DNA of 64,000 bases from Janthinobacterium sp. GW456P (GTDB lineage: Bacteria > Pseudomonadota > Gammaproteobacteria > Burkholderiales > Burkholderiaceae_D). The first letter of the stretch is position 1. Each line of letters opens with the position of its first letter. Shown one piece after another: positions 1 to 64,000 of the stretch. The position numbers and the translations under genes are program-made. The notes below the pieces were generated by a model. The model saw only the letters and a program-made list of their open reading frames with translations, did not search any database and had not been told where the DNA came from. The stretch lies in assembly GCF_002127655.1 (NCBI RefSeq), contig NZ_NEHB01000016.1:1-64000 (forward strand), read 5' to 3'.

Positions 1-2
1 CC

Positions 3-506
3 ACGGCCCCCGTGGCCGCTTGCGCGCCGCAGGCGGCCACGGGGCAGGCGGCAGCGTGCGTGGGGCTGGACGAGAAAAACACGGCCCTGACTGAAAAGCT
101 GGGTGAACTGGAAGGCAAGATCGGCGTCTTGCAAAAGGCGCTGGCCTTGCCTGCAGCCACCGTGCCGCCCGCCGCCGCGCCGGCCGTGGCGGAAGCGCCG
201 CATGCCAAACCGAAGCCCCTGCACGCGGCGCCGGCAGCCGACAAGGAAAAGAAATCGGGTGGCATGCTGTGGCTCGGTATCGGCACGCTGGTCTTCCTGC
301 TGCTGACGGCGCTCATCGTGTACATCGTGCGCAAGCGCAGGCAGGCGGCGGGTCCGGGCGCGCCGTCGAAATACTGGGTCTTGCTGCGCAAGCCGTTCGG
401 CCGCAGGAAGAAGGATGTGCCCGTCTTGACGGAAGCGCTGGAAGAAGGGGTGGCGGCCGAGCCGGAGCCGGAACCGGAGCCGGAGCCGGAGCCGTTCTCG
501 CGTTAA
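3..506 (+). CDS. C-terminal part of a membrane protein (possibly FimV-like), cut by window edge
   Basis: The frame is open to the left edge, so the gene almost certainly begins before the window. A GTG at 12 could start a 164-residue protein, but it is not preceded by a convincing ribosome binding site. What is visible: a short coiled-coil-like heptad stretch (DEKNTALTEKLGELEGK), an Ala/Pro-rich linker, one hydrophobic membrane segment (WLGIGTLVFLLLTALIVYIV) followed by basic residues, and a soluble tail ending in repeated Glu-Pro. Coiled coil, Pro-rich linker, single TM and acidic tail is the order in FimV/HubP polar-landmark proteins. The family assignment is only a suggestion because the LysM and FimV-core domains, if present, are outside the window. 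Confidence 0.6.
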   Translation, partial: TAPVAACAPQAATGQAAACVGLDEKNTALTEKLGELEGKIGVLQKALALPAATVPPAAAPAVAEAPHAKPKPLHAAPAADKEKKSGGMLWLGIGTLVFLLLTALIVYIVRKRRQAAGPGAPSKYWVLLRKPFGRRKKDVPVLTEALEEGVAAEPEPEPEPEPEPFSR

Positions 507-875
507 TGCTGCCGCAAGACGGCGCTGAAATTTGATATAAAAAAAGATATTGAAAAAATACAGGGAAACGCTTGCCAATCACGTTGCTTGTTTCTTAAAG
601 ATGGTGATATGATTAATTCAGTGGACTTGCTCTACGACAAAACAGCCCCAGCCTGGCGCAGTCACCAACGATAGTGTGGCGCGGCAAACCAGGTGTAGCG
701 TTGCATAAACGCCTGGGTCTGGAAGCGGTTCGCGATGCCGACGATGTGCTTGCGAACGCCGGATGCAACCGGCAGCGAGGCGACGCCAGGAGATACCTGG
801 GGCTCGCCTTCCACATTCCCCCGCCTTGCTTTTTGAGCGCTGCAGATGGCGCGCTTGATGCCAGGGTGATAGACG
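507..875. other. Intergenic stretch without a supportable gene
   Basis: About 370 bases between the membrane protein and the fliT terminator. Its left part is AT-rich. On the minus strand the fliT frame stays open after the fliT stop codon, through the terminator and down to about 670. Its last 50 or so residues read like real protein (ending MQRYTWFAAPHYRW), but no start codon with a ribosome binding site is present. I see no RNA gene here. Confidence 0.5.
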
Positions 876-901
876 AAAAAAAAGCACCTGCGGGTGCTTT
901 T
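876..901 (-). terminator. Rho-independent terminator of fliT
   Basis: GCACC-TGCG-GGTGC stem-loop (884-897) flanked by A/T pairs. On the minus strand it is followed by eight T residues (complement of the A run 876-883). It lies 25 bases beyond the fliT stop codon. Confidence 0.8.
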
Positions 902-925
902 GTCGTTTCTGGCGCGGCAAGCTTC

Positions 926-1222
926 TTACATGCGTGCGCGCGCACCCTGCATGGCGTTCGGCAGTTGCGTCATCCATGGTTCCGTGATGGTGCGGATTTC
1001 GCGGTCATTGGCCAGGATTTGCTTGAGCAAGTCGATCTTGCGCAGGCGCGAGGCACCGGCCAGGGCAGGCATCTTGCCCGTCATGGTCGCGCTGGCGGCG
1101 CTGGCGCACTGGTTTTCCAGGGTATCCAAGCCATCCCAGTCGCTCGAACGTGCGGCCACGACCATTTGATTGGTCATTCCTGCAATATTTTCATACATCG
1201 AGAGAACGTCGTTGGAGGTCAT
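926..1222 (-). CDS. fliT: Flagellar protein FliT
   Basis: A 98-residue, largely helical protein matching betaproteobacterial FliT: N-terminal MTSNDVLSMYENIAGMT, a mid-protein LENQC segment, and a C-terminal KIDLLKQILANDREIR followed by LTEPWM-like ITEPWM. FliT is the cytoplasmic chaperone of the filament cap protein FliD; in enterics it also binds FlhDC. I chose the ATG at 1222 over a GTG two codons upstream. The rest of the flagellar cluster (fliD, fliS) should lie elsewhere, since the neighbours here are not flagellar. A strong terminator follows. Confidence 0.85.
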   Translation of the reverse strand: MTSNDVLSMYENIAGMTNQMVVAARSSDWDGLDTLENQCASAASATMTGKMPALAGASRLRKIDLLKQILANDREIRTITEPWMTQLPNAMQGARARM

Positions 1223-1400
1223 GAGCACACCCGTAACTAGTGAATGGATTACCGCTTGTCTAGATTAACGGCGGGTCCAACGGGAACTTGAGGGTGTTTT
1301 TGAAAAAAAGTGAAAATAATTTGGATGTTTTTTGGCCGGCAGCCGGCATCGCCCGCAAACCCGCATGCCTGCTCGGTTGGCGATGCGGGCAACGGCCAGC

Positions 1401-2228
1401 TTACTTGACGAGATCTTCCAGGCCCGCGCTCAGTTCGGCAAGCGGCGGCATCCTGTCGACCAGCACGGAGGGCGGCAAACCGAGCGCTTCGGCCACCTCG
1501 TTGGGATAGCAGGCGATGATTTCTTCATTGCTCAGCTGGTTTTCATCGATGCGCGCGCGCCAGGCGGCCAGGTGGGTGATGGCGGCCAGGCGGTTCAACG
1601 GTGGCTTGGCCAGCGGAGCGGGAAAGGCGGCGATGGCCTCGGCAAAGGCGGGTGGAAACTTCCAGCGGCGCGCCAGTTCGGCGCCCACCTGCGCATAATC
1701 GTAGCCCAGCGACACTCGCTCAGCATCGAGCCGGCGTGCGTCGAGCGGCGGGGCGATCTTGTCGAGCTGCATGGCTTGCTCGGGCATGGCCGCATGGATT
1801 ACCAGTTGTCCGATCGCATGCATCATGCCGATGGTGAACGCCAGGTCCTGGTTGTCGCCCGTCTGCCTGGCGATCCAGCGGGCAGATACGGCGCTGTGCA
1901 GGCTGTAGCGCCAGAACTGCGGCAAATTCAGGCCCGGCACGGCTTTGAAACCGCTGACGAGGCCCGAGCTGATGACGAGGGTGCGCACGGTCACAAAACC
2001 GAGCATCAGCACGGCATCTTCCACCGTGCCGATGCTGCGCGACACATGGTAATAGGCCGAGTTGGCCAGCCGCAGCAGCTTGGCGCTCAAGGCCGGGTCC
2101 GCTCCCAGCTTGCGCGCGATGTCTTCGGTGGCGATGGCGGGGTTGTCGAAACTGCGCACCAGTTCATCGACGATCTTCGGGGCGGCAGGCAGGGCGTGGG
2201 GATGCTGGAACAGCGCTTCCAGTTGCAT
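1401..2228 (-). CDS. HDOD domain protein
   Basis: A 275-residue protein. The start is the ATG at 2228 because an AAGGAG box sits seven bases before it; the frame is open 15 codons further up without such a signal. Residues about 10-205 form an HDOD domain: LPAAPKIVDELV, IARKLGADPALSAKLLRLANSA, and VEDAVLMLGFVTVRTLVI are typical of the family. HDOD is a helical HD-related fold that lacks most HD metal ligands and occurs in signalling proteins tied to c-di-GMP, motility and stress. No receiver, GGDEF or EAL domain is attached, so it is a stand-alone HDOD protein and its partner is unknown. Confidence 0.85.
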   Translation of the reverse strand: MQLEALFQHPHALPAAPKIVDELVRSFDNPAIATEDIARKLGADPALSAKLLRLANSAYYHVSRSIGTVEDAVLMLGFVTVRTLVISSGLVSGFKAVPGLNLPQFWRYSLHSAVSARWIARQTGDNQDLAFTIGMMHAIGQLVIHAAMPEQAMQLDKIAPPLDARRLDAERVSLGYDYAQVGAELARRWKFPPAFAEAIAAFPAPLAKPPLNRLAAITHLAAWRARIDENQLSNEEIIACYPNEVAEALGLPPSVLVDRMPPLAELSAGLEDLVK

Positions 2229-2383
2229 GGCAATCTCCTTGGCGTTCGTGCGGTACGGGATGCGGTCGTGCAACTATATGCCGATTTTTTGTCCACATGC
2301 AAAAAAGTTAGGGGACGCTTTTTCGCCCCAAAAAGGCAGGATTTTCAGGGTATGATTTTAGCTATTACATCGAAAGGATCGCC

Positions 2384-4453
2384 ATGCACGGTTTGCGTTT
2401 TTCCTGGTCCCGGACGCCAGTCCAGGCCGCCATCATCCTCGCCCTGGCCGGCGTTTCGCTCACCGGTTTTCCTGCCCAGGCGCATGGCCAGCAAGGGGCC
2501 GCCAGCGCCGCCGCCCCCGCTGTCGCGAAGGCCTTGCCCGGTGACGATTTCTACGATTACGTGAATGGGGACTGGCTGCGCGCCACGGAAATTCCCGCCG
2601 ACCGCAGCAGCTGGGGCTCGTTCGCCATGCTCGCCAACGCCACCAACGAGCGCATCATCGCCCTCGTCGAAGGCCTGGCGGCGGCGCCGCAGGCGGATGC
2701 ATCGGCGCGCCAGGTCAGCGATTTTTACCGTTCCTGGATGGATGAAGCGGCTATCGAAGCGAAAGGCTGGGCGCCGATCAAGCCGCTGCTCAAGAAGATC
2801 GACGGCATACGCGACCAGGCAGGGCTGGCCCGCGCGCTGGGCGAGAGCCTGCGCGCCGACGTCGACCCGCTCAACGCCACCAATTTTTATACGGAAAACC
2901 TGTTCGGCCTGTGGGTCGCGCAAGACTTGAACGACACCACGCGCAACGTGGCCTACCTGCTGCAGGGCGGGCTGGGCTTGCCCGACCGCGCGTTTTACCA
3001 GAGCGACAGCGCGCGCATGCAGGGCTTGCGCGCGGGCTACCAGGCGCATATCGCCGCCATGCTCCAGCAGGCAGGCTACGGCGATGCGCCGGCCCGCGCC
3101 GCGCGCGTGTTTGCGCTGGAACAGCAAATTGCCGCCAGTCACGCCAGCCGCGAGGATTCGGCCGATGTCGCCAAGGGCAACAATGCGTGGCGCGCCGCCG
3201 ACTTCGCCAGCAAGGCGCCGGGACTCGACTGGAAAGTCTTCTTCGAAGCGGCAGGGCTGGGCCGGCAGACGGATTTCATCGTCTGGCATCCGACGGCCAT
3301 GACGGGCAGTGCCGCGCTGGTGGCCAAGGTGCCGCTGGCCACGTGGAAAGATTTCCTGGCCTTCCACGCGATCAACCATTTCAGCACCATCTTGCCGAAG
3401 GCGGCCGCCGACCAGCGCTTCGCCTTCTATGGCAGCGCCCTGAGCGGCACGCCACAGCAGTCGCTGCGCAGCAAGCGGGCGCTGGCCGCGACGAATGCGG
3501 CCCTGAGCGACGCCGTCGGCAAGCTGTACGTGGAACGCTATTTCCCGCCTGAATCGAAAGCCCGCGTGCAAGACATGGTGACGAATATCGTCGCCGCCTT
3601 CTCGCGCCGCATCGACAAGCTGGACTGGATGGCGCCGGCCACCAAGGCGCAGGCGCAGGAAAAACTCAAGACCCTGTACGTGGGCGTGGGCTATCCCGAA
3701 CAGTGGGAAAACTATGCGGGCTTGCGCGTGGTGCGCGGCGATGCGCTGGGCAATGTGCAGCGGGCGGAGCAGTTTCATTACCGGCAGGAACTGGCCAAGC
3801 TGGGCCAGTCTCCCGACCGCAAGGCCTGGGCCATGCCGGCGCAGCTGGTCAATGCCGTCAACTTGCCGCTGCAAAATGCGCTGAACTTTCCGGCCGCCAT
3901 CCTGCAGCCGCCATTCTTCGACCCGCAGGCATCCGATGCGGCCAACTATGGCGGCATCGGCGCCACCATCGGCCACGAGATCAGCCACAGCTTCGACGAT
4001 CAGGGCGCGCAGTTCGACGCCCAGGGCAAGCTGCGCGACTGGTGGACGCCGGCCGACCTGGCGCATTTCCAGGCGGCATCCAAGCAATTGGTGGAACAGT
4101 TCGCGGCCTACAAACCGTTCCCCGACCTGGCGGTGAATGGCCAGTTGACCCTGAGCGAAAACCTGGCCGACCTGGCCGGCGTGGCGGCCGCCTATGATGC
4201 GTTCACCCTGTCGCAGCAGGGCAAGCCGGCGCAGCCGGACGCGGACCGCGATTTCTTCATCGGTTACGGCGTCAGCTGGCGCAGCAAGGCGCGCGAAGCG
4301 GCGGAGCGCCAGCAAATCCTCACGGATGGTCATGCACCGGCGCAATACCGCGCCGCCACCGTGCGCAACCTCGACGCCTGGTATCCGGCCTTCGACGTCA
4401 AGCCGGGGCAGCAGCTGTACCTGGCGCCGGAACAGCGCGTGCGCGTCTGGTAG
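2384..4453 (+). CDS. M13 family zinc metallopeptidase (PepO/neprilysin-like), exported
   Basis: 689 residues, the usual M13 length. An N-terminal signal peptide (hydrophobic AAIILALAGVSLTGF, Ala-x-Ala-type site near residue 33) directs export. The peptidase_M13_N part follows (FYDYVNGDWL). The catalytic part has the zinc motif H531-E-I-S-H535 and the downstream ENLADLAG motif with the third ligand E592. The C-terminus (YLAPEQRVRVW) is close to the usual end of the family. These enzymes cleave oligopeptides in the periplasm. It appears monocistronic, with neighbours unrelated in function. Confidence 0.93.
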   Translation: MHGLRFSWSRTPVQAAIILALAGVSLTGFPAQAHGQQGAASAAAPAVAKALPGDDFYDYVNGDWLRATEIPADRSSWGSFAMLANATNERIIALVEGLAAAPQADASARQVSDFYRSWMDEAAIEAKGWAPIKPLLKKIDGIRDQAGLARALGESLRADVDPLNATNFYTENLFGLWVAQDLNDTTRNVAYLLQGGLGLPDRAFYQSDSARMQGLRAGYQAHIAAMLQQAGYGDAPARAARVFALEQQIAASHASREDSADVAKGNNAWRAADFASKAPGLDWKVFFEAAGLGRQTDFIVWHPTAMTGSAALVAKVPLATWKDFLAFHAINHFSTILPKAAADQRFAFYGSALSGTPQQSLRSKRALAATNAALSDAVGKLYVERYFPPESKARVQDMVTNIVAAFSRRIDKLDWMAPATKAQAQEKLKTLYVGVGYPEQWENYAGLRVVRGDALGNVQRAEQFHYRQELAKLGQSPDRKAWAMPAQLVNAVNLPLQNALNFPAAILQPPFFDPQASDAANYGGIGATIGHEISHSFDDQGAQFDAQGKLRDWWTPADLAHFQAASKQLVEQFAAYKPFPDLAVNGQLTLSENLADLAGVAAAYDAFTLSQQGKPAQPDADRDFFIGYGVSWRSKAREAAERQQILTDGHAPAQYRAATVRNLDAWYPAFDVKPGQQLYLAPEQRVRVW

Positions 4454-4519
4454 TCATAAGCGGCGCCGGCGCACAGCGCGCCGGCACCGTAAAATGGCGT
4501 GATTACTGATTGGAGCGCC

Positions 4520-5161
4520 ATGAAGCCGACCCCACCGCAAGATCCCATCCACGCCATCACGGGCCGCACCCTGGCCCACTACGATGCCAGCGCCGAGCAG
4601 TTTTTCGAAGGCACGCGCGATCACGACGTCAGCCAGAACATCAGCGCGCTGCTGAACGCCATCGGCAGGCCGGCGCCGCTGGCGATCCTCGACCTCGGCT
4701 GCGGCCCCGGCCGCGACTTGAAGGCGTTCACGGCCATGGGCCACCACGCGACGGGCGTCGATGGCTGCCCCCGCTTTGTCGAGATGGCGCGCGCCTACAG
4801 CGGCTGCACCGTGTGGCAGCAGGATTTCGTCGACCTCGATTTGCCCGCCGCCCACTTCGACGGCGTGTTCGCGAATGCCGTGCTGTTCCACGTGCCCAGC
4901 GCCGCCTTGCCCGGCGTGCTGCGCGCCCTGCACGGGTGCTTGAAGGAGGGCGGCGTGCTGTTCAGCTCGAACCCGCGCGGGCAGAACCAGGAAGGCTGGA
5001 ATGGCGCGCGCTACGGCAGCTACCACGACGAAGCGAGCTGGGCTGCGTATGTGCAGGCGGCCGGTTTCAGCCTGGTCGAGCAGTATTACCGTCCGCCGGG
5101 CTTGCCGCGCGAGCAGCAGCCGTGGCTGGCTACCGTCTGGCGTAAGGATTTGGCGACCTGA
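4520..5161 (+). CDS. Class I SAM-dependent methyltransferase
   Basis: 213 residues. Start at ATG 4520, preceded by GGAG. Motif I of the Rossmann-type SAM-binding fold is AILDLGCGPGRD (residues 56-66). It is followed by an acidic end of strand 2 (GVDGCP) and a post-II region (FDGVFANAVLFHVP) typical of the methyltransf_11/25 group. The C-terminus repeats the pattern of small-molecule methyltransferases (SLVEQYYRPPG). The substrate cannot be read from sequence. No operon partner; CsbD follows after 154 bases. Confidence 0.85.
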   Translation: MKPTPPQDPIHAITGRTLAHYDASAEQFFEGTRDHDVSQNISALLNAIGRPAPLAILDLGCGPGRDLKAFTAMGHHATGVDGCPRFVEMARAYSGCTVWQQDFVDLDLPAAHFDGVFANAVLFHVPSAALPGVLRALHGCLKEGGVLFSSNPRGQNQEGWNGARYGSYHDEASWAAYVQAAGFSLVEQYYRPPGLPREQQPWLATVWRKDLAT

Positions 5162-5315
5162 TCGACGATGTTGGCACTGTGTTAGGAACCGTACAGAGCC
5201 TTTGATCCCCCCTGCGTACTATGGACACATCGACACGCAACAAGCAGCGTGTGAGCCGCAGTACCGGTCCTTTGGGGCTGGACAACAAATGTACCAACTA
5301 CAGTGAGGATCCATC

Positions 5316-5501
5316 ATGAACAAAGATCAAGTCGAAGGTAAACTGAAGGAAGTCGGCGGTAAAATCCAGGAAGCCGCTGGCAAAGTCGTCGGCAGCGAAG
5401 AACAGCAAGCCAAGGGCCTGGCAAACCAGGTCGAAGGCAAAGTGCAGAAGAAAGTTGGCGACGTCAAGGACGCGGTCGAGACCGTCACGCGCAAGCCATA
5501 A
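5316..5501 (+). CDS. CsbD family stress protein
   Basis: 61 residues of highly charged, repetitive sequence with the CsbD signature: NKDQVEGKLKEVGGK at the start, then KVVGSEEQQAKG and VEGKVQKKVGDVKDA. CsbD proteins are small, abundant and induced by general stress in many bacteria; molecular role unknown. A GAGG ribosome binding site precedes the ATG. The 154-base upstream gap leaves room for its own promoter, and a strong terminator follows, so it is probably transcribed alone. Confidence 0.92.
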   Translation: MNKDQVEGKLKEVGGKIQEAAGKVVGSEEQQAKGLANQVEGKVQKKVGDVKDAVETVTRKP

Positions 5502-5520
5502 TTTCTGCTCCAGCATAAAA

Positions 5521-5557
5521 AAACCGCCGCCTGTCGCGAGACAGGCGGCGGTTTTTT
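5521..5557. terminator. Bidirectional terminator between CsbD and S9 peptidase genes
   Basis: Perfect 12-bp stem CCGCCGCCTGTC / GACAGGCGGCGG with GCGA loop (5524-5551), flanked by A-run on the left and T-run on the right. It lies between two convergent genes and can serve both. Confidence 0.9.
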
Positions 5558-5575
5558 ATTGGATGCAGCGCAAGC

Positions 5576-7786
5576 TTACTGTGCTGGCTGCATCAGGTTC
5601 TGCTTGAAGAACAGCTCGATTTTCTTGTACACGTGGCGCTGGCCAGCGCGCGACGAGATGCCGTGCTTGGCGCCCGGATACGTCATCAGGTCGAACTGCA
5701 CGCCGCGGTTCACGAGCGCGTCGATCAGTCGCGTGCTGTTGCTGAACAAGACGTTATCGTCGGCCATGCCGTGCACCAGCAGCAGGGGCGACTTCAGGCC
5801 GTCGAGGTGGGCGAACACGGTGCTGGCCTTGTAGCCGTCCACGTTCTCTTTCGGCATGCCGAGGAATTGCTCCGTGTAGTGCGTGTCGTACAGCGACCAG
5901 TCGGTCACGGGCGCCACCGACACGCCCATGGCGATCTTGTCGGATGCGGCCGACAGCAAACGCAGGGTCATGAAACCGCCGTAGCTCCAGCCGAACACGC
6001 CGATGCGTTTAGGATCGACGAAGCTTTGCTTGCCCAGCCAGTCGATGCCGACCAGCTGGTCCGCCACTTCGGCAGCACCGAGGTTGTGGTAGATGGCGTC
6101 CGTGAACGCGCGTTCGCGGCGTGACGAACCCCGGTTATCGAGGCGGAAGACGACAAAGCCCTGCTGCGCCATGTACTGGTCGAAGTTGTTGCCCCAGCGG
6201 CGAGCCACGTGCTGCGAGTGCGGGCCGCCATACGTCGACAGGTAGACGGGGTAGCGTTTGCTGGCGTCAAAGTTCGACGGTTTCACCAGCGAGTAGTGCA
6301 GGGTCTGGCCATCGTTGGCTTTCAGGGTGCCGTATTGCGTTGGCAGGTGGTCCGCCTTGTACTTGAAGTACGGGTGGCTGGCGTTGAGCGCGTTTTCTTC
6401 CAGCCAGCCCACCATGGCGCCGTCCGGACGGCGGATGCTCACTTGCGGCGGCGTGGCCGGGTCGGAATAGGTATCGACAAAGACTTCGCCGTTGCGCGAG
6501 AACGTCGTGTCGTGCCAGCCGTCGGCTTTCGTCACGCGCTGCGGCCTGTCGGCCGTACTGCCGTCGAGGGCCAGGGCATAGGTCTGCTTGTCGATGACGG
6601 CGTCGCGGTTCGACGACACGAAGACCTTGCCCGTCTTCTGGTTCACGGCCAGCACGCTGTCGATGCCCCACTCGCCGGACGTGACCGGGTGCAGCAGCTT
6701 GCCGCTCATGTCGTACAGGTACAGGTGGTTGCGGCCCGTGCGCTCGGACGACCACAGGAAGGTGCCGTTCGACAGGAAGCGCAGGTCGTCATGGATGCTG
6801 ACCCAGGTCTTTGCCGTTTCCGTCAGCAGGGTGCGCTGCGCCAGGGTGGCCGCATCGACGGCGACCAGGTCCAGGGTCTTCTGGTCGCGCGACTGGCGCT
6901 GATAGACGAGCGACTTGCTGTCCGCGCTCCAGTCGGCGCGCACCAGGTAGATGTCCGGGTTCGCGCCCAGGTCCACCTGGCGCTGCGCGCCCGTTTCCGG
7001 CGAGACGATCAGCAGTTGCACCAGCACGTTCGGGTCGCCGGCGGCAGGGTAGCGCTGTTCCACGACGTCGGTGCGGTCGGCGAAGATTTCGAAGCGGCGC
7101 ACGACGGGAACGGGCGCTTCGTCATAGCGTTTGTAGGCGATGGCCGAATCGTCGGGCGCCCAGTAGTAGCCGGTGCGCTGGCCCATTTCTTCCTGCGCCA
7201 CGAATTCGGCTTCGCCATTGCGGATCGTGCCCTTGCCGTCGGTGGTGAGCTGGCGTTCCTGGCCCGACTTCAGGTCGATCACATAGATGTTCTGGTCGCG
7301 CACGAACGACACGTAGCGGCCTTTCGGCGAGATTTTCGGGTCCAGTACATTGCCCTTGGCGACCAGGCGCGCCTTGTCCGGGTGGGCCGCGTCGACCAGG
7401 TACAGATTGCCGGCCAGCGGCACCAGCAGCTGCTTGCCATCGGGCGACCAGCTGTAGCTGAGGATGCCGTTCAGGCTGGCCGTGCGCTCGCGTTCGCGGC
7501 GCGCCTGCTCTTCGGGCGAGATGACTTCATTCGGCACCAGCGCCTTCGAGTCGACCAGGCGGTGCGTGCTCTTGTCCTTCAGCTTGAATTCCCACAGGTC
7601 GAGCTGGAACTGGTTGTCGGCGCGGCCGCGCAGGAACGTGACGCGTTCGCCGTCGGGCGAGACCTTCAGGTTGCGCACGCCGGGGCCGGCCAGCGCCGGA
7701 TCGGCGTGGATGCGTTCCAGGGTCAGCTTTTCAGCCGATGCGGGAACGCTGGCCATCGCGGCCAGAAAACAAAGAATAAAACGCAT
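5576..7786 (-). CDS. S9 family prolyl oligopeptidase (dipeptidyl peptidase IV type), exported
   Basis: 736 residues. Signal peptide MRFILCFLAAMASVPASA. Residues about 40-480 are the beta-propeller (DPPIV_N) with repeated WS(P/A)DGK/S-type blades (SWSPDGKQLLVP, DWSADSKSLVYQ). The C-terminal alpha/beta-hydrolase (Peptidase_S9) carries the nucleophile S601 in GWSYGGF, an acidic residue in MADDNVLFSNS and the catalytic His in PGAKHGI. The propeller also has the Glu motif (EFVAQEEMGQRTG) used by DPP IV to hold the free N-terminus. It removes N-terminal dipeptides in the periplasm. Single gene with its own terminator. Confidence 0.93.
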   Translation of the reverse strand: MRFILCFLAAMASVPASAEKLTLERIHADPALAGPGVRNLKVSPDGERVTFLRGRADNQFQLDLWEFKLKDKSTHRLVDSKALVPNEVISPEEQARRERERTASLNGILSYSWSPDGKQLLVPLAGNLYLVDAAHPDKARLVAKGNVLDPKISPKGRYVSFVRDQNIYVIDLKSGQERQLTTDGKGTIRNGEAEFVAQEEMGQRTGYYWAPDDSAIAYKRYDEAPVPVVRRFEIFADRTDVVEQRYPAAGDPNVLVQLLIVSPETGAQRQVDLGANPDIYLVRADWSADSKSLVYQRQSRDQKTLDLVAVDAATLAQRTLLTETAKTWVSIHDDLRFLSNGTFLWSSERTGRNHLYLYDMSGKLLHPVTSGEWGIDSVLAVNQKTGKVFVSSNRDAVIDKQTYALALDGSTADRPQRVTKADGWHDTTFSRNGEVFVDTYSDPATPPQVSIRRPDGAMVGWLEENALNASHPYFKYKADHLPTQYGTLKANDGQTLHYSLVKPSNFDASKRYPVYLSTYGGPHSQHVARRWGNNFDQYMAQQGFVVFRLDNRGSSRRERAFTDAIYHNLGAAEVADQLVGIDWLGKQSFVDPKRIGVFGWSYGGFMTLRLLSAASDKIAMGVSVAPVTDWSLYDTHYTEQFLGMPKENVDGYKASTVFAHLDGLKSPLLLVHGMADDNVLFSNSTRLIDALVNRGVQFDLMTYPGAKHGISSRAGQRHVYKKIELFFKQNLMQPAQ

Positions 7787-7976
7787 GGATGTCTCGGTAG
7801 TTGGAAGAAGAAGGGCACTGCATGTAAAGGCGAGCTTGAGCGTTGCCTAAGCGTAAGACGATACCAGAGCGTGCCTGTTTATGCGATAGCGCCGGCCACG
7901 GAATAAACCGTTCATGGCCGTATTTCCTTCGTCAAAAATATCCAACAGCCGCCCATTCCATGGCGCTTTGCCCCGT

Positions 7977-8813
7977 TCAGGCCAATATCGACCCTGCGAT
8001 CACGGTCAGGCAGGCGCCGCCTATCCAGGCATGGCCGGCGCGGAAACTGACGGAAACGCGGCCATCGCGCTGCAGGCACGTGCCCTGGCGAACCGTGTAG
8101 TCGCTGCCCGCCAGCAGCTGCGCGATGCAGGCGTTGGCGCTGCCCGTGACGGGGTCTTCCACCAGCGCGCCGTGCTCGCTGAGCAGCGCGCGCACTTCGT
8201 AGTCGGCCGGTCCGCCGGCGGCGTGCGGGCCATACAGCGCCAGGCCGTCGGCGCGGGCGGCGGCCAGCAATGGCGTCAGCGCGGCGATGTCGGCGCGCAC
8301 GGCCAGGCAGGCGGCGGCGCTTGCCAGCGGCACGCACAGCCAGCGGATGCCCATGTCGACGATGGTGGCGACTGCGGCCAGTTCTCCGCCCAGCGCCGTG
8401 TGCAGCAGCGGCAGCAGATCCGCGGAGAGCGCGCGCGTGGCGCAGGGCGGCGCCTGGAACGCCAGCACGCCGCCGGCGCCCCGTTCTATCTGCACCAGGC
8501 CGACGCCGCATTCCTGCACGATGCGCGCGCCCCTGGGCTGCATGCCCGCATCGAGCAGGGCGTGCGCCGTGCCCAGGGTCGGGTGGCCGGCGAACGGAAA
8601 TTCCATCTCGGGCGAAAAAATCCGCACGCGGTAATCGGCTGCCGGGTCGCGCGGCGCCAGCACGAAGGTGGTTTCCGACAGGCCCGTCCAGCGCGCGATG
8701 GCCTGCATCTGCGCCGCATCGAGGCCATTCGCGTCCAGCACCACGGCCAGCGGATTGCCGAGGAAGGGCACGCTGCTGAAGACATCGACCTGCGTGAAGG
8801 GGCGTTGCTGCAT
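7977..8813 (-). CDS. PhzF family isomerase-like protein
   Basis: 278 residues of the two-lobed PhzF/diaminopimelate-epimerase-like fold. N-terminal FTQVDVFSSVPFLGNPLAVV, the catalytic-Glu segment (E47 in LSETTFV), MEFPFAGHPTLGTAHAL, and the C-terminal DPVTGSANACIAQLL are all diagnostic. True PhzF isomerizes DHHA in phenazine synthesis. No other phz gene is near, so the substrate is unknown and this is probably one of the many stand-alone family members. It follows the MATE gene on the same strand after 18 bases and may be cotranscribed. Confidence 0.9.
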   Translation of the reverse strand: MQQRPFTQVDVFSSVPFLGNPLAVVLDANGLDAAQMQAIARWTGLSETTFVLAPRDPAADYRVRIFSPEMEFPFAGHPTLGTAHALLDAGMQPRGARIVQECGVGLVQIERGAGGVLAFQAPPCATRALSADLLPLLHTALGGELAAVATIVDMGIRWLCVPLASAAACLAVRADIAALTPLLAAARADGLALYGPHAAGGPADYEVRALLSEHGALVEDPVTGSANACIAQLLAGSDYTVRQGTCLQRDGRVSVSFRAGHAWIGGACLTVIAGSILA

Positions 8814-8831
8814 GGCGGCTTCCTTGTTGGC

Positions 8832-10226
8832 TTATCGGGCTGCGCGCAGCCGCTGCAGCGACAGGCGGTTCAGATACCAGGTCAGCAGCACGGCGGCCAC
8901 CGTCAAGCCCGTCACCAGGCCGATCCAGAAACCGGCGGCGGCCATCGGCTCGGCCGGCGACCAGATGAAGCCTTGCGGCGCGAGGCCCAGCACATAGCCG
9001 ATCGGCAGCGAGAAGCCCCAGAAGGCCAGCAGCTGGATCAGCATCGGCTGGCGCGTTACCTTGTAGCCGCGGATGGCGCAGGAAGTGGCCACCTGCGTCG
9101 CGTCGGATAGCTGGAACAGGGCGGCGAACAGCAGCAGCTGCGCGCACAGTTCCTGCACCTGCGGGTCGGACGTGTAGGCTTGCGCGATCTGGTGGCGGAA
9201 GATGGTGATGACGGTGGCCGAGACGATGGCCGCCGTCAGCGACATGGCCACGCCCACCCACGAAATGAAGCGCGCCTTGCGCAAATTGGCTTCGCCCACG
9301 GCATGGCCCACGCGCGTGACCAGCGCGATGCCGAAGGTGAGCGGCACCATGAAGACGACGGACGAGAAATTGAGGGCGATCTGGTGCGCCGACACCTGGA
9401 TCACGCCGAAGCGCGCCACCAGCAGGCTGATGACGCCAAAGGCGCTCACTTCGGCAAAATACGTGACGCCGATGGGCAGGCCCAGGCGCAGCATGGGACC
9501 GATGGACGAGCGCTGCGGCCATTCCCAGTGCGTAAACGGATACGTGGCGCGGTAGACGGGCGCGATTTTGATCCAGGCCAGCATGGCCAGCAGCATCATC
9601 CACACGCAGCAGGTGGTGGCCACGGCGCAGCCCACGCCGCCGAGTTTCGGCATGCCCCAGTGGCCGTAGATCAGCAGGTAGTTGACGAAAATATTCAGCG
9701 CCAGCGCGGCCAGCGCGATCACCATCACGGGCTTGGTCTGGTTGATGCTGGTGCTGTAGCCGTACAGCGCGCGGTAGGCGGCGAACGGCGGCAGCGCGCA
9801 GCTGATGATGTGCACGAACAGCTTGGCCTTGGATGCCACGGCCGGTTCCAGCATCAGGTGGTCGAATACCAGCGCCGCCATGTTCGTCAGCAGGCAGGCC
9901 ACCAGGCCGACGAGCAGCGCCTTCCACAGCGACTGGCGCACGATGTGCGGCACCCGGTCGTGGCGCGCCGCGCCGATTTCATGCGCCACCAGGGTATTGA
10001 TCGCCATCATGATGCCGCTCACGGTGACGAGCACGATGGACCAGATGGCCGCGCCCAGCGACACGGCCGCCAGTTCCTCGGGATTCGTATGCCCCGTCAT
10101 CGCCACGTCGGCCGCGCCCATGCCGACGGTGGCCAGCTGGCCGATCAGAATGGGCCAGGCCAGCTTCCACAGCGACGAGACTTCGGTGCGGACGGCGGGC
10201 AGGGTGAACGAGGTAGTGTGTGGCAT
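8832..10226 (-). CDS. MATE family multidrug efflux transporter
   Basis: 464 residues with about 12 membrane helices. The N-terminal helix motif LAWPILIGQLATVGMGAADVAMTGH and the symmetric second-half start (LRLGLPIGVTYFAEV) match NorM-type MATE transporters, which exchange Na+ or H+ for cationic drugs. I use the ATG at 10226; a TTG three codons upstream is possible but not supported. The PhzF-like gene follows closely, suggesting a two-gene transcript. Confidence 0.92.
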   Translation of the reverse strand: MPHTTSFTLPAVRTEVSSLWKLAWPILIGQLATVGMGAADVAMTGHTNPEELAAVSLGAAIWSIVLVTVSGIMMAINTLVAHEIGAARHDRVPHIVRQSLWKALLVGLVACLLTNMAALVFDHLMLEPAVASKAKLFVHIISCALPPFAAYRALYGYSTSINQTKPVMVIALAALALNIFVNYLLIYGHWGMPKLGGVGCAVATTCCVWMMLLAMLAWIKIAPVYRATYPFTHWEWPQRSSIGPMLRLGLPIGVTYFAEVSAFGVISLLVARFGVIQVSAHQIALNFSSVVFMVPLTFGIALVTRVGHAVGEANLRKARFISWVGVAMSLTAAIVSATVITIFRHQIAQAYTSDPQVQELCAQLLLFAALFQLSDATQVATSCAIRGYKVTRQPMLIQLLAFWGFSLPIGYVLGLAPQGFIWSPAEPMAAAGFWIGLVTGLTVAAVLLTWYLNRLSLQRLRAAR

Positions 10227-10318
10227 GGGCGGCAAGCTTGACTAAACACAAGATTCTACCGGCATTCGCCGCGCTTGTCCGACGCCGCGCTGCGGTGGGC
10301 GGCCCGCCACGGTAATCA

Positions 10319-10327
10319 TTTGTTACA
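10319..10327 (+). promoter_or_regulatory. TTTGTTACA motif upstream of crystallin gene 1
   Basis: TTTGTTACA about 90 bases before the ATG at 10419. The same nonamer recurs before the next three crystallin genes. It resembles the GTTACA half-site of OmpR-family regulators; which protein binds it is unknown. Confidence 0.4.
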
Positions 10328-10361
10328 GCTAAGCGGGCCAGTCGCGGATAGACTGCGCGCT

Positions 10362-10385
10362 CTATTTGGCAAAATGACCAAATAG
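10362..10385. promoter_or_regulatory. Inverted repeat, probable operator
   Basis: Perfect 8-bp inverted repeat CTATTTGG-N8-CCAAATAG, ending 33 bases before the first crystallin start codon. Size and placement fit a dimeric repressor or activator site; no T run follows, so it is not a terminator. Confidence 0.45.
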
Positions 10386-10418
10386 TCAACCGCAGTACCC
10401 TGACTATGGAGCAAGACC

Positions 10419-11096
10419 ATGCTGAAACACACCCTGAACTGCGCCCTGTTGCTGGGCGCCGCCATGACGGCCGAACTGGCCGGCGCCGGCGAACTGACCC
10501 TGTATTCGCGCGACGATTATCACGGCCGCTCGCAGACCGTGCGCGACGCCGTCGCCGACCTTGAAGACCTGCGTTTCAACGACACGACGCAAAGCATCCG
10601 CGTGCGCTCGGGCCGCTGGGAAGCGTGCGAGGAAGCCGATTTCCGCGGCGCCTGCTACCTGCTCGAGGCAGGCGAGTATCCGTCGCTGGACGGCCAGGCC
10701 AACAAAATCACCTCGCTGCGCGAAGTGCGCGGCGGCTGGGATGGTCATCGGGGCCGCGACCGTGATGGCGACCGCGACCGGGGACGCGACTGGGACGGCC
10801 GCCGGGAGCGTGACCGCGAGCGCGGCCATTTGCCGGGGCGCTCGCTGGGCGGCGAACTGACCTTCTATACGCGCGACGATTTCGCCGGCCGCAGCTTGAA
10901 CGTGAGCAACGCTTCCGCCGATTTGCGCGAACGCGACTTCAACGACACGGTGCAAAGCGTGCGCGTGCGCTCCGGTTATTGGGAAGTATGCGAAGACGTG
11001 GGCTTCCGTGGCCGCTGCCGCACCTTGACGCCGGGCGAGTACGCGAGCCTGGAGCGCATGAGCAACCGCATCTCGTCGGTGCGCGAAGTGCGCTGA
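10419..11096 (+). CDS. Secreted beta/gamma-crystallin protein 1
   Basis: 225 residues with a signal peptide (about 1-23, ending AGAG-E). Two beta/gamma-crystallin domains of about 80 residues: ELTLYSRDDYHGRS...TSLREV and ELTFYTRDDFAGRS...SSVREV, each with the RFNDTTQSIRV / DFNDTVQSVRV Greek-key core. A very basic Arg/Asp linker (GRDRDGDRDRGRD) joins them. The family binds Ca2+ in many bacteria, mostly outside the cytoplasm. First of four tandem paralogues; own terminator follows. Confidence 0.9.
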   Translation: MLKHTLNCALLLGAAMTAELAGAGELTLYSRDDYHGRSQTVRDAVADLEDLRFNDTTQSIRVRSGRWEACEEADFRGACYLLEAGEYPSLDGQANKITSLREVRGGWDGHRGRDRDGDRDRGRDWDGRRERDRERGHLPGRSLGGELTFYTRDDFAGRSLNVSNASADLRERDFNDTVQSVRVRSGYWEVCEDVGFRGRCRTLTPGEYASLERMSNRISSVREVR

Positions 11097-11121
11097 CGCG
11101 ACGCGGATAGTACGCGAAGTG

Positions 11122-11158
11122 GCAATAACCGGCTCCTGCGGGGCCAGTTATTGCTTTT
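11122..11158 (+). terminator. Terminator after crystallin gene 1
   Basis: GCAATAAC / GTTATTGC 8-bp outer stem with an inner GGC/GCC extension, followed by TTTT. It lies 25 bases beyond the stop codon. Confidence 0.75.
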
Positions 11159-11187
11159 GGTAACAATTTATTGTGCTTTTCCCATAC

Positions 11188-11196
11188 TTTGTTACA
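11188..11196 (+). promoter_or_regulatory. TTTGTTACA motif upstream of crystallin gene 2
   Basis: TTTGTTACA (followed by C) 79 bases before the ATG at 11276; shared with the other three crystallin genes. Confidence 0.4.
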
Positions 11197-11275
11197 CCGT
11201 TTTTTCTGTGGATGGCTACACTGACATCAGTTGTCATGTCGATCACTTACTTTTGCCGCCACCGGAGACCGCCCC

Positions 11276-12142
11276 ATGCATCGCCCGCTCGCCTTTGCTC
11301 TGCTGTGTGCCAGTTCGCTGTTTGTTCACCTCGCGGCGCAGGCCGGCGAGATCCGCCTGTACACCGATGACAATTTCAAGGGCAGGGTGGTGGTCTTGCG
11401 CGATACGACGGACGACTTGTCGCGTGTCAATTTCAATGACACCGTCTCGAGCATCCAGGTCGATTCGGGCAGCTGGGAAGTGTGCACGCATGCCGATTTC
11501 AAGGGCGATTGCAAGACCCTGGAGCGGGGCGATTACCGCTCGATGCCGGGCATGAACGATAAAATCTCGTCCGTGCGGGAACTGGGTGGCAGCAGTGGCA
11601 ACAGCGGCGGGCGCCGCGCGGCGCTGGAGCTGTTCGCCGACGGCGGCCAGCGCGGCGCATCGGCCGGCGTGAACTCGGACCGCGACGACCTGGTCGACAT
11701 CAGCTTCAACGACCGCGCCAGCAGCGCGCGCGTCGAGTACGGCTACTGGCAGCTGTGCAGCGATTCCAACTACCGTGGCAGCTGCCGCGTGTTCGGGCCT
11801 GGCAGCCATGATGATCTGGGCAGCCTGAATGGACGGGTGTCGTCGGCGCGCCTGGTCGATCCGCGCGAGGAGAACCGTCCGCAAAATGACGAGGGCCTGG
11901 TGGTGCTGTATGGGCGCGCGTTCCTGAAGGGGCCAGGGCTGCAGGTGAACCGTGACGTCAGCGACCTGGTGCGCCTGAACTTCAACGACCAGGCCGCATC
12001 CCTCGCCATCAACGAAGGCACCTGGGAAGTCTGCACGGACTCGCAGTTCAACGGCACCTGCGAGCGCATGGGGCCGGGCAAGTATGAAGTGCTGAACACG
12101 ACGTTCGACAAGCGTATTTCCTCGCTGCGCCGCCTGTATTGA
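11276..12142 (+). CDS. Secreted beta/gamma-crystallin protein 2
   Basis: 288 residues, start ATG 11276 after GGAG. It has signal peptide MHRPLAFALLCASSLFVHLAAQA and three crystallin domains. Domain 1 is EIRLYTDDNFKGRV...SSVREL, domain 2 is ALELFADGGQRGAS...SSARLV, and domain 3 is LVVLYGRAFLKGPG...SSLRRLY. Each has the FND(T/R/Q)xxS(S/L)xxV core and a W-x-(V/L)-C strand. The middle domain differs more from the outer ones; its counterpart in protein 3 is its closest relative here. Role unknown; probably periplasmic or extracellular Ca2+-stabilised structural protein. Confidence 0.9.
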   Translation: MHRPLAFALLCASSLFVHLAAQAGEIRLYTDDNFKGRVVVLRDTTDDLSRVNFNDTVSSIQVDSGSWEVCTHADFKGDCKTLERGDYRSMPGMNDKISSVRELGGSSGNSGGRRAALELFADGGQRGASAGVNSDRDDLVDISFNDRASSARVEYGYWQLCSDSNYRGSCRVFGPGSHDDLGSLNGRVSSARLVDPREENRPQNDEGLVVLYGRAFLKGPGLQVNRDVSDLVRLNFNDQAASLAINEGTWEVCTDSQFNGTCERMGPGKYEVLNTTFDKRISSLRRLY

Positions 12143-12174
12143 ATGCGTGATCGGGCCTGTCGCGTGCCCTTGTA

Positions 12175-12183
12175 TTTGTTACA
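12175..12183 (+). promoter_or_regulatory. TTTGTTACA motif upstream of crystallin gene 3
   Basis: TTTGTTACA (followed by C) about 60 bases before the ATG at 12245. Confidence 0.4.
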
Positions 12184-12244
12184 CTAGCATCCTGGCGCAA
12201 CAGCCAGGCAAATCATCACCAAAGAATGAAGAATGGAGTTAATC

Positions 12245-13237
12245 ATGACGGGCCCTTTCAAACACACGCTGGCATGCGCGGCCACCTTGCTGCTCTCGCT
12301 GGGGGCCCATGCGGCCGCCCATGCGGGCGATATCACCTTGTTCGAAGACGTTGATCTGCGCGGCCGCGCAGTAAACCTGCGCGAGACGACGGACGATCTG
12401 TCGCGCTTTGGGTTCAACGACAAGGTGTCGAGCATCCTGGTGCGTTCGGGCACGTGGGATGTGTGTACCGATGCCGGTTTTCGCGGCAATTGCCGTACCC
12501 TGGGGCCGGGCGAATACCGTTCGATGCCGGGCATGAACGACGCCATTTCCTCGGTGCGCGAAGCGGGCCGCGGCGATGGCTACAATCCGGGACGCCCGGG
12601 ACGCGATCCCGACCGGGGCCATGGCGGCTATGGCCGTGGCGGCACCCTGGAAGTGTATTCGGGCGCGGGCCAGAATGGCGGCTCGGCGCGCCTGAACCGC
12701 GACACGGACGATTTCGTCAATATCGGTTTCAACGACCGCACCACCAGCATCGTCGTGTATAACGGCTACTGGCAGCTGTGCAGCGATTCGAACTACAACG
12801 GCGTGTGCCGCATCTTCGGCCCTGGCCGCCATGACGACCTGGGCCGCGGCCTCGATGGGCGCGTCTCGTCGGCGCGCATGGTCGACGAGCGCGAAGGGCG
12901 CCGCCAGCAGCAGTACGATAATCAGTACCAGCGGCCGCAGTACGACCAGCCGCAGTATCCGCAATACCAGCAGCCGCAGTACCAGCAGCGCGGCGCCGTC
13001 CTGCTGTTCCCCGAAGCGGGCATGCGCGGCGAGCCGCTGGCGCTGGACCGCAATGCGGAAGACCTGGTGCGCTACAACTTCAATGACCGCGCCTCGTCCA
13101 TCGTCGTCTACGAGGGCCAGTGGGAAGTGTGCAGCGATTCGAACTTCCGTGGCCGCTGCGAAGTGATCGGGCCCGGCGAATATGGCCGCCTGAACAGCAT
13201 GGAAAACCAGATTTCCTCGCTGCGCCGCGTACGCTGA
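12245..13237 (+). CDS. Secreted beta/gamma-crystallin protein 3
   Basis: 330 residues; start ATG 12245 supported by GGAG seven bases upstream. Signal peptide (about 1-25, ending AAHAGD). Three crystallin domains: DITLFEDVDLRGRA, TLEVYSGAGQNGGS, AVLLFPEAGMRGEP, each with the FND(K/R)xxSI core. A Gly/Arg/Asp linker separates domains 1 and 2. An unusual Gln/Tyr/Pro-rich linker of about 30 residues with QPQY repeats separates domains 2 and 3. Closest relative in the window is protein 2, with which it shares the domain-2 type. Confidence 0.9.
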   Translation: MTGPFKHTLACAATLLLSLGAHAAAHAGDITLFEDVDLRGRAVNLRETTDDLSRFGFNDKVSSILVRSGTWDVCTDAGFRGNCRTLGPGEYRSMPGMNDAISSVREAGRGDGYNPGRPGRDPDRGHGGYGRGGTLEVYSGAGQNGGSARLNRDTDDFVNIGFNDRTTSIVVYNGYWQLCSDSNYNGVCRIFGPGRHDDLGRGLDGRVSSARMVDEREGRRQQQYDNQYQRPQYDQPQYPQYQQPQYQQRGAVLLFPEAGMRGEPLALDRNAEDLVRYNFNDRASSIVVYEGQWEVCSDSNFRGRCEVIGPGEYGRLNSMENQISSLRRVR

Positions 13238-13262
13238 TCCCGTCCTGACGTCGTGCTGACAC

Positions 13263-13297
13263 ACCGCCTGCCGGGTTGATCCCGTCAGGCGGTTTTT
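13263..13297 (+). terminator. Terminator after crystallin gene 3
   Basis: ACCGCCTG / CAGGCGGT stem followed by a T run, 25 bases past the stop codon. Confidence 0.8.
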
Positions 13298-13331
13298 ACA
13301 TTCGCTGCCGTGCGCTGACATTTGCTTGCCC

Positions 13332-13340
13332 TTTGTTACA
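13332..13340 (+). promoter_or_regulatory. TTTGTTACA motif upstream of crystallin gene 4
   Basis: TTTGTTACA (followed by C) 56 bases before the ATG at 13397. Confidence 0.4.
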
Positions 13341-13396
13341 CTCGCCGCCTGCCGCCAGGTCTACACTGGCGAAAATGTATCCGTATTGGAGTTGTC

Positions 13397-14077
13397 ATGG
13401 TTCGATCTTTCCGGCCCGCGCTGTTGTGCGCCGCCACCTTCCTCGCCCCCCTTGCCGCATCCGCGGGTGAAATCACCCTGTTCGAAGACGCCGGTTTCCG
13501 CGGGCGCCCCGTGACCCTGCGTTCCGACACGGGCGACCTGTCGCGCATGGGCTTTAACGACAAGACCTCGAGCATCATCGTGCGCTCGGGTACCTGGGAA
13601 GTGTGCAAGGACGCCAATTACCGTGGCAACTGCCGTACCTTCGGACCTGGCCGCTACGGCAGCATGCCGGGCATGAACGACGCCGTTTCCTCCGTGCGCG
13701 AAGTGGGCCGTCCGGGCCATGGCGGCGGCGATCACCGCCCGTATCCACCGCGCCCGCCGCGTCCGGAGCCGGAGCGTCCTTATCCTGGCTATCCCGGCCA
13801 CGGCGGCGGCCACCGTCCCGACATGAATGGCGCCGTGCTGCTGTTCCCCGATGCCGGCATGCGCGGCCGGCCCGTGCGCCTGGACCGCGAAGTGCGCGAC
13901 TTGAGCCGCTATGGCTTCAATGACCGCGCCGAATCGATTGTCGTCAATTACGGCCGCTGGCAATTCTGCGTCGATGCCAACTTCCGCGGCCGCTGCGTGG
14001 TGATGGGGCCAGGCAGCTATGGCCGCCTGCACGGTGGCCTCGACCGCCGCATTTCCTCGCTGCGCCGCGTGCGCTGA
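13397..14077 (+). CDS. Secreted beta/gamma-crystallin protein 4
   Basis: 226 residues; start ATG 13397 after TTGGAG. Signal peptide (RPALLCAATFLAPLAASAG). Two crystallin domains, EITLFEDAGFRGRP...SSVREV and AVLLFPDAGMRGRP...SSLRRV, joined by a His/Pro/Arg/Gly linker. The second domain is very close to domain 3 of protein 3. The four proteins therefore look like products of domain-level duplication and shuffling with species-specific linkers. Confidence 0.9.
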   Translation: MVRSFRPALLCAATFLAPLAASAGEITLFEDAGFRGRPVTLRSDTGDLSRMGFNDKTSSIIVRSGTWEVCKDANYRGNCRTFGPGRYGSMPGMNDAVSSVREVGRPGHGGGDHRPYPPRPPRPEPERPYPGYPGHGGGHRPDMNGAVLLFPDAGMRGRPVRLDREVRDLSRYGFNDRAESIVVNYGRWQFCVDANFRGRCVVMGPGSYGRLHGGLDRRISSLRRVR

Positions 14078-14171
14078 TACGTGTCGGGCAGCGTTGTATC
14101 GTGCACACGCTGTCCAGCGCCCAATTCGTGTACTCTTCCCATAGGCAGTTCAACCATGGGGAGCGAGCACG

Positions 14172-15098
14172 GTGGAATACAAGGATTATTACAAGGAGCT
14201 TGGCGTCGAGAAGACGGCGTCCGAGGCCGAGATCAAGAAAGCGTACCGCAAGCTGGTGCGCAAATACCATCCCGACGTGAGCAAGGAACCGGACGCCGAC
14301 AAGCGCACCAAGGCCCTCAACGAGGCCTACGGCGTGCTGGGCGACGCGGAAAAGCGCGCCGCCTACGATGAACTTGGGCGCAGCGCGCAAGGCCATCCAC
14401 GGGGCGAGCCATTCCGTCCGCCGCCGGACTGGGGTTCGGGCTACGAATCGTCGGGCGCCGACGACAGCGACTTCTTTGCCGACCTGTTCGCCCACGTGGG
14501 CGGGCGCCGCCGCGCCGGCGGCAGTTTCCAGATGCAGGGCGAAGACAGCCACGCCGCCATCACCATCGACCTGCAGGACAGCTACCAGGGCGCCAGGCGC
14601 CACATCGTCATGCGCGTGCCCGAAGCGGATGCGCAAGGCCACGTGGTGACGCGCGAACGCACGCTGGAGGTGACGATACCGAAAGGCGTCACGGAAGGAC
14701 AGCAGCTGCGCATGAAGGGGCAGGGCAATCCCGGCAGCGGAGGCGCGCCCGCCGGCGACTTGTACCTGGAAATCCGCTTCCGGCCCGATGCGCGCTACAA
14801 GGTGGAAGGGCGCGACGTGTTCGAGACGGTGCCCGTCACGCCGTGGGAAGCGGCGCTGGGCGGCGACATCGACGTGCCCACGCCATCGGGCACCGTGACC
14901 GTCACGGTGCCGCCCAATTCGCAGACGGGGCGCAAGCTGCGTCTGAAGGGGCGCGGCATTCCCGCCGCCCAGCCGGGCGACCTGTATCTGCTGCTGGAAG
15001 TGGTGCTGCCGCCGGCGAACGATGACAAGGCGCGCGAACTGTATGCAACCATGGCGCGCGAGATGGCTTTCAATCCGCGCCAGAAGCTGGGAGGGTAA
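14172..15098 (+). CDS. cbpA: DnaJ-class co-chaperone CbpA
   Basis: 308 residues. GTG start. Residues 4-70 form the J domain (DYYKELGVEKTASEAEIKKAYRKL with H33-P-D). A short Gly/Ser-rich linker leads to two DnaJ C-terminal beta domains (ITIDLQDSYQGARRH; VPVTPWEAALGGDIDVPTP), with no zinc-finger domain between them. That is the type II layout of CbpA. It works with DnaK in stationary-phase and heat stress and binds curved DNA. The cognate modulator CbpM follows 3 bases after the stop, a typical operon. Confidence 0.93.
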   Translation: MEYKDYYKELGVEKTASEAEIKKAYRKLVRKYHPDVSKEPDADKRTKALNEAYGVLGDAEKRAAYDELGRSAQGHPRGEPFRPPPDWGSGYESSGADDSDFFADLFAHVGGRRRAGGSFQMQGEDSHAAITIDLQDSYQGARRHIVMRVPEADAQGHVVTRERTLEVTIPKGVTEGQQLRMKGQGNPGSGGAPAGDLYLEIRFRPDARYKVEGRDVFETVPVTPWEAALGGDIDVPTPSGTVTVTVPPNSQTGRKLRLKGRGIPAAQPGDLYLLLEVVLPPANDDKARELYATMAREMAFNPRQKLGG

Positions 15099-15101
15099 AT
15101 C

Positions 15102-15413
15102 ATGACAAACAAGGTAATTGGCGAATTGCTCGAAGATCGTGCCCTGAGCCTGGAAGAACTGGCGCGCGCCTGCGCGGTGGAACCGGATTGGGTGGTGCAG
15201 CATGTGCAGACGGGCGTGCTGCTGCAGGACGGCCCGCCGGCGGGCCAGCTGACGGCGTGGCGCTTCACCAGCCTGGACCTGGTGCGCGCGCGCCGCCTGC
15301 ACGAAATCGAATCCGTGTTCGGCGCGAACGCCGAACTGGCCGCGCTGGTGGTTGATTTATCGGAGGAAGTGGCGCGCCTGCGCCGCCGCCTGCACGTGCT
15401 GGGCGTCGAGTAG
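15102..15413 (+). CDS. cbpM: CbpM-type chaperone modulator (MerR-like)
   Basis: 103 residues with a MerR-like helical N-terminal region (LLEDRALSLEELARACAV), then WVVQHVQTGVL, WRFTSLDLVRARRLHEIE and a C-terminal helix DLSEEVARLRRRLHVL. This matches CbpM, which binds the J domain of CbpA and inhibits both its co-chaperone and DNA-binding activities. Directly downstream of cbpA with a 3-base gap, so translationally linked. It is not expected to bind DNA itself. Confidence 0.88.
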   Translation: MTNKVIGELLEDRALSLEELARACAVEPDWVVQHVQTGVLLQDGPPAGQLTAWRFTSLDLVRARRLHEIESVFGANAELAALVVDLSEEVARLRRRLHVLGVE

Positions 15414-15416
15414 CTT

Positions 15417-15644
15417 TTACTCAGGCTCGCCGTGGCGTGCCACGGTGAGCCGCGCAATATAAAACTGCCCATCGACGACCACGCGGTGCGGGATGCCGGC
15501 CACGTCGAAGCCGGGACCGCCGTCTTCCATCCATTCCTGCGCCAGCGAGTCGAACTGCTGCGGCGTCATGCGCAGCATCTGCGCCGTGATGACGAAGCGC
15601 GCGCCTGGTTTTTGCTTGTTGACGAAGTCGTCGATGCCGGCCAT
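15417..15644 (-). CDS. Small conserved protein of unknown function
   Basis: 75 residues, MAGIDDFVNKQKPGARFVIT at the start, one predicted globular alpha/beta domain, no signal peptide or membrane segment. The ATG at 15644 follows an AAGAG box; the upstream in-frame extension covers the GGGGTCAGACCC hairpin repeat and is not coding. It is convergent with cbpM with only 3 bases between stop codons. I do not recognise the family. Confidence 0.65.
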   Translation of the reverse strand: MAGIDDFVNKQKPGARFVITAQMLRMTPQQFDSLAQEWMEDGGPGFDVAGIPHRVVVDGQFYIARLTVARHGEPE

Positions 15645-15674
15645 GTGAATCTCTTCAAGGTTGTGTCTGAAATC

Positions 15675-15701
15675 GGGGTCAGACCCGTCGGGTCTGACCC
15701 C
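15675..15701. repeat. GGGGTCAGACCC hairpin repeat
   Basis: Perfect 12-bp inverted repeat GGGGTCAGACCC-GTC-GGGTCTGACCCC. A related GGGGTCAGCCCC lies at about 15762. Such GGGTC(A/T)GACCC hairpins resemble the REP-like intergenic repeats of Burkholderiales genomes. Confidence 0.6.
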
Positions 15702-15882
15702 GGCACTTGTTTGGGGTTTGCTGCGGCATGATACCCGTCCGCGCGTTCTTCTAGAAGCCCTGGGGTCAGCCCCCGGACACGTTGGCACTCAGCCTTGCGG
15801 TGGCGCTGTTGAGGGACTCGGCGTCCCCGTCTGACGCCAGATTCCCGCCGCGGGCCACTATCATACCTTCGCGCTCACTTAT

Positions 15883-16800
15883 CTAGAACCCCGCTTCTGG
15901 CAGCAGCGGCAACTGCTCCGCAAACCGCTCCGTCAGCCACTTGCCCGCCTGGCCCGGCGGCGTGTCGGCGCGCTGGATCAGGTAAATCGGGTAATTCTCG
16001 CCGTTGTCGACGGCCAGCGGCAGGTGCACCAGCCGTCCCTCCGTCAAATCCTCGCGCACCATCGCTTCTGGCATGTTGCCCCAGCCCAGGCCCGCGCGCA
16101 GCAGCGCGTGCTTGGAGCCGAGGTCGCCCAGGCGCCAGTTGCGCAAGCCCAGCACGCCGAAATCCTGGCCCTCCGTCAGCACGCTGCGGTCGCTGAGCAC
16201 CAGCTGCACGTGTTCGCGCGCCACGCCGGACGCAATCGGGCCTTCCAGCTGCGCCAGCGCATGGCTGGGCGCGGCTACGGGAATCAGGCGCACGTGGCCG
16301 ACGGCCAGGCGCTCGAAGACGCTGGCCGTGGCCGTCATCCAGCCGCCGAGGCCGATGTGGCAGCTGCCATCCATCACCAGCTGCGCCACGGCGCCCATGG
16401 CTTCGATGCGCAGGCGCAGGGCGACGGTGGGGAACTGGGCCTGGAACGCCTCGAGCACGCGCACCAGCACGCAGGTGGGGAACATCACGTCGACCACCAC
16501 CGACACTTCCGCCTCCAGCCCGCCAGCCAGCGCCTTGGCGCGCGCGCGCATGGCATCGACCTTCAGGGCCACGGCGCGCGCGTCGGCCAGCAGGGCCTTG
16601 CCCGCGTCCGTCAGCGTGGGCTTGCGCTTGCCGCGGTCGAGCAGCACCACATTCAGCTGTTCTTCCAGGTTGGCGATGGTGTAGCTGATCACCGACTGCG
16701 TGCGGTGCAGCTGGCGCGCCGCGTGGGCGAAGCCGCCCGCGTCGATGACGGCGACGAACACGCGCAACTGGTCGAGCGAAGGCTGGCCCGGTTCTCTCAT
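15883..16800 (-). CDS. LysR family transcriptional regulator
   Basis: 305 residues. N-terminal wHTH (LDQLRVFVAVIDAGGFAHAARQLHRTQSVISYTI), linker helix, and a C-terminal LysR-substrate domain. It is divergent from the azoreductase gene with 134 bases between the start codons, so it most likely controls azoR and itself from the shared AT-rich spacer. The effector is unknown; quinone- or aromatic-responsive LysR proteins often have this neighbour. Confidence 0.9.
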   Translation of the reverse strand: MREPGQPSLDQLRVFVAVIDAGGFAHAARQLHRTQSVISYTIANLEEQLNVVLLDRGKRKPTLTDAGKALLADARAVALKVDAMRARAKALAGGLEAEVSVVVDVMFPTCVLVRVLEAFQAQFPTVALRLRIEAMGAVAQLVMDGSCHIGLGGWMTATASVFERLAVGHVRLIPVAAPSHALAQLEGPIASGVAREHVQLVLSDRSVLTEGQDFGVLGLRNWRLGDLGSKHALLRAGLGWGNMPEAMVREDLTEGRLVHLPLAVDNGENYPIYLIQRADTPPGQAGKWLTERFAEQLPLLPEAGF

Positions 16801-16934
16801 GGCAAATCCCTATCTAAAAATTCGATGTTAATCATTGATATTTACATGGTTTTCTCGATGGTAGACCTGAACTATGCTGTATGCAAGGGCTGCGATGCGG
16901 CCCATCCCGTCACCCGTTTTCCCAGGAGCACTTC

Positions 16935-17540
16935 ATGAGCAAGGTTTTATACATCAATAGCAGCGTGCGCAACAGCGGTTCCCTGTCGCGTCAATTGTCG
17001 GGCGAATTCGTCGCGAAACTGGCCGCGCAAGGTGCCAGCGTCGTCGAGCGCGACCTGTCCGCGCAAGCGGTGCCGCACCTGACGGAAGAGGTGATGGGCG
17101 CCTTCTTCACGCCGGCCGAGCAGCGCAGCGCGCAGGCGGCAGCGGCGGTGCAGCTGTCCGATACCCTGGTCGATGAATTGCTGGCCGCCGACGTGCTGGT
17201 GCTGGCCGCGCCCATGTACAACTTTTCCGTGCCGTCGACCCTGAAGGCGTGGATCGATCACGTGGCGCGCGCGGGCCGCACTTTCCAGTACACGGCAACG
17301 GGTCCCGTCGGCCTGGCCACGGGCAAGAAAGCGGTGATTTTCACGGCCAGCGGCGGCGTCTACAGCGAAGGTCCGGGTGCCGCGTATGACCACCTGAGCA
17401 CCTATCTGCGCACGGCGCTGGGCTTCATCGGCATTACCGACATCGAGTTCGTGCAAGCCGAAGGCGTGGCCATGGGCGAGGATGCCGTCGCCAGCGCGAT
17501 CGCCAAGGGCCGCGCGTCGATCGAGGCCCTGGCTGCCTGA
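16935..17540 (+). CDS. azoR: FMN-dependent NADH azoreductase
   Basis: 201 residues of flavodoxin-like fold. MSKVLYINSSVRNSGSLSR (phosphate-binding loop for FMN), APMYNFSVPSTLKAWIDHV and FTASGGVYSEG are the three family signatures. The enzyme reduces quinones and azo compounds with NADH in the cytoplasm, protecting against electrophile stress. Start ATG 16935 has GGAG upstream. It is divergent from a LysR regulator that probably controls it. Confidence 0.92.
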   Translation: MSKVLYINSSVRNSGSLSRQLSGEFVAKLAAQGASVVERDLSAQAVPHLTEEVMGAFFTPAEQRSAQAAAAVQLSDTLVDELLAADVLVLAAPMYNFSVPSTLKAWIDHVARAGRTFQYTATGPVGLATGKKAVIFTASGGVYSEGPGAAYDHLSTYLRTALGFIGITDIEFVQAEGVAMGEDAVASAIAKGRASIEALAA

Positions 17541-17654
17541 GTCTGGCCCCGCTCTAGTTCCAAAGAGGGATTGCCAATCTGCCATGGTTGACATAAGCTT
17601 GCCGGCGGTACGCCCCGTGCCAGGCCGGCGAGCCGTTCGCCATGAAAGTCCCTC

Positions 17655-18209
17655 ATGCACAAGTTGGCAAGCGCAATACTGTTCGGCTGTTCCCTGTTTT
17701 CGGCAGGCATGGCGCTGGCGCAGACTGCGCCCGCTGCGCCGCCTGCGCCGCCCCATGTGGGCCGCCACGCCTCTACGCCCGAGGATATCCGCGCCATCGA
17801 GCAAGTCGTCGCCGACTTCCAGGCGGCCCTGATCGCCAAGGATGTCAAGCGGCTGTCGTCGCTGATGCTGCACACGAATATCCTGTTCGCCTCGCCGGCC
17901 GACGATGCTTTCATCAAGAAAACGCGCGCCACGACGGACGTCCACTTCGACGGCGTCGGGGCGGCCGGCTATGCCGGTTTCGCCAACTTCATCCAGCGCG
18001 AACCGCAGCGCACGGAAGAAAAATTCTACAACGTCAAGATCACCCAGGACCGCCATGTGGCGTGGGTCAACTTCGATTACGAATTCCTTGTCGGTGACAA
18101 ATTGTCGAACTATGGCGTGGAAGCGTGGCAGATGGTCAAGCGCGACGGCGAATGGAAAATCCTCAGCGTCGTCTGGTCCATGCATCCCGCTGCCGAGGCG
18201 GGGAAGTAG
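17655..18209 (+). CDS. Exported SnoaL/NTF2-like protein
   Basis: 184 residues. Signal peptide MHKLASAILFGCSLFSAGMALAQ, a short Ala/Pro stretch, then an NTF2-like cone domain: IEQVVADFQAALIAKDVKRLSSLM at the start and WQMVKRDGEWKILSVVWS at the end. The fold serves both enzymes and binding proteins; no catalytic residues can be assigned. Ribosome binding site is weak. No operon partner. Confidence 0.8.
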   Translation: MHKLASAILFGCSLFSAGMALAQTAPAAPPAPPHVGRHASTPEDIRAIEQVVADFQAALIAKDVKRLSSLMLHTNILFASPADDAFIKKTRATTDVHFDGVGAAGYAGFANFIQREPQRTEEKFYNVKITQDRHVAWVNFDYEFLVGDKLSNYGVEAWQMVKRDGEWKILSVVWSMHPAAEAGK

Positions 18210-18226
18210 GGGCCAGCGATGCCGCG

Positions 18227-18526
18227 TCAGTCGCGCGGCAGTTCGCGAATTTCCACCGTGCCCCCTGCGTTCAGTACGGGGTTTCCAATTAACAATTTTT
18301 TTGCATCGTCTATACTTTCAGCTTGCACACGTATATAGCCTGACAAGTGTGGCGTGACCGGTCTGGCCTGGCCGGACCGGTGCACGCAGATACCGGGACC
18401 GATGGAGCTGCCGCCGCAGAAGCGGCCACTGGCCCTGAGCATGGCGAAGTAGTCTTCCCAGGCGGACGTGGCGACGTCCATCGGTGTTTCCGTGTCGTCA
18501 TGCATGAAGATGATGTAGTCATTCAT
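18227..18526 (-). CDS. YCII-related domain protein
   Basis: 99 residues with the YciI-like ferredoxin fold: YIIFMHDD at the start, WEDYFAMLRASGRFCGGSSIG in the middle and GYIRVQAESIDDAKKLLIGNPVL near the end. An AGGAG box lies six bases before the ATG. YciI-like proteins are small cytoplasmic proteins sometimes tied to dehalogenation or sigma-factor operons; function here unknown. Convergent with the NTF2-like gene. Confidence 0.82.
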   Translation of the reverse strand: MNDYIIFMHDDTETPMDVATSAWEDYFAMLRASGRFCGGSSIGPGICVHRSGQARPVTPHLSGYIRVQAESIDDAKKLLIGNPVLNAGGTVEIRELPRD

Positions 18527-18663
18527 CCTTTTTCTCCTGTGCCGCGTGATAAAAAGAGAGCTGAATTGAGTATCCTGAGCAATCGCGAGCGCATGGTTTT
18601 ACCCTCACCGCGTCAGTCCGTAGAGACAAGCTGTCCGGCCATGTCATTTTTGGAGCGCACATC

Positions 18664-18918
18664 GTGCCGATAAAGTATGTTGATTTTTATGAGGTGAATT
18701 ACACGGCGGAACCCTTGCGGGGCTGCAAGCTATGGGGCGCCTATGTTGCCATCTATGCCCCTACCGCCAATCCCATGCACAGGGTGAACCTGGTGAAAAA
18801 GCGCAGGGTGTCGGCTGACCACCAGTTTACAACGGAAGCGGATGCCATGGCGGAAGCGGGCGAGGCGGCCGTCAAGCTGGTCGAGCGGCGCCGGCGCCGC
18901 TATGTCTTCCACCCCTGA
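18664..18918 (+). CDS. Small conserved protein of unknown function
   Basis: 84 residues, GTG start with GGAG nine bases upstream. Sequence: YVDFYEVNYTAEPLRGC, a hydrophobic strand LWGAYVAIYAP, and a basic C-terminal helix (VKLVERRRRRYVFHP). No signal peptide. The last 19 bases overlap the convergent Trp-rich gene. Family not recognised; the compact alpha/beta pattern suggests a small globular protein. Confidence 0.6.
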   Translation: MPIKYVDFYEVNYTAEPLRGCKLWGAYVAIYAPTANPMHRVNLVKKRRVSADHQFTTEADAMAEAGEAAVKLVERRRRRYVFHP

Positions 18919-19139
18919 TGCCACTGCGCCGCATCCTGCAGCGCGCGCCATGGCAGGATCTGCACGCGGCCCGAATGCACGGCTTCCAGTTCCACGTGCG
19001 TGGCCGGTTCATCCGGCGTGGCCGGGGCGCACAGCTTGATGACGAGAAAATGCTTTTCCTTGTTGACGGGCGTGACGGCCGTCCATTTGCTGTTGAGTAA
19101 CTTGTTCGGGCGCAAGTTATTGCGATTGGCATGGTGCAT
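18900..19139 (-). CDS. TIGR02450-type tryptophan-containing small protein
   Basis: 79 residues. The block NKLLNSKWTAVTPVNKEKHF, followed by LVIKL and VELEAVHSGRVQILPWRALQD, matches the widespread small Trp-rich conserved hypothetical family TIGR02450. Function unknown. GGAG six bases before the ATG. Divergent from the nicotinamidase gene with 72 bases between starts; convergent overlap with the preceding gene at its 3' end. Confidence 0.82.
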   Translation of the reverse strand: MHHANRNNLRPNKLLNSKWTAVTPVNKEKHFLVIKLCAPATPDEPATHVELEAVHSGRVQILPWRALQDAAQWHQGWKT

Positions 19140-19211
19140 GACGGGCTCCGGATTGGCGTGATGGCGATGTTGCCATTATCATGCAACTTCCTGCCACGCA
19201 CGAGGACCGCC

Positions 19212-20075
19212 ATGAAACGCCAGCTGCACTTGCTCGTCATCGACCCGCAAAACGATTTTTGCGACTTGCCTGCCACCTGGCTGCCGCCCGATGCGGCGCC
19301 GGCCTTGCCCGTGCCCGGCGCCCACGCGGACATGCTGCGCGTGGCCCAGCTGATCCGCGAAGGGGGAAGCGGCTTGACGCAGATCAGCGTGACGCTCGAC
19401 GCCCACCACCGCTACGACATCGCCCACCCCGCCTTCTGGCGCACGGGCGATGGCGGCGCCGTGCCGCCGTTTACGCAGATCAGCGCTCAGCAAGTGCGCG
19501 ACCGCCTGTTCCTGCCCGCCGCCAGCGGCGCCTTGCCGCGCGCGCTGGCCTACCTCGACGCCTTGCAGCAGGCGGGACGCTACCAGCTGATGGTATGGCC
19601 CGTGCATTGCGAGATCGGCAGCTGGGGCCAGAATATCCACGCGGCCGTGCGCGCCGCCTACAACGCCTGGGAAGCGGCCAACTTGCAAGTGGTGGCCAAG
19701 CTGAGCAAGGGTTCCAATCCGTGGACCGAGCATTACTCGGCCGTCATGGCGGAAGTGCCCGATGCGCAGGATGCGGCCACCCAGCTCAACCGCGCCTTCC
19801 TCGACACCTTGCTGCCGGCGCAGCAGATTTATGTCACCGGCGAGGCGGGCAGCCATTGCGTCAAAGCCAGCACCGAGCACATCGCCGATTACCTGGAAGC
19901 GCAGCAAGGCAGGGCGGCCTTGTCGCGCCTGGTCTTGCTGACCGACTGCATGAGTCCCGTCACGGGCTTTGCGGCGCAGCAGCGCGATTTCCTGGCTGCC
20001 ATGCATGAGCGCGGCGCGCGGCTGGCCACGTCCACCGACGTCGTGCCTGAATTGCTGGCCAACGCAGGCGATTGA
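19212..20075 (+). CDS. Cysteine hydrolase of the isochorismatase superfamily, probable nicotinamidase
   Basis: 287 residues. HLLVIDPQNDF carries the catalytic Asp, and YVTGEAGSHCVKAS holds the nucleophilic Cys. VTLDAHHRYDIAHPAFW has the metal-binding Asp-x-His-type pattern of nicotinamidases. It is longer than E. coli PncA (about 213) through insertions. Being followed 78 bases later by nicotinate phosphoribosyltransferase strongly supports nicotinamide to nicotinate conversion in NAD salvage. Start ATG 19212 is set by GAGG upstream. Confidence 0.82.
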   Translation: MKRQLHLLVIDPQNDFCDLPATWLPPDAAPALPVPGAHADMLRVAQLIREGGSGLTQISVTLDAHHRYDIAHPAFWRTGDGGAVPPFTQISAQQVRDRLFLPAASGALPRALAYLDALQQAGRYQLMVWPVHCEIGSWGQNIHAAVRAAYNAWEAANLQVVAKLSKGSNPWTEHYSAVMAEVPDAQDAATQLNRAFLDTLLPAQQIYVTGEAGSHCVKASTEHIADYLEAQQGRAALSRLVLLTDCMSPVTGFAAQQRDFLAAMHERGARLATSTDVVPELLANAGD

Positions 20076-20153
20076 CGCTTTCTGCAAGCGAACCCTGCTG
20101 AAATGCTTGCGGTGGCGTACTATTCTGGCTTCAGGAAGTTGGAGAAAACACAC

Positions 20154-21344
20154 ATGACCCCGATAGTGCGCAGTTTGCTGGAAACCGATCTGTATAAATT
20201 TACAATGTGGCAAGCCTTGCTGCACGGTCATCCGAATACCCATACCGAATACGAATTTGTCTGCCGCAACGCCACCGCCTTTCCCCTGGCCGAACTGAAG
20301 GATGAGCTGGAAGAACAGCTCGACCACCTGTGTTCGATGTCGTTTGCCGACGACGAGCTGGCCTATTTGCGCACGCTGCGCTTCATGAAGAGCGATTTCG
20401 TCGATTTTTTGACGGTATTCCGTTTCCAGCGCAAGTTCATCGACGTCAGCACCGATGGCGACACCCTGCTCGTGCATGCGGCCGGGCCGCAGGTGCACGT
20501 GATGGGTTTCGAGATTTTCGTGCTGTACATTATCAACGAACTGTATTTCCGCCGTTTCGACCTCGATGCGGCCATGCGCGAAGGGCGCCACCGCCTGGGC
20601 TTGAAAGTGGCGGCCGTCAAGGAATTCGGCAAGCTGCCGCGGCGCAAGCATCCGTTCGAGTTCTCGGACTTTGGCGTGCGCCGGCGTTTTTCCGGTGCCT
20701 GGCATGACGAGGTGGTGCAACGGCTGGCACGCGAAGTGCCCGAATACTTCAAGGGCACGTCGAATGTCTACCTGGCGAAAAAGCTCGGCATCGTGCCGAT
20801 CGGCACCATGGCGCATGAATACATGCAATCGTTCCAGTCGTTTGGCGTGCGCTTGCGCGACTTTCAAAAGGCGGCCCTGGAAGACTGGGTGCAGGAATAC
20901 CGGGGCGACTTGGGCATCGCCCTGACGGACGTGGTCGGCATGGATGCCTTCCTGGCCGACTTCGACCTGTATTTCGCCAAGCTGTTCGACGGCTTGCGCC
21001 ACGATTCGGGCGACCCCGTCGAGTGGGGCGAGAAGGCGCTGGCCCACTATGCGGCCCTGCGCATCGACGCCAACACCAAGCGCCTCGTGTTTTCCGACGG
21101 CCTGGACCTGGACAAGGCATTCGCCCTGTACCAGCACTTCGCCGACCGCATCATGACGGGCTTTGGCATCGGCACCAACCTCACCAACGACGTCGGTTTG
21201 ACGCCGCTCAACATCGTCATGAAACTGGTGCGCTGCAATGGTCAGTCCGTGGCGAAATTGTCGGATTCACCGGGCAAGACCCTGTGCAAGGATGAAACCT
21301 TCCTCGCATATTTACGGCAGGTGTTTCACCATCCAGCCGTCTAA
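20154..21344 (+). CDS. pncB: Nicotinate phosphoribosyltransferase
   Basis: 396 residues, the normal length. [16 protein letters not shown] at the N-terminus, [24 protein letters not shown], and [15 protein letters not shown] are signatures of PncB. It converts nicotinate, PRPP and ATP to nicotinate mononucleotide, the committing step of NAD salvage. The ATG at 20154 has GGAG 10 bases upstream. Same strand as the nicotinamidase, so the pair is a salvage unit. Confidence 0.94.
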
Positions 21345-21374
21345 GCGCCGAGTGGCGCAGGTCGGATGGGTGGC

Positions 21375-21414
21375 GTAGGTCGGATCAGCGCGGCAACGCC
21401 GTGCGTAATCCGAC
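21375..21414. repeat. GTCGGAT...ATCCGAC intergenic repeat
   Basis: A 40-base element bounded by the inverted ends GTCGGAT (21379-21385) and ATCCGAC (21408-21414), in the 149-base gap after pncB. A partial extra copy of GTCGGAT sits just upstream. The same kind of element recurs at 45722-45806. Confidence 0.6.
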
Positions 21415-21493
21415 AAAACCGCGCTCCAAGTCGCGGACAAATGCGGCGGGCTGTACCCGGGTATGTTTGAAAATCCGCGCTTAAAACGCCCGC

Positions 21494-21793
21494 TTAAAAT
21501 CCCGTCAGCACCGTGTCCATGTGCTCGACTTGCGGCGGGGCGGCGAAGAATTCGCCGACCAGGCTGCGCCAGGCCTGGAAGTCGTCGCTGCCGCGGAAAT
21601 GCACGGTATGGTCTTCCAGGGTCGTCCAGCCCACTACAAGGCGGTAGGCGTCGCCGTTTTCGATCGAGCGCTCCAGTCGCATCGATTCGCAGCCGCGCGC
21701 GCGCTGGAACAGGGGCACGGCTTTCGCTACGGCCGCTTCGAAGGCCTCATGCGTGGCTGATTTGATCTGGATATGGGCAATTTCAAAAATCAT
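21494..21793 (-). CDS. Antibiotic biosynthesis monooxygenase (ABM) domain protein
   Basis: 99 residues, ferredoxin-like dimeric alpha/beta barrel: IFEIAHIQIKSATHEAFEAAVA, RARGCESMRLERSIENGDAYRLVVGW, and FRGSDDFQAWRSLV are characteristic. Such proteins oxygenate or bind quinone-like compounds without cofactors. The ATG at 21793 (GGAAC upstream) is preferred over a longer frame. No partner gene. Confidence 0.85.
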   Translation of the reverse strand: MIFEIAHIQIKSATHEAFEAAVAKAVPLFQRARGCESMRLERSIENGDAYRLVVGWTTLEDHTVHFRGSDDFQAWRSLVGEFFAAPPQVEHMDTVLTGF

Positions 21794-21859
21794 GGCAAGT
21801 TCCGCTGTGGAATGAAGGAACGGTGATCTTGCCATAATTTCGCCGTGCAGGGGAGGGCG

Positions 21860-22294
21860 TCAGCCCGCCAGCGCCGGTGTGCCTGCATCGGCGCGCCGGC
21901 CGCCCGCGTGGCTGGCCGTGCGCTGTTCGATGTCGCAGCCATTGCATGCCTGCACGATGGCGTGCGCCCGTTCCTGCTCCTGCGGATCGCTGACGGCGAC
22001 AATGAGGCGGAACATGCCGCGAAACGCCGTCTTGCCGTAGTTACGCCGGTACATATGGTTGTCGCCGCCGAACAGGGCGTTGATCGCGCGTTCCAGCCGG
22101 CTGGTCATGGTGTCGCGGTTGCCGACCGTAAAATTGCCCTGCACTGGGCCGGCCTCGTCGTCGCCCGCGTCCAGTTGTACGGCGTGAGGAGGAAAGCCTT
22201 CGGCCAGCAAGCGGATGCGGGCGCGCTCCGCATCGGGGAAATGGTCGAAGATACGTATCAGCGTGCTGCCGCCGCTGTTTGTGCTGCTGTCCAT
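21860..22294 (-). CDS. Conserved protein of unknown function
   Basis: 144 residues. N-terminal IRIFDHFPDAERARIRLLAEGF, a short strand-helix-strand pattern like 'heat induced stress protein'-type small domains, then FGGDNHMYRRNYGKT and FRLIVAVSDPQEQERAHAIVQACN. The tail (residues about 120-144) is disordered. Cytoplasmic. Start ATG 22294, with a longer TTG alternative rejected. I do not recognise a named family. Confidence 0.65.
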   Translation of the reverse strand: MDSSTNSGGSTLIRIFDHFPDAERARIRLLAEGFPPHAVQLDAGDDEAGPVQGNFTVGNRDTMTSRLERAINALFGGDNHMYRRNYGKTAFRGMFRLIVAVSDPQEQERAHAIVQACNGCDIEQRTASHAGGRRADAGTPALAG

Positions 22295-22465
22295 GGCCCG
22301 GCCTTTCAAGGAGGTGTACCTGATTTGACCGGCGAGCCTGTAAAAAATTCTGCCTCAGCCTGTAAAATCCTCGATCAAGGCGCAAAAGTTTGATAAATAT
22401 CCAGTATGGCTACCAAGTCGCGCTAAGATACGCCTTGCGGAATCAATCTTTCATAGGAGAACTAA

Positions 22466-23047
22466 ATGGCAGCGAAGAAAATTCTGTTTTTGACCGGCGA
22501 TTTTGCAGAAGATTATGAAACGATGGTGCCGTTCCAGGCCCTGCTGATGCTCGGCCATACCGTGCATGCCGTCTGCCCCGGCAAGAAAAGCGGCGAGACG
22601 ATCAAGACGGCCATCCACGATTTCGAGGGTGACCAGACTTACACGGAAAAGCCGGGCCACCTGTTCACCCTGAACGCCAGCTTCGACGAGATCGACCCGG
22701 TCCACTATGACGCCGTGATGATCGCCGGCGGCCGCGCGCCCGAATACCTGCGCCTGAACGAGAAAGTCATCGCCGCCGTGCGCCATTTCGCCGAGGCGGG
22801 CAAGCCCGTCGCCGCCGTCTGCCACGGCGCGCAATTGCTGGCCGCCGCCGACGTCATCCGCGGCAAGCGTATTTCCGCCTATCCCGCCTGCGCGCCGGAA
22901 GTGAAACTGGCGGGCGGCACGTATGCCGATATCGCCGTCACGGACGCCGTCACCGATGGCCAGTTCGTCACGGCCCCGGCCTGGCCCGCCCATCCGGCCT
23001 GGCTGGCGCAGTTCGTCAAGCTGCTCGGCACCGAGATCCGTTTGTAA
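22466..23047 (+). CDS. DJ-1/PfpI family protein
   Basis: 193 residues, class I glutamine-amidotransferase-like fold. [23 protein letters not shown] contains the conserved Glu; [12 protein letters not shown] contains the nucleophile-elbow cysteine C119; YPACAPEV follows. Members act as proteases, deglycases or chaperones, and activity is unknown here. AGGAG upstream of the ATG. The NarX-like kinase follows after 64 bases but there is no evidence of a functional link. Confidence 0.9.
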
Positions 23048-23111
23048 CCTTTACCTGTCCGGCAGGCCGCAGCGTTTGCCGGGCGTATCACTTTTCAGAT
23101 TCGAGTTCTTC

Positions 23112-24344
23112 ATGCATGCGCCGCGCAGTCAACCTTCCCGCAAACAACTTCCAGCCTCGCGCTGGCGCCAGCGCCGCCTGGCGCAAGCCGCATCGGGCCT
23201 GAGCGCCGCGCAGGAACGCCAGCTGGCCACCCTGCGTGACATTTCTACCCTGCTGGCGGGACAACACGCCATCGATGCGCTGTGCCGTGGCTTCCTGCGC
23301 CACGTGATGCAGTTCGCGCAGGCCGAAGGCGGCACCGTGCGCATCCTCGATCCGCAGCAGGACACCGTGCACATCATCGTGCACGAGGGTATTTCCGACG
23401 CCATGGTGGAAGAGGAACACTGTATCCGCAACAACGATTGCCTGTGCGGCGCGGCCGTGGCGCAGGGCGTGATTCAGATCCGCGATTTCCGCCAGGTCGA
23501 AGCCTTGCAGCGCTACCGTTGCCAAGATGAAGGTTTTATCGCCATCGCCGTTTTTCCCATCCTCGCGCGCGAGCAGGTGGTGGGCAGTTTTTCGCTGCAC
23601 TTTGCCCGCCCGCAAGCCGTGCATGCGCAGCAGCAGGGCTGGCTGGAAACCCTGGGCCAGAGCCTGGGCATCGCCATCGAGAACCAGCGCCTGATCGCGC
23701 GCGAGAAGGAATTTGCCGTGGCGCGCGAACGCAGCCTGCTGGCCGAAGGCTTGCACGACAGTATCGCGCAAAGCCTGAACTTCATCAGCCTGCAAGTGCA
23801 GATGCTCGACGATTCCGTGCGCCGGGGCCAGCTCGACGAGGCGGCCGAAGTGTTGCCGCTGATGCGCATGGGCGTCGAGCAAAGCTACCAGGACGTGCGC
23901 GAATTGCTGGTCAATTTCCGCACGCGCTGGCATGGCAGCGACCTGGAAAGCAAGCTGTCGGAAGTGCTGGCCAAGTTCGAGCTGCAGACGGGCGTCGCCG
24001 GCAGCCTGGAAATGAGCGGCAATGGCGCGCCGCTGGCGCCCGAGCAGCAGTTGCAGATTCTGTTCATCGTGCAGGAAGCGCTGTCGAATATCCGCAAGCA
24101 CGCGCAGGCCAGCAACGTGGCGCTGCGCGTGGAAAACGGGCGCGACTTTGCGCTGCAGGTACGCGACGATGGCGAAGGCTTTGCCGCCAACCTGCGCGAC
24201 AAGAAAACGGAATTGCAGATCGGCTTGCGTATCATGCAGGAGCGGGCCGAGCGGCTCGGTGCGCAATTTGCCATCGACAGCACGCCCGGCGGCGGCACGA
24301 CGATCTCGCTGGCCCTGCCGGCGGCCCGGCGCCAGGCCGCGTAA
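23112..24344 (+). CDS. NarX-type soluble sensor histidine kinase with GAF domain
   Basis: 410 residues without a membrane segment. Residues about 50-200 form a GAF domain with a cysteine set C104-x5-C110-x-C112 and C137. A HisKA_3 dimerisation domain follows, with phospho-acceptor H215 in GLHDSIAQSLNFI, then HATPase_c (EALSNIRKHAQAS; DDGEGF; GLRIMQERAERLGA). This is the NarX/DegS class that feeds NarL/FixJ regulators, and such a regulator follows 3 bases later. The cysteines suggest redox, metal or NO sensing in the cytoplasm. Start ATG 23112 rather than the in-frame extension that overlaps DJ-1. Confidence 0.9.
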   Translation: MHAPRSQPSRKQLPASRWRQRRLAQAASGLSAAQERQLATLRDISTLLAGQHAIDALCRGFLRHVMQFAQAEGGTVRILDPQQDTVHIIVHEGISDAMVEEEHCIRNNDCLCGAAVAQGVIQIRDFRQVEALQRYRCQDEGFIAIAVFPILAREQVVGSFSLHFARPQAVHAQQQGWLETLGQSLGIAIENQRLIAREKEFAVARERSLLAEGLHDSIAQSLNFISLQVQMLDDSVRRGQLDEAAEVLPLMRMGVEQSYQDVRELLVNFRTRWHGSDLESKLSEVLAKFELQTGVAGSLEMSGNGAPLAPEQQLQILFIVQEALSNIRKHAQASNVALRVENGRDFALQVRDDGEGFAANLRDKKTELQIGLRIMQERAERLGAQFAIDSTPGGGTTISLALPAARRQAA

Positions 24345-24347
24345 CAG

Positions 24348-25025
24348 ATGATTCATCCCTATCAGGCAACAAACATAGTGAACGCACCAATCAAAATCCT
24401 GCTGGTCGACGACCACACCCTGCTGCGCAGCGGCGTCAAGCTGCTATTGCAGCGCAATCCTCAATTCCAGGTGGTGGGCGAGGCATCGAACGGGCTTGAC
24501 GGCGTGCGCCTGACGGCAGAACTGCGGCCCGATGTGGTGCTGATGGACTTGAACATGCCCGGCGTGACGGGCGTCGAGGCGCTGCAGCTGATCTTGCAGG
24601 ACATGCCGCAGATGGTGGTGCTGATGCTGACCGTGTCGGAAAACGCGGCCGATCTGGGCGCGGCCCTGCGCGCGGGCGCGCGCGGCTATTTGTTGAAAAA
24701 TATAGAAGCCGAGCAGCTGGGCCTGGCCATTTGCCGCGCCGCCGCCGGCGAATCGGTGATTGCCGACGCCATGACGGCCAAGCTCGTGTCGCAGTTCCGC
24801 GCGGGGCAGAACGCACCGCAGGAAGACTACGACAAACTGACGCCGCGCGAACGCGAAGCCATGGCGTGCCTGGCGCAAGGGCTGAGCAACAAGGAAATCG
24901 CGCGCCAGCTGGACGTGGCCGAAAGCACGGTGAAAATCCACGTGCAAAACATCCTCAAAAAGCTTAAGCTCAGCAGCCGCGTGCAGATCGCCGTGTATGC
25001 GGTCGAGCGTGAGTTAGGCAAATAA
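24348..25025 (+). CDS. NarL/FixJ family response regulator
   Basis: 225 residues. Receiver domain KILLVDDHTLLRSGV with phospho-acceptor D67 (VVLMDLNMPGVTG), then a LuxR-type HTH (LTPREREAMACLAQGLSNKEIARQLDVAESTV). The kinase gene ends three bases before, so they form a two-component pair. A GTG at 24378 (VNAPIKILL) would give the usual family N-terminus and may be the true start; neither start has a strong ribosome binding site. Next gene is a Crp/Fnr regulator, pointing to a respiration/nitrogen-oxide regulatory node. Confidence 0.9.
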   Translation: MIHPYQATNIVNAPIKILLVDDHTLLRSGVKLLLQRNPQFQVVGEASNGLDGVRLTAELRPDVVLMDLNMPGVTGVEALQLILQDMPQMVVLMLTVSENAADLGAALRAGARGYLLKNIEAEQLGLAICRAAAGESVIADAMTAKLVSQFRAGQNAPQEDYDKLTPREREAMACLAQGLSNKEIARQLDVAESTVKIHVQNILKKLKLSSRVQIAVYAVERELGK

Positions 25026-25076
25026 AGATCAAACAAAGCGCAAATAGTGCGCAAGGAATGCGCGATTGTTTGATCT
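25026..25076. terminator. Nested inverted repeat after the narL-like gene
   Basis: AGATCAAACAA (25026-25036) pairs with TTGTTTGATCT (25066-25076). The loop holds a smaller GCGCA/TGCGC hairpin. It begins right after the stop codon. No T run, so it may be a Rho-dependent or processing structure, or an operator for the downstream Crp-like regulator. Confidence 0.45.
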
Positions 25077-25180
25077 GCATGGCGTTCCGGCCTAGACAAC
25101 CCTAGTTCCTTTGACGTATGGCCTTGACCGTGCCTGCGCATTACACTCTTAGTCATTCGCTAATCTAATAAGAGAGTGTC

Positions 25181-25876
25181 ATGCATAAGGTCAACGTCGA
25201 TGGCTTGCTATCGAGCCAGGCTCTGTTCCGTCATATTTCCCCTTCGCAATTAGAGCAATTGCGCCAGGATGTCGTGCGTGTCGAAGTGGAAAAAGGCAAA
25301 GTGTTGTTCCGCAAGGGCGAAGTGGCGGAAGGCGCCTACGTGGTGGTCTTCGGCCTCGTCAAGCTGAGCGTGTTTTCCATGGAAGGGACCGACAAGGTCC
25401 TGGAATTGATCCGCCCGGGCCAGAGCTTCGGCGAAGCCATGATTTTCCTCGATGAACCGTATCCGTTCTGCGCCGAAGCGCTCGAGCACTGCCTGCTGCT
25501 GCGCATCCCGCCGCACGCGCTGCTGCGCCTGCTGGACCAGTCGCCCCGCATTGCGCGCCAGATGATGAACAGCCTGTCGCACCACCTGATGGGCTTCATT
25601 CGCAACGTGGAGCGCTGCTCCGTGCAGAACGCCACCCAGCGCGTGGTCGAGTATCTGCTGCAGGCATCGGATCAGCAGCGTTCGAACGAAGTCAAGCTGG
25701 ACCTGAAGAAAAGCTTACTGGCATCGTTTTTGAACCTGGCGCCCGCCACCCTGTCGCGCGTGCTGCACCAGCTGACGGACTTGCACCTGATTAAAGTCAG
25801 CGGTTCGCTGATCCAGATCCAGCCCGATGCGTTGAAAACCTATCGTCACGGTTCCGCCGCGGCCATGCTGAACTAA
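25181..25876 (+). CDS. Crp/Fnr family transcriptional regulator (Dnr-like)
   Basis: 231 residues. N-terminal cyclic-nucleotide-binding-type beta-roll (LFRHISPSQLEQLRQDV; GEVAEGAYVVVFGLVKLSVFS; GQSFGEAMIFLDEPYPFCAEAL), long dimerisation helix, and a C-terminal wHTH (SLLASFLNLAPATLSRVLHQLTDL). The N-terminal Fe-S cysteine cluster of Fnr is absent, so it is of the Crp/Dnr type, possibly haem/NO-responsive. Proximity to a NarX/NarL-type pair supports a role in nitrogen-oxide or low-oxygen metabolism. Overlaps the convergent MFS gene by 4 bases. Confidence 0.9.
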   Translation: MHKVNVDGLLSSQALFRHISPSQLEQLRQDVVRVEVEKGKVLFRKGEVAEGAYVVVFGLVKLSVFSMEGTDKVLELIRPGQSFGEAMIFLDEPYPFCAEALEHCLLLRIPPHALLRLLDQSPRIARQMMNSLSHHLMGFIRNVERCSVQNATQRVVEYLLQASDQQRSNEVKLDLKKSLLASFLNLAPATLSRVLHQLTDLHLIKVSGSLIQIQPDALKTYRHGSAAAMLN

Positions 25877-27066
25877 GCTTTTTCAACAGGCAAGGTCAGC
25901 CGCCAGAACAGCAGGGCGAGCAAGCTGACCGCCGCGCCCAGCGCGCATACCCCATGCCAGCCCGCCAGCGCATACACGCTGGTGGCGGCAATCGCACCGA
26001 GTCCGCTTCCCACCGCATAAAACAGCATGTAGCACGCCACCAGGCGGCTGTGCGCGTCGCTGTCCTGCTTGAAAATCAGGCTCTGGTTCGTCACGTGGAT
26101 GGCCTGGCCCGCCAGGTCCAGTGCGATGATGCCGACGACCAGGGGCCACAGGGCCGCGCCCGCAAAGCCGAGCGGCAGCCACGCGGCCAGCAGCAACAGC
26201 AGGGCCGCGCCCGTCGTCCACTGCGCGCGGCCTTTGTCCGCCATGTCGCCCGCACGCGCCGCGCCCAGCGCGCCGATTACGCCGACCAGGCCGAATGCGC
26301 CGATGGCCGCATGGCTGTAGCCCTGCGCTGTCAGGGGCAGCACCAGAGCACTCCAGAAAATATTGAAGACGGCAAACATCAGCAGGGCCAGCATGCCCCG
26401 CACGCGCAGCACCTTGTTGTGCACCAGCATCTCCAGCATCGAGGCGAGCAGGGCGCCGTATGCCAGCTTCTGACTGGATGCCTGCGCCGGCGGCAGCTTG
26501 CGCCACAGCAGCAACAGCAGGGCGCAGGCGATGGCTGCGGAGACAAAATACACGGCGCGCCAGTCGGCGAGATCGGCCACCACGCCGGACAGGGTGCGCG
26601 CCAGCAGCAGGCCGATCACCACGCCGCCCTGCGCCATGCCGACGACCCGACCCCGCTCATGGCTGGCCGCCGCGCTGGCCGCATAGGCGATCAAGCCTTG
26701 CGTCATGGCCGTGCCTAGCAAGCCCACCAGCAGCATGCCGCCCAGCAAGGCTGCCGTGGAACGGGCGCAGCCCAGCGCCGCCAGCGTGACGGCTAGCAAG
26801 CCCAGCTGGAACAGGGTCAGCCGGCGCCGGTTCAGCATGTCGCCCAGGGGAACCAGCAGCAGCAGGGCCAGCGCGCAGCCGAGCTGCGTGGCCGTGATGA
26901 CCATGCCGCTGGCCGCCTCCGTCATGCCGAATTCCCGCGCCAGGGTGGCGAGCAAGGGCTGGGCGTAATACACATTGGCCACGCTGAGGCCGGCGGCACA
27001 GGCAAACAGCCAGACGAGGGAGGGGGCAAGCGTTGCCGGGGAAAGGGGAGAAGTTGTGTCGCGCAT
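25873..27066 (-). CDS. MFS transporter
   Basis: 397 residues with 12 predicted helices. LSVANVYYAQPLLATLAREFGM and the loop 2-3 motif GDMLNRRRLTLFQL are typical of the YnfM/arabinose-efflux-type MFS group of exporters. Substrate unknown. It is divergent from an HxlR regulator with about 86 bases between starts, so HxlR may control it. Confidence 0.9.
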   Translation of the reverse strand: MRDTTSPLSPATLAPSLVWLFACAAGLSVANVYYAQPLLATLAREFGMTEAASGMVITATQLGCALALLLLVPLGDMLNRRRLTLFQLGLLAVTLAALGCARSTAALLGGMLLVGLLGTAMTQGLIAYAASAAASHERGRVVGMAQGGVVIGLLLARTLSGVVADLADWRAVYFVSAAIACALLLLLWRKLPPAQASSQKLAYGALLASMLEMLVHNKVLRVRGMLALLMFAVFNIFWSALVLPLTAQGYSHAAIGAFGLVGVIGALGAARAGDMADKGRAQWTTGAALLLLLAAWLPLGFAGAALWPLVVGIIALDLAGQAIHVTNQSLIFKQDSDAHSRLVACYMLFYAVGSGLGAIAATSVYALAGWHGVCALGAAVSLLALLFWRLTLPVEKA

Positions 27067-27152
27067 GGATGTCTATGTGGTTTCAAATTAAAACCAGTTG
27101 GAGTCTACGCCGAGAAGTTTTAAAATGCAACCACTCAATCAAGGAGACATCC

Positions 27153-27605
27153 GTGGCCAAGCGCAAGAGCCTGAAAACCGACCCCTGTCCCGTGGCGCGC
27201 GCGCTCGACGCGATCGGCGAGCGCTGGTCGCTGCTGATCGTGCGCGACGCCTTCGACGGCATGCGCCGCTTCGGCGAATTCCAGAAAAGCCTGGGAGTGG
27301 CGAAGAACATCCTGGCCGACCGCCTGCATACCTTGGTGGAGGAAGGTATTTTTACCATTGCGCCCGCCTCGGACGGCACGGCCTACCAGGAATATGTGCT
27401 CACACAAAAAGGCCTGGCCTTGTTTCCCGTCGTCGTCGGCTTGCGCCAGTGGAGCGAGGCGCAATTGTTCGAGGCGGGTGAGGCGCATTCGACCTTGCTG
27501 CAACGGGGTTCAGGCTTGCCCGTGCTCCGCATGGACGTGCTGGCCGAGGATGGCCGCGTCTTGCACGCGGGCGATACCGTCGTGCAGAAGGTAGGGGCGC
27601 CATGA
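27153..27605 (+). CDS. HxlR family transcriptional regulator
   Basis: 150 residues; GTG start at 27153 chosen because AAGGAG lies six bases upstream. DPCPVARALDAIGERWSLLI carries the family's near-N-terminal Cys. FGEFQKSLGVAKNILADRL is the recognition-helix region and YVLTQKGLALFPVV the wing. HxlR proteins sense electrophiles or metabolites. Its stop overlaps the start of the amino-acid dehydrogenase (ATGA), so the two are one transcript, and it also faces the MFS exporter. Confidence 0.9.
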   Translation: MAKRKSLKTDPCPVARALDAIGERWSLLIVRDAFDGMRRFGEFQKSLGVAKNILADRLHTLVEEGIFTIAPASDGTAYQEYVLTQKGLALFPVVVGLRQWSEAQLFEAGEAHSTLLQRGSGLPVLRMDVLAEDGRVLHAGDTVVQKVGAP

Positions 27606-28822
27606 GCCGCTCGGTGGCCGTCATCGGCGGCGGCATCACGGGCGTCACCACCGCTTACGCGCTGGCGAAACGGGGCGTCGATGTCAGCTTGATTGAGCGC
27701 CACCGCTATGCCGCCATGGAAACGTCGTACGCGAACGGCGGGCAATTGTCGGCCTCGCACGCGGAAGTGTGGAACCACAAGGCAACGATATGGAATGCGC
27801 TGAAATGGATGACGCGGCGCGATGCACCGCTGCTGCTCAATCCGACTCCCAGCTGGCACAAGCTGAGCTGGTTTGCGGAATTTCTCGCCGCCATGCCGGA
27901 TTACGAGCGCAACACCATCGCCACGGCGCGCATGGCGATCGCCGCGCGCGCACATCTGTTTGCATGGGCGGAAGAAGAGAAGATAGCGTTCGATCACCGC
28001 CGCGCCGGCATCCTGCATGTGTATCGGGACCGGCACGGCTTCGAGCGGGCGGCCGGCGTGTCGCGCCTGCTGGCGCAGGGCGGCTTGCAGCGGCGCGCCG
28101 TCACGCCGCAGGAGATGCGCGCCATCGAACCGAGCTTGCACGGCGACTTTTACGGCGGCTACTACACGGACAGCGATTCCACGGGCGACATCCACAAATT
28201 CACCAGCGGCCTGGCCGACGCCTGCGCCCGCCTGGGCGTGGCCTGCCGCTACGGTGCGCAGGTCACCGCGCTGGCGCGCGAGCACGGCAAGGTGCGTGTT
28301 TCCATGGACGAAGACAGCGCCGTGTTCGACGCCGTCGTCATCTGCGCGGGCACGGCCAGCCGCGCCATGGCGGCCATGCTGGGCGACCATGTCAACGTGT
28401 ATCCCGTGAAAGGCTATTCGATTACCGTGCAGCTCGATGACGCAGCCAGCCAGTCGGCGGCTCCGTCCGTCAGCCTGCTCGACGATGCGACCAAGCTGGT
28501 CAGCAGCCGCCTGGGTGAAGACCGGCTCAGGGTGGCGGGTACGGCCGAGTTCAACGGCTTCAATGACGACATCCGCGCCGACCGCATCCGACCGCTGCTG
28601 CAATGGGTGGAGCAGTGCTTTCCTGAAGTCAATGCGCGCAAAGTGATCCCGTGGGCAGGCCTGCGCCCCATGCTGCCGGCCATGCTGCCGAAAGTGGGGC
28701 CCGGCAAGGTGCCGGGCGTGTACTACAACACGGGCCACGGCCATCTGGGCTGGACCCTGGCGGCCGCGACGGCGGAGATGGTGGCAGAGGCGCTGCTTAA
28801 TTCTTCGGCAGCAGATCGCTGA
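27602..28822 (+). CDS. FAD-dependent D-amino acid dehydrogenase (DadA-like)
   Basis: 406 residues. The N-terminal dinucleotide-binding motif VAVIGGGITGVTTAYALAKRG leads into a DAO-type fold. The SYANGGQLSASHAEVWN block and the C-terminal AGLRPMLPAMLPKVG and NTGHGHLGWTLA are DadA hallmarks. It oxidises D-amino acids to 2-oxo acids, passing electrons to quinone at the inner membrane. Translationally coupled to HxlR. Convergent overlap of 26 bases with the next gene. Confidence 0.9.
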   Translation: MSRSVAVIGGGITGVTTAYALAKRGVDVSLIERHRYAAMETSYANGGQLSASHAEVWNHKATIWNALKWMTRRDAPLLLNPTPSWHKLSWFAEFLAAMPDYERNTIATARMAIAARAHLFAWAEEEKIAFDHRRAGILHVYRDRHGFERAAGVSRLLAQGGLQRRAVTPQEMRAIEPSLHGDFYGGYYTDSDSTGDIHKFTSGLADACARLGVACRYGAQVTALAREHGKVRVSMDEDSAVFDAVVICAGTASRAMAAMLGDHVNVYPVKGYSITVQLDDAASQSAAPSVSLLDDATKLVSSRLGEDRLRVAGTAEFNGFNDDIRADRIRPLLQWVEQCFPEVNARKVIPWAGLRPMLPAMLPKVGPGKVPGVYYNTGHGHLGWTLAAATAEMVAEALLNSSAADR

Positions 28823-29876
28823 GCGCGGCGCGGCCCTTGACGGTGAGGAAGGGGCCGACCTTGTTGTAGGGCAGTAAAAAATCGTTTTCGCAGCCGCTGC
28901 CGTTCGAGTCTTCCCAGAACGACACGCCTTCCGGTTTCAAGGACAGGTGGAAGCGGCCGCGGCCGTCGTAATCCGTGCCCTTGCATTCGGCGTCGATTTT
29001 CACATCCTTGAACAGGGCCTGGCGCAGGCGGTCCGGCAATTCGGCCTTGTCGTCGCCATCGCTGGCGCTGGCGCCAAACCAGTTCCACACGTCCGTTTCC
29101 TGGCCCGTCTTCACGTCCCAGGTGCGGAACCTCATGGAGATGCCGTTGGCGCCATAGCCGGCCGCCCAGCGGTAGAATTTGATGGTCACCCAGCGTGGCG
29201 ACCAGTAGATCGGTTCCGTATACACTTCGTCTTCTACCGTGAAACCGTTGCGGCCCAGGTATTCGCGGCGCGTGGCATAGAAGTCGGCCAGGTCCTTCTT
29301 GTTCTTCGCCAGCACGGCGCGCAGCTGCGCGTTGATTTTCGCGATGCCGTCGCCAGGCGCGATCAATTCCACCGTGATGGTGTCGCCCACTTGCAGGTTG
29401 CGGTATTGCTTGCCCTCAAAGGCGATGGGCTTGCTTATCTTGGTACTGGGAAAAACCTCCAGCGCCAGGTTGTAGGCATCGCTGCCGCACGATGGATGCT
29501 CGCGGTCGCCCGCCGCCTCCACCAGGCTCAAGGAAAGCGGCAAGGTCTTGCCGCTTTTCGGCTCGGTCCAGGTGCCTGTGACCTTGTTGCCCTGTGGCGC
29601 ATTCAAAGACCACGTGCCCGTCGTGTCGCCCTTGGCGTCGAGTTCCTGCCACAGGATTTTGCCGTTCGGTTTGGTCAGCGTGATCGGCGTCTTGTAGCGC
29701 GTGTAGTAATAGCTGCCGCTGCGGTCGGCGCCCTGCGTGGGACTGGGTTGATTGAAGCAGGCGACGATATCGGCCTTGCCCACAGTGCCCTGCCACACCC
29801 CTTGCACGGGCGGTTCGGCCGCCATGGCGAGGTTCAGGGCGGGCAGGGACAGACATACAAACAAGAGGCGGCGCAT
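28797..29876 (-). CDS. Exported protein of unknown function
   Basis: 359 residues with a clear signal peptide (MRRLLFVCLSLPALNLAMAAE). The first domain (residues 22-130, QGVWQGTVGKADIVACF and GTWSLNAPQGNKVTGTWTEP) resembles beta-barrel 'extracellular small' domains. The second half (VGDTITVELIAPGDGIAKINAQL to the C-terminus, LPYNKVGPFLTVKGRAAL) resembles DUF3298/RsiV-like tails. Two Cys pairs could be disulfides. Ribosome binding AGGAA. Function unknown; likely periplasmic. Confidence 0.75.
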   Translation of the reverse strand: MRRLLFVCLSLPALNLAMAAEPPVQGVWQGTVGKADIVACFNQPSPTQGADRSGSYYYTRYKTPITLTKPNGKILWQELDAKGDTTGTWSLNAPQGNKVTGTWTEPKSGKTLPLSLSLVEAAGDREHPSCGSDAYNLALEVFPSTKISKPIAFEGKQYRNLQVGDTITVELIAPGDGIAKINAQLRAVLAKNKKDLADFYATRREYLGRNGFTVEDEVYTEPIYWSPRWVTIKFYRWAAGYGANGISMRFRTWDVKTGQETDVWNWFGASASDGDDKAELPDRLRQALFKDVKIDAECKGTDYDGRGRFHLSLKPEGVSFWEDSNGSGCENDFLLPYNKVGPFLTVKGRAALSDLLPKN

Positions 29877-29945
29877 CGGTTATTCCTGTGATTGGCGATG
29901 ACCGATTCTACATGGCCTGGCCGGGAAAATACCGCACGCCAACTG

Positions 29946-30977
29946 TTACCCTTGCTTTTCCTGCGCCACGATGGCCATCGCCGCGCCCAGGTACTGCAGC
30001 ATGGCGGCATCGACAAAGCTGCCTTCCATCAAACGCGGTTCCTGCTGATGCGCCTGGCGGAATTTCAGCTGCGTGGCCGGGTTGTTGCCCGCATACGCGC
30101 GGAACAGTTCCAGCCACTGCCGCGCCAGCTGCAGCACGGCCGGGTCGGTGGGCGGCGTGCGCGCATCGATGGCGGCGCGCACGGCGGCGATCAGGGCCGG
30201 CCACTCGCCCGAACGCTTGCCGTAGTTGGCCACCAGGTGCGCGTATTCCTGCTCGTCGAGGAATGGCTTGTACAGCGCCATGCGCGAGGCATTGAAAGCC
30301 CCCAGGATGAACCGCATCAAGTCCGCATCGACGCTGGTGGCGTGCTGCATGGAAGGCTCCTGCGCATGCATGTTGTTCAGCCGCGCGAACAGGCCCGGAT
30401 GGGCGCCCGTGTCGCGCACCAGCTTGACCATCCATTCCGTGGCCAGGGCCTGCGCCCGCGCATCATCGGGCGTAGCGCCCGTCCCCTGCAGCGCGCGCAC
30501 TCGGGCGACAAGCGCCTTCCATTCCTGTTCCACGGCCGCATCGGATAGCAGCGGCAGCTGTTGCAGTTCTTCGGCACTAAAGTATTTGTCGTACATGGTC
30601 ATCAACTCCATAGTGGTGAGCCACTCGGTCAGTTCCGGCGCCTGTCCTTGTCCCAGTTGCGCCTGCAAGCCTTGCAGGCGCACACGCAGGGTGGAAGCTT
30701 GCGCGATCTGATGGTCCAGCATGGCGATCTGCCGGGCCACGATGGCGCTCAAGGGCAGGTCCGGGCCGGCGAGGGCGTTGGCGATATCGGCCAGCGACAG
30801 CCCGAACTTGCGCAGCGCCATGATCCGGTGCAGCCGGTCCATGTCGCCGTGCTGGTACAGGCGGTAGCCAGCTTGCGTGCGCCCCGAAGGCGAGAGCAGG
30901 CCGATGCTGTCGTAGTGGTGCAGGGTGCGGATGGTCAGGCCCGTGAGCCTGGCCAGTTCACCGATTTTCAACAGCAT
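29946..30977 (-). CDS. MerR family regulator with TipAS-type domain
   Basis: 343 residues. Start ATG 30977 set by AAGGAG. MerR wHTH (IGELARLTGLTIRTLHHYDSIGLLSPSGRTQAGYRLY), coiled-coil dimer helix, and a C-terminal helical part with TipAS-like sequence (MYDKYFSAEELQQLPLLSDAAVEQEW). The C-terminal half seems to carry a second, duplicated TipAS-like module. TipA-class regulators bind hydrophobic or peptide antibiotics. The promoter has the classic 19-bp MerR spacer with a dyad, so the gene is probably autoregulated. Divergent from the sugar locus. Confidence 0.88.
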   Translation of the reverse strand: MLLKIGELARLTGLTIRTLHHYDSIGLLSPSGRTQAGYRLYQHGDMDRLHRIMALRKFGLSLADIANALAGPDLPLSAIVARQIAMLDHQIAQASTLRVRLQGLQAQLGQGQAPELTEWLTTMELMTMYDKYFSAEELQQLPLLSDAAVEQEWKALVARVRALQGTGATPDDARAQALATEWMVKLVRDTGAHPGLFARLNNMHAQEPSMQHATSVDADLMRFILGAFNASRMALYKPFLDEQEYAHLVANYGKRSGEWPALIAAVRAAIDARTPPTDPAVLQLARQWLELFRAYAGNNPATQLKFRQAHQQEPRLMEGSFVDAAMLQYLGAAMAIVAQEKQG

Positions 30978-31008
30978 CGTCTTCTCCTTGTCTTCAGTGC
31001 GTGCTACC

Positions 31009-31039
31009 ACGATGACGCCTGACGCCACGTCAGGGTCAA
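31009..31039 (-). promoter_or_regulatory. MerR-type promoter/operator of the TipAS regulator
   Basis: On the minus strand TTGACC (31039-31034), a 19-bp spacer holding the dyad CTGACG-TGG-CGTCAG, and CATCGT (31014-31009). An overlong 19-bp spacer filled by an inverted repeat is the hallmark of MerR-activated promoters. It lies about 30 bases before the regulator's ATG. Confidence 0.65.
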
Positions 31040-31084
31040 GCAGGAATGTAGCAGAGAGCCCAAAAAAAACCGAAAAAGAATCCG

Positions 31085-31113
31085 TTGACCTTCATTTTTT
31101 TGTACGGTATATT
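31085..31113 (+). promoter_or_regulatory. Sigma-70 promoter P1 upstream of sugar locus
   Basis: TTGACC (31085-31090), 17-bp spacer, TATATT (31108-31113). The -10 region contains TTTGTACGGTATATTTATAA, which resembles a second box at P2. The first gene begins 200 bases further on, so P1 would make a long leader. Confidence 0.55.
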
Positions 31114-31224
31114 TATAAAACCGAATCATGATTTCAGTAAAAGAAACAGCTTCGGGCCAGGCGGCATGACGGCATGCTCGTTGTGCGGCGCAGCAAGAAG
31201 CGCCACTGGCAGGGCTGGAAAGAC

Positions 31225-31247
31225 AATCCGCGCAGACGGATTTTTTT
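31225..31247 (+). terminator. Weak terminator-like hairpin in the leader
   Basis: AATCCG-CGCAGA-CGGATT stem-loop followed by T7, about 105 bases downstream of the presumed P1 start. It would end a roughly 125-nt RNA or act as an attenuator. The 6-bp stem is weak and the T run also forms part of the P2 -35 region. Confidence 0.35.
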
Positions 31248-31275
31248 CACAGTTGGTTTGTACGTTAAATATAAT
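31246..31275 (+). promoter_or_regulatory. Sigma-70 promoter P2 of sugar locus
   Basis: TTCACA (31246-31251), 18-bp spacer, TATAAT (31270-31275), 39 bases before the first ATG. TTTGTACGTTAAATATAATA overlaps the -10 and resembles the P1 box, suggesting that one regulator (the locus GntR protein is the obvious candidate) acts on both. Confidence 0.6.
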
Positions 31276-31313
31276 ATGCCGTCTGGAAGATCCGGGCGGC
31301 GAGAGAGACGACC

Positions 31314-32327
31314 ATGATGAAAAGTATCGTTTGCGATACGCCCGGCAGTTTGCGCATGGAGCAGCGCCCCGTGCCCGTGCCCGCCGAGGGCGAAGTGCTG
31401 CTGCGCATACGCCGCGTCGGCATCTGCGGCACCGACATGCATATCTTCCGTGGCACCCAGCCTTTCCTCAGCTATCCGCGCGTGATGGGGCATGAATTGT
31501 CCGGCCATATCCACAGCGCGCCGGCCGGCTCGCGCCTGGCCGTGGGCGACCAGGTCTACGTCATGCCCTACCTGTCGTGCGGTACTTGCGTGGCCTGCCG
31601 CCAGGGCAAGACCAACTGCTGCACCCGCATCGAAGTGCTGGGCGTGCACCGCGACGGCGGCATGAGCGAATACCTGGCGTTGCCCGAGCGCTTTGTCTTC
31701 AAGACGGAAGGCATCTCGCTCGACGACGCGGCCATGATCGAATTTCTCGCCATCGGCGCGCATGCCGTCAAGCGCGGCGCGGTGGACGCCGGCAAGCGCG
31801 TGCTGGTGGTGGGCGCCGGCCCGATCGGCATGGCCGTGATGCTGTTCGCATCGTTGAAAGGCGCCGACGTGACGGTGCTCGATGGCCGCGCCGACCGCCT
31901 GCGGTTCTGCCGTGACGCGCTGGGCATCGCCCGCACGGTGCCGCTGGGCGAGGGCGACCAGCAGCAGCTGTCGGATGCCACCGGCGGCGAATTCTTCGAC
32001 GTGGTGTTTGACGCCACCGGCAACATCGCCGCCATGGAGCGGGGCCTGGACTTTGTCGCCCACGGCGGCTCCTATGTGCTGGTGTCGATCGTGCGCGACC
32101 GCCTGTCGTTCTCCGATCCTGAATTCCACAAGCGCGAAACCACCTTGCTGGGCAGCCGCAATGCCACCGTCGACGATTTCGAGGACGTGGTGGCGGCCAT
32201 GAAGGCGGGGAAAGTCCCCACCGCGCTGCTCAATACCCACCGCACCACGCTCGACGAATTTACCGGCGTGCTCGATCGCTGGATGCAGCCCGAGGCGGGT
32301 GTCATCAAGGCCATCGTCGAGGTCTGA
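31314..32327 (+). CDS. Zinc-dependent alcohol/sugar-acid dehydrogenase (L-galactonate/L-idonate 5-dehydrogenase type)
   Basis: 337 residues, medium-chain dehydrogenase. Catalytic-zinc residues in GICGTDMH and GHELSGH; structural-zinc Cys set in CGTCVACRQGKTNCC; NAD-binding VLVVGAGPIGMAVML. Relatives oxidise C5 of sugar acids (L-galactonate to D-tagaturonate, L-idonate to 5-ketogluconate). The UxaB-like and UxaA-like genes that follow would complete such a route to 2-keto-3-deoxygluconate. First gene of the locus. Specificity is inferred from context, not sequence. Confidence 0.85.
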   Translation: MMKSIVCDTPGSLRMEQRPVPVPAEGEVLLRIRRVGICGTDMHIFRGTQPFLSYPRVMGHELSGHIHSAPAGSRLAVGDQVYVMPYLSCGTCVACRQGKTNCCTRIEVLGVHRDGGMSEYLALPERFVFKTEGISLDDAAMIEFLAIGAHAVKRGAVDAGKRVLVVGAGPIGMAVMLFASLKGADVTVLDGRADRLRFCRDALGIARTVPLGEGDQQQLSDATGGEFFDVVFDATGNIAAMERGLDFVAHGGSYVLVSIVRDRLSFSDPEFHKRETTLLGSRNATVDDFEDVVAAMKAGKVPTALLNTHRTTLDEFTGVLDRWMQPEAGVIKAIVEV

Positions 32328-32328
32328 G

Positions 32329-33465
32329 ATGCGCGATCTCAACCCCATACTGCAATTTGGCACCAGCCGCTTCCTGCAGGCGCACGCCGACCTGTTCGTC
32401 AGCGAGGCGGCCGAGGCAGGCCAGGCGCTGGGGCAGATCACCATCGTGCAAACGACCGGCAGCGCGCAGGGCGCGGCGAGGGTGGCGGCGTTTCGCCAGC
32501 CCGGCGGCTATCCCGTGCGCATCCGCGGCTGGCAGGACGGCGCGCAAGTCGATGACGAGCGCCGCGCCCACGCCGTCACGCAAGCGTGGCAGGCGGGCAG
32601 CGACTGGCCGCAGGTGCGCGATGCGGCGGTGGCCGCGCGCGTGATCGTCTCGAATACGGGCGACACGGGCTACCAGCTCGATGCATCCGACCACGCCGGC
32701 ATGCTCGACGGCGATACCGTTCCCGCCAGCTTTCCCGCCAAGCTGCTGGTGCTGCTGCACGGCCGCTTCCTGGCCTGCGCCGCGCCCCTCTCGATTTTTC
32801 CGTGCGAACTGGTGGCCGACAACGGTCATGTACTGCGCCAGGTGATCGTCGCATTGGCGCGGCACTGGCATTGCGATGCCGCCTTCATCGGCTACCTGGA
32901 AACGGGCTGCCTGTGGATCAATTCCCTCGTCGACCGCATCGTTTCCGAGCCGATCGAACCGGTCGGCGCCGTGGCCGAGCCCTATGCGCTGTGGGCCATC
33001 GAGGCGCAGGAAGGCATGCTGCTGCCGTGCCGCCATCCGCAGCTGGTGGTCACAAACAGCCTGCGCGAGTATGAACAGCGCAAGCTGTTTTTGCTCAACC
33101 TCGGTCACACGTATCTGGCGCAGCTATGGATGGAACGGGGCAGCCCGGCCGGCATGACGGTGCGCGAGGCGATGGACGATGGCGCCATGCGCGCCGCGCT
33201 GGAAGCCTTGTGGCGCGAGGAAGTGCTGCCCGTGTTTGCCGCCATGGGCGCGCAGCACGGCGACGCCGCGCTGGCCTACGTGGCGCAGGTCAGGGAACGC
33301 TTTTGCAATCCCTTTCTTGCGCACCGCCTGGCCGACATCGCCCAGCACCACGCCGGCAAGATCGCGCGCCGCATGGCGCCCGTGGCGGCGCTGGCGCGGC
33401 AGCTCTGTCCCGCGCTGGCGCAGCCGCGTTTGCGCGCCATGCTGGCGGCGGGAGCGCAGCCATGA
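32329..33465 (+). CDS. Mannitol dehydrogenase family oxidoreductase (UxaB/tagaturonate-reductase type)
   Basis: 378 residues; ATG one base after the preceding stop codon, so coupled. N-terminal NAD-binding start LQFGTSRFLQAHADLF is that of uronate/polyol long-chain dehydrogenases. The catalytic Lys-x5... motif is REYEQRKLFLLNLGHT. Relatives interconvert D-tagaturonate and D-altronate, D-fructuronate and D-mannonate, or mannitol and fructose. Slightly shorter than E. coli UxaB (483), like other compact members. In this setting tagaturonate (or 6-deoxy analogue) reduction is most likely. Confidence 0.82.
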   Translation: MRDLNPILQFGTSRFLQAHADLFVSEAAEAGQALGQITIVQTTGSAQGAARVAAFRQPGGYPVRIRGWQDGAQVDDERRAHAVTQAWQAGSDWPQVRDAAVAARVIVSNTGDTGYQLDASDHAGMLDGDTVPASFPAKLLVLLHGRFLACAAPLSIFPCELVADNGHVLRQVIVALARHWHCDAAFIGYLETGCLWINSLVDRIVSEPIEPVGAVAEPYALWAIEAQEGMLLPCRHPQLVVTNSLREYEQRKLFLLNLGHTYLAQLWMERGSPAGMTVREAMDDGAMRAALEALWREEVLPVFAAMGAQHGDAALAYVAQVRERFCNPFLAHRLADIAQHHAGKIARRMAPVAALARQLCPALAQPRLRAMLAAGAQP

Positions 33466-33579
33466 AGGCCCCCGTCACCGCAGTTGTTTCTTTTTCGGCA
33501 TGCCGATCCAATCCGATATCGACTAAAATGGCCCACTCATCCACTTTCCCTTTCGCTGGCATAGCGCGTTCATTCCTCC

Positions 33580-34497
33580 ATGTCCAAACCCGCCACCGTC
33601 TTCAAGCGCAGTACCAATCTGCTGTTGCAATTTCTCGCCGAGAATGTCGCAGTGGGCGAGATGCTGCCGACGGAGCAGTTCCTGACCACCATCTGCCAGG
33701 GCAGCCGCACGGCCATCCGCAGCGCGATCGCTTACCTGTCGACGCGGCGGCTGATCGCCAGCCCGGCGGACCGGCGTCTGCTGCGCAAACCCATACCGGG
33801 CGACTACTTCGACATCTCCGAATTGCAGTCGGGGGCCGAGCGTATCCAGCAGGTGCTGATGGAGCGCGTGTATCAGCGCGACATGCCGCCCGGCGCGGAA
33901 TTTTCGGAAGCGGAGCTGGCGCGCGAGGCGGGCGCCAGTACCGTCAGCGTGCGCGAATTTCTGATCGGTTTTTCGCGCTTCGGCCTGATCGAAAAGAAAC
34001 CGCGCGGCGGCTGGCGCCTGTGCGCGTTCGATCGCTCGTTCGCCACCGAACTGGCGGACATGCGGCGCATGTTCGAGATGGCGGCCGTGGAGCAGTTTGC
34101 GCACCTGCCGCATGGCGATCCGGCGTATGCGGAACTGGCGCGCCTGATCAAACAGCACGAGAAGCTGGCGGCCAGGATAGCTACGCGCCACAATGCGTTT
34201 CCGGCGCTGGACCGCGAGTTCCACACCTTTCTGATCGGCCTCTTGAACAACCGCTTCGCGCAGGGCTTCTACGATATCGTCTCGTTTGTCTTCCACTATC
34301 ATTACCAGTGGGACAAGGGCGAGGAAAAGGGCCGCAACCAGTACGCGGTGCAGGAGCATCTGGCGATCCTGCATGCGCTGGCGGAACACGACATACCGAA
34401 GGCGCTCGAGGCCATGCGTTCGCACCTCGATTCCTCGCGCCGCACCATGCTGTCGTCGATCGGCACGCGCGAAAAACTGAGCCAGCCGACCGTCTAG
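33580..34497 (+). CDS. GntR family regulator with two wHTH domains and FCD domain
   Basis: 305 residues, longer than a usual FadR-subfamily regulator (about 240). Residues 8-70 already look like a GntR wHTH (LLLQFLAENVAVGEMLPTEQ; SRTAIRSAIAYLSTRRLI). Residues about 87-150 form a second one (RIQQVLMERVYQRDMPPGAEF; STVSVREFLIGFSRFGLIEK). The FCD effector domain follows (MRRMFEMAAVEQFA; ALDREFHTFLIGLLNNRF), with the His/Asp metal and acid-binding pattern. It sits inside the sugar locus and is its obvious local regulator. A 114-base gap before it could hold its own promoter. Confidence 0.85.
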   Translation: MSKPATVFKRSTNLLLQFLAENVAVGEMLPTEQFLTTICQGSRTAIRSAIAYLSTRRLIASPADRRLLRKPIPGDYFDISELQSGAERIQQVLMERVYQRDMPPGAEFSEAELAREAGASTVSVREFLIGFSRFGLIEKKPRGGWRLCAFDRSFATELADMRRMFEMAAVEQFAHLPHGDPAYAELARLIKQHEKLAARIATRHNAFPALDREFHTFLIGLLNNRFAQGFYDIVSFVFHYHYQWDKGEEKGRNQYAVQEHLAILHALAEHDIPKALEAMRSHLDSSRRTMLSSIGTREKLSQPTV

Positions 34498-34522
34498 CCG
34501 TCATTGCCGGGGAGGGTGCGCC

Positions 34523-34858
34523 ATGAGCCTCGCTTCCCGGCCTGCCAGCCTGCTGCTGATGTCGCCCGAGGATAACTGCCTGATCGCCAGGACGGCCTTG
34601 GCCAGCGGCGAGATCGTCGCCATCGACGGCTTGCCCGTCACCCTGGCGCAAGACATCCAGATCGGCCACAAGGTGGCGCGCCGCGCGCTGGCCGTGGGCG
34701 ACAAGGTGCTGCGCTACGGCGCCCTGATCGGCAGCATCACGGCTCCCGTCGCCATCGGCGAGCATATCCACACGCACAACCTGGCAAGCGACTACATCCC
34801 CACGTTTACCCTGGGCCAGGACGGCCACCATTTCCTGCACAAGGACGATCAAGCATGA
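34523..34858 (+). CDS. UxaA-type hydro-lyase, small SAF-domain subunit
   Basis: 111 residues equal to the N-terminal SAF domain of altronate/galactarate dehydratases: ARTALASGEIVAIDGL, IQIGHKVARRALAVGDKVLRYG, IGSITAPVAIGEHIHTHNL. In E. coli UxaA this domain is fused to the catalytic part; here it is a separate gene whose stop overlaps the start of the large subunit by 4 bases. The pair should form one Fe2+-dependent sugar-acid dehydratase. Confidence 0.88.
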   Translation: MSLASRPASLLLMSPEDNCLIARTALASGEIVAIDGLPVTLAQDIQIGHKVARRALAVGDKVLRYGALIGSITAPVAIGEHIHTHNLASDYIPTFTLGQDGHHFLHKDDQA

Positions 34859-36084
34859 ACGCTCCCGCAACGACACCGGCCCCGGTCCTCTCGGGCTACC
34901 TGCGCGCCGATGGCCGCAAGGGCATCCGCAATATCGTGGTGGTGGCCTATATGGTCGAATGCGCGCACCATGTGGCGCGCCTGATGGTCAACGCCTTTCC
35001 CGGCCAGCCCGTGCACCTGATCGGCTTTACAGGCTGCTTCCCCAACGAATACGCGGACCAGGTGATGCGCCGCCTGCTGACGCACCCGAACGTGGGCGCC
35101 GTGCTGCTCGTCTCCCTGGGCTGCGAAGGCTTCAATAAATATGGCTTGTCCAGCGCCGTGGCCGACAGCGACCGTCCCGTGCACACGATCACCATCCAGG
35201 AAAACAGCGGCACGCGCCCCAGCGTGAGCAGCGGCGTCGAATGGATAGGCTGGGCTCTCGATCACCTGGCGCGCCAGGAGCGCGTGCCGATGGGCATCGA
35301 TGAACTCGTCGTCGCCACTATCTGCGGCGGCTCCGACAGCACCAGCGGCATCAGCGCCAACCCGGCCGTCGGTGTCGCCTTCGATACCCTGATCGCGGCC
35401 GGCAGCCCGTGCATCTTCGAAGAGACGGGAGAACTGGTGGGCTGCGAATACCACATGCAGCGGCGCGCCGTCAGCCCGGACCTGGGTAACGCCATCGTCG
35501 AAACCGTGGCCAAGGCCGCGCGCTACTACACCATCATGGGCCATGGCAGCTTCTCGCCGGGGAACGCCGATGGCGGCCTGACCACGCAGGAAGAAAAGTC
35601 GCTGGGCGCCTATGCCAAGAGCGGTTCCTCACCCATCGTCGGCATTTTGAAACCGGGCGACCAGCCTGCCGGCGGCGGCCTGTACCTGCTCGACGTGGTG
35701 CCGGACGGCGAGCCGCGTTTCGGTTTCCCGAACGTGTCGGACAACGCGGAAATCGTCGAACTCATTTCCTGCGGCGCCCACATCACCCTGTTTACTACCG
35801 GACGCGGCTCCGTGGTGGGATCGGCGATTTCGCCCGTCATCAAGGTGTGCGCCAATCCGCAAACCTTCGAGCGCCTGGCCGACGACATGGATATCAACGC
35901 CGGCAAGATCCTCACGGGCGAAGCCAGCCTGGAAGAGGTGGGCGCGGAGATCGTCGCCGCCGTGCTGAACGTGGCCAATGGAGAACCGAGCCGCTCGGAA
36001 GACCTGGGCCACCAGGAGTTCGTGCTGACCTATAAACAATTCGACGCGGTGGGGCCAGGCTGCTTCCCCTTGCGCGCTGCCTGA
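34855..36084 (+). CDS. UxaA-type hydro-lyase, large catalytic subunit
   Basis: 409 residues. GYLRADGRKGIRN at the start, FTGCFPNEYADQVMRRLL, LVSLGCEGFN, ICGGSDSTSGISANPAVG, and a C-terminal FTTGRGSVVGSAISPVIKVC are those of the altronate/galactarate dehydratase C-terminal domain, including Cys residues expected to bind iron. The reaction is loss of water from C2-C3 of an aldonate to a 2-keto-3-deoxy acid. Within this locus it is the only dehydratase, so it must serve whichever aldonate the pathway makes. Confidence 0.88.
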   Translation: MNAPATTPAPVLSGYLRADGRKGIRNIVVVAYMVECAHHVARLMVNAFPGQPVHLIGFTGCFPNEYADQVMRRLLTHPNVGAVLLVSLGCEGFNKYGLSSAVADSDRPVHTITIQENSGTRPSVSSGVEWIGWALDHLARQERVPMGIDELVVATICGGSDSTSGISANPAVGVAFDTLIAAGSPCIFEETGELVGCEYHMQRRAVSPDLGNAIVETVAKAARYYTIMGHGSFSPGNADGGLTTQEEKSLGAYAKSGSSPIVGILKPGDQPAGGGLYLLDVVPDGEPRFGFPNVSDNAEIVELISCGAHITLFTTGRGSVVGSAISPVIKVCANPQTFERLADDMDINAGKILTGEASLEEVGAEIVAAVLNVANGEPSRSEDLGHQEFVLTYKQFDAVGPGCFPLRAA

Positions 36085-36095
36085 GGACCGGCTTC

Positions 36096-37112
36096 ATGGA
36101 TGTCACACAATTGCGTAGCTTGCCGCGTGGCGGCCTGTCGCTGCCCTGCATCGGCATGGGCTGCGCGCCGCTGGGCGGCCTGTACCAGCCGGTCAGCGAT
36201 GCGCAGGCGCGCGCCACCCTCGATGGCGCCTGGGACGCCGGCGTGCGCTTCTTCGACACGGCGCCGTTCTATGGCTATACCCAGTCCGAACACCGCCTCG
36301 GCGCGGCGCTGCGCGAGCGGCCCCGCGATCATGTTGTCGTCAGCACCAAGGCGGGACGGCTGATGCGGCCCGACGCCTGCGTGCGTCCCGGCGACGACGG
36401 CTTTGCCGCGCCGCTGCCGTTCCGCCCCCATTACGATTACACGTATGACGGCGTGCTGCGTTCGCACGACGACAGCCTGCAGCGCCTGGGGCTCGAGCGC
36501 ATCGATATCCTGTTCGTGCACGACATCGGCAAGGCCACGCATGGCGAACGCGAGCAGCACTACTGGCGCCAGCTGACCGAGGGCGGCGGCTTTCGTGCCC
36601 TTGATGAACTGCGCGCCGGCGGCCAGGTGAAGGCCGTGGGCCTGGGCGTCAACGAATGCGAGGTCGTGCTGCGGGCGATGGCGGAATTCGACCTCGATTG
36701 CACCCTGCTGGCCGGCCGCTACACCTTGCTGGAGCAGGCTTCGCTGTCGCCATTGCTGGACCTGTGCGTGGAACGCGGCAACGCCATCGTGATCGGCGGT
36801 CCGTTCAACTCGGGCGTGCTGGCGGGGAACGGCAAATTCAATTACGCCGATGCGCCGGCCGCGATACTCGAGCGCGTGGCGCGCCTGGACGCCATCTGCC
36901 GCGCATTCAACGTGCCGCTGCAGGCCGCCGCCCTGCAGTTTCCGCTCGCCCATCCGGCCGTCGTTTCCTGCATCCCGGGCGGCCAGGACCTGGCGCAGCT
37001 GCGCCAAAACCTCGACTGGTTCGCCACGCCCTTGCCGCACGCCTTGTGGACAGCCTTGCAGGAAGCTGGCCTGATCGATGCGCGCGCACCAGTGCCCAGG
37101 GGAGCCGGATGA
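36096..37112 (+). CDS. Aldo/keto reductase, probable L-fucose/L-galactose 1-dehydrogenase
   Basis: 338 residues, AKR barrel: LPCIGMGCAPLGGLYQPVSD, FFDTAPFYGYTQSEHRLGAAL with the catalytic Tyr, and VVSTKAGRL with the catalytic Lys. The sequence type is that of D-threo-aldose (L-fucose/L-galactose) 1-dehydrogenases, which oxidise the sugar to the 1,5- or 1,4-lactone. It starts 11 bases after the dehydratase and its stop overlaps the lactonase gene, matching sequential steps. Confidence 0.85.
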   Translation: MDVTQLRSLPRGGLSLPCIGMGCAPLGGLYQPVSDAQARATLDGAWDAGVRFFDTAPFYGYTQSEHRLGAALRERPRDHVVVSTKAGRLMRPDACVRPGDDGFAAPLPFRPHYDYTYDGVLRSHDDSLQRLGLERIDILFVHDIGKATHGEREQHYWRQLTEGGGFRALDELRAGGQVKAVGLGVNECEVVLRAMAEFDLDCTLLAGRYTLLEQASLSPLLDLCVERGNAIVIGGPFNSGVLAGNGKFNYADAPAAILERVARLDAICRAFNVPLQAAALQFPLAHPAVVSCIPGGQDLAQLRQNLDWFATPLPHALWTALQEAGLIDARAPVPRGAG

Positions 37113-37951
37113 TGCGCATCGACGCCCACCAGCACTGCTGGCAACTGGCCGCGCGCGGCGGCAGCTGGCCGCCGCCGTCCCTGGCCGCCATCCACCGCGA
37201 TTTTGCGCCCGCCGACCTGGCGCCCCTGCTGGCCGCGCACGGCATCGCCGGCACGGTGCTGGTGCAGTCGCTGCCGTCGTCTGCCGATACCGATTACCTG
37301 CTGGCGCTGGCGGAAAACACCAGCTTTATCCGCGCCGTCGTGGGCTGGACCGATTTGCTGGCCGAAGACGCGCCGGCGGCGATTGCCCGCCTGGCGTCGC
37401 ACGGCAAGCTCAAAGGCCTGCGCCCGATGCTGCAGGACCTCGACGACGATCAATGGATCGCCAACCCGGCGCTGGCGCCAGCCCTGGCCGCCATGGTGGA
37501 ACGCGGCCTGCGTCTGGACGCGCTGGTGCTGCCGCGCCACCTGCCCGCGCTGCTGCATTGCGCGCGCGCCTGTCCGCTGCTCCCCATCGTGATCGACCAT
37601 GCGGCCAAGCCGCCGATCGCCGAAGCTGAATTTGGCCGCTGGCGCGAAGACATGGCGCAGCTGGCCAGGCTGCCGAACGTGCACTGCAAGCTGTCCGGGC
37701 TGGTGACGGAAGCGCGGTCCGGCTGGCACGTGGATGATTTGCGGCCGTATGTGGCGCATGTGCTGGAAGTTTTTGGAGCCCAGCGCGTGATCTGGGGCAG
37801 CGACTGGCCGGTAGTCGACCTGGCCGGCGGCTATGCGGCCTGGCTGGCCGCCAGCGAGGCGCTGCTGGCGCATCTCGATCAGCAGGACAGGGACGATATT
37901 TTTGGCCTCAATGCACTGCGTTTTTACGGCCTCAATCAGGAAACGCCATGA
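37109..37951 (+). CDS. Amidohydrolase, probable L-fuconolactonase-type lactonase
   Basis: 280 residues of amidohydrolase_2 type: MRIDAHQHCWQ, with HxH metal ligands; PIVIDHAAKPPI; NVHCKLSGL; and VIWGSDWPV with the catalytic Asp. COG3618 members hydrolyse sugar lactones such as L-fuconolactone and L-rhamnonolactone. It begins inside the stop codon of the aldo/keto reductase gene, so the product of one enzyme is the substrate of the next. Two ATG codons are adjacent at the start; either may be used. Confidence 0.85.
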   Translation: MMRIDAHQHCWQLAARGGSWPPPSLAAIHRDFAPADLAPLLAAHGIAGTVLVQSLPSSADTDYLLALAENTSFIRAVVGWTDLLAEDAPAAIARLASHGKLKGLRPMLQDLDDDQWIANPALAPALAAMVERGLRLDALVLPRHLPALLHCARACPLLPIVIDHAAKPPIAEAEFGRWREDMAQLARLPNVHCKLSGLVTEARSGWHVDDLRPYVAHVLEVFGAQRVIWGSDWPVVDLAGGYAAWLAASEALLAHLDQQDRDDIFGLNALRFYGLNQETP

Positions 37952-38277
37952 AGAGAATGGGCATGGTCATCGGCATCGCGCCGGACCGCATCGCGGAATA
38001 CAAAAACCTGCACGCCGCCGTCTGGCCGCAGGTGCTGGCCAAGCTGACGGCGGCGCATGTCAGCAATTATTCGATCTTTTTGCGCGAACCGGAAAACCTG
38101 CTGTTCGGTTACTGGGAATACCACGGCAGGGATTTCGCGGCCGACATGGCGGCCATCGCCGCCGACCCGGAAACGCAGCGCTGGTGGACCTTTTGCGCCC
38201 CCTGCCAGCTGCCGCTGGCCTCGCGCGCCGAGGGCGAGCACTGGGCGATGATGGAACACGTATTTCATATGGCTTAG
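37948..38277 (+). CDS. L-rhamnose mutarotase family protein (L-fucose/L-rhamnose mutarotase)
   Basis: 109 residues, ferredoxin-like fold. GMVIGIAPDRIAEYKNLHAAVWPQVLA contains the His/Trp pair of the family; NYSIFLREPENLLFGYWEYHG and WWTFCAPCQLPL complete it. COG3254 enzymes speed anomer exchange of L-rhamnose-like sugars so that dehydrogenase gets the right anomer. Start overlaps the lactonase stop (ATGA). Confidence 0.85.
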   Translation: MKRMGMVIGIAPDRIAEYKNLHAAVWPQVLAKLTAAHVSNYSIFLREPENLLFGYWEYHGRDFAADMAAIAADPETQRWWTFCAPCQLPLASRAEGEHWAMMEHVFHMA

Positions 38278-38296
38278 GCCTAAAAGAGGAGACAAC

Positions 38297-39052
38297 ATGA
38301 CCGCCAGACTACAAGGAAAAATCGCCCTGCTCACCGCCGCCGGCCAGGGCATTGGCCGCGCCACGGCCGAAGCCTTCGTGCGAGAAGGCGCCACCGTGAT
38401 CGCCACCGATATCAACCAGGCCCAGCTCGACGCGCTGAAGGAAGCGACGGGTTGCGCCATCCGCCGGCTCGATGTGACCGATGGCGCGGCGATCACCGCG
38501 CTGGCAGGCGAGATCGGCCCCGTCGATATCCTGTTCAACTGCGCCGGCTTCGTCGACGGCGGCACCATCCTCGACTGCGACGATGCGGCCTGGGACCGCT
38601 CCTTCGACATCAACGCGCGCTCCATGTACCGGCTGATGCGCGCCGTGCTGCCCGGCATGCTGGCCAGGGGCGCCGGCTCCATCGTCAATATGTCGTCGGT
38701 GGCATCGAGCGTGAAGGGTGCGCCGAACCGCTTTATCTACGGCACCTCGAAGGCGGCCGTGGTGGGCATGACCAAGTCGGTGGCGGCGGACTTCGTCACG
38801 CGCGGCATCCGCTGCAATGCGATCTGCCCCGGCACCATCGAATCGCCTTCGCTGAAGGAACGCATTGCCGCGCAGGCGGCAGCGACGGGAGTGAGCATCG
38901 ATGAAGTGCAGGCGGCGTTTGTCGCACGCCAGCCGATGGGACGAGTGGGCAGGGCAGAGGAAATCGCCGCCCTGGCCGTGTATCTGGCTTCCGACGAATC
39001 GGCTTTTACCACCGGTATGGTCCACGTGATCGATGGCGGCTGGTCAAATTAA
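38297..39052 (+). CDS. SDR oxidoreductase, probable 2-keto-3-deoxy-L-fuconate dehydrogenase
   Basis: 251 residues, classical SDR: LTAAGQGIGRATAEAF (TGxxxGxG variant), NCAG, catalytic Ser in NMSSVAS and YxxxK in YGTSKAAVVG, CPGTIESPSL. Its closest known type is 2-keto-3-deoxy-L-fuconate 4-dehydrogenase, which makes 2,4-diketo-3-deoxy-L-fuconate. The next gene encodes the hydrolase that cleaves such a diketone, which supports the call. Confidence 0.82.
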   Translation: MTARLQGKIALLTAAGQGIGRATAEAFVREGATVIATDINQAQLDALKEATGCAIRRLDVTDGAAITALAGEIGPVDILFNCAGFVDGGTILDCDDAAWDRSFDINARSMYRLMRAVLPGMLARGAGSIVNMSSVASSVKGAPNRFIYGTSKAAVVGMTKSVAADFVTRGIRCNAICPGTIESPSLKERIAAQAAATGVSIDEVQAAFVARQPMGRVGRAEEIAALAVYLASDESAFTTGMVHVIDGGWSN

Positions 39053-39073
39053 TTACAACAACGAGAGACACAC

Positions 39074-39940
39074 ATGAAACTGATGCGGTATGGCGCCAAG
39101 GGCGCTGAAAAACCTGCCTTGATCGATGCCGACGGCGCCGTGCGCGACCTGTCCGGCGTGCTGCCCGATATTACGGCCGCGACCCTGGGCAAGGATGGCC
39201 TGGCAAACCTGGCCGCCGTCGATATCGCCAGCCTGCCGCTGGTGGCCAACCCTGGCCGCATCGCGCCGCCGTGGCAGGGCGTGGGCAAGTTTTTATGCGT
39301 GGGCCTGAACTATGCCGACCATGCGGCCGAATCGGGCATGGCCGTGCCGGTTGAGCCGGTGCTGTTCATGAAGGCCACCAGCGCCATCATCGGCGCCAAC
39401 GACGCCGTCGTGCTGCCGCAGGATTCGCAGAAAAGCGACTGGGAAGTCGAGCTGGGCGTGGTGATCGGCACCACCGCGCGCTATGTGAGCGAAGCGGAGG
39501 CGCTGTCGCACGTGGCCGGCTACTGCGTGGTGAACGATTTGTCCGAACGCGAATACCAATTGGAGCGCGGCGGCCAGTGGGACAAGGGCAAGGGCTGCGA
39601 TACCTTCGGCCCCATCGGCCCCTGGCTGGTGACCAGCGACGAAGTGGCGGACCCGCAAAACCTGGGCCTGTGGCTGGAAGTGAACGGCAAGCGCGTCCAG
39701 GACGGCAATACCCAAACGATGGTCTTCGGCGTGGCGAACCTGGTTAGCTACATCAGCCGTTTCATGACCTTGTACCCGGGCGACATCATCAGCACCGGCA
39801 CGCCGCCGGGCGTGGGCATGGGGCAGAAACCGTCGGCCGTGTATTTGAAGCCGGGCGACACCATGCGCCTGGGGATCGAAGGCCTCGGCGAACAGCGGCA
39901 GACCGTGCATGCGTGGAATCCGCAGCTGATCGACAGTTAA
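39074..39940 (+). CDS. Fumarylacetoacetate hydrolase family protein, probable 2,4-diketo-3-deoxy-L-fuconate hydrolase
   Basis: 288 residues. KFLCVGLNYADHAAESGM, SDWEVELGVVIG with acidic metal ligands, and STGTPPGVGMGQKPSAVYL are FAH-family motifs. This group splits 2,4-diketo-3-deoxy acids into pyruvate and a hydroxy acid (L-lactate from the fuconate compound). Placement after the SDR matches the last step of the non-phosphorylative L-fucose or L-rhamnose route. Upstream gap 21 bases. Confidence 0.85.
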   Translation: MKLMRYGAKGAEKPALIDADGAVRDLSGVLPDITAATLGKDGLANLAAVDIASLPLVANPGRIAPPWQGVGKFLCVGLNYADHAAESGMAVPVEPVLFMKATSAIIGANDAVVLPQDSQKSDWEVELGVVIGTTARYVSEAEALSHVAGYCVVNDLSEREYQLERGGQWDKGKGCDTFGPIGPWLVTSDEVADPQNLGLWLEVNGKRVQDGNTQTMVFGVANLVSYISRFMTLYPGDIISTGTPPGVGMGQKPSAVYLKPGDTMRLGIEGLGEQRQTVHAWNPQLIDS

Positions 39941-40021
39941 TACGGCAGCAGACCGGCGTGCCGCCAAGGTGCTCAGACATCGGCGCGCCGGCCTATGGCA
40001 GTGGAGTGGAGGAGACACACC

Positions 40022-41554
40022 ATGAATCAATCCGAAGAGATACTGGCGCTGCACAAGGTCAGCAAGCGCTTTCCCGGCGTGCTGGCGCTCGACAACGTCA
40101 GTTTCAGCCTGCGCAAGGGCGAGGCCCATGCGCTGTGCGGCGAAAACGGCGCAGGCAAGTCCACCCTGATGAAGGTGATGAGCGGCGTGTACCAGGCCGA
40201 CGAGGGGGAACTGGTCTACAAGGGCAAGGTGTGCAGCTTTGCCAGCAGCGTGGAGGCGGAGGCGGCCGGCATCGCCATCATCCACCAGGAACTGAATTTG
40301 ATCCCGCACCTGAGCGTGGCGGAGAATATTTTCCTGGCGCGCGAACCGGTGCGCGGCATTTTTATCGACCGCAAGAAAATGCGTGCCGATGCGCAGGCGC
40401 TGCTGGACCGGCTAAAACTGCGTATCGACCCGCGCCAGCTGGTGAAAAACCTGTCCTGCGCGCAGCAGCAGATGGTGGAAATCGCCAAGGCGCTGTCACT
40501 CAATACCGAGGTGCTGATCATGGACGAGCCCACGTCCTCGCTGACGGAAAGCGAGACGGGCCAGCTATTCGACATCATCAATGAACTCAAGCGCAACGGC
40601 GTGAGCGTGGTCTACATCTCGCACCGGCTCGAAGAAATGCAGCACATCATCGACCGGGTGACGGTGCTGCGCGACGGCAAATTCGTCTGCACCGACGATT
40701 TTGCCGCCACCACCCTCGATGCCATCGTGGCCAGGATGGTGGGCCGTACCCTCGATGAAAAATTTCCCGACCGCGTCTCGACGCCGACGGCCGAAGTGCT
40801 GCTGCGCGTGAGCGATTTGCACCGCAAGGATGTCTTCGGCCCGCTGAGCTTTGATTTGCGGCGCGGCGAGATCCTCGGCTTTTCCGGCCTGATGGGCGCG
40901 GGGCGCACGGAAGTGGCGCGCGCCATCTTCGGCGCCGATCCGCTCACCGGCGGCGCCATCCACCTGGGCGACGTGGCGGTGACGATAGGCAGCCCCATCG
41001 ACGCCATCGGACACGGTATCGCCTACCTGTCGGAAGACCGCAAGAGCCATGGACTGGCGATCCGCATGTCGGTGGCGGCCAACCTGACCCTGACGAATGT
41101 CTCGGCGCTGGCCAACCGCTTCGGCTTCATCGATTTCGCCAGGGAAGAGGCGGTGGCGCAGCAGTACATCGCGGCGCTGGGCATCAAGACGCCGACCTCG
41201 AAACAGATCGCGCGCAACCTCTCGGGCGGCAACCAGCAAAAGATCGTCATCAGCAAATGGCTGTACCGCGATTCGAAAATCATCTTCTTCGACGAACCCA
41301 CGCGCGGCATCGACGTGGGGGCCAAGTTCGCCATCTACCAGCTGCTCGACAAGCTCGCGTCTGAAGGCATCGGCGTGGTGCTGATCACGTCAGAACTGCC
41401 CGAGATCATGGGCATGACGGACCGGGTGGCCGTATTCCATGAAGGGCGCATCAGCGGCATCGTCAATACGCGCGAGTCGTCGCAGGAAGAGATCATGCAG
41501 CTGGCGTCGGGGCGCGCAGCCAGTCCCGCCACTGGCCAGGCGGCAGTCCATTAA
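40022..41554 (+). CDS. Sugar ABC transporter, ATP-binding protein (RbsA type)
   Basis: 510 residues, two fused ATPase domains. First: Walker A GENGAGKST, signature LSCAQQQMVEIAKAL, Walker B VLIMDEPTSSL. Second: degenerate Walker A GLMGAGRTEVARA, signature LSGGNQQKIVISKWL, FFDEPTRGIDVGAK. This is the ribose/xylose/galactose importer class. GGAGGAG precedes the ATG. Followed by the permease and binding protein, so a complete importer for the locus substrate. Confidence 0.93.
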   Translation: MNQSEEILALHKVSKRFPGVLALDNVSFSLRKGEAHALCGENGAGKSTLMKVMSGVYQADEGELVYKGKVCSFASSVEAEAAGIAIIHQELNLIPHLSVAENIFLAREPVRGIFIDRKKMRADAQALLDRLKLRIDPRQLVKNLSCAQQQMVEIAKALSLNTEVLIMDEPTSSLTESETGQLFDIINELKRNGVSVVYISHRLEEMQHIIDRVTVLRDGKFVCTDDFAATTLDAIVARMVGRTLDEKFPDRVSTPTAEVLLRVSDLHRKDVFGPLSFDLRRGEILGFSGLMGAGRTEVARAIFGADPLTGGAIHLGDVAVTIGSPIDAIGHGIAYLSEDRKSHGLAIRMSVAANLTLTNVSALANRFGFIDFAREEAVAQQYIAALGIKTPTSKQIARNLSGGNQQKIVISKWLYRDSKIIFFDEPTRGIDVGAKFAIYQLLDKLASEGIGVVLITSELPEIMGMTDRVAVFHEGRISGIVNTRESSQEEIMQLASGRAASPATGQAAVH

Positions 41555-41573
41555 AAACAGAAAGCTTAAAAAA

Positions 41574-42548
41574 ATGAACAAAGAACTGATCCAAAAATTC
41601 GCCGCGCTGGGCAGCCTGTCGCTGTTGCTGCTGGTGTTTTCCCTGACCAGCAATGCCTTTTTCTCCGTCAGCAATGGCATGAGCGTGGCCTTGCAGGTGA
41701 CGTCGATCGCCTACCTGGGCATCGCCGCCACCTGCGTCATCATCACGGGCGGCATCGACCTCAGTTCCGGCTCCGTGCTGGCGCTGGCCGGCGTGGCCGC
41801 CGCGCTGCTGGTGAAAAGCGGCGTGCCCGTGCCGGTCGCCATGCTGGGCGGCATCGTGGTGGGCGCCATGTGCGGCGCCGTCAACGGCTTTTGCATCACG
41901 CAATTGAAACTGCCGCCCTTCATCGCCACCCTGGGCATGATGCTGATTGCGCGCGGCCTGGCGCTGCAGGTGACGGGCGCGCGTGCCATTTCCGGCCTGG
42001 GCGAGTCGTTCGGCGAACTCGGTAATGGCGTGTTGTGGCGCATCGAGCGCGACACGGGCGGCACCTTTCCCGAAGTCGTTTTCCCCGGCATTCCGTATCC
42101 GGTGGTGCTGATGGTGGTGATCGCCGTGGCCGTCTCCATCATGCTCAGCCGCACCACCTTTGGCCGGCATATCTATGCCGTCGGTTCGAATGCGGAAGCG
42201 GCGCGTTTGTCCGGCGTGAAGGTGGGCCGCGTGACCCTGCTGGTGTACACCCTGTCCGGCGCCTTGTCGGGCCTGACGGGCTGCGTGCTGATGTCGCGCC
42301 TGGTGACGGCGCAGCCGAACGAGGGCGTGATGTACGAACTCGATGCGATCGCCAGCGCCGTGATCGGCGGCGCCTCGCTGATCGGCGGCATCGGCACCAT
42401 CTCCGGCACCGTCATCGGTTCCTTCGTCATCGGCATCCTGCGCAACGGCTTGAACATGAACGGGGTATCGAGCTTTATCCAGCAAATCATTATCGGACTG
42501 GTCATCTTGCTGACCGTCTGGATCGATCAGAAGCGCAACCGCGCCTGA
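41574..42548 (+). CDS. Sugar ABC transporter, permease (RbsC type)
   Basis: 324 residues, about 9-10 membrane helices. SIAYLGIAATCVIITGGIDLSSGSVLALAG is the BPD_transp_2 family signature, and GAVNGFCITQLKLPPFIATLGMM and AVGSNAEAARLSGVKV are typical of ribose-class permeases. Forms the membrane channel of the importer with the preceding ATPase. Confidence 0.92.
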   Translation: MNKELIQKFAALGSLSLLLLVFSLTSNAFFSVSNGMSVALQVTSIAYLGIAATCVIITGGIDLSSGSVLALAGVAAALLVKSGVPVPVAMLGGIVVGAMCGAVNGFCITQLKLPPFIATLGMMLIARGLALQVTGARAISGLGESFGELGNGVLWRIERDTGGTFPEVVFPGIPYPVVLMVVIAVAVSIMLSRTTFGRHIYAVGSNAEAARLSGVKVGRVTLLVYTLSGALSGLTGCVLMSRLVTAQPNEGVMYELDAIASAVIGGASLIGGIGTISGTVIGSFVIGILRNGLNMNGVSSFIQQIIIGLVILLTVWIDQKRNRA

Positions 42549-42607
42549 AGCAGCAAGCAGCACGCATGAAGTCAATCTATTAAATCTATAATTACATGAG
42601 GACGACA

Positions 42608-43570
42608 ATGAAAACCTTCAAAGCCTTCAACACCGTTTTGCTCGGTCTGTTGACCGCAGCATTTGCCCTGAGCGCCAGCGCCGCCTTTGCCGCCCAGGGC
42701 GAGATCGCCGTGATCGTCAAGACGACCAATTCCAACTACTGGCAAAACGTGAAAAAGGGCGCCACGGCCAGCGCCGCCGACGCCAAGGGCTACAGCCTGA
42801 CCTTCCAGGGACCGGCCTCGGAATCGGCCATCGCCGACCAGGTCAGCATGGTGGAAAACGCCGTCACGCGCAAGGTGGCCGGCATCGTGCTGGCCGCGTC
42901 GGACCCGGACGCGCTGGTGCCGGCCCTGAAGAAAGCGTGGGAAGCGAAGATTCCCGTGGTGCTGATCGATTCGCTGGTGGCCGACAGCGGCAAGCGCTAT
43001 TACCAGTCCTTCCTGTCGACCGATAACGAAGCGGCCGGCGAAGCCAGCGCCAAGGCCCTCATTTCGCAGGTCGGCAAGACGGGCAAGATCGCCGTGATGT
43101 CGTACGTGGCGGGCGCCGGTTCCGAGACGGGCAGGGTGGGCGGCTTCAAGCGTTACATCGAGAAGAACTCGCAGCTGCAGATCGTCGGCACTTATTATTC
43201 GCAGTCGCAGATGGCCACGGCGCTGAACCAGACGACCGACGTGCTGGCGTCGAATCCCGACTTGAAGGGCATCTTCGGCGCCAATGAACCGACGGCCGTG
43301 GGCATGGGCCGCGCCATCGCGCAGGCGGGCAAGGCCGGCAAGGTGATCGCCGTGGGCTTCGACGGCAATGAAGACCTGAAAAATTTCGTCAAGGACGGCA
43401 CCTTGTACGCGACCGCCGTGCAGGGTTCCTACTCGATGGGCGCGCTGGGCGTGAAAACCCTCGTCAGCCTGATCGAAGGCAAGAAGGTCGCGCCCTTCGT
43501 CAACACGGGCGTGGTGATCGTCACCAAGGCCAATGTCGACCAGCCGGAAGCGAAGAACGTGCTGTATTAA
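42608..43570 (+). CDS. Sugar ABC transporter, substrate-binding protein
   Basis: 320 residues. Signal peptide (about 1-30, LLGLLTAAFALSASAAFAAQ). Type I periplasmic binding fold: EIAVIVKTTNSNYWQNVKKG, QVSMVENAVTRKVAGIVLAAS, GFDGNEDLKNFVKDG. Ribose-class ligand-binding Asp/Asn/Arg positions are present in general form but sugar identity cannot be read. Last gene of the locus; converges on a LysR gene with only 3 bases between stops. Confidence 0.92.
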   Translation: MKTFKAFNTVLLGLLTAAFALSASAAFAAQGEIAVIVKTTNSNYWQNVKKGATASAADAKGYSLTFQGPASESAIADQVSMVENAVTRKVAGIVLAASDPDALVPALKKAWEAKIPVVLIDSLVADSGKRYYQSFLSTDNEAAGEASAKALISQVGKTGKIAVMSYVAGAGSETGRVGGFKRYIEKNSQLQIVGTYYSQSQMATALNQTTDVLASNPDLKGIFGANEPTAVGMGRAIAQAGKAGKVIAVGFDGNEDLKNFVKDGTLYATAVQGSYSMGALGVKTLVSLIEGKKVAPFVNTGVVIVTKANVDQPEAKNVLY

Positions 43571-43573
43571 TTT

Positions 43574-44470
43574 TCAGATCGTCAGGCGCTGCTTCAATTC
43601 CTTGAGCAGCGTGCCGGTCCTGGCGGTCAGCTGGCGCGCCAGCGGCCAGGCCAGCGACAGCGGCAAGCCTGGCGTGGCGCAGGCGGGCAATACTTCGACG
43701 ATGGCGCCGCTGGCCAGGTGCTCGTGCACCAGCCAGGTCGCCTGCTGCGCGATGCCCAGGCCGGCCAGCACGGCGGCCGTCTGCGCCTCGGCGTCCCCCA
43801 CCGTCAGGCGTGGCTGGGCCGCGCGCCGTTCCACTCCATCCTCGCCTGCAAACAGCCACGGCGCCGCCGTGCCGTCGCCCCGCCCGTAGGCGATGCAGTC
43901 GTGGGCATCGAGATCGGCGATGGCGACCGGCGTGCCGCGCCGCGCGAGGTAGGCGGGCGCCGCGCAAAAGATCAGGCGCTCTTCGCCCAGATGCAGTTGC
44001 CCCAGCGCTTGCGATCCGCTGCCCGGCGCGCCGATGCGCACGGCGATATCGATGCGCTCCTCGAACAGGTCGGCAAAGCGGTCGCTGAAGGCGATCGACG
44101 GCTGCAGCTGCGGATATTTTTCACACAGATCGATCAGCGCCGGCATCACGCGCATGCGGCCATACGAAGCGGGTACGCCGATGCGCACCTTGCCTGCCAG
44201 TTCCCCTTCCTGCTCGGCCAGCACGTTTTCCGCATCGACCAGTTCCTGCAGCACGCGCTTGCAGGTGGCGTAATAGGCATGCCCCGCACTGCTCAACTGT
44301 AAACGCCGCGTGCTGCGCTCGAACAGGATCACGCCCAGGCGCGCTTCCAGGCGCGCCACGCTCTTGCTCACGGCCGAGCTGCTCAGGTGCAGTTTCTCGG
44401 CCGCCCGGGTGAAACTGCCGGCCTCGGCGGTGGCAAGAAACGGCGCGATGCCTTTCAAATGGTCGGACAT
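43574..44470 (-). CDS. LysR family transcriptional regulator
   Basis: 298 residues. wHTH (FLATAEAGSFTRAAEKLHLSSSAVSKSVARLEARLG), then a substrate-binding domain (VRIGVPASYGRMRVMPALIDLC). It is of the CrgA/DsdC-like group that controls adjacent oxidoreductases. Divergent from the SDR gene with 99 bases between start codons, which it probably regulates. Confidence 0.9.
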   Translation of the reverse strand: MSDHLKGIAPFLATAEAGSFTRAAEKLHLSSSAVSKSVARLEARLGVILFERSTRRLQLSSAGHAYYATCKRVLQELVDAENVLAEQEGELAGKVRIGVPASYGRMRVMPALIDLCEKYPQLQPSIAFSDRFADLFEERIDIAVRIGAPGSGSQALGQLHLGEERLIFCAAPAYLARRGTPVAIADLDAHDCIAYGRGDGTAAPWLFAGEDGVERRAAQPRLTVGDAEAQTAAVLAGLGIAQQATWLVHEHLASGAIVEVLPACATPGLPLSLAWPLARQLTARTGTLLKELKQRLTI

Positions 44471-44569
44471 GATTTGAGAATATTTTTCATGAATAAGGTG
44501 AAATACTATCGCGGATAAGAATTTCAGTCCGCTATATCATGGTTTTTTTACACAGCGATTGGAGTACCC

Positions 44570-45637
44570 ATGCACAAGCACGCATTGATCATCGGCGCCA
44601 GCGGCGTCATCGGCAGCAACCTGGCCACGCATCTGCTGGCGCAGGGCTGGCAAGTGACGGGCGTCTCGCGCGGTCGCACCCCAGTCCCTGCCGGTTGCGC
44701 ATGCTTGCCGCTCGACGCGACGGATGGCGCGGCCGTCAGCGCCGCGCTGGCGGGCCTGGACGCCAGCCACGTCTTCTTTACGGCATGGGCACGCCAGGCC
44801 AACGAACAGGAAAACATCCGCGTCAACGGCGCCATGGTCGCCAATGTGCTGGCCGCGCTGGGTCCCAATGGGCACGTGCGCCATGCGGCGCTGGTGACGG
44901 GCCTCAAGCACTACCTGGGACCGTTCGACGCCTATGGCAAGGGCAGCGTGCCCGTCACGCCGTTCCGCGAAGAGCAGGGCCGCCAGGACGTGGAGAATTT
45001 CTACTACGAGCAGGAAGACCGGCTATTCGCGGCAGCCGCGCAGTACGGTTTTACGTGGAGCGTGCACCGCCCGCACACCATCATCGGCTACGCGCTGGGC
45101 AACGCCATGAACATGGGCCTGACCCTGGCCGTGTATGCGAACCTGTGCAAGGCCAGCGACCAGCCCTTCGTCTTTCCCGGTTCGCCCGCGCAGTGGCATG
45201 GCTTGTCCGACATGACGGACGCAGGCCAGATCGCGCGCCACCTGGCATGGGCGGCGGAAAACCCTTGCGCGCGCAACGAAGACTTCAATATCGTCAATGG
45301 CGACGTATTCCGCTGGAAGTGGCTATGGCCGCGCCTGGCCGCCTACTTCGGCGTGGCAGCGGCGGATTTGCCCGAGGCGATGGCGCCGTTGGACAGCCGC
45401 ATGCAGGACGCCCCCGCGCAATGGCGCGCCATCGCGCAGCAGCATGGTCTGGCGGAGTCGGATGTCGGCCGCCTCGCTTCGTGGTGGCATACGGATGCGG
45501 ATCTGGGACGGCCGATGGAAGTGATGACGGACATGGGCAAGAGCCGCAAGGCGGGCTTCCTCGATTACCAGGATACGCCGGAGGCTTTCTTCAATCTGTT
45601 CGAGAAGCTCAAGGCGGAGCGCGTCATTCCGCGCTGA
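44570..45637 (+). CDS. SDR family NAD(P)-dependent oxidoreductase (PRISE-like)
   Basis: 355 residues, extended SDR with ALIIGASGVIGSNLATHLL at the start. KHYLGPFDAYGKG and HRPHTIIGYALGNAMNMGLTLAVYA are typical of the progesterone-5-beta-reductase/iridoid-synthase-like (VEP1) group, which reduces enones using NADPH. Bacterial members occur as isolated genes under LysR control. Substrate unknown. Confidence 0.85.
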   Translation: MHKHALIIGASGVIGSNLATHLLAQGWQVTGVSRGRTPVPAGCACLPLDATDGAAVSAALAGLDASHVFFTAWARQANEQENIRVNGAMVANVLAALGPNGHVRHAALVTGLKHYLGPFDAYGKGSVPVTPFREEQGRQDVENFYYEQEDRLFAAAAQYGFTWSVHRPHTIIGYALGNAMNMGLTLAVYANLCKASDQPFVFPGSPAQWHGLSDMTDAGQIARHLAWAAENPCARNEDFNIVNGDVFRWKWLWPRLAAYFGVAAADLPEAMAPLDSRMQDAPAQWRAIAQQHGLAESDVGRLASWWHTDADLGRPMEVMTDMGKSRKAGFLDYQDTPEAFFNLFEKLKAERVIPR

Positions 45638-45721
45638 GCCGGTCGCATTCAACCATGTCGTCGGCTTACGCCGTGCCGGCTAAGCCGACCTACGCGATCT
45701 ACGCGTCCATCGCGGCAATGC

Positions 45722-45806
45722 GTAGGTCGGATTAGGTCGAAGACCGTAATCCGACGCCACCAACAACAGCGCGTATGTCGGGGCAGATCGAAGACCGTCA
45801 TCCGAC
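45722..45806. repeat. Two GTCGGAT...ATCCGAC elements in tandem
   Basis: GTCGGATTAGGTCGAAGACC and its closing ATCCGAC (45726-45755), then a degenerate second unit GTCGGGGCAGATCGAAGACC closing with ATCCGAC (45777-45806). Same type as the element after pncB; fills most of the gap between convergent genes. Confidence 0.6.
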
Positions 45807-45813
45807 ACCACCA

Positions 45814-46758
45814 CTATTCCGGCGTGCGGCGCGCCTGCACCCGCTGCCACTCGAGGCCCGGGCGGTCGACGCGAAATTGCAGCAGGCGTCCCTGCACCAC
45901 CTCCGTCACGTACGCCGTGCGGCCATCGGGGCCGCCGAAGGTGATGTTGCTGGGCTTGGCGCCGGGCACGCTGATTTCGCGCAGGATGCGCCCTTGCGGC
46001 GACAGTTTGACCACCGTGCCTTTGCCGTAGCGCGTCACGTACAGGTTGCCGTCGACGTCGACGCGCATGCCGTCCATGCCGAAATCGTCGAACTTGATCA
46101 GCAGGCGCTTGCCGCTCAGGCTGCCGTCCGCGGCGATGTCGTACATCCAGATATTGCGCTGCACGCTTTCATTCACGTACAAAATCTTGCCGTCGGGGCT
46201 GACCTCGATGCCGTTCGCCGTGCCCATGGTGTCGAGCGCCAGGGTCACCGTGCCGTCCTGCGCGATGCGCCACACGCGGCCCGTGTTTTCTTTCCAGTTC
46301 GGGTCGCTCGCATACAGCACGTCGTCGGCCGTGATGGCGATGTCGTTCGGCTGCGTCATGCGCGGCTCGCGCGCGTGGATGGTCAGCGCGCGCGTGGCCG
46401 GGTCGACCAGGTAGACCGTGTGTTCCATGTAGTCGGCCAAATACATCTGGCCGCGGCTGCCGAAGCGGATGCCGTTGGCGATGCTGGTGCCGGGCAGGGT
46501 CAGGTACACCTCGCCGGTGCCGCCGGGGCTGACCTTGCCGATGGTTTGCTGGCGCGCGAAGTTGACGGCATAGATATTGCCATCCGCATCGACGGCCGGG
46601 CCTTCGATGCCCTTGGTAAAGGAATGCGGCGCGGTCAGGGTGGTGGCGAGGAACAGCGCTTCGTGCGCGGGCTGGCTGGCGCAGGCGGACAGGTTGGCCA
46701 GCGCGGCGGCCAGCATGGCGCTGCGCAGCCACGGCAGCGCGTATCGGGAGTGGGGCAT
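45814..46758 (-). CDS. SMP-30/gluconolactonase family lipoprotein
   Basis: 314 residues. Lipobox LSAC with Cys26 after a hydrophobic signal segment, so an outer- or inner-membrane lipoprotein. Six-bladed propeller pattern: GPAVDADGNIYAVNFARQQT, SIANGIRFGSRGQMYLADY, QPNDIAITADDVLYASDP, TANGIEVSPDGKILYVNES. SMP-30-type enzymes are Ca2+/Zn2+ lactonases. The acidic and Asn metal ligands appear conserved (E at KGIEGPA, N in QPND, D in DDFGMDGMRV). Substrate unknown. Confidence 0.85.
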   Translation of the reverse strand: MPHSRYALPWLRSAMLAAALANLSACASQPAHEALFLATTLTAPHSFTKGIEGPAVDADGNIYAVNFARQQTIGKVSPGGTGEVYLTLPGTSIANGIRFGSRGQMYLADYMEHTVYLVDPATRALTIHAREPRMTQPNDIAITADDVLYASDPNWKENTGRVWRIAQDGTVTLALDTMGTANGIEVSPDGKILYVNESVQRNIWMYDIAADGSLSGKRLLIKFDDFGMDGMRVDVDGNLYVTRYGKGTVVKLSPQGRILREISVPGAKPSNITFGGPDGRTAYVTEVVQGRLLQFRVDRPGLEWQRVQARRTPE

Positions 46759-46808
46759 CGTGATCTCTGTATGGCAAAGGTGGCGTATGTTACCCGACGC
46801 GCGCCGGC

Positions 46809-47051
46809 CTAGGCGGACACCACGACCAGGTCGGGGAAATCGTCCTGCCAGCCTGCCCATTGGTCTTGCAGGTGCGCATGCATGCCGGCAGGCTCCTGCG
46901 CCTGATCAAACTCGTCCGCGCTGGCCAGCAGGAAGCGGGCGATGGCGCGCAGGGTGGCCGGGTCGGCGTGGATGGTCACGTCGGAGCAGGGCAAGGGCCG
47001 CTCGGCGGGCTGGTCTTGCAGATAGCAATGTAGGGAAAGGTGTGGCTTCAT
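46809..47051 (-). CDS. Small protein of unknown function, Imm32-like
   Basis: 80 residues. HLSLHCYLQDQPA, then SDVTIHADPATLRAIARFLLASADEFD and HAHLQDQWAGWQDDFPDLVVV. A short beta-strand-helix-strand domain resembling small immunity-type proteins (Imm32). It begins 6 bases after the end of the next gene upstream on the same strand, so they form a pair. Function not established. Confidence 0.6.
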   Translation of the reverse strand: MKPHLSLHCYLQDQPAERPLPCSDVTIHADPATLRAIARFLLASADEFDQAQEPAGMHAHLQDQWAGWQDDFPDLVVVSA

Positions 47052-47056
47052 GGAGA

Positions 47057-47806
47057 TCAATTGTTGATGTACGCGCCCAGCATGGCATGCGCGTTCAGGG
47101 CGGCGCGGGCAGCGTCCAGTTCCTCGGGTGGCACAAGCCAGAACGTCCATCCCGCATGTGCTTCGCAGCGGCCATAAGCCTGCATGGCATCGTGCAGCGC
47201 TTGCCGGCGCTCGGGCGGAAGCGCGTCCAGTCTGGCTTGCGTGACAGCGTTGATGGTATATATATCGCGCAGGTGCTCGCCTTTCAGCCCGCGCCGCTCG
47301 ATGGCGGACCAGTTATTCGCCGGGCAAGGGATGCCAAAGGTCATCGGATGGGCCTCATCGAGTTGCCGGTAGCCGAGCGCGTAGCCGGTGCCGTAGCCCT
47401 GCGTTTCAGCGTAGCAGTACACATACTCGCAGTGCTCGAACAGGCCGGGAATGGCCCGTGCACCGTCGAACAGCTGCGCCAGCGAAAGCTTGCTGGCGCG
47501 TATGGCCAGCACGAGCTCGGAGCGCGATGAATAAATGGCGAGCGCGTCGCAGTTGGTTGCCTCGTACGCTTCGTCGGGCGGCACGATGCGTGGGGAAAAC
47601 AGGTCAAAGCTTTCGGTATCGGGCGCGAACAGCATCTTCTCGTAGTTTCGCTGTGAGAACTTGACGATCTTGCCGCGCTTGTTGCCGTAGCGTTCGACGC
47701 GCTCGCCGATCTGCGCGAACCAGGCGAACAACTGCGCGCTGGCGGCGGCGGGAACAAAGGGGCTATCTTTCTTGAATTCGCCTACGAGAAAGTGATATTG
47801 GTCCAT
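47057..47806 (-). CDS. Conserved protein of unknown function
   Basis: 249 residues, start ATG 47806 (longer frame rejected as GC-biased leader). Sequence: YHFLVGEFKKDSPFVPAAASAQLFAWFAQIGERVERYG; a central REGION RNYEKMLFAPDTESFDLFSPR; TFGIPCPANNWSAIERRGL; C-terminal TQARLDALPPERRQALHDAM. No signal peptide or membrane segment. Cytoplasmic; with the small Imm32-like partner it may be part of an immunity or stress pair. Family not recognised. Confidence 0.65.
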   Translation of the reverse strand: MDQYHFLVGEFKKDSPFVPAAASAQLFAWFAQIGERVERYGNKRGKIVKFSQRNYEKMLFAPDTESFDLFSPRIVPPDEAYEATNCDALAIYSSRSELVLAIRASKLSLAQLFDGARAIPGLFEHCEYVYCYAETQGYGTGYALGYRQLDEAHPMTFGIPCPANNWSAIERRGLKGEHLRDIYTINAVTQARLDALPPERRQALHDAMQAYGRCEAHAGWTFWLVPPEELDAARAALNAHAMLGAYINN

Positions 47807-47862
47807 ATGCGGGTGTGGAGTGAATCGGCAACGCGCATGATGCCATGCGCGGCGCGATGCTG

Positions 47863-49182
47863 CTAGCGCGCACGCGCAAGGGGACGGCGGCAGGTGCTGC
47901 TTTGAAGCGGGACGGGCGGAACAGGAAAGATGCACGATTGCACTGCGCAATGGCCGGGTTCAAGCGTATGATGGAAACGGATGCGGCTGTCACAAGGCAG
48001 TGCCCGGCGCAGCCGCTGGATTTTTTTTCGTGGTTTTGGCAGCACCAACAACGAGGAGATATCATGGAAAAGCCCGAATTCATCCTGGCCGCCAAGGCCA
48101 TGGAAACCCTGGAGATGTACCAGACGTTTTACGGCAACTCCGGCGAATACCAGGCGCACCAGCAGGAAGTGCTGAAACTGCTGCGCCACAAGGGCGCTTC
48201 CCTGCTGGTGTCGGACCATGGCCCGGCAAAGTTCCTGCTGGCCTTTGCCGATGCGCTGGAAGCGGCCAGCTTGCCCGGCGAGTATGTGCCGCTCAGCCGC
48301 AGGTAGGGCGAGCCTGTCCCGGCTGGCGATGTCGTCTTCTACGAGGGGGCGCGCCTGGCCGCCGTTCGCTCCCTCGTTCAGCCACACCCTGGGCAGGCGC
48401 ACGGTAAATGCCGTGCCGGATTCCAGGCTCGACTCGGCGCCGATGGTGCCGCCGTGCGCGCTGGCGATTTCATGCGCGATAAACAGGCCCAGGCCGATAC
48501 TGGTGGCATTGCGTGCCTTGTGATCGTCGGAAATGGCCAGCTGCACCAGGGGATCGAAAATGCTCTTCAGCGAGCTTTCCGGGATCTGGCGGCCGAAATT
48601 TTTCACCTGCACCACGGCCGTATCGGCATCGCCGCAGGCCGTGATGGTCACCGGCTGGTCGTCGGTGCGATATTGCGCGGCGTTGTTGAATAAATTGGAA
48701 AACAGCTGGGCCAGGCGGGCCGCATCGAAGTCGCCGATCATCTCGCCCGTGGTGCTCAGCTCGAATTTGCACTGCGGGTGGGCGGCCGAGGCATTTTCGA
48801 CGGCCGTCTTGCGGATTTCCCCCAGATCGCCCAAGGTGGGTGAAATGGGCATGCATCCCCCCAGCTGTGTCCTGGCGAATTCCAGCAGATCGTTTACCAT
48901 GGTTGTCATGGTCGCTGCGCTGGGGGCGACCCGCGTACCGATTTGTACCGTGGAAGAAGAGTTCGCGCTTGGCAGCTCCCGTAGCAATTCCCCTTTGACC
49001 ATGATTGCCACTTTCCGGTCGTTTCGCGTGGGCGGCAGCATTTCGGACAGCGGTCCGCCATAGATCTGATAGTCACCCCGCAAGGGTCGTGGTTCGCCAG
49101 TCCATGCCGGCGGTTTATCCGCGGCCTGGGACGGCGAGAATAGAGCGAGCGCCATGGCGCAGCATGCAAGCGGAGGTTGCAT
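47863..49182 (-). pseudogene. Chimeric remnant: start of a small exported protein fused to the end of a histidine kinase
   Basis: The frame begins at ATG 49182 with GGAG upstream and a signal peptide (CCAMALALFSPSQA). Residues 25-70 (PRPLRGDYQIYGG, PPTRNDRKVAI) match the N-terminal halves of the paralogues at 53020 and 53382. From about residue 80 it becomes the second HisKA helix (TMTTMVNDLLEFARTQLGG) and a full HATPase_c (LFSNLFNNAAQY; TSIGLGLFIAHEIASAHGG; ESGTAFTVRLPR). The phospho-acceptor His helix and the paralogue's Cys-rich C-terminus are both missing. After about residue 275 the frame runs on antisense to the 48064 gene and is not kinase-like. This looks like a deletion that joined two genes. 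Confidence 0.6.
48064..48306 (+). CDS. Small protein of unknown function
   Basis: 80 residues, start ATG 48064 with a strong AGGAG box seven bases before it. KPEFILAAKAMETLEMYQTFYG, QQEVLKLLRHKGASLLVSDHG and AKFLLAFADALEAA: mainly helical, soluble, acidic. It overlaps the 3' tail of the chimeric kinase remnant on the other strand. Its codon use and ribosome binding site favour this as the real gene there. Confidence 0.6.
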   Translation: MEKPEFILAAKAMETLEMYQTFYGNSGEYQAHQQEVLKLLRHKGASLLVSDHGPAKFLLAFADALEAASLPGEYVPLSRR

Positions 49183-49343
49183 CAGTGCTCTCCGATATGG
49201 CACTCACCGATGCCATGGCCGAGAGGAGACATGGCCCAGCAAGTGTCATGGTGACTTTTTTATATCATGTTTGTTACCAAGTGTGAGTATGTTGCTGCCT
49301 ATTTCGTGCACACTTTGGCGGATATCAAACCGGGAGTGTATCC

Positions 49344-50945
49344 ATGATCAGGTCACGCAGCTTGCCGCCACGAATGTTGGGAGCGGGCTTCCGGGGATTT
49401 TCCTTGCTGCCGCTGGCGATCTCATTTGTCGTGCTCGTGTGCCTGTCGCTCCTGGCGACCCAGTTATGGATGACCTTGCGTGCACGGGAAGTGCAATTGA
49501 ATGAAGCTGCCCGCGAAAGCGCCAACCTGGCGCAATCTGTTGCCCAGCATGCCTATGACACCATCAAGGAGGCCGATACGGTGCTGGTCGGCCTGGTGGA
49601 ACGGGTGGAGGCGGACGGTGTTTCCGACCTTGAACTGGCCCGTATCCATAAATTGCTGGTCACCCGCGTAGCCGAGCTGCGGCAGCTGCACGGTATCTTC
49701 GTCTATGCCAGGGATGGTAGCTGGCTCGTGAACTCTCAGAAAACCTTGTTGAGCAATCTGAATAATTCCGATCGAGAGTATTTCAACTACCATCGAACGC
49801 ATGATGAGCGGGGGCCCTATGTCGGGCCTCCCGTGCGCAGCAAATCGACGGGAAACTGGATTGTTACGGTGTCGCGGCGGATCAATATGCCGGATGGAAG
49901 TTTCGGCGGCGTGGCGCTGGCGACCATCGATATGAATTATTTCAGGCTGTTTTATGAACGTTTTGCGATAGGAGAAAAGGGCGCCATTTTTATTGCGAAT
50001 GGCACGGGCATTCTTTTATTGCGCAGGCCATTCGATGAGAGTTTGCTGGGACGCGATCTTTCGCAGTTTCCCTTATTTCATGATTATTTACCGAAAAGTC
50101 CCGTGGGCACGGCCGTGATCAAGTCGAGAGTCGATGGCGTGACGCGTATCAATAGCTATCGAAGAGTCGAAGAATATCCGCTGGTGGTCTCTGCCGCATT
50201 GTCACAGGATGAAGTCCTCGCTGCATGGCGCCTCGATACCGTGATACAAAACGCCGTGGGCGGGGTGCTGGTATTGCTGATCGCGTTTATCGGATACCGC
50301 GTGGTGCGGCTGATCGATTTGCGGGTGAAAAGCGAGGCGGGACTGGTTGAAGCGCGCAACGAGTTGGAATTGATCAATGAAACCCTGGCCCGCCTTGCCA
50401 ATCAGGATGGGTTGACGGGGCTGGCGAACCGGCGCCACTTCGACCAGTCGCTGCTTGCCGAGTTCAGCCGTGCGCAGCGTGAAAATAACTCACTTGGACT
50501 TGTGTTGATCGATGTCGACTTCTTCAAGCAATACAACGATATCTATGGCCATGTGGCCGGCGACGAGTGTCTGAGAAAACTCGGCAAGGTGGTGGCTTAC
50601 AGCATGCGCCGGCCGGGCGACCTTGCGGCGCGCTATGGCGGCGAGGAAATGGTCATTTTATTGCCGGGGACGGATCTGCCGGGCGCCTTGACGGTGGCGG
50701 AAGACGTCCGCCAGGCCGTGCAATCGCTGGGAATCGAGCATCGTGGCAATCCTCTTGGCGTGGTGACGGCCAGCGTCGGCGTGGCGGCGTTGATGCCGAC
50801 GTACCTGGAAAACCAGGCGGTCGAGCTGGTTGAACTCGCGGATAAGGCACTGTACAAGGCCAAGGCATCGGGGAGAAACCGGGTCTGCTATGCGTCAGCT
50901 TGCGATCATGCCGAGCAGGCTGCGACAGCTTTGGCGTTTCGGTAG
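49344..50945 (+). CDS. Membrane diguanylate cyclase (dCache-GGDEF)
   Basis: 533 residues. TM1 about 19-42, a periplasmic sensor domain of about 250 residues with dCache features (NLNNSDREYFNYHRTHDERG; VSRRINMPDGSFGGVALATI), TM2 about 310-330, then a GGDEF domain (DGLTGLANRRHFDQSL; DVDFFKQYNDIYGHVAGDECL). The active site is G432-G-E-E-M436, a functional GGEEF-type variant. The inhibitory I-site R423-P-G-D426 lies five residues before it. It should make c-di-GMP in response to a periplasmic small molecule and be product-inhibited. Confidence 0.92.
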   Translation: MIRSRSLPPRMLGAGFRGFSLLPLAISFVVLVCLSLLATQLWMTLRAREVQLNEAARESANLAQSVAQHAYDTIKEADTVLVGLVERVEADGVSDLELARIHKLLVTRVAELRQLHGIFVYARDGSWLVNSQKTLLSNLNNSDREYFNYHRTHDERGPYVGPPVRSKSTGNWIVTVSRRINMPDGSFGGVALATIDMNYFRLFYERFAIGEKGAIFIANGTGILLLRRPFDESLLGRDLSQFPLFHDYLPKSPVGTAVIKSRVDGVTRINSYRRVEEYPLVVSAALSQDEVLAAWRLDTVIQNAVGGVLVLLIAFIGYRVVRLIDLRVKSEAGLVEARNELELINETLARLANQDGLTGLANRRHFDQSLLAEFSRAQRENNSLGLVLIDVDFFKQYNDIYGHVAGDECLRKLGKVVAYSMRRPGDLAARYGGEEMVILLPGTDLPGALTVAEDVRQAVQSLGIEHRGNPLGVVTASVGVAALMPTYLENQAVELVELADKALYKAKASGRNRVCYASACDHAEQAATALAFR

Positions 50946-51063
50946 CCTTTGATGAAGGCTGATGGCGCTGCGTCGGGTTTGCCCTGCGCTGCGCGTGCGC
51001 CAGCCTGACCCATGTACAATCGGCAACATCCAGGTCGACGTGTCAGCTACTTCATTGCGGGGC

Positions 51064-51796
51064 ATGCCCGAAGGTGACAAAAAATTGCAAACCTGGCTGC
51101 TGGCCTGGCGGGAAGCCTTCACGTGCGTGGGCCTGGGGTTGCGCGATGCCCGTCATGCGGGGCTGTGGTGGCGTTCTGTACTGTGGTGCATGGCCGTCGT
51201 GGCGCTGTGGCTGTGGCTGGGACTGTACAGCTATTTCGGCCGTTTCTTCGCCGAGTTGAGCGCCATGCCGGCGCTGGTGTCCGTCACCGGCCTGCTGGGC
51301 CTGAGCGTGATGAATGGTGTCGGGCCACTGGCCAATGGGCCGGCCACCGTCACGCAGATGGGCAATATCACTGGCGGACTGGACTGCGCCGCCAAGGCCC
51401 TGCTGTCGATCGGCCAGATCGCCCTGGCGTTGCTGGCGCTGGCTGCCTTGTTCTATGTCCTGGTTTTTATCGCCGGCGCCATCGGCACGGCGCGCTTGCT
51501 GCTGCGTTCCCTGCTGATCCCCCGTGTGGGCCATGTGCGTGCTGATCGCGTACTTGCTGACCTGGAATGTGCAGATGAGCTACGGCGCGGCGGCTGAAGA
51601 TGTGCTTGGCATGGAACAGCAAGCGGCGCTGCGCGGCGAACAGCGTGCGGCGATTTTTGCACTGGGATTGCTGCTGTGTTTGCTGATGCTCCTGCCTATC
51701 CTCAACTTGTTGGTACCGGCTTTGCTGTGCAGCAGCGTCTGCCATTTGCAGAGACGAGATTGGGGCGCAGTGGAAATCTTAACCAACGTGAAGTGA
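51064..51796 (+). pseudogene. EI24/CysZ-like membrane protein, frameshifted
   Basis: Two frames together make one multi-pass protein. The first (from ATG 51064) runs LQTWLLAWREAFTCVGLGL, WWRSVLWCMAVVALWLWLGLY, and further helices to LLRSLLIP. The continuation is one base out of frame: VWAMCVLIAYLLTWNVQMSY, then ILPILNLLVPALLCSSVCHL, the EI24 family ending. The shift falls in a run of five C at 51519-51523; removing one C restores LLIP-VWAM. Read as it stands, the protein ends with an unrelated tail at 51597. EI24-like proteins include the CysZ sulfate permease. Could be a true mutation, a phase-variable tract or a sequencing error. Confidence 0.7.
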
Positions 51797-51809
51797 ACAA
51801 GGAGTGAAC

Positions 51810-52262
51810 ATGAGTGAACACGCAAGTTGGGGTACCCTGGAGCGCGCGATTGAGATTGCCGCCGCCACCCATGCCGGCCAGACGGACAAGGGCGGCGCGC
51901 CGTACATTTTGCACCCTTTGCGCGTGATGCTGCGCGTCGCCGCCGGTGTCCAGCAGATCGTCGCCGTGCTGCATGATGTGGTGGAAGACAGCGACGGCAA
52001 AGTCACTTTCGACGACCTGGCGCGTGAAGGGTTTTCCCGGGAAGTGATCGATGGCGTGCGCGCCGTGACCAAGATCGAAGGCGAGTTGTATGAAGATTTC
52101 ATCGCCCGCGCGGCCTTGAACCAGGTCGGCAAGGCCGTCAAGCTGGCTGATCTGGCTGAGAATAGCGATCTGTCGAGGATAGGGGAGCCGACGCAGAAGG
52201 ATATGGAGAGGATAGAGAAGTATCGGCGGGCGATCGGGTATTTGCGGGGGGATGGTTCTTAA
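51810..52262 (+). CDS. HD-domain small alarmone hydrolase-like protein
   Basis: 150 residues; ATG 51810 set by AAGGAG. The RelA/SpoT hydrolase-type HD fold is alone, with no synthetase, TGS or ACT domain. Motif residues: H21 (ATHAGQ), H35 (YILHPLRVM), H55-D56 and E59-D60 (LHDVVEDS). The last helices hold KLADLAENSD. This is the MESH1-like small alarmone hydrolase layout that degrades (p)ppGpp, although related HD hydrolases act on other nucleotides. Confidence 0.85.
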   Translation: MSEHASWGTLERAIEIAAATHAGQTDKGGAPYILHPLRVMLRVAAGVQQIVAVLHDVVEDSDGKVTFDDLAREGFSREVIDGVRAVTKIEGELYEDFIARAALNQVGKAVKLADLAENSDLSRIGEPTQKDMERIEKYRRAIGYLRGDGS

Positions 52263-52544
52263 TTTTAAGGTGGCGAGGTGCGCCTTTGCGCAGCATCAAT
52301 ATCATGGCTTCAAGTAGCGGGAACACCTGAAAACGATCCCATCAGTGTATGGATGTTTGATTCTAAGCAATACCCAGAAAATGCATAACGGCAAAAATCG
52401 TCGCGTGCGCATGTTTTTTTGCGAGCGAGGGGGGAGCTCTGCCAACTGCATCGGCGCCTGACATGCTCCGTGATATATACGGGAGCATCACATGGCGCCA
52501 TTTGCTTTGAGCTGAGCGCTGGGGTTTTACATTCAGGAGTGCGC

Positions 52545-53006
52545 ATGCTGGAATTGCAGCCCAAGGATAGACGCGGCTACTTTAATCTTCCGCAAAGGCC
52601 GGAAGGCGCGGGTTACTACACCTATGGAACACCGCCCAACGGTGCCGGCCAGTATGCCCATCCCAAGTTGCTTTCGCTGCTATTCTTGGTTGAACATCAA
52701 TGGCAGGGCATCGATAGCCGGAAAATTGGTTTTGGAAATATCAGCCTGGCTGATGGAACTCCCTACAGTGAACATAAAGGTCATCGAAGCGGAAAAGACG
52801 TCGACGTCCGATTGCTTCGCAAAGACAAAATGGAGAGCGCTGTAACAAGGTTTGACTCTCAGTATGATCGGGATGCAACGGCTCAGCTGATCAGTGTATT
52901 TTTTGAATTCAGCTTTGTCCAGGTTATCTTTTTTAATGACCCCACCATCCCCCGGATAAGATCACTGATACGCCACGACGACCATTTTCATGTCACGATC
53001 AAGTAG
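52545..53006 (+). CDS. LAS-type (M74/MepA-like) peptidoglycan peptidase without signal peptide
   Basis: 153 residues; ATG 52545 after AGGAG. Metal-site pattern of LAS/MepA enzymes: H80-x4-D85-V-D87 (EHKGHRSGKDVDVRL) and H147-F-H149 near the end (DDHFHV). The preceding GNISLADGTPYSEHKG is like the MepA active-site approach. No signal peptide and no lipobox, unlike housekeeping MepA. So it is a lytic enzyme needing another route out, such as a type VI or phage-type system. Two exported paralogues follow at once. Likely substrate is a peptidoglycan cross-link. Confidence 0.78.
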   Translation: MLELQPKDRRGYFNLPQRPEGAGYYTYGTPPNGAGQYAHPKLLSLLFLVEHQWQGIDSRKIGFGNISLADGTPYSEHKGHRSGKDVDVRLLRKDKMESAVTRFDSQYDRDATAQLISVFFEFSFVQVIFFNDPTIPRIRSLIRHDDHFHVTIK

Positions 53007-53019
53007 CGGAGCAGATGAT

Positions 53020-53388
53020 ATGAAACGTCTTCTCGCTGTTTTTCTTCTCTTTGTTTTGGCTACTGCCATGGCCCAATCCGCCCCCAAATGGCTATTTTCT
53101 TATCAGCCATTCAAAGGCCGCTATGCGATTTATGGCGGAAGCCTGAGCGATCCACAGCCGCCGACCAGAAAAGACAAGCGCATCGCGTTCTGGATCGACG
53201 GCAAGGCGGCGAAACAGCTATTTGATGCGATGGGCCCCGACTTGCGCAACGCGTGCGGCGTGGATGGCGAATATCGCCTGCGCCAGCGGGCGGAAGTGAG
53301 CTGCTCCTACCATCCCCGTGATGGTCATCATTGCGACTTCGGCTTTGATCTGCTGACCGGGCGCAGCATCGGCGGCTCCATATGCTGA
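53020..53388 (+). CDS. Small exported protein, candidate immunity protein 1
   Basis: 122 residues, 13 bases after the LAS peptidase. Signal peptide MKRLLAVFLLFVLATAMAQSA. Mature part FKGRYAIYGGSLSDPQPPTRKDKRIAFWIDGKAAKQLF, then four Cys (NACG, VSCSY, HHCDFGF, GGSIC) that could form two disulfides. It shares the (Y)AIYGG / GPD.(R)..C / CDFGFDL.TG.SIGG skeleton with the next gene and with the N-terminus of the chimera at 49182. Periplasmic. Placement right after a peptidoglycan-cleaving enzyme suggests it inhibits that enzyme. Confidence 0.7.
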   Translation: MKRLLAVFLLFVLATAMAQSAPKWLFSYQPFKGRYAIYGGSLSDPQPPTRKDKRIAFWIDGKAAKQLFDAMGPDLRNACGVDGEYRLRQRAEVSCSYHPRDGHHCDFGFDLLTGRSIGGSIC

Positions 53389-53768
53389 AACGCGTCAGTC
53401 TGATACTTGCCACCATGCTGTGCTTGCTGCTGGCGCATCAGGCCCGGGCCGTCTGGGAGTTTGTACAGAAGGAATTTTCAGGTTCGTACGCGATCTATGG
53501 CGCATATCTCGACGATGCCGTGGCCCCGGTTGCGGGCGATACCAAAGTCGCGTTTCGCTTGACGGGAACCGCCGCAAAAGACCTGTTCGAAGCCATCGGT
53601 CCGGATATGCGCGATGGCTGCGCCGATCCGCAAATACGCATTCGTAATCGTGACATGCTGCTGTGCCGATATCGATCAAAGGATGGCTATCGCTGTGATT
53701 TTGGGTTTGATTTGTCGACGGGCTTGAGTATTGGGGGGGCGGTGGGTGGGGCGGTGTGCGGGGAGTAA
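53382..53768 (+). CDS. Small exported protein, candidate immunity protein 2
   Basis: 128 residues; its start codon overlaps the last codons of the preceding gene by 7 bases, so it is translationally coupled. Signal peptide (MLKRVSLILATMLCLLLAHQARA). Mature part FSGSYAIYGAYLDD, KVAFRLTGTAAKDLFEAIGPDMRDGC, RCDFGFDLSTGLSIGG: clear paralogue of the 53020 product with a Gly-rich C-terminal extension. Same four-Cys frame. Candidate second immunity protein or divergent duplicate. Confidence 0.7.
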   Translation: MLKRVSLILATMLCLLLAHQARAVWEFVQKEFSGSYAIYGAYLDDAVAPVAGDTKVAFRLTGTAAKDLFEAIGPDMRDGCADPQIRIRNRDMLLCRYRSKDGYRCDFGFDLSTGLSIGGAVGGAVCGE

Positions 53769-53787
53769 TCGCAGTTTTGATTCCTGA

Positions 53788-53828
53788 GTGCTGAGGTCGT
53801 GTCCGAATAGCGGACGCGACCTCAGCAC
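53788..53828 (+). terminator. Long hairpin at the end of the 52.5-53.8 kb unit
   Basis: 18-bp stem GTGCTGAGGTCGTGTCCG / CGGACGCGACCTCAGCAC with one G-T-type mismatch and AATAG loop, 19 bases past the last stop codon. No T run. Lies exactly where base composition drops, so it may mark the edge of the foreign segment. Confidence 0.55.
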
Positions 53829-53898
53829 CAATGAAGATATAGAGGTTATGTACAAATGGAGGCACTGACCTGGTTGCATATAGTGCCTTGCTCGCATT

Positions 53899-55110
53899 CT
53901 ATTTCTTGAAATTTAGAAAAGCAATGACAGACCCTGGACCTCTCTCAGGACGACGTACCGCTTGCTCATCGGATTTTGCTATGCGTAGCGTGGCAAGATC
54001 AATTACCTCTCCTGGTGCATCAAAGTAGTTATTACGTAAACCACAAAGCTTCTGTATGTCTAGAGGGGAAAGGCCTAAATGACGCGGAAGACTCTCAGCT
54101 GGTAATATTCCCTCGTTTACCAACAACTCTACAGTACGACGCAGCAGTCGTGGTAATTCTGGATTCCATTTTTCATCTCCAGGTTCAGCCTTAGATCCCC
54201 ATCGAGCAGAGCGACGTTTAAAGAGCGCCAATTTTTCCTCATCACTTAATAATCCAAGCAAATGTAATCGCATCATCATCGCGGCTACAGATGCTCCCCA
54301 ACGTTGCTTCAGTATTAATAAGTTGTCCAAATTTGTCGGTACGCGAACTTCGCAAGAAAATTTTTCAGCAGGAAGTAATAGAGCACTAGCAAATCTATGT
54401 GCTTGCTTTTCCATTTGATTGTAGCGGTCTCGCTCATCGGCTCTAGATATATTTTTATGAAGTATTAGGTGTCCTATTTCGTGAGCGAGATCGAAGCGAC
54501 TGCGAAATCCATTAGCTTTATCTGCTGATAGAAAAATAATCGGTCGGTTCAATAATTCGCTCCAACTCGACAATCCTTCAATAGCCGATATTTCAGTTTC
54601 CTCTCTAGCCACGATAATGCCTGCACTTTCAGCAGCCAAAGCAAGATTTGGAATTGGTCCATGTCCTAGCTGCCACAGTGCCCGGCACTCATCTGCAGCA
54701 AACTCGATATCAGTATCACTAATTTGCTCGGGATCTATGAAATTTCGTTGTGGTAGATTGACCTTAGGATATTCAACATATTCACTGAGGAGTGACGCAA
54801 CTTCCTGTAGCCATTCTGTGCGTGCTTCTAACTTCGCACGAGCAGCTTTTAGGGTCGACGCATTACTGCGATATAACGGAGGGGAAATAGATTGCAATAT
54901 TGGTCGTGTAAGCCACTCTGCTTGCACGTTGAGTACAGAAGCAAGGCGATCAAATGTATGGGTTTCTGGTGATTGATCACCTTTACACCATTTTGTGACT
55001 GTCGGTGCTGCTACGCCGACGAGACTTGCTAATTGGCCCTTGGTGAGGCCACGAGCCGCAATCGCCTGTTCAAGGCGTGCAGGCTGGAGATCATTAATTC
55101 CCTTGGTCAT
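53899..55110 (-). CDS. XRE-ImmA/IrrE family protein (HTH plus metallopeptidase)
   Basis: 403 residues; start ATG 55110 (AGGAA immediately upstream; a longer 424-residue frame exists). N-terminal HTH (ARLEQAIAARGLTKGQLASLVGVAAPTVTKW), then an ImmA/IrrE zinc peptidase with H210-E-I-G-H214 (DLAHEIGHLIL) and a third-ligand region EKQAHRFASALLLP. Such proteins cleave repressors or partner regulators in mobile elements and some toxin-antitoxin or phage-control pairs. AT-rich relative to the chromosome. Overlaps the 3' end of the upstream gene by 17 bases. Confidence 0.85.
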   Translation of the reverse strand: MTKGINDLQPARLEQAIAARGLTKGQLASLVGVAAPTVTKWCKGDQSPETHTFDRLASVLNVQAEWLTRPILQSISPPLYRSNASTLKAARAKLEARTEWLQEVASLLSEYVEYPKVNLPQRNFIDPEQISDTDIEFAADECRALWQLGHGPIPNLALAAESAGIIVAREETEISAIEGLSSWSELLNRPIIFLSADKANGFRSRFDLAHEIGHLILHKNISRADERDRYNQMEKQAHRFASALLLPAEKFSCEVRVPTNLDNLLILKQRWGASVAAMMMRLHLLGLLSDEEKLALFKRRSARWGSKAEPGDEKWNPELPRLLRRTVELLVNEGILPAESLPRHLGLSPLDIQKLCGLRNNYFDAPGEVIDLATLRIAKSDEQAVRRPERGPGSVIAFLNFKK

Positions 55111-55759
55111 TTCCTGTTTGTTTCTTAGTATTTTTCTTGAGTTTTGGTTGAGCGTTATCAACTTGGGTAACAACGTTTGCTTGGTCGTAAAGACTCACAA
55201 AATCAGAAATGGTATTTATGTAAAGCCATGATTTCATGTCGGGTGCTGGTAATGCGATTTTAACTTGCGTTAACTGAGAAATTCCTTTTTCATCAATGCC
55301 ATCCATAACACCAATAATAAATATTGTTCCTCCGGCTGGTGCGAGTGCGTCAGTAAAAAAGTCACTTTGAACATAACTACGCTTAATATCATCGTTGAGT
55401 TCAGCTAGTGCTTTACGTGTAGCACTACGTCTCAGGTTTACCCACTTGTGGCCCGGCACATTGAGTCGAACAATTTTAAATATACCTGATCGCCCTATAA
55501 CTAATTGTGTTCCTTTTATTGGGGTTGGATCTGCATTTTGGGCCTCTAAAGCTTCATGGAAGGCTTCATTAATACGAAAATGCTTAATTTGACCTGCGGC
55601 GGAAGGACGGTGGCCTTTCGCAAAAGGTGAGGACTCAGTACGGCCTTTTTCATCGCCGTTATAGTAAGCATCTTCACAAGCCATAAAGATATCACGTGGA
55701 ACATGCTTCATTATGAGCTGCTCTAGCTCGCGGAGGCCAAGTGGAGGTGCTGTATTCAT
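55094..55759 (-). CDS. Protein of unknown function, partner of XRE-ImmA
   Basis: 221 residues, soluble. N-terminal GLRELEQLIMKHVPRDIFMACEDAYY, a charged middle GRTESSPFAKGHRPSAAGQIKHFRINEAFH, a regular beta/alpha core (KGTQLVIGRSGIFKIVRLNVPG; AGGTIFIIGVMDGIDEKG), and a basic disordered C-terminus (PKLKKNTKKQ). No known domain recognised. It precedes and overlaps the XRE-ImmA gene, so the two form an operon; this protein would be the candidate target or toxin. Codon use AT-rich, unlike the host. Confidence 0.65.
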   Translation of the reverse strand: MNTAPPLGLRELEQLIMKHVPRDIFMACEDAYYNGDEKGRTESSPFAKGHRPSAAGQIKHFRINEAFHEALEAQNADPTPIKGTQLVIGRSGIFKIVRLNVPGHKWVNLRRSATRKALAELNDDIKRSYVQSDFFTDALAPAGGTIFIIGVMDGIDEKGISQLTQVKIALPAPDMKSWLYINTISDFVSLYDQANVVTQVDNAQPKLKKNTKKQTGNDQGN

Positions 55760-56020
55760 GCGTCGCTCTCAAAGTTGTCTCTTGTGAAGGGAATGTTACC
55801 AGAAAAAATTTCGTGTGGAGGGCATTTTGCAAAAAAAGTTTCCGCAAACCCCGAATTTTCAGTTTTTCTTGTGATTGTGGTTTGAGCGGTTGTGGTGTTA
55901 TGTAAAGGATGCATCTGGGTACGAGGAGCAAGTCCGCCATCCGCACACAGCCTGAGCAGCTAAGGTTGTTGTTAGGAAAAACCGCTTGCGGCGCAAGAGC
56001 TAGCCAGAAGAATCGGAGAG

Positions 56021-56042
56021 GGTTGCGCTTGCAAGCGCAACC
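56021..56042. repeat. Perfect 22-bp palindrome in structured intergenic DNA
   Basis: GGTTGCGCTT-GCAAGCGCAACC-type palindrome with no loop, inside a 400-base gap (55760-56150) that also holds a GGTTTTGCGG / CCCGCAAAACC stem (about 56042-56090). No gene is supported in this gap. Confidence 0.6.
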
Positions 56043-56146
56043 CGGTTTTGCGGCGCCGAGCTGCGCTCGCCGAAGTCCCGCAAAACCCCCGCGCCCGTGC
56101 CGGACGCGGAGGCGACGCCCGCGTTCTGCATGCATGGAACAAATAA

Positions 56147-56181
56147 AAGGGCCTCCCCGCTGAAGCGGGGAAGCCCTTTTT
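56147..56181 (-). terminator. Terminator of the tRNA/tmRNA gene whose 3' end lies at 56192
   Basis: GGGC-C-TCCCCGC / GCGGGGA-A-GCCC stem with TGAA loop and A/T-rich flanks that pair further (56138-56188). On the minus strand it follows the CCA end of the tRNA fragment and has a U tract, typical of a stable-RNA terminator. Confidence 0.75.
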
Positions 56182-56191
56182 ATTTGTTCGG

Positions 56192-56216
56192 TGGTGGAGA
56201 CGGCGGGAATCGAACC
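56192..56216 (-). other. attachment-site core: 3' end of a tRNA or tmRNA gene
   Basis: On the minus strand GGTTCGATTCCCGCCGTCTC followed by CACCA: T-loop, T-stem 3' side, acceptor 3' strand and CCA. Upstream of this the T-stem and body of a tRNA are absent, so it is only a fragment. With the native terminator beyond it, this is what remains at the distal end when an element integrates into the 3' end of a tRNA or ssrA gene. The acceptor end (CGTCTCCACCA) resembles betaproteobacterial ssrA. Confidence 0.65.
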
Positions 56217-56381
56217 TACCGTAAACCCAATATTTTCGCGTATTTAACAGAATTTGCTGGCAAAATGCGGACATTGGCCTCGATGTTGTGACGAATTTTC
56301 ATAATCTGGAATGCGCCCTAGTCGTGGTGATATCGGCTTTTTTTGATATTTAGACCTGCACGTCAACCCAAGGATACCCGA

Positions 56382-57050
56382 ATGAAACCCCTCGTCCGTT
56401 ATTTTTCGAAGAAGAATGCAGATGCGTTTGTAGATAGAGGTGAAGTACTCTTCCGCGCGCTTTCTTACTTTCGAGATTATGAGGACGAGGGCGTACGTGC
56501 GGACGAACACGAAGGAACATTGATTCATCTGCCGTCGGAAGGCCTTTCGATAACCAACGTAAGTACCAAAGAAACAATTGCCTTGCCGCATCGCTTCGAG
56601 GCTACTGCGAAGGAAGAGGAGATATTTGTCTACTGCATGAGTACAGAGATTTCTTCCGATATCGCGCATCGATTTGACGCCGAGGTAGCAGTGGAAATAT
56701 TCGATCCTCTAAAATTTATTAGTCTAGTACGATCCAAACTTTCATTGAGACGGCGACTGCGTGCAGAGAAGCTCGTACATCATCAAGTTCGTTACTACGA
56801 GTGGGATGAGGCGCCGATTGTGGATTGGGCACTACCTGAGCGGATTGCTATGAGAAAGCCCAAATCATTTGAGTGGCAAAAGGAATATCGGTTTGCTGTC
56901 CCAGTTGGAGACGCCTTTCGTGTTGAAAATGTGAGTCTTAAACTTAGAGCGCCTGGTGATTTACGACTTCGGCGTGCCATGTTGCATCCTGAGTTGTTGT
57001 TAAAGCTCGGCAGCCTATCAAAAATTTGCCAGGTACATAAATTGAAGTAG
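56382..57050 (+). CDS. Passenger protein A of unknown function
   Basis: 222 residues; AAGGA seven bases before ATG 56382. Sequence: KPLVRYFSKKNADAFVDRGEVLFRALSYFRDYED, a middle with FEATAKEEEIFVYCMSTEISSDIAHRF, and EWQKEYRFAVPVGDAF. The LFRALSYFRDYEDEGVRADEHEG block is typical of a conserved but uncharacterised family found on mobile elements. Basic C-terminus. AT-rich, opposite strand to the phage genes, located between att and int: a moron-type gene, possibly anti-phage. Confidence 0.65.
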   Translation: MKPLVRYFSKKNADAFVDRGEVLFRALSYFRDYEDEGVRADEHEGTLIHLPSEGLSITNVSTKETIALPHRFEATAKEEEIFVYCMSTEISSDIAHRFDAEVAVEIFDPLKFISLVRSKLSLRRRLRAEKLVHHQVRYYEWDEAPIVDWALPERIAMRKPKSFEWQKEYRFAVPVGDAFRVENVSLKLRAPGDLRLRRAMLHPELLLKLGSLSKICQVHKLK

Positions 57051-57113
57051 GCTCTTCCATCTGCTTTCATTTCTAATCAATCATAGCCTTACACCAATAG
57101 GAGTATTCGTGTC

Positions 57114-57833
57114 ATGCAGGAATTCGACGAAACTCTGTCACGTTTCGGGCTAACAAAGCTGAAGACGAGCCTTGACCTACAGTTGAATAATTTCGGTGAT
57201 ATCGCGGTGACGCGCGATGGTGATTGGCAGCTCGGAAATGCAACAGCTAATGGAATGTTTAGATTTATTGAGCGTTGGCGGCAAAGTGAGTCAACGATAA
57301 GAGAATTGTTCGTCCCGATGGTAAGGGCTGAACAGACATTCGAAGGGCTGTCTACTGCCCGGCAGCGAGGAGAACCGCCCACATTGTCCAAAGATGCAGC
57401 GGCTTTCCATGAAGTCACTGATGCTATCATCGAAGCACAGTTGGTTTTCTCAACCCTTGCCGGTTCTATAGCTGTAATTTTAAACAGTCTTTTTTATCGT
57501 TTGAAGCTGGATGTGAATGCATCTGACGCTCAGTGGCGCCAAGCTGGCAAGCTGTTCGCTACCTTTTCCATCGGTGAAGTATTTTCGGCCGCAGCAGCGA
57601 ACTTTCGGCATTACGACGAATGGGCCGCTTCTAAATCTCTAACAGCGCAGCAGCTCAGTTCGATGAAGGTTTTATCTGGGCTACTGAACATACCTATTCA
57701 AACGGTTCATGGAGTCGCATCAATCCGAAACAACGTGTGTGGAGAAATTCTTATGCTCGTCAGTCAAGGATCAATCGACACGTTGAACGAGGTCACAGTT
57801 GGCTTTGCAAAGGCATTAGCCAAGTATGAATAG
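57114..57833 (+). CDS. Passenger protein B of unknown function
   Basis: 239 residues, GGAG 10 bases before ATG. Helical throughout: SRFGLTKLKTSLDLQLNNFGDIAVT, IERWRQSESTIRELF, a hydrophobic stretch LVFSTLAGSIAVILNSLFYRLKL that could be a buried helix or a membrane segment, and MKVLSGLLNIPIQTVHGVASI. No family recognised. Follows passenger A by 63 bases on the same strand, so the pair is probably one unit. Confidence 0.6.
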   Translation: MQEFDETLSRFGLTKLKTSLDLQLNNFGDIAVTRDGDWQLGNATANGMFRFIERWRQSESTIRELFVPMVRAEQTFEGLSTARQRGEPPTLSKDAAAFHEVTDAIIEAQLVFSTLAGSIAVILNSLFYRLKLDVNASDAQWRQAGKLFATFSIGEVFSAAAANFRHYDEWAASKSLTAQQLSSMKVLSGLLNIPIQTVHGVASIRNNVCGEILMLVSQGSIDTLNEVTVGFAKALAKYE

Positions 57834-57930
57834 TGGGTATGGGATCGAGACGTTTTGTTTACCGAAACTGAGGTGTACACTTCGTAACTCTGTCTCGGCA
57901 AGTTCTTATTGGTTGTGATGTATTTTGCAA

Positions 57931-59079
57931 CTATGGCTCTCCAAAGATTGCTTCTGCTTTTGAACCGGCTGTTTGGTCAGCATCTGGCATCCACCGTCCG
58001 TATACACGCGCAATCATTGTCCAATCCGTATGCCCCATCTGTTTTGCCACCCACATAGGGTGTTCGCCGGCCGATAGCATCATGCTGGCATAGGTGTGCC
58101 GTGTCTGATAAGGGTTGCGATACCGTACGCCAGCGTTTTGCAGAATGCCGGTCCATAGTGTCTTGCGGATTGGTTGGTCGCCCTCCCAGCGCCGTTCCAG
58201 GCGTGGATTTTGAAAGACTTCCTCGCTCTTCGCCCAGGTGAACGCCTTTTGCTCCTGCAGCGCATGCATGGCACGCTCCAGCAGCTTGACTTCACGGCGG
58301 CCGGCGCTGGTCTTGGTGCTTTCTGCAGCCTTGGAGTGCTGGGTGAGGGCTCGCGTCACCATCACCACGCCACGCACGAAATCCACGTCGGCCCAATCCA
58401 GAGCTACCAGCTCGGACGTGCGCAAGCCGGTCCAGAAAGCAAACTGCAGCAGGTTACGCCCCTGGCCGGTTGCCTGTGCCAGAATTGCAGCTTGTTCCTC
58501 TTTTGTGAACGGGTCGATATCGTCCTTCGACTGCGGCGCCTCGACTTTGGAATAGCACCAGCGCGCCAGCGGATTGACTTCTATCAGTTCGTCCTCTATC
58601 GCGTCGTCCAGCGCCTTGCGCAGCACGCTCTGGATGTTGGCCATGGTCTTGTTGGTCGCGCTCATGGGCTCCAGCTTCGCCCGCACGTCTTTCTTGCGCA
58701 GCGCCGACAGCATGATCGTCCCGAACCAGGGGATCAGCTGGCCGACGACGATCTTGCGATAGCCGTTGTACGTGCTGGCCTTGAGGTGCTTTTTCTGCCT
58801 GTCCAGCCACTTATCCAGAAACGCCTCGACGGTCTGCACGTCGCCGACCTGGTCGGCGAACTTGACCGCATTGGATGATTGCGGGAATGTGGCCGTATAG
58901 TCAAAGCTGTTGGTAGAGATCGCGTGCAGGATCGCCGCTCGATGGTTCTCGGCCCGTTTCAGGTTAGCGGAGGTGGGCTTGAGCGCGATCCTTTCCCGGC
59001 ACCTGGTGCCGCGATACATGAAGGTGATTTCGATGCTGCTTTCCGATGCAGCTTTAACACCTCGCCCGTCTCTACCCAT
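57931..59079 (-). CDS. Tyrosine-type phage integrase
   Basis: 382 residues. N-terminal Arm DNA-binding region of DUF3596 type (SSIEITFMYRGTRCRERIALKP), core-binding domain, and catalytic domain with Arg in TGLRTSELVALDW, H-x-x-R in RHTYASMML, and Tyr in IARVYGRW. It catalyses site-specific insertion at the tRNA-type att 1.7 kb away. Its first 120 bases overlap the excisionase gene, as in related P2-like prophages. Confidence 0.92.
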   Translation of the reverse strand: MGRDGRGVKAASESSIEITFMYRGTRCRERIALKPTSANLKRAENHRAAILHAISTNSFDYTATFPQSSNAVKFADQVGDVQTVEAFLDKWLDRQKKHLKASTYNGYRKIVVGQLIPWFGTIMLSALRKKDVRAKLEPMSATNKTMANIQSVLRKALDDAIEDELIEVNPLARWCYSKVEAPQSKDDIDPFTKEEQAAILAQATGQGRNLLQFAFWTGLRTSELVALDWADVDFVRGVVMVTRALTQHSKAAESTKTSAGRREVKLLERAMHALQEQKAFTWAKSEEVFQNPRLERRWEGDQPIRKTLWTGILQNAGVRYRNPYQTRHTYASMMLSAGEHPMWVAKQMGHTDWTMIARVYGRWMPDADQTAGSKAEAIFGEP

Positions 59080-59237
59080 GATTCATACCCTTTCACGTCA
59101 ATTAAAATTCGATTGTCTGGTGCCTTGATCCAGACGGCGTCCTTCGGCCAGATCCCGTCCCGGATCTTTGTTCTGATCGCGTCAGGGGTATAGCCTGATT
59201 CGCTGGAGAACTTTGGTATGGTCATATAGCGAAGCAT
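58959..59237 (-). CDS. Excisionase (Xis/AlpA-like)
   Basis: 92 residues; ATG 59237 chosen because of the strong GGAGGTAAGGA box before it. MTIPKFSSESGYTPDAIRTKIRDGIWPKDAVWIKAPDNRI is a winged-helix excisionase domain. The rest (KSPSCIAAPGAGKGS) is low-complexity and overlaps the start of the integrase gene. It should bend DNA at the att site to promote excision. Confidence 0.85.
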   Translation of the reverse strand: MLRYMTIPKFSSESGYTPDAIRTKIRDGIWPKDAVWIKAPDNRILIDVKGYESWVETGEVLKLHRKAASKSPSCIAAPGAGKGSRSSPPPLT

Positions 59238-59244
59238 TTTTTCC

Positions 59245-59514
59245 TTACCTCCGCTCAGCATCTGTCAAACATGCCTCACACGAAAAGTCGGCGGACATTT
59301 CGTACAAGTCCGATGGTTCTGCCATAACCGAACCGCAGCGGTCACATGAATGACGATGCTGGCGAAATGCCGGGCTAGTTGCCTTTGCGCGTTCCGTATT
59401 TTTGGAATATGCCCCTATCGCCAATGCGAACGCTTCTGCCTCGGTGTGCTGGGGAACTTCGACGCCTGGCTTGCGATAGTCGCGCAGTCTGCAAAATTCT
59501 TTGTATTGGTCCAT
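59245..59514 (-). CDS. Phage zinc-ribbon protein of unknown function
   Basis: 89 residues, ATG 59514. N-terminal MDQYKEFCRLRDYRKPG and a C-terminal CDRCG...CEAC pair (two CxxC, spaced about 20) that fits a zinc ribbon. Part of the compact early operon; the start of the excisionase is only 7 bases beyond its stop. Confidence 0.65.
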   Translation of the reverse strand: MDQYKEFCRLRDYRKPGVEVPQHTEAEAFALAIGAYSKNTERAKATSPAFRQHRHSCDRCGSVMAEPSDLYEMSADFSCEACLTDAERR

Positions 59515-59519
59515 TTTCT

Positions 59520-59726
59520 TTATGGCCTTACCAGAGCGGACAAAGGAACAGCACAGAACATACCCGGCCATTGGTGGTCCAGCTCCACCCAGGCGTGCAG
59601 TTCGCCGTTGCCTACGTCGCGGCGCAGCGCGTTGACGGTGCCTGCCTGGTAGCCCTCATCGGTATCGAACGTTACGCGGTCGCCCAGGGCGATTTGCCGC
59701 GGTGAATTGGCCAGGGTGTTCAGCAT
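59520..59726 (-). CDS. Small phage early protein with duplicated N-terminus
   Basis: 68 residues. Its first 24 residues (MLNTLANSPRQIALGDRVT and FDTDE) match the N-terminus of the next gene upstream almost exactly, after which the two differ (GYQAGTVNALRRDVGN here). GGAAG before the ATG. The C-terminal half resembles a small beta-barrel (HAWVELDHQWPG). Confidence 0.65.
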   Translation of the reverse strand: MLNTLANSPRQIALGDRVTFDTDEGYQAGTVNALRRDVGNGELHAWVELDHQWPGMFCAVPLSALVRP

Positions 59727-59727
59727 T
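59657..59727. repeat. Direct repeat copy 1 (5' ends of adjacent early genes)
   Basis: A 71-base unit nearly identical to 59955-60025, covering the first 24 codons of each gene. Confidence 0.8.
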
Positions 59728-60022
59728 GCAGGCTTCCTTTCAGCTTTTGGGTGTACAGAATGTTCAAGGTGATGTCGATCTGATGGATTTCTGCATGTGC
59801 GGCAGACACATCTGCCTGGTACACGCCTGTTTTCCGGATTCCACACATGTTGGTCAGCATTTGTTCGATGAGTCCCTCCTTGCGCTGGAGCGCCATACGG
59901 CGCTTCTCGTGCAAGTACCGCAGCTCGTTGGCGATCTCTGCGGGATCGCTTTCGTCGGTATCGAATGTCACGCGGTCGCCCAGGGCGATTTGCCGCGGTG
60001 AATCGGTCAGGGTGTTCAGCAT
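59720..60022 (-). CDS. Small phage early protein, partner of the duplicated N-terminus
   Basis: 100 residues. N-terminus MLNTLTDSPRQIALGDRVT as in the next gene downstream, then a long helical part (PAEIANELRYLHEKRRMALQRKEGLIEQ; AHAEIHQIDITLNILY). Start overlaps the stop of the 50-residue protein upstream. Likely a coiled-coil protein; unknown function. Confidence 0.65.
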   Translation of the reverse strand: MLNTLTDSPRQIALGDRVTFDTDESDPAEIANELRYLHEKRRMALQRKEGLIEQMLTNMCGIRKTGVYQADVSAAHAEIHQIDITLNILYTQKLKGSLQC

Positions 60023-60025
60023 TGC
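59955..60025. repeat. Direct repeat copy 2 (5' ends of adjacent early genes)
   Basis: See 59657-59727. The two copies are in the same orientation, 298 bases apart. Confidence 0.8.
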
Positions 60026-60168
60026 GGTGCTCCTTTCAATTTGGCGGTAACGCCGCACACGCCGAAGTGGTCGAGGGCGGCCTGGATTGCGTCGCCGCTG
60101 GAAGCGGCAATCGCGGCGTATTCAAAGCGTTCGGTTTGCGTGCGAACGGTCACGGAAAAGGTACTCAT
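60016..60168 (-). CDS. 50-residue phage early protein
   Basis: ATG 60168 overlaps the stop of the replication gene (ATGA), so it is translationally coupled. STFSVTVRTQTERFEYAAIAASSGDAIQAALDHFG: a compact beta-beta-alpha peptide like small ribbon-type phage proteins. Function unknown. Confidence 0.6.
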   Translation of the reverse strand: MSTFSVTVRTQTERFEYAAIAASSGDAIQAALDHFGVCGVTAKLKGAPQC

Positions 60169-62072
60169 GTGGCATTTCCTCTTGTGGAAGACGAATCGGT
60201 GACGATCACGCGCGGGTAGGGGCAGGCGTTTAGCCTTGCCACTTCGAAAAGCAAATCGATCTTTTCTTGGTCGCCCGGGATCCGGGGGAATGGGCATAGA
60301 TTGTTGTGTGCTGCACAAGCCCAAATCGCGGTTCGCTCTTCATCACAGATCGCCCGTACGATGTCGGGGCTGCGATCCGGCAGGGCAGGGTGGTCGGGGT
60401 GCGTACAGTTATTTACACGAGTCCGAGGAACGGCAACCCCAACAGCCACCCCGCGCCCGCCTGTGGACTGTACGGGCGTCCACGTATGGCGCACGGACTT
60501 GAACACCACGCCGATGAGGTCGCTGCAGCGCACGCCGTAGGGCGTGATGCGCTGGGTTTCGCCGTAGCGGCCGATGACCGTCTTTTCGTCCTTGGCCAGG
60601 GTGACGACCAGTTCCTTGCGCGGCACCAGGGCGCCGCCTTGGGCGCGCAGGTATTCGGCCCAGCAGGCGCGCTTTTCGCCGTCGATCTTTTGCACGGCAT
60701 CCCAGGCGCGGCGCATGGCGGCCGGCGCCTCGTTGAGCATGTGCTCCTCGATGCGGCGCAGTTCGCGCCACACGGTGACGGGCGCGCCGCCCCATTGCTG
60801 GAATTGACGGATGCCCCAGCGCGACGCCCATGCCTCGACGCGCGCCGATGGCGTCAGCTCGATATCGCCTTCCGTATCCGGCGTGACGACATAGCCTTCT
60901 TTCGTCTTGTGGTCGACCACGCCGTCGATGTTCTTGGCCACGTACTTGGCAATGTAGCCGGCGGCGCTGCCCTTGGACCAGTCGATGCGCTTGACGTCCA
61001 GGCGGCGCTGGAAGGCGCCCGGTTCGCCACGGTCCACGCGCCAGGCATAGCGCTTCATGATGCGGATGGCGCGGCTGGCCACGTCCTGCAGGTGCGGCGT
61101 CTTGTATTTTTCGGTGGGACGCACGAACAGCAGCAGATGCCAGTGCGGGCAGCCATCGTGATGCGGCTCGGCGATGCGAAAGCCGTACAGGCCGATGCCA
61201 CGGCGCGCCAGTGCGGAGCGGCACAGGGCCGTCATCTTGCCCAGGTAGGCGTTTGCCTCGCGCGGCGTGGAACCATCGTATTTTTCGTTCGTCTTGCCGC
61301 TGTGGTGCGTCGAGTGAAAGCGCGACGGGCACGTCCAGGTGATGAAAATGCCCTGGTCGCCGCACTCGCGGGCGATCTGCTCAAAACCGTTGATGCGCAA
61401 CATCAGTTCGCCGCGCCGGATGGCCTTGTTGGCGGTGGTTTTCTCGGCCAGTTCGGCGATGCTGAATTGCTGGCCATTCTCGTTCTGCACCAGCGTGGCG
61501 GCCAGCGCTGCGGCGTTGCGGCGGTTCTGCGCCAGGCGGGCCAGCACGGCCTCCGTGCTGGCGTAGGGTTCAGCGTGATAGTTGACGTAGCCCAGGCGGA
61601 TATTGCCGGCTTCAAAGGCGCGGCCTACGCGCTTGCGCAACTGGCGGCGCCACCAGCGCGCATCGACCAGGCGGGCAATGGTGTCGGTAGCGTCGTCAAA
61701 TTCCGGCAGCTCGATGCCATATGATGCGCATTCGTCTTCCATGATCTGCAGGGCGTGCTTGTCGGAAATGGCGCTCCACAGCATCTTGACGATGCCAGCC
61801 GCCGCGCGCTCGGCGGTGGCCACGATGTCGGCGTCGCTTTGTGACAGATCCACGCCGGCCGGCACGTATTGTTCGGCGAACTCGCGCACAAAGCTGGTGG
61901 CAATGGACTCATAGACCTTATACCAGGACGACCAGGCCATCTTGGCCAGGGCCGCGTTGATGACGCGGTTGCGCCACTTGAACGGTATGCGGGCCAGCTC
62001 GGGCGCGAAGAACTTGGAGCGCAAAAATGCCTCGTGACGCTGGGCGGGCTTGAGAATTTCTTTAGATGGCAT
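60165..62072 (-). CDS. P2 gpA-type replication endonuclease
   Basis: 635 residues, near the P2 gpA length. HUH motif H310-W-H312 in CPHWHLLLFV; the tyrosines Y373 and Y377 in AAGYIAKYVAKN are the two-Tyr catalytic motif of gpA (YxxxY). N-terminal RSKFFAPELARIPFKWRNRV and middle NRRNAAALAATLVQNENGQQ are typical of Phage_GPA (PF05840). It nicks the origin and starts rolling-circle replication. Head of the early operon that leads to the integrase. Confidence 0.9.
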   Translation of the reverse strand: MPSKEILKPAQRHEAFLRSKFFAPELARIPFKWRNRVINAALAKMAWSSWYKVYESIATSFVREFAEQYVPAGVDLSQSDADIVATAERAAAGIVKMLWSAISDKHALQIMEDECASYGIELPEFDDATDTIARLVDARWWRRQLRKRVGRAFEAGNIRLGYVNYHAEPYASTEAVLARLAQNRRNAAALAATLVQNENGQQFSIAELAEKTTANKAIRRGELMLRINGFEQIARECGDQGIFITWTCPSRFHSTHHSGKTNEKYDGSTPREANAYLGKMTALCRSALARRGIGLYGFRIAEPHHDGCPHWHLLLFVRPTEKYKTPHLQDVASRAIRIMKRYAWRVDRGEPGAFQRRLDVKRIDWSKGSAAGYIAKYVAKNIDGVVDHKTKEGYVVTPDTEGDIELTPSARVEAWASRWGIRQFQQWGGAPVTVWRELRRIEEHMLNEAPAAMRRAWDAVQKIDGEKRACWAEYLRAQGGALVPRKELVVTLAKDEKTVIGRYGETQRITPYGVRCSDLIGVVFKSVRHTWTPVQSTGGRGVAVGVAVPRTRVNNCTHPDHPALPDRSPDIVRAICDEERTAIWACAAHNNLCPFPRIPGDQEKIDLLFEVARLNACPYPRVIVTDSSSTRGNAT

Positions 62073-62439
62073 TCAACAGTCTTTCGTAGACACGGATAGC
62101 GGCAGAGGTGGCGGCGCGCAGCTCGATGCGCTCTTCCTCGGTAAATGAGTGGATGGGCGATTCCCAGCGGTCGGCGTCCATGCCGGCGGCGATCAGCACG
62201 GAGCGGCGAGCACCGCGCGGCGAAAATCCCCAGGCCTGGGCGATAAAGCGGGCCTCGCTGGCACGCCGCTGCTCGATGGCGCGCAAGCTGGCCCGTTCGG
62301 CCAGGCTGGCTTTCGCCGCAGCGATGGCCGCCAGCGCTTCCGGCGCCCCTGGGGGCGTCGGCACGTCCTTGTCGCGTGCGGCGAGGATGGCCGCCGCTGG
62401 CAAGAACGACAGGTGATTGTCGATAAGGGACGCCGGCAT
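62062..62439 (-). CDS. Phage early protein of unknown function
   Basis: 125 residues, overlapping the replication gene by 11 bases. PEALAAIAAAKASLAERASLRAIEQRRASEARFIAQAWGF is a long basic helix; the rest is helical (EEERIELRAATSAAIRVYERLL). Possibly a gpA accessory protein. Confidence 0.65.
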   Translation of the reverse strand: MPASLIDNHLSFLPAAAILAARDKDVPTPPGAPEALAAIAAAKASLAERASLRAIEQRRASEARFIAQAWGFSPRGARRSVLIAAGMDADRWESPIHSFTEEERIELRAATSAAIRVYERLLNAI

Positions 62440-62442
62440 GGC

Positions 62443-62541
62443 TCAGTCCTTGATGAGGCCAATAGCCCGCAGCACGGCAGGGGTGATGACGATCAGCAGC
62501 GACAGCAGCCAGACGCCGCAGGTGTTGAGCAAGCGCAGCAT
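62443..62541 (-). CDS. 32-residue single-pass membrane peptide
   Basis: MLRLLNTCGVWLLSLLIVIT then PAVLRAIGLIKD. ATG overlaps the preceding gene's TAA (TAATG), with GGGAG upstream, so translation is coupled. One membrane-spanning helix of about 20 residues. Function unknown. Confidence 0.55.
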   Translation of the reverse strand: MLRLLNTCGVWLLSLLIVITPAVLRAIGLIKD

Positions 62542-62936
62542 TACCGCTCTCCCGCCATATCGCCGCCGCATGGGATTTTTCCGTCCGCATGCGATACCAA
62601 GACTGTCAGGCCGATTTGCGCCTGGCGCGCGATCTCTGGATGGACCATGGCCGCATACTTGCCACCTGGGCAGCAGTCGACCGCTGGGGGGATTACATCG
62701 CCCACATGGCCGCATGCTTGGCAATAGCGAACAGCGTTGACTGCGCCTCTCAGGCTGATGATGGCGAAATCTGCCATGGAGATTTCGCGCTGGACCCAAG
62801 TGCGATGCGAGGACTCAACACATTGCTGTAAAAGCTCTTTGTCCTGCAGGCGCTGACGCCCAAGGGCGCACAATGCGGTCAGCACAGACTCATGCGATAA
62901 GGTGACGGTTTTGAGCATTTGAAGACCGTTTAACAT
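62541..62936 (-). CDS. Phage early protein with Cys-rich (zinc-binding) motif
   Basis: 131 residues. N-terminal helices (TLSHESVLTALCALGRQRL; QQCVESSHRTWVQREISMADFAI), then YCQACGHVGDVIP and CCPGG, a likely zinc ribbon. GGAAAACCG before the ATG at 62936; an ATG six codons in is an alternative. Function unknown. Confidence 0.65.
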   Translation of the reverse strand: MLNGLQMLKTVTLSHESVLTALCALGRQRLQDKELLQQCVESSHRTWVQREISMADFAIISLRGAVNAVRYCQACGHVGDVIPPAVDCCPGGKYAAMVHPEIARQAQIGLTVLVSHADGKIPCGGDMAGER

Positions 62937-63056
62937 CGGTTTTCCTTATTTCAGGTTGAACGAATCCCGCACGCTCAAAAGGGAGCGCTGCAGGGCATAG
63001 CAAAAGAGGGGAGTTACGGCAGCCGGGCTACGGCGGCGCGAGGATCGGGATAGTCA

Positions 63057-63320
63057 TCAGCAACCCGCAGTCAGGTCCAGGGCCAGTTGGCTGGTGGCTG
63101 CCGCGCGCGCATGCTGGGACATCGGGATGCGGATATCGGCCTTGGGCATGGCGGACAGTGAGAGGGTGCGCAGCACTTCCAGGCCTGCCACGAAGGAGTG
63201 CCCGCATTCTGGGTTCTGGCACATGTAGGTGATTTCCTTGAACATGGCGGACATCGTGCGGCTCTTGACGGCGCGGACGGTGTTTTCGCAATGCGGGCAG
63301 GGCAGGCCGATGACTCTCAT
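63057..63320 (-). CDS. Ogr/Delta-type zinc-finger transcription activator
   Basis: 87 residues; start ATG 63320. Zinc ligands C8, C11, C34, C39 (CPHC ... CQNPEC) with the family's RVIGLPCPHC, RTMSAMFKEITYMCQNPECGHSF and LRTLSLSAMPKADIRIP. Ogr activates late genes of P2-like phages by binding RNA polymerase alpha subunit. Its start overlaps the stop of the 62-residue gene. Confidence 0.88.
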   Translation of the reverse strand: MRVIGLPCPHCENTVRAVKSRTMSAMFKEITYMCQNPECGHSFVAGLEVLRTLSLSAMPKADIRIPMSQHARAAATSQLALDLTAGC

Positions 63321-63505
63321 TTCAGCTTTCTTTCCACTTGATACAGGGCGCGACCGCGACCCGTCATGTTTTTTGACTGCTTGCGTAAGCGCGACTTGAC
63401 GAGCCATTCAGCCGCTTGCTCGATACTTGCCAGCCCTTGCCGTTGACGAACGACTTCCAGCGCTGCAAGTTCTTCGTCGTTGATATGAATTTCGTGATCG
63501 GGCAT
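63317..63505 (-). CDS. 62-residue phage protein
   Basis: MPDHEIHINDEELAALEVVR, QGLASIEQAAEWLVKSRLRKQ and a basic tail; looks like a ribbon-helix-helix or Arc-type DNA-binding protein. Coupled to ogr through an ATGA overlap. Confidence 0.6.
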   Translation of the reverse strand: MPDHEIHINDEELAALEVVRQRQGLASIEQAAEWLVKSRLRKQSKNMTGRGRALYQVERKLK

Positions 63506-63553
63506 GTTCGGCAGCTTTTCAGTTACTCAAAAGTTACTATTCAGGGACTCGGT

Positions 63554-63751
63554 TTAAGCGCTGCGACGCTGTACGCTGTCGATGTCGTCATTCGCAATGG
63601 CGGCAAGAGCTTCACGCATGACAATCTGGCGCACCAGCACGGCTAATTCTTCGCCCTGATAATTGGCGATCGAGGAAACAAGCTGGTGCTCATAGTCGTC
63701 CAGGCGCAGCATGACTTTATGTTTGCGAATACGTTTTGTATCGGGGTACAT
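63554..63751 (-). CDS. 65-residue ribbon-helix-helix-like protein
   Basis: RKHKVMLRLDDYEHQLVSSIANYQGEELAVLVRQIVM: strand then two helices in the order of Arc/MetJ-type DNA-binding proteins. Candidate early regulator of the prophage. Confidence 0.6.
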   Translation of the reverse strand: MYPDTKRIRKHKVMLRLDDYEHQLVSSIANYQGEELAVLVRQIVMREALAAIANDDIDSVQRRSA

Positions 63752-63769
63752 GGGCCTGCTCCTGTGCAG

Positions 63770-63982
63770 TTAAGCGTGATGGACAACGGTCAATTGGACG
63801 AGTTCGGCTTCGTAAGAGTTCAGACCGCGCAGCAGCATCAAGCGCATGAAAGACGCTCGTGAACGGGAATCCTGCTGTGCAAACTTTTCTACACGCTCAA
63901 TCTCAGGAGGAAGCAAGCGAATCGGGATGGGCTGCGAAAGTGGGTTCTTTGGCTGCCGCGTCACTGGGGCGATAGTTGTCAT
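63770..63982 (-). CDS. 70-residue ribbon-helix-helix-like protein
   Basis: PIPIRLLPPEIERVEKFAQQDSRSRASFMRLMLLRGL: a strand followed by two helices, like CopG/Arc proteins. Adjacent to the 65-residue RHH protein, so either a pair of early regulators or a regulator plus antitoxin-like protein. Confidence 0.6.
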   Translation of the reverse strand: MTTIAPVTRQPKNPLSQPIPIRLLPPEIERVEKFAQQDSRSRASFMRLMLLRGLNSYEAELVQLTVVHHA

Positions 63983-64000
63983 AAGGTATGATTTGTATAC

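Follow-up and report, generated by a model that had tools for sequence, protein, structure and literature searches.

An operon of Janthinobacterium likely to combine L-fucose and L-galactose catabolism around one two-subunit dehydratase

Whether a single operon can serve two sugars with one dehydratase is the question raised by 13 co-directional genes located on the + strand at 31314-43570 of the window, that is, the whole 64,000-nucleotide stretch of Janthinobacterium sp. GW456P analysed here (contig NZ_NEHB01000016.1, positions 1 to 64,000). The genes were taken from the ORF list of the window and ascribed to families by profile searches (Table 1). A sequence-only reading had listed co-directional genes for a sugar importer, dehydrogenases, a split dehydratase and the remaining enzymes, all of which are present on the + strand in the families named; it had overlooked the GntR/FCD regulator gene, which separates the UxaB-like gene from those of the dehydratase. 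Genes of the operon overlap by 4 bp or are separated by 1-54 bp, with the exception of 114 bp ahead of the GntR gene, and the dehydratase is encoded by two overlapping genes. No Rfam matches were found at 30900-44700 at E up to 0.5.

Table 1. Features of the locus and of its upstream region (positions in the window)
Feature	Position	Strand	Evidence
Promoter-like P1 with TTTGTACG box at ~31099	31085..31113	+	Consensus scan
Terminator-like hairpin with T-run, between P1 and P2	31225..31248	+	Scan; conserved stem
Promoter-like P2 with second TTTGTACG box at ~31257	31246..31275	+	Scan; alignment
Zn-dependent dehydrogenase (ADH), probable L-galactonate 5-dehydrogenase	31314..32327	+	PF08240/PF00107
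Compact UxaB-like dehydrogenase, 378 aa, probable D-tagaturonate reductase	32329..33465	+	NF002969 205 bits; complementarity with classical UxaB
GntR/FCD transcriptional regulator	33580..34497	+	PF00392, PF07729; same place in 15/15 genus loci
Dehydratase small subunit (SAF domain, 111 aa)	34523..34858	+	PF08666
Dehydratase large subunit (GD_AH, 409 aa), probable L-fuconate and D-altronate dehydratase	34855..36084	+	PF04295, PF20629; tree
Aldo/keto reductase, probable L-fucose/L-galactose 1-dehydrogenase	36096..37112	+	PF00248; PDB matches
cog3618-type amidohydrolase, probable L-fucono/L-galactono-lactonase	37109..37951	+	NF052480 209 bits; 4dlf 130 bits
L-fucose mutarotase (RhaM fold)	37948..38277	+	7byu, 197 bits
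SDR, probable L-2-keto-3-deoxyfuconate 4-dehydrogenase	38297..39052	+	8y11 365 bits; R-T-R-R motif
FAH hydrolase, probable 2,4-diketo-3-deoxy acid hydrolase	39074..39940	+	8gsr 373 bits; NF053535 467.8 bits
Sugar ABC importer ATPase	39995..41554 (start may be ~40022)	+	PF00005, two stretches
Sugar ABC importer permease	41574..42548 (start read from ORF; searches used 41577 on)	+	PF02653
Periplasmic sugar-binding protein	42596..43570	+	PF13407

The gene order is common to the 15 same-genus loci fetched (15/15), which comprise 13 genes (12 if the fetched region ends short of the binding-protein gene), and pairwise dN/dS was <0.5 for 12 genes against four of these loci, the binding-protein gene being left out. 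The arrangement is therefore not due to chance. In the related loci fetched from the family, ADH, UxaB and the split dehydratase were found together in 27 of 33. The locus joins two modules that are found apart elsewhere, an L-fucose module consisting of a heteromeric UxaA-family dehydratase, the SDR and the FAH hydrolase, and an L-galactonate module consisting of ADH and the compact UxaB; the aldo/keto reductase acting as dehydrogenase, the lactonase, the mutarotase and the importer are common to both.

We consider it likely that these genes constitute one operon for L-fucose and L-galactose, with common first steps and one two-part dehydratase for both; the dual reading previously made from the sequence is the best fit to the results and is supported by them. 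Both sugars would be imported by the ABC transporter, mutarotated, oxidised by the aldo/keto reductase and converted to the aldonates by lactone hydrolysis. The two-subunit UxaA-family enzyme would dehydrate L-fuconate to L-2-keto-3-deoxyfuconate (L-KDF). The SDR would then oxidise L-KDF at C4, and cleavage of the product by the FAH hydrolase would give pyruvate and L-lactate. L-Galactonate, on the other hand, would be epimerised at C5, with ADH producing D-tagaturonate and the compact UxaB D-altronate, and the same split dehydratase would convert D-altronate to D-KDG.

All five PDB matches of the aldo/keto reductase at E up to 1e-15 are L-galactose dehydrogenases, and the mutarotase, the SDR and the FAH hydrolase closely match enzymes of solved structure that bear the names of these activities. 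The mutarotase resembles the L-fucose enzyme 7byu far more than YiiL and the L-rhamnose mutarotases (<=41 bits), and an L-rhamnose route was therefore rejected. In the SDR, the equivalents of Arg148, Thr183, Arg192 and Arg214, which make up the type-1 L-KDF 4-dehydrogenase motif, as well as of Trp252, are all present. The lactonase and the FAH hydrolase score under the curated cut-offs of the families that they resemble (400 for NF052480, L-fucono-1,5-lactonase, and 500 for NF053535), as do ADH and UxaB. Relatives of the binding protein with 68-75% identity are found in a fucose-type locus (L054) as well as in galactose-type loci (L077-L079).

D-KDG could be consumed in two ways. An SDR homologue from H. 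huttiense oxidises D-KDG with about 1% of its efficiency on L-KDF, 105-fold lower (PMC11199699, Table 1), and by analogy the SDR-FAH pair could itself take D-KDG, which would yield pyruvate and D-glycerate. Alternatively, D-KDG would be processed by a KDG kinase and a KDPG aldolase encoded elsewhere. The sequence-only reading had placed both enzymes outside the locus, and KDG-kinase-like and KDPG-aldolase-family proteins are indeed encoded elsewhere in the genome; a kinase would not be strictly required if the SDR-FAH pair takes D-KDG.

The dehydratase is the point at which the two routes would meet. Its GD_AH protein is the only PF04295 match, and so the only UxaA-family enzyme, in this genome, and a single GD_AH protein is also found in 11 of the 15 genus relatives with the merged locus; on this basis we infer that one dehydratase serves both L-fuconate and D-altronate. 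Cys 36, 61, 90 and 157 are conserved in >=98% of 112 sequences, which places the protein in the UxaA/GarD superfamily. L-Fuconate shares the C2-C4 configuration with D-arabinonate. The same is described for D-altronate and L-galactonate in PMC6336799, where the four superfamily cysteines are given as iron-binding. In the tree, the merged-locus dehydratases form one clade (0.998) that adjoins enzymes of the fucose-type loci L054 and L055 (0.997) and L226 (0.986), and they do not group with the single-chain enzymes of galactose loci, which form another clade. The phylogeny thus indicates descent from fucose-type locus enzymes and not from single-chain galactose-type ones. Among the 112 sequences, no residue of the merged-locus enzymes has shifted from the fucose-group state to that of the single-chain galactose-locus enzymes, so that the double duty would rest on promiscuity and not on visible adaptation. 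The dehydratase tree includes 112 of 125 matches, the UxaB tree 115 of 123 and the ADH tree 92 of 101, after leaving out eight records from genomes that were already represented, fragments or matches of low coverage and, for the dehydratase, the rows of L029, L030 and L084 and a second copy in L124. Duplicate pairs were retained (L118/L137, L119/L133, L120/L138), the 32 merged-locus dehydratases representing 31 genomes, and the fucose-locus group used for the tree and the residue comparison consists of eight rows, including L056 and L059, counted by label only since other fucose genes were not seen in their stretches.

In Paraburkholderia mimosarum NBRC 106338, a heteromeric L-fuconate dehydratase was assigned by gene context in an L-fucose-induced cluster (PMC6336799). 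The split dehydratase is 68% identical to that one, and the P. mimosarum locus for this non-phosphorylating route III (L225) contains the heteromeric dehydratase, aldo/keto reductase, lactonase, SDR and FAH genes in the same order as here, whereas its fetched stretch yielded no homologue of ADH, compact UxaB, mutarotase or importer. A second P. mimosarum locus (L196) carries an importer, an aldo/keto reductase, ADH, the compact UxaB and a single-chain UxaA. In the loci compared, ADH and the compact UxaB are usually partnered by a single-chain UxaA, in contrast to the split kind found here; this is also the case in loci of Ralstonia and Elstera that combine both routes (L143, L176, L179, L200, L194). 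An L-galactose route through D-altronate reportedly exists in Acidovorax avenae (ACAV_RS08155). A bacterial L-galactonate route via D-tagaturonate and D-altronate has been described for Luteolibacter lguABCDEF (PMC12632266), and these routes, likened by description only, resemble the present one in the sequence of L-galactonate dehydrogenase, tagaturonate reductase and UxaA-family dehydratase. The L-fucose pathway of Xanthomonas campestris has the same intermediates and the final SDR and FAH steps (PMC11199699, PMC13406643), but it uses the enolase-superfamily dehydratase FucD. No such enzyme, which the earlier reading had already noted to be lacking at the locus, was found in the whole genome, where one of three MR_MLE_C matches is a Bll6730 relative (672 bits, versus 57 for FucD) and the other two, read by eye, are presumably a muconate-cycloisomerase-type protein and a phosphopyruvate hydratase.

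Regarding the L-galactonate module, ADH reaches 198.5 bits with NF007489 (cut-off 376), RspB (4ilk) being its best PDB match. The 378-aa UxaB-like protein lies outside classical UxaB (NF002969, cut-off 359), and it lacks the C-terminal part, since its match spans only positions 18-374 of the 482-position profile. A frameshifted UxaB was rejected because the compact relatives, 53-93% identical, are open reading frames. The compact UxaB is a separate natural subfamily that may work like UxaB; K252, N257 and H260, which we take to be the catalytic motif, are invariant in six aligned sequences. A second UxaB-family protein, also under the cut-off, is encoded in this genome (C5:237140, 140 bits). 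Relatives of the compact form amount to 579 candidate stretches reported in named genomes, and of the best 80 of these, 44 have a single-chain dehydratase in the stretch, 12 a split one and 24 no dehydratase, both kinds occurring together in none.

A split dehydratase is carried by 44 family genomes. ADH and the compact UxaB are present at the locus in 28, of which only four have a classical UxaB above the NF002969 cut-off, whereas in 12 ADH is present without the compact UxaB, and all of these (12/12) have a classical UxaB adjoining a GD_AH gene elsewhere (Fisher p = 3e-7, descent being ignored). Ten of the 12 belong to one genus and the 12 amount to about three events, so that this complementarity is only suggestive of D-tagaturonate as an intermediate. 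Loss of the compact UxaB can be deduced, among the 12, only for G607, which is nested in the genus and in which the gap after ADH still starts with the first six UxaB bases. The remaining four genomes fall outside both classes: G568 and G731 lack ADH in the fetched stretch, G519 has the compact UxaB without adjoining ADH and far from the dehydratase, and in G650 ADH-UxaB is accompanied by a single-chain dehydratase, the split one lying elsewhere. We lean towards the view that a heteromeric L-fuconate dehydratase took over D-altronate dehydration and became the sole dehydratase of two merged routes, the adjoining compact tagaturonate reductase being exchanged with the hexuronate-pathway UxaB across species.

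It could also be that the split enzyme dehydrates L-galactonate directly, the resulting L-2-keto-3-deoxygalactonate (L-KDGal) being converted by SDR and FAH to pyruvate and L-glycerate, while ADH and UxaB serve another imported acid, e.g. D-altronate or D-tagaturonate. For the H. huttiense SDR homologue, the efficiency on L-KDGal is 19% of that on L-KDF (PMC11199699, Table 1), and a UxaA-family relative dehydrates L-galactonate at a rate 2.4% of that with D-arabinonate (PMC6336799). This is nevertheless unlikely, since in many loci the compact UxaB adjoins ADH, importer, aldo/keto reductase and lactonase, with neither SDR nor FAH found in the stretch (FAH is present in 18 of the best 80 of the 579), and since, among the 44 genomes, ADH occurs without the compact UxaB only together with a classical tagaturonate reductase. 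Considerably less probable is an operon for L-fucose and D-arabinose with ADH and UxaB as passenger genes in decay: an aldo/keto reductase of P. mimosarum takes D-arabinose and L-fucose alike (PMC6336799), and conservation is higher in the dehydratase large subunit and in the permease than in the compact UxaB, of which the genus shows at least one loss, but the dN/dS of the compact UxaB (0.20-0.24) is within the range of the lactonase (0.23-0.30) and the aldo/keto reductase (0.15-0.21), and the co-occurrence of ADH, UxaB and split dehydratase in the family argues against decay. A single route in which L-fuconate is epimerised at C5 via 6-deoxy-D-tagaturonate and 6-deoxy-D-altronate to give D-lactate, although allowed by gene content alone and by the single co-directional run, is scarcely credible, given that no ADH or UxaB was seen in the stretches of six fucose-type loci with split dehydratase (L054, L055, L057, L058, L225, L226), that classical UxaB seems able to replace the compact form, and that the SDR bears the L-KDF-type motif.

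Upstream of the operon, the consensus scan rendered two promoter-like sites versus a shuffle mean of 2.5, and 19 terminator-like sites were found in the region versus 11.5. Both hexamers and the box of P1 are invariant in nine aligned loci (that of the window plus eight from the genus set of 15), in which the stem and T-run of the hairpin are also kept; in P2 the second hexamer and TTGTACG are invariant, and L104 alone deviates in the first hexamer and at the leading T of the box. A TTGTACG box also appears in L109, where it precedes the mutarotase gene, and in L112 and L114, where SAF and ADH flank it. It was looked for and not found in L110, L117, L121 and L079, and the P2 box region is therefore a weak candidate for the operator of the GntR regulator.

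For the component reactions there are precedents, proposed or demonstrated, in other bacteria; the apparent novelty lies in the joining of both routes around a single dehydratase and in the putative double duty of this enzyme, and a literature search for Janthinobacterium with both L-fucose and L-galactose found no paper. The results also propose a function for the compact UxaB subfamily, and the lack of the compact form in genomes that have a classical UxaB lends itself to simple genetic testing in laboratory strains. If the dual reading is true, the locus would illustrate in readable form how enzyme promiscuity can merge two catabolic routes, a dehydratase indifferent to C5 making a second specialised dehydratase dispensable.

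The 12.3-kb stretch under study carries 13 genes in one direction, as judged by ORF reading and family profile matches (order in the table). All the genes listed in the sequence-only reading are present, but the GntR/FCD regulator had been overlooked. Among the best 80 of 579 relatives of the compact, 378-aa UxaB-like dehydrogenase, the nearest named ones are from Janthinobacterium (L127-L130, 78-92% identical), on which ground the window is assigned to that genus, and the gene order is common to the 15 same-genus loci fetched, the stretch stopping short of the binding-protein gene in five of them. In pairwise comparisons with four same-genus loci, dN/dS was below 0.5 for all 12 genes compared and 0.20-0.24 for the compact UxaB. 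The locus is real and conserved. Another part of the window has a G+C content of 0.49-0.53, versus 0.63-0.67 across the locus, and is possibly an acquired region.

Upstream of the Zn-dehydrogenase gene (ADH), a terminator-like hairpin lies between two promoter-like sites, both of which contain a TTGTACG box. These elements are kept in nine aligned loci, the exception being the second promoter's first hexamer, which differs in L104. Since promoter-like sites are not more numerous than in shuffled sequences, conservation is their main support. The hairpin, which had no Rfam match, might be an attenuator or mark where a short leader RNA ends.

Features and their positions
Feature	Position	Strand	Remark
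Locus	31314-43570	+	ADH, compact UxaB, GntR/FCD regulator, SAF, GD_AH, aldo/keto reductase, lactonase, mutarotase, SDR, FAH hydrolase, ABC ATPase, permease, binding protein
Hairpin	31225-31248		terminator-like
Low-G+C region	52001-60000		
KDG-kinase-like protein	C11:56792-57694		top match structure named only PfkB, 376 bits

For the L-fucose half, the nearest PDB entries of the mutarotase and the FAH hydrolase are an L-fucose mutarotase and an L-2,4-diketo-3-deoxyrhamnonate hydrolase, and that of the SDR is the H. huttiense 4-dehydrogenase of L-2-keto-3-deoxyfuconate (L-KDF), as named in PMC11199699. The SDR carries the type-1 Arg-Thr-Arg-Arg motif plus the Trp which the same paper ties to L-KDF. 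According to PMC6336799, A19U_RS0100650/655 of P. mimosarum encode a heteromeric L-fuconate dehydratase, an assignment made from gene context, and the L-fucose cluster is induced by L-fucose only. We infer that this cluster is our locus L225, where SAF, GD_AH, aldo/keto reductase, lactonase, SDR and FAH hydrolase are clustered and GD_AH is 68% identical to that of the window. A genome-wide profile search gave no PF04295 match besides the GD_AH of the locus. No enolase-type L-fuconate dehydratase (FucD) is among the three MR_MLE matches of the genome: one is a relative of Bll6730, and the others we take, by eye, to be a cycloisomerase-type protein and a phosphopyruvate hydratase.

At over 400 bits, 34 of 392 family genomes and 7 of 399 order genomes have a relative of the compact UxaB, own genome counted in both. 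Beside the best 80 of the 579 relatives, the dehydratase is single-chain in 44 loci, split (SAF plus GD_AH) in 12 and absent from the stretch in 24, and no stretch holds both kinds. Within this set the FAH hydrolase is present in 12/12 split versus 5/44 single-chain loci, the same five having an L-KDFDH-like SDR; such an SDR is found in five split loci, the remaining ones having an SDR at about 40% identity. A parallel set of single-chain UxaA, L-KDFDH-like SDR and FAH hydrolase was observed in L143, L176, L179, L200 (Ralstonia) and L194 (Elstera). P. mimosarum has a separate locus (L196) with ADH, UxaB and single-chain UxaA. Among 33 family loci fetched, 27 carry ADH, compact UxaB and split dehydratase, two (L124, L125) a single-chain dehydratase and four (L113, L119, which is a short contig, L120, L126) none in the stretch. 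The merged locus L112 has no ABC importer in the stretch; genes for an MFS transporter and a GH97 glycoside hydrolase lie close by, as does one of the tryptophan-halogenase family, which hints at a version linked to polysaccharides. In L100 (G598) the GD_AH gene reads as two pieces near its 3' end, by sequencing error or a real break.

The split dehydratase is present in 44 of the 392 family genomes: 28, window counted, have ADH and compact UxaB together at the locus, 12 have ADH without compact UxaB (L230, L231, L234-L243), none being found elsewhere in these genomes, and four (G519, G650, G568, G731) fall outside both classes. The ADH gene of L234 (G721) reads as two pieces. A classical UxaB above the NF002969 cut-off is encoded in all 12 genomes without the compact form, always adjoining a GD_AH gene, versus 4 of the 28 with it; the Fisher p of 3e-7 overstates this complementarity, since a single genus accounts for 10 of the 12 and about three events can be made out by descent. 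G607 is nested in the window's own genus (0.979), and the initial six bases of UxaB are still present where the gap after its ADH opens. Each of the 40 genomes with ADH in this set encodes at least one of the two reductases, which fits D-tagaturonate as the ADH product and agrees poorly with epimerisation of L-fuconate via 6-deoxy intermediates. Gene content, relatives and UxaB complementarity are in line with the dual L-fucose/L-galactose operon proposed previously, which is the most likely reading.

The KDG kinase and aldolase expected elsewhere have candidates outside the locus, namely a KDG-kinase-like protein, whose top match named KDG kinase is 1v19 (150 bits), and two KDPG-aldolase-family proteins. 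Flux from D-KDG might or might not pass through the SDR and FAH hydrolase of the locus, given that the H. huttiense SDR homologue oxidises D-KDG at 75 per min per mM versus 7900 for L-KDF (PMC11199699, Table 1).

A tree of 112 dehydratases places the 32 merged-locus sequences, which come from 31 genomes, in a single clade (0.998) with fucose-type neighbours, L054 and L055 (0.997), L226 (0.986), then L225, L057 and L058 (0.786; 0.968 once L056 and L059, without fucose context, are included), and the single-chain dehydratases form their own clade. A second group of split dehydratases (L060-L073 and L083), with 57-66% identity to that of the window, makes up a clade of its own (0.977) and has no close homologues of the remaining locus genes in the stretch; an MR_MLE (enolase-superfamily) gene lies directly upstream in two of three loci inspected (L060 and L068, not L071). 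Merged-locus ADH and UxaB also cluster together, with a few dehydratase-less loci inside and L079 just outside, support being low in parts of the UxaB tree. No residue shift toward the single-chain state was found in the merged-locus dehydratases. Their promiscuity is plausible, since one relative uses D-altronate, L-fuconate and L-galactonate at 12%, 5.6% and 2.4% of its D-arabinonate rate (PMC6336799).

The reactions of both routes are already known in other bacteria, and the searches, which covered open-licence PMC papers, yielded no precedent for the merged architecture or the putative double duty of a fucose-type dehydratase; doi 10.1111/mmi.14259 may already deal with some of this. The most parsimonious account is a single merger within this family, loss of the single-chain dehydratase, and service of both acids by the remaining fucose-type enzyme.
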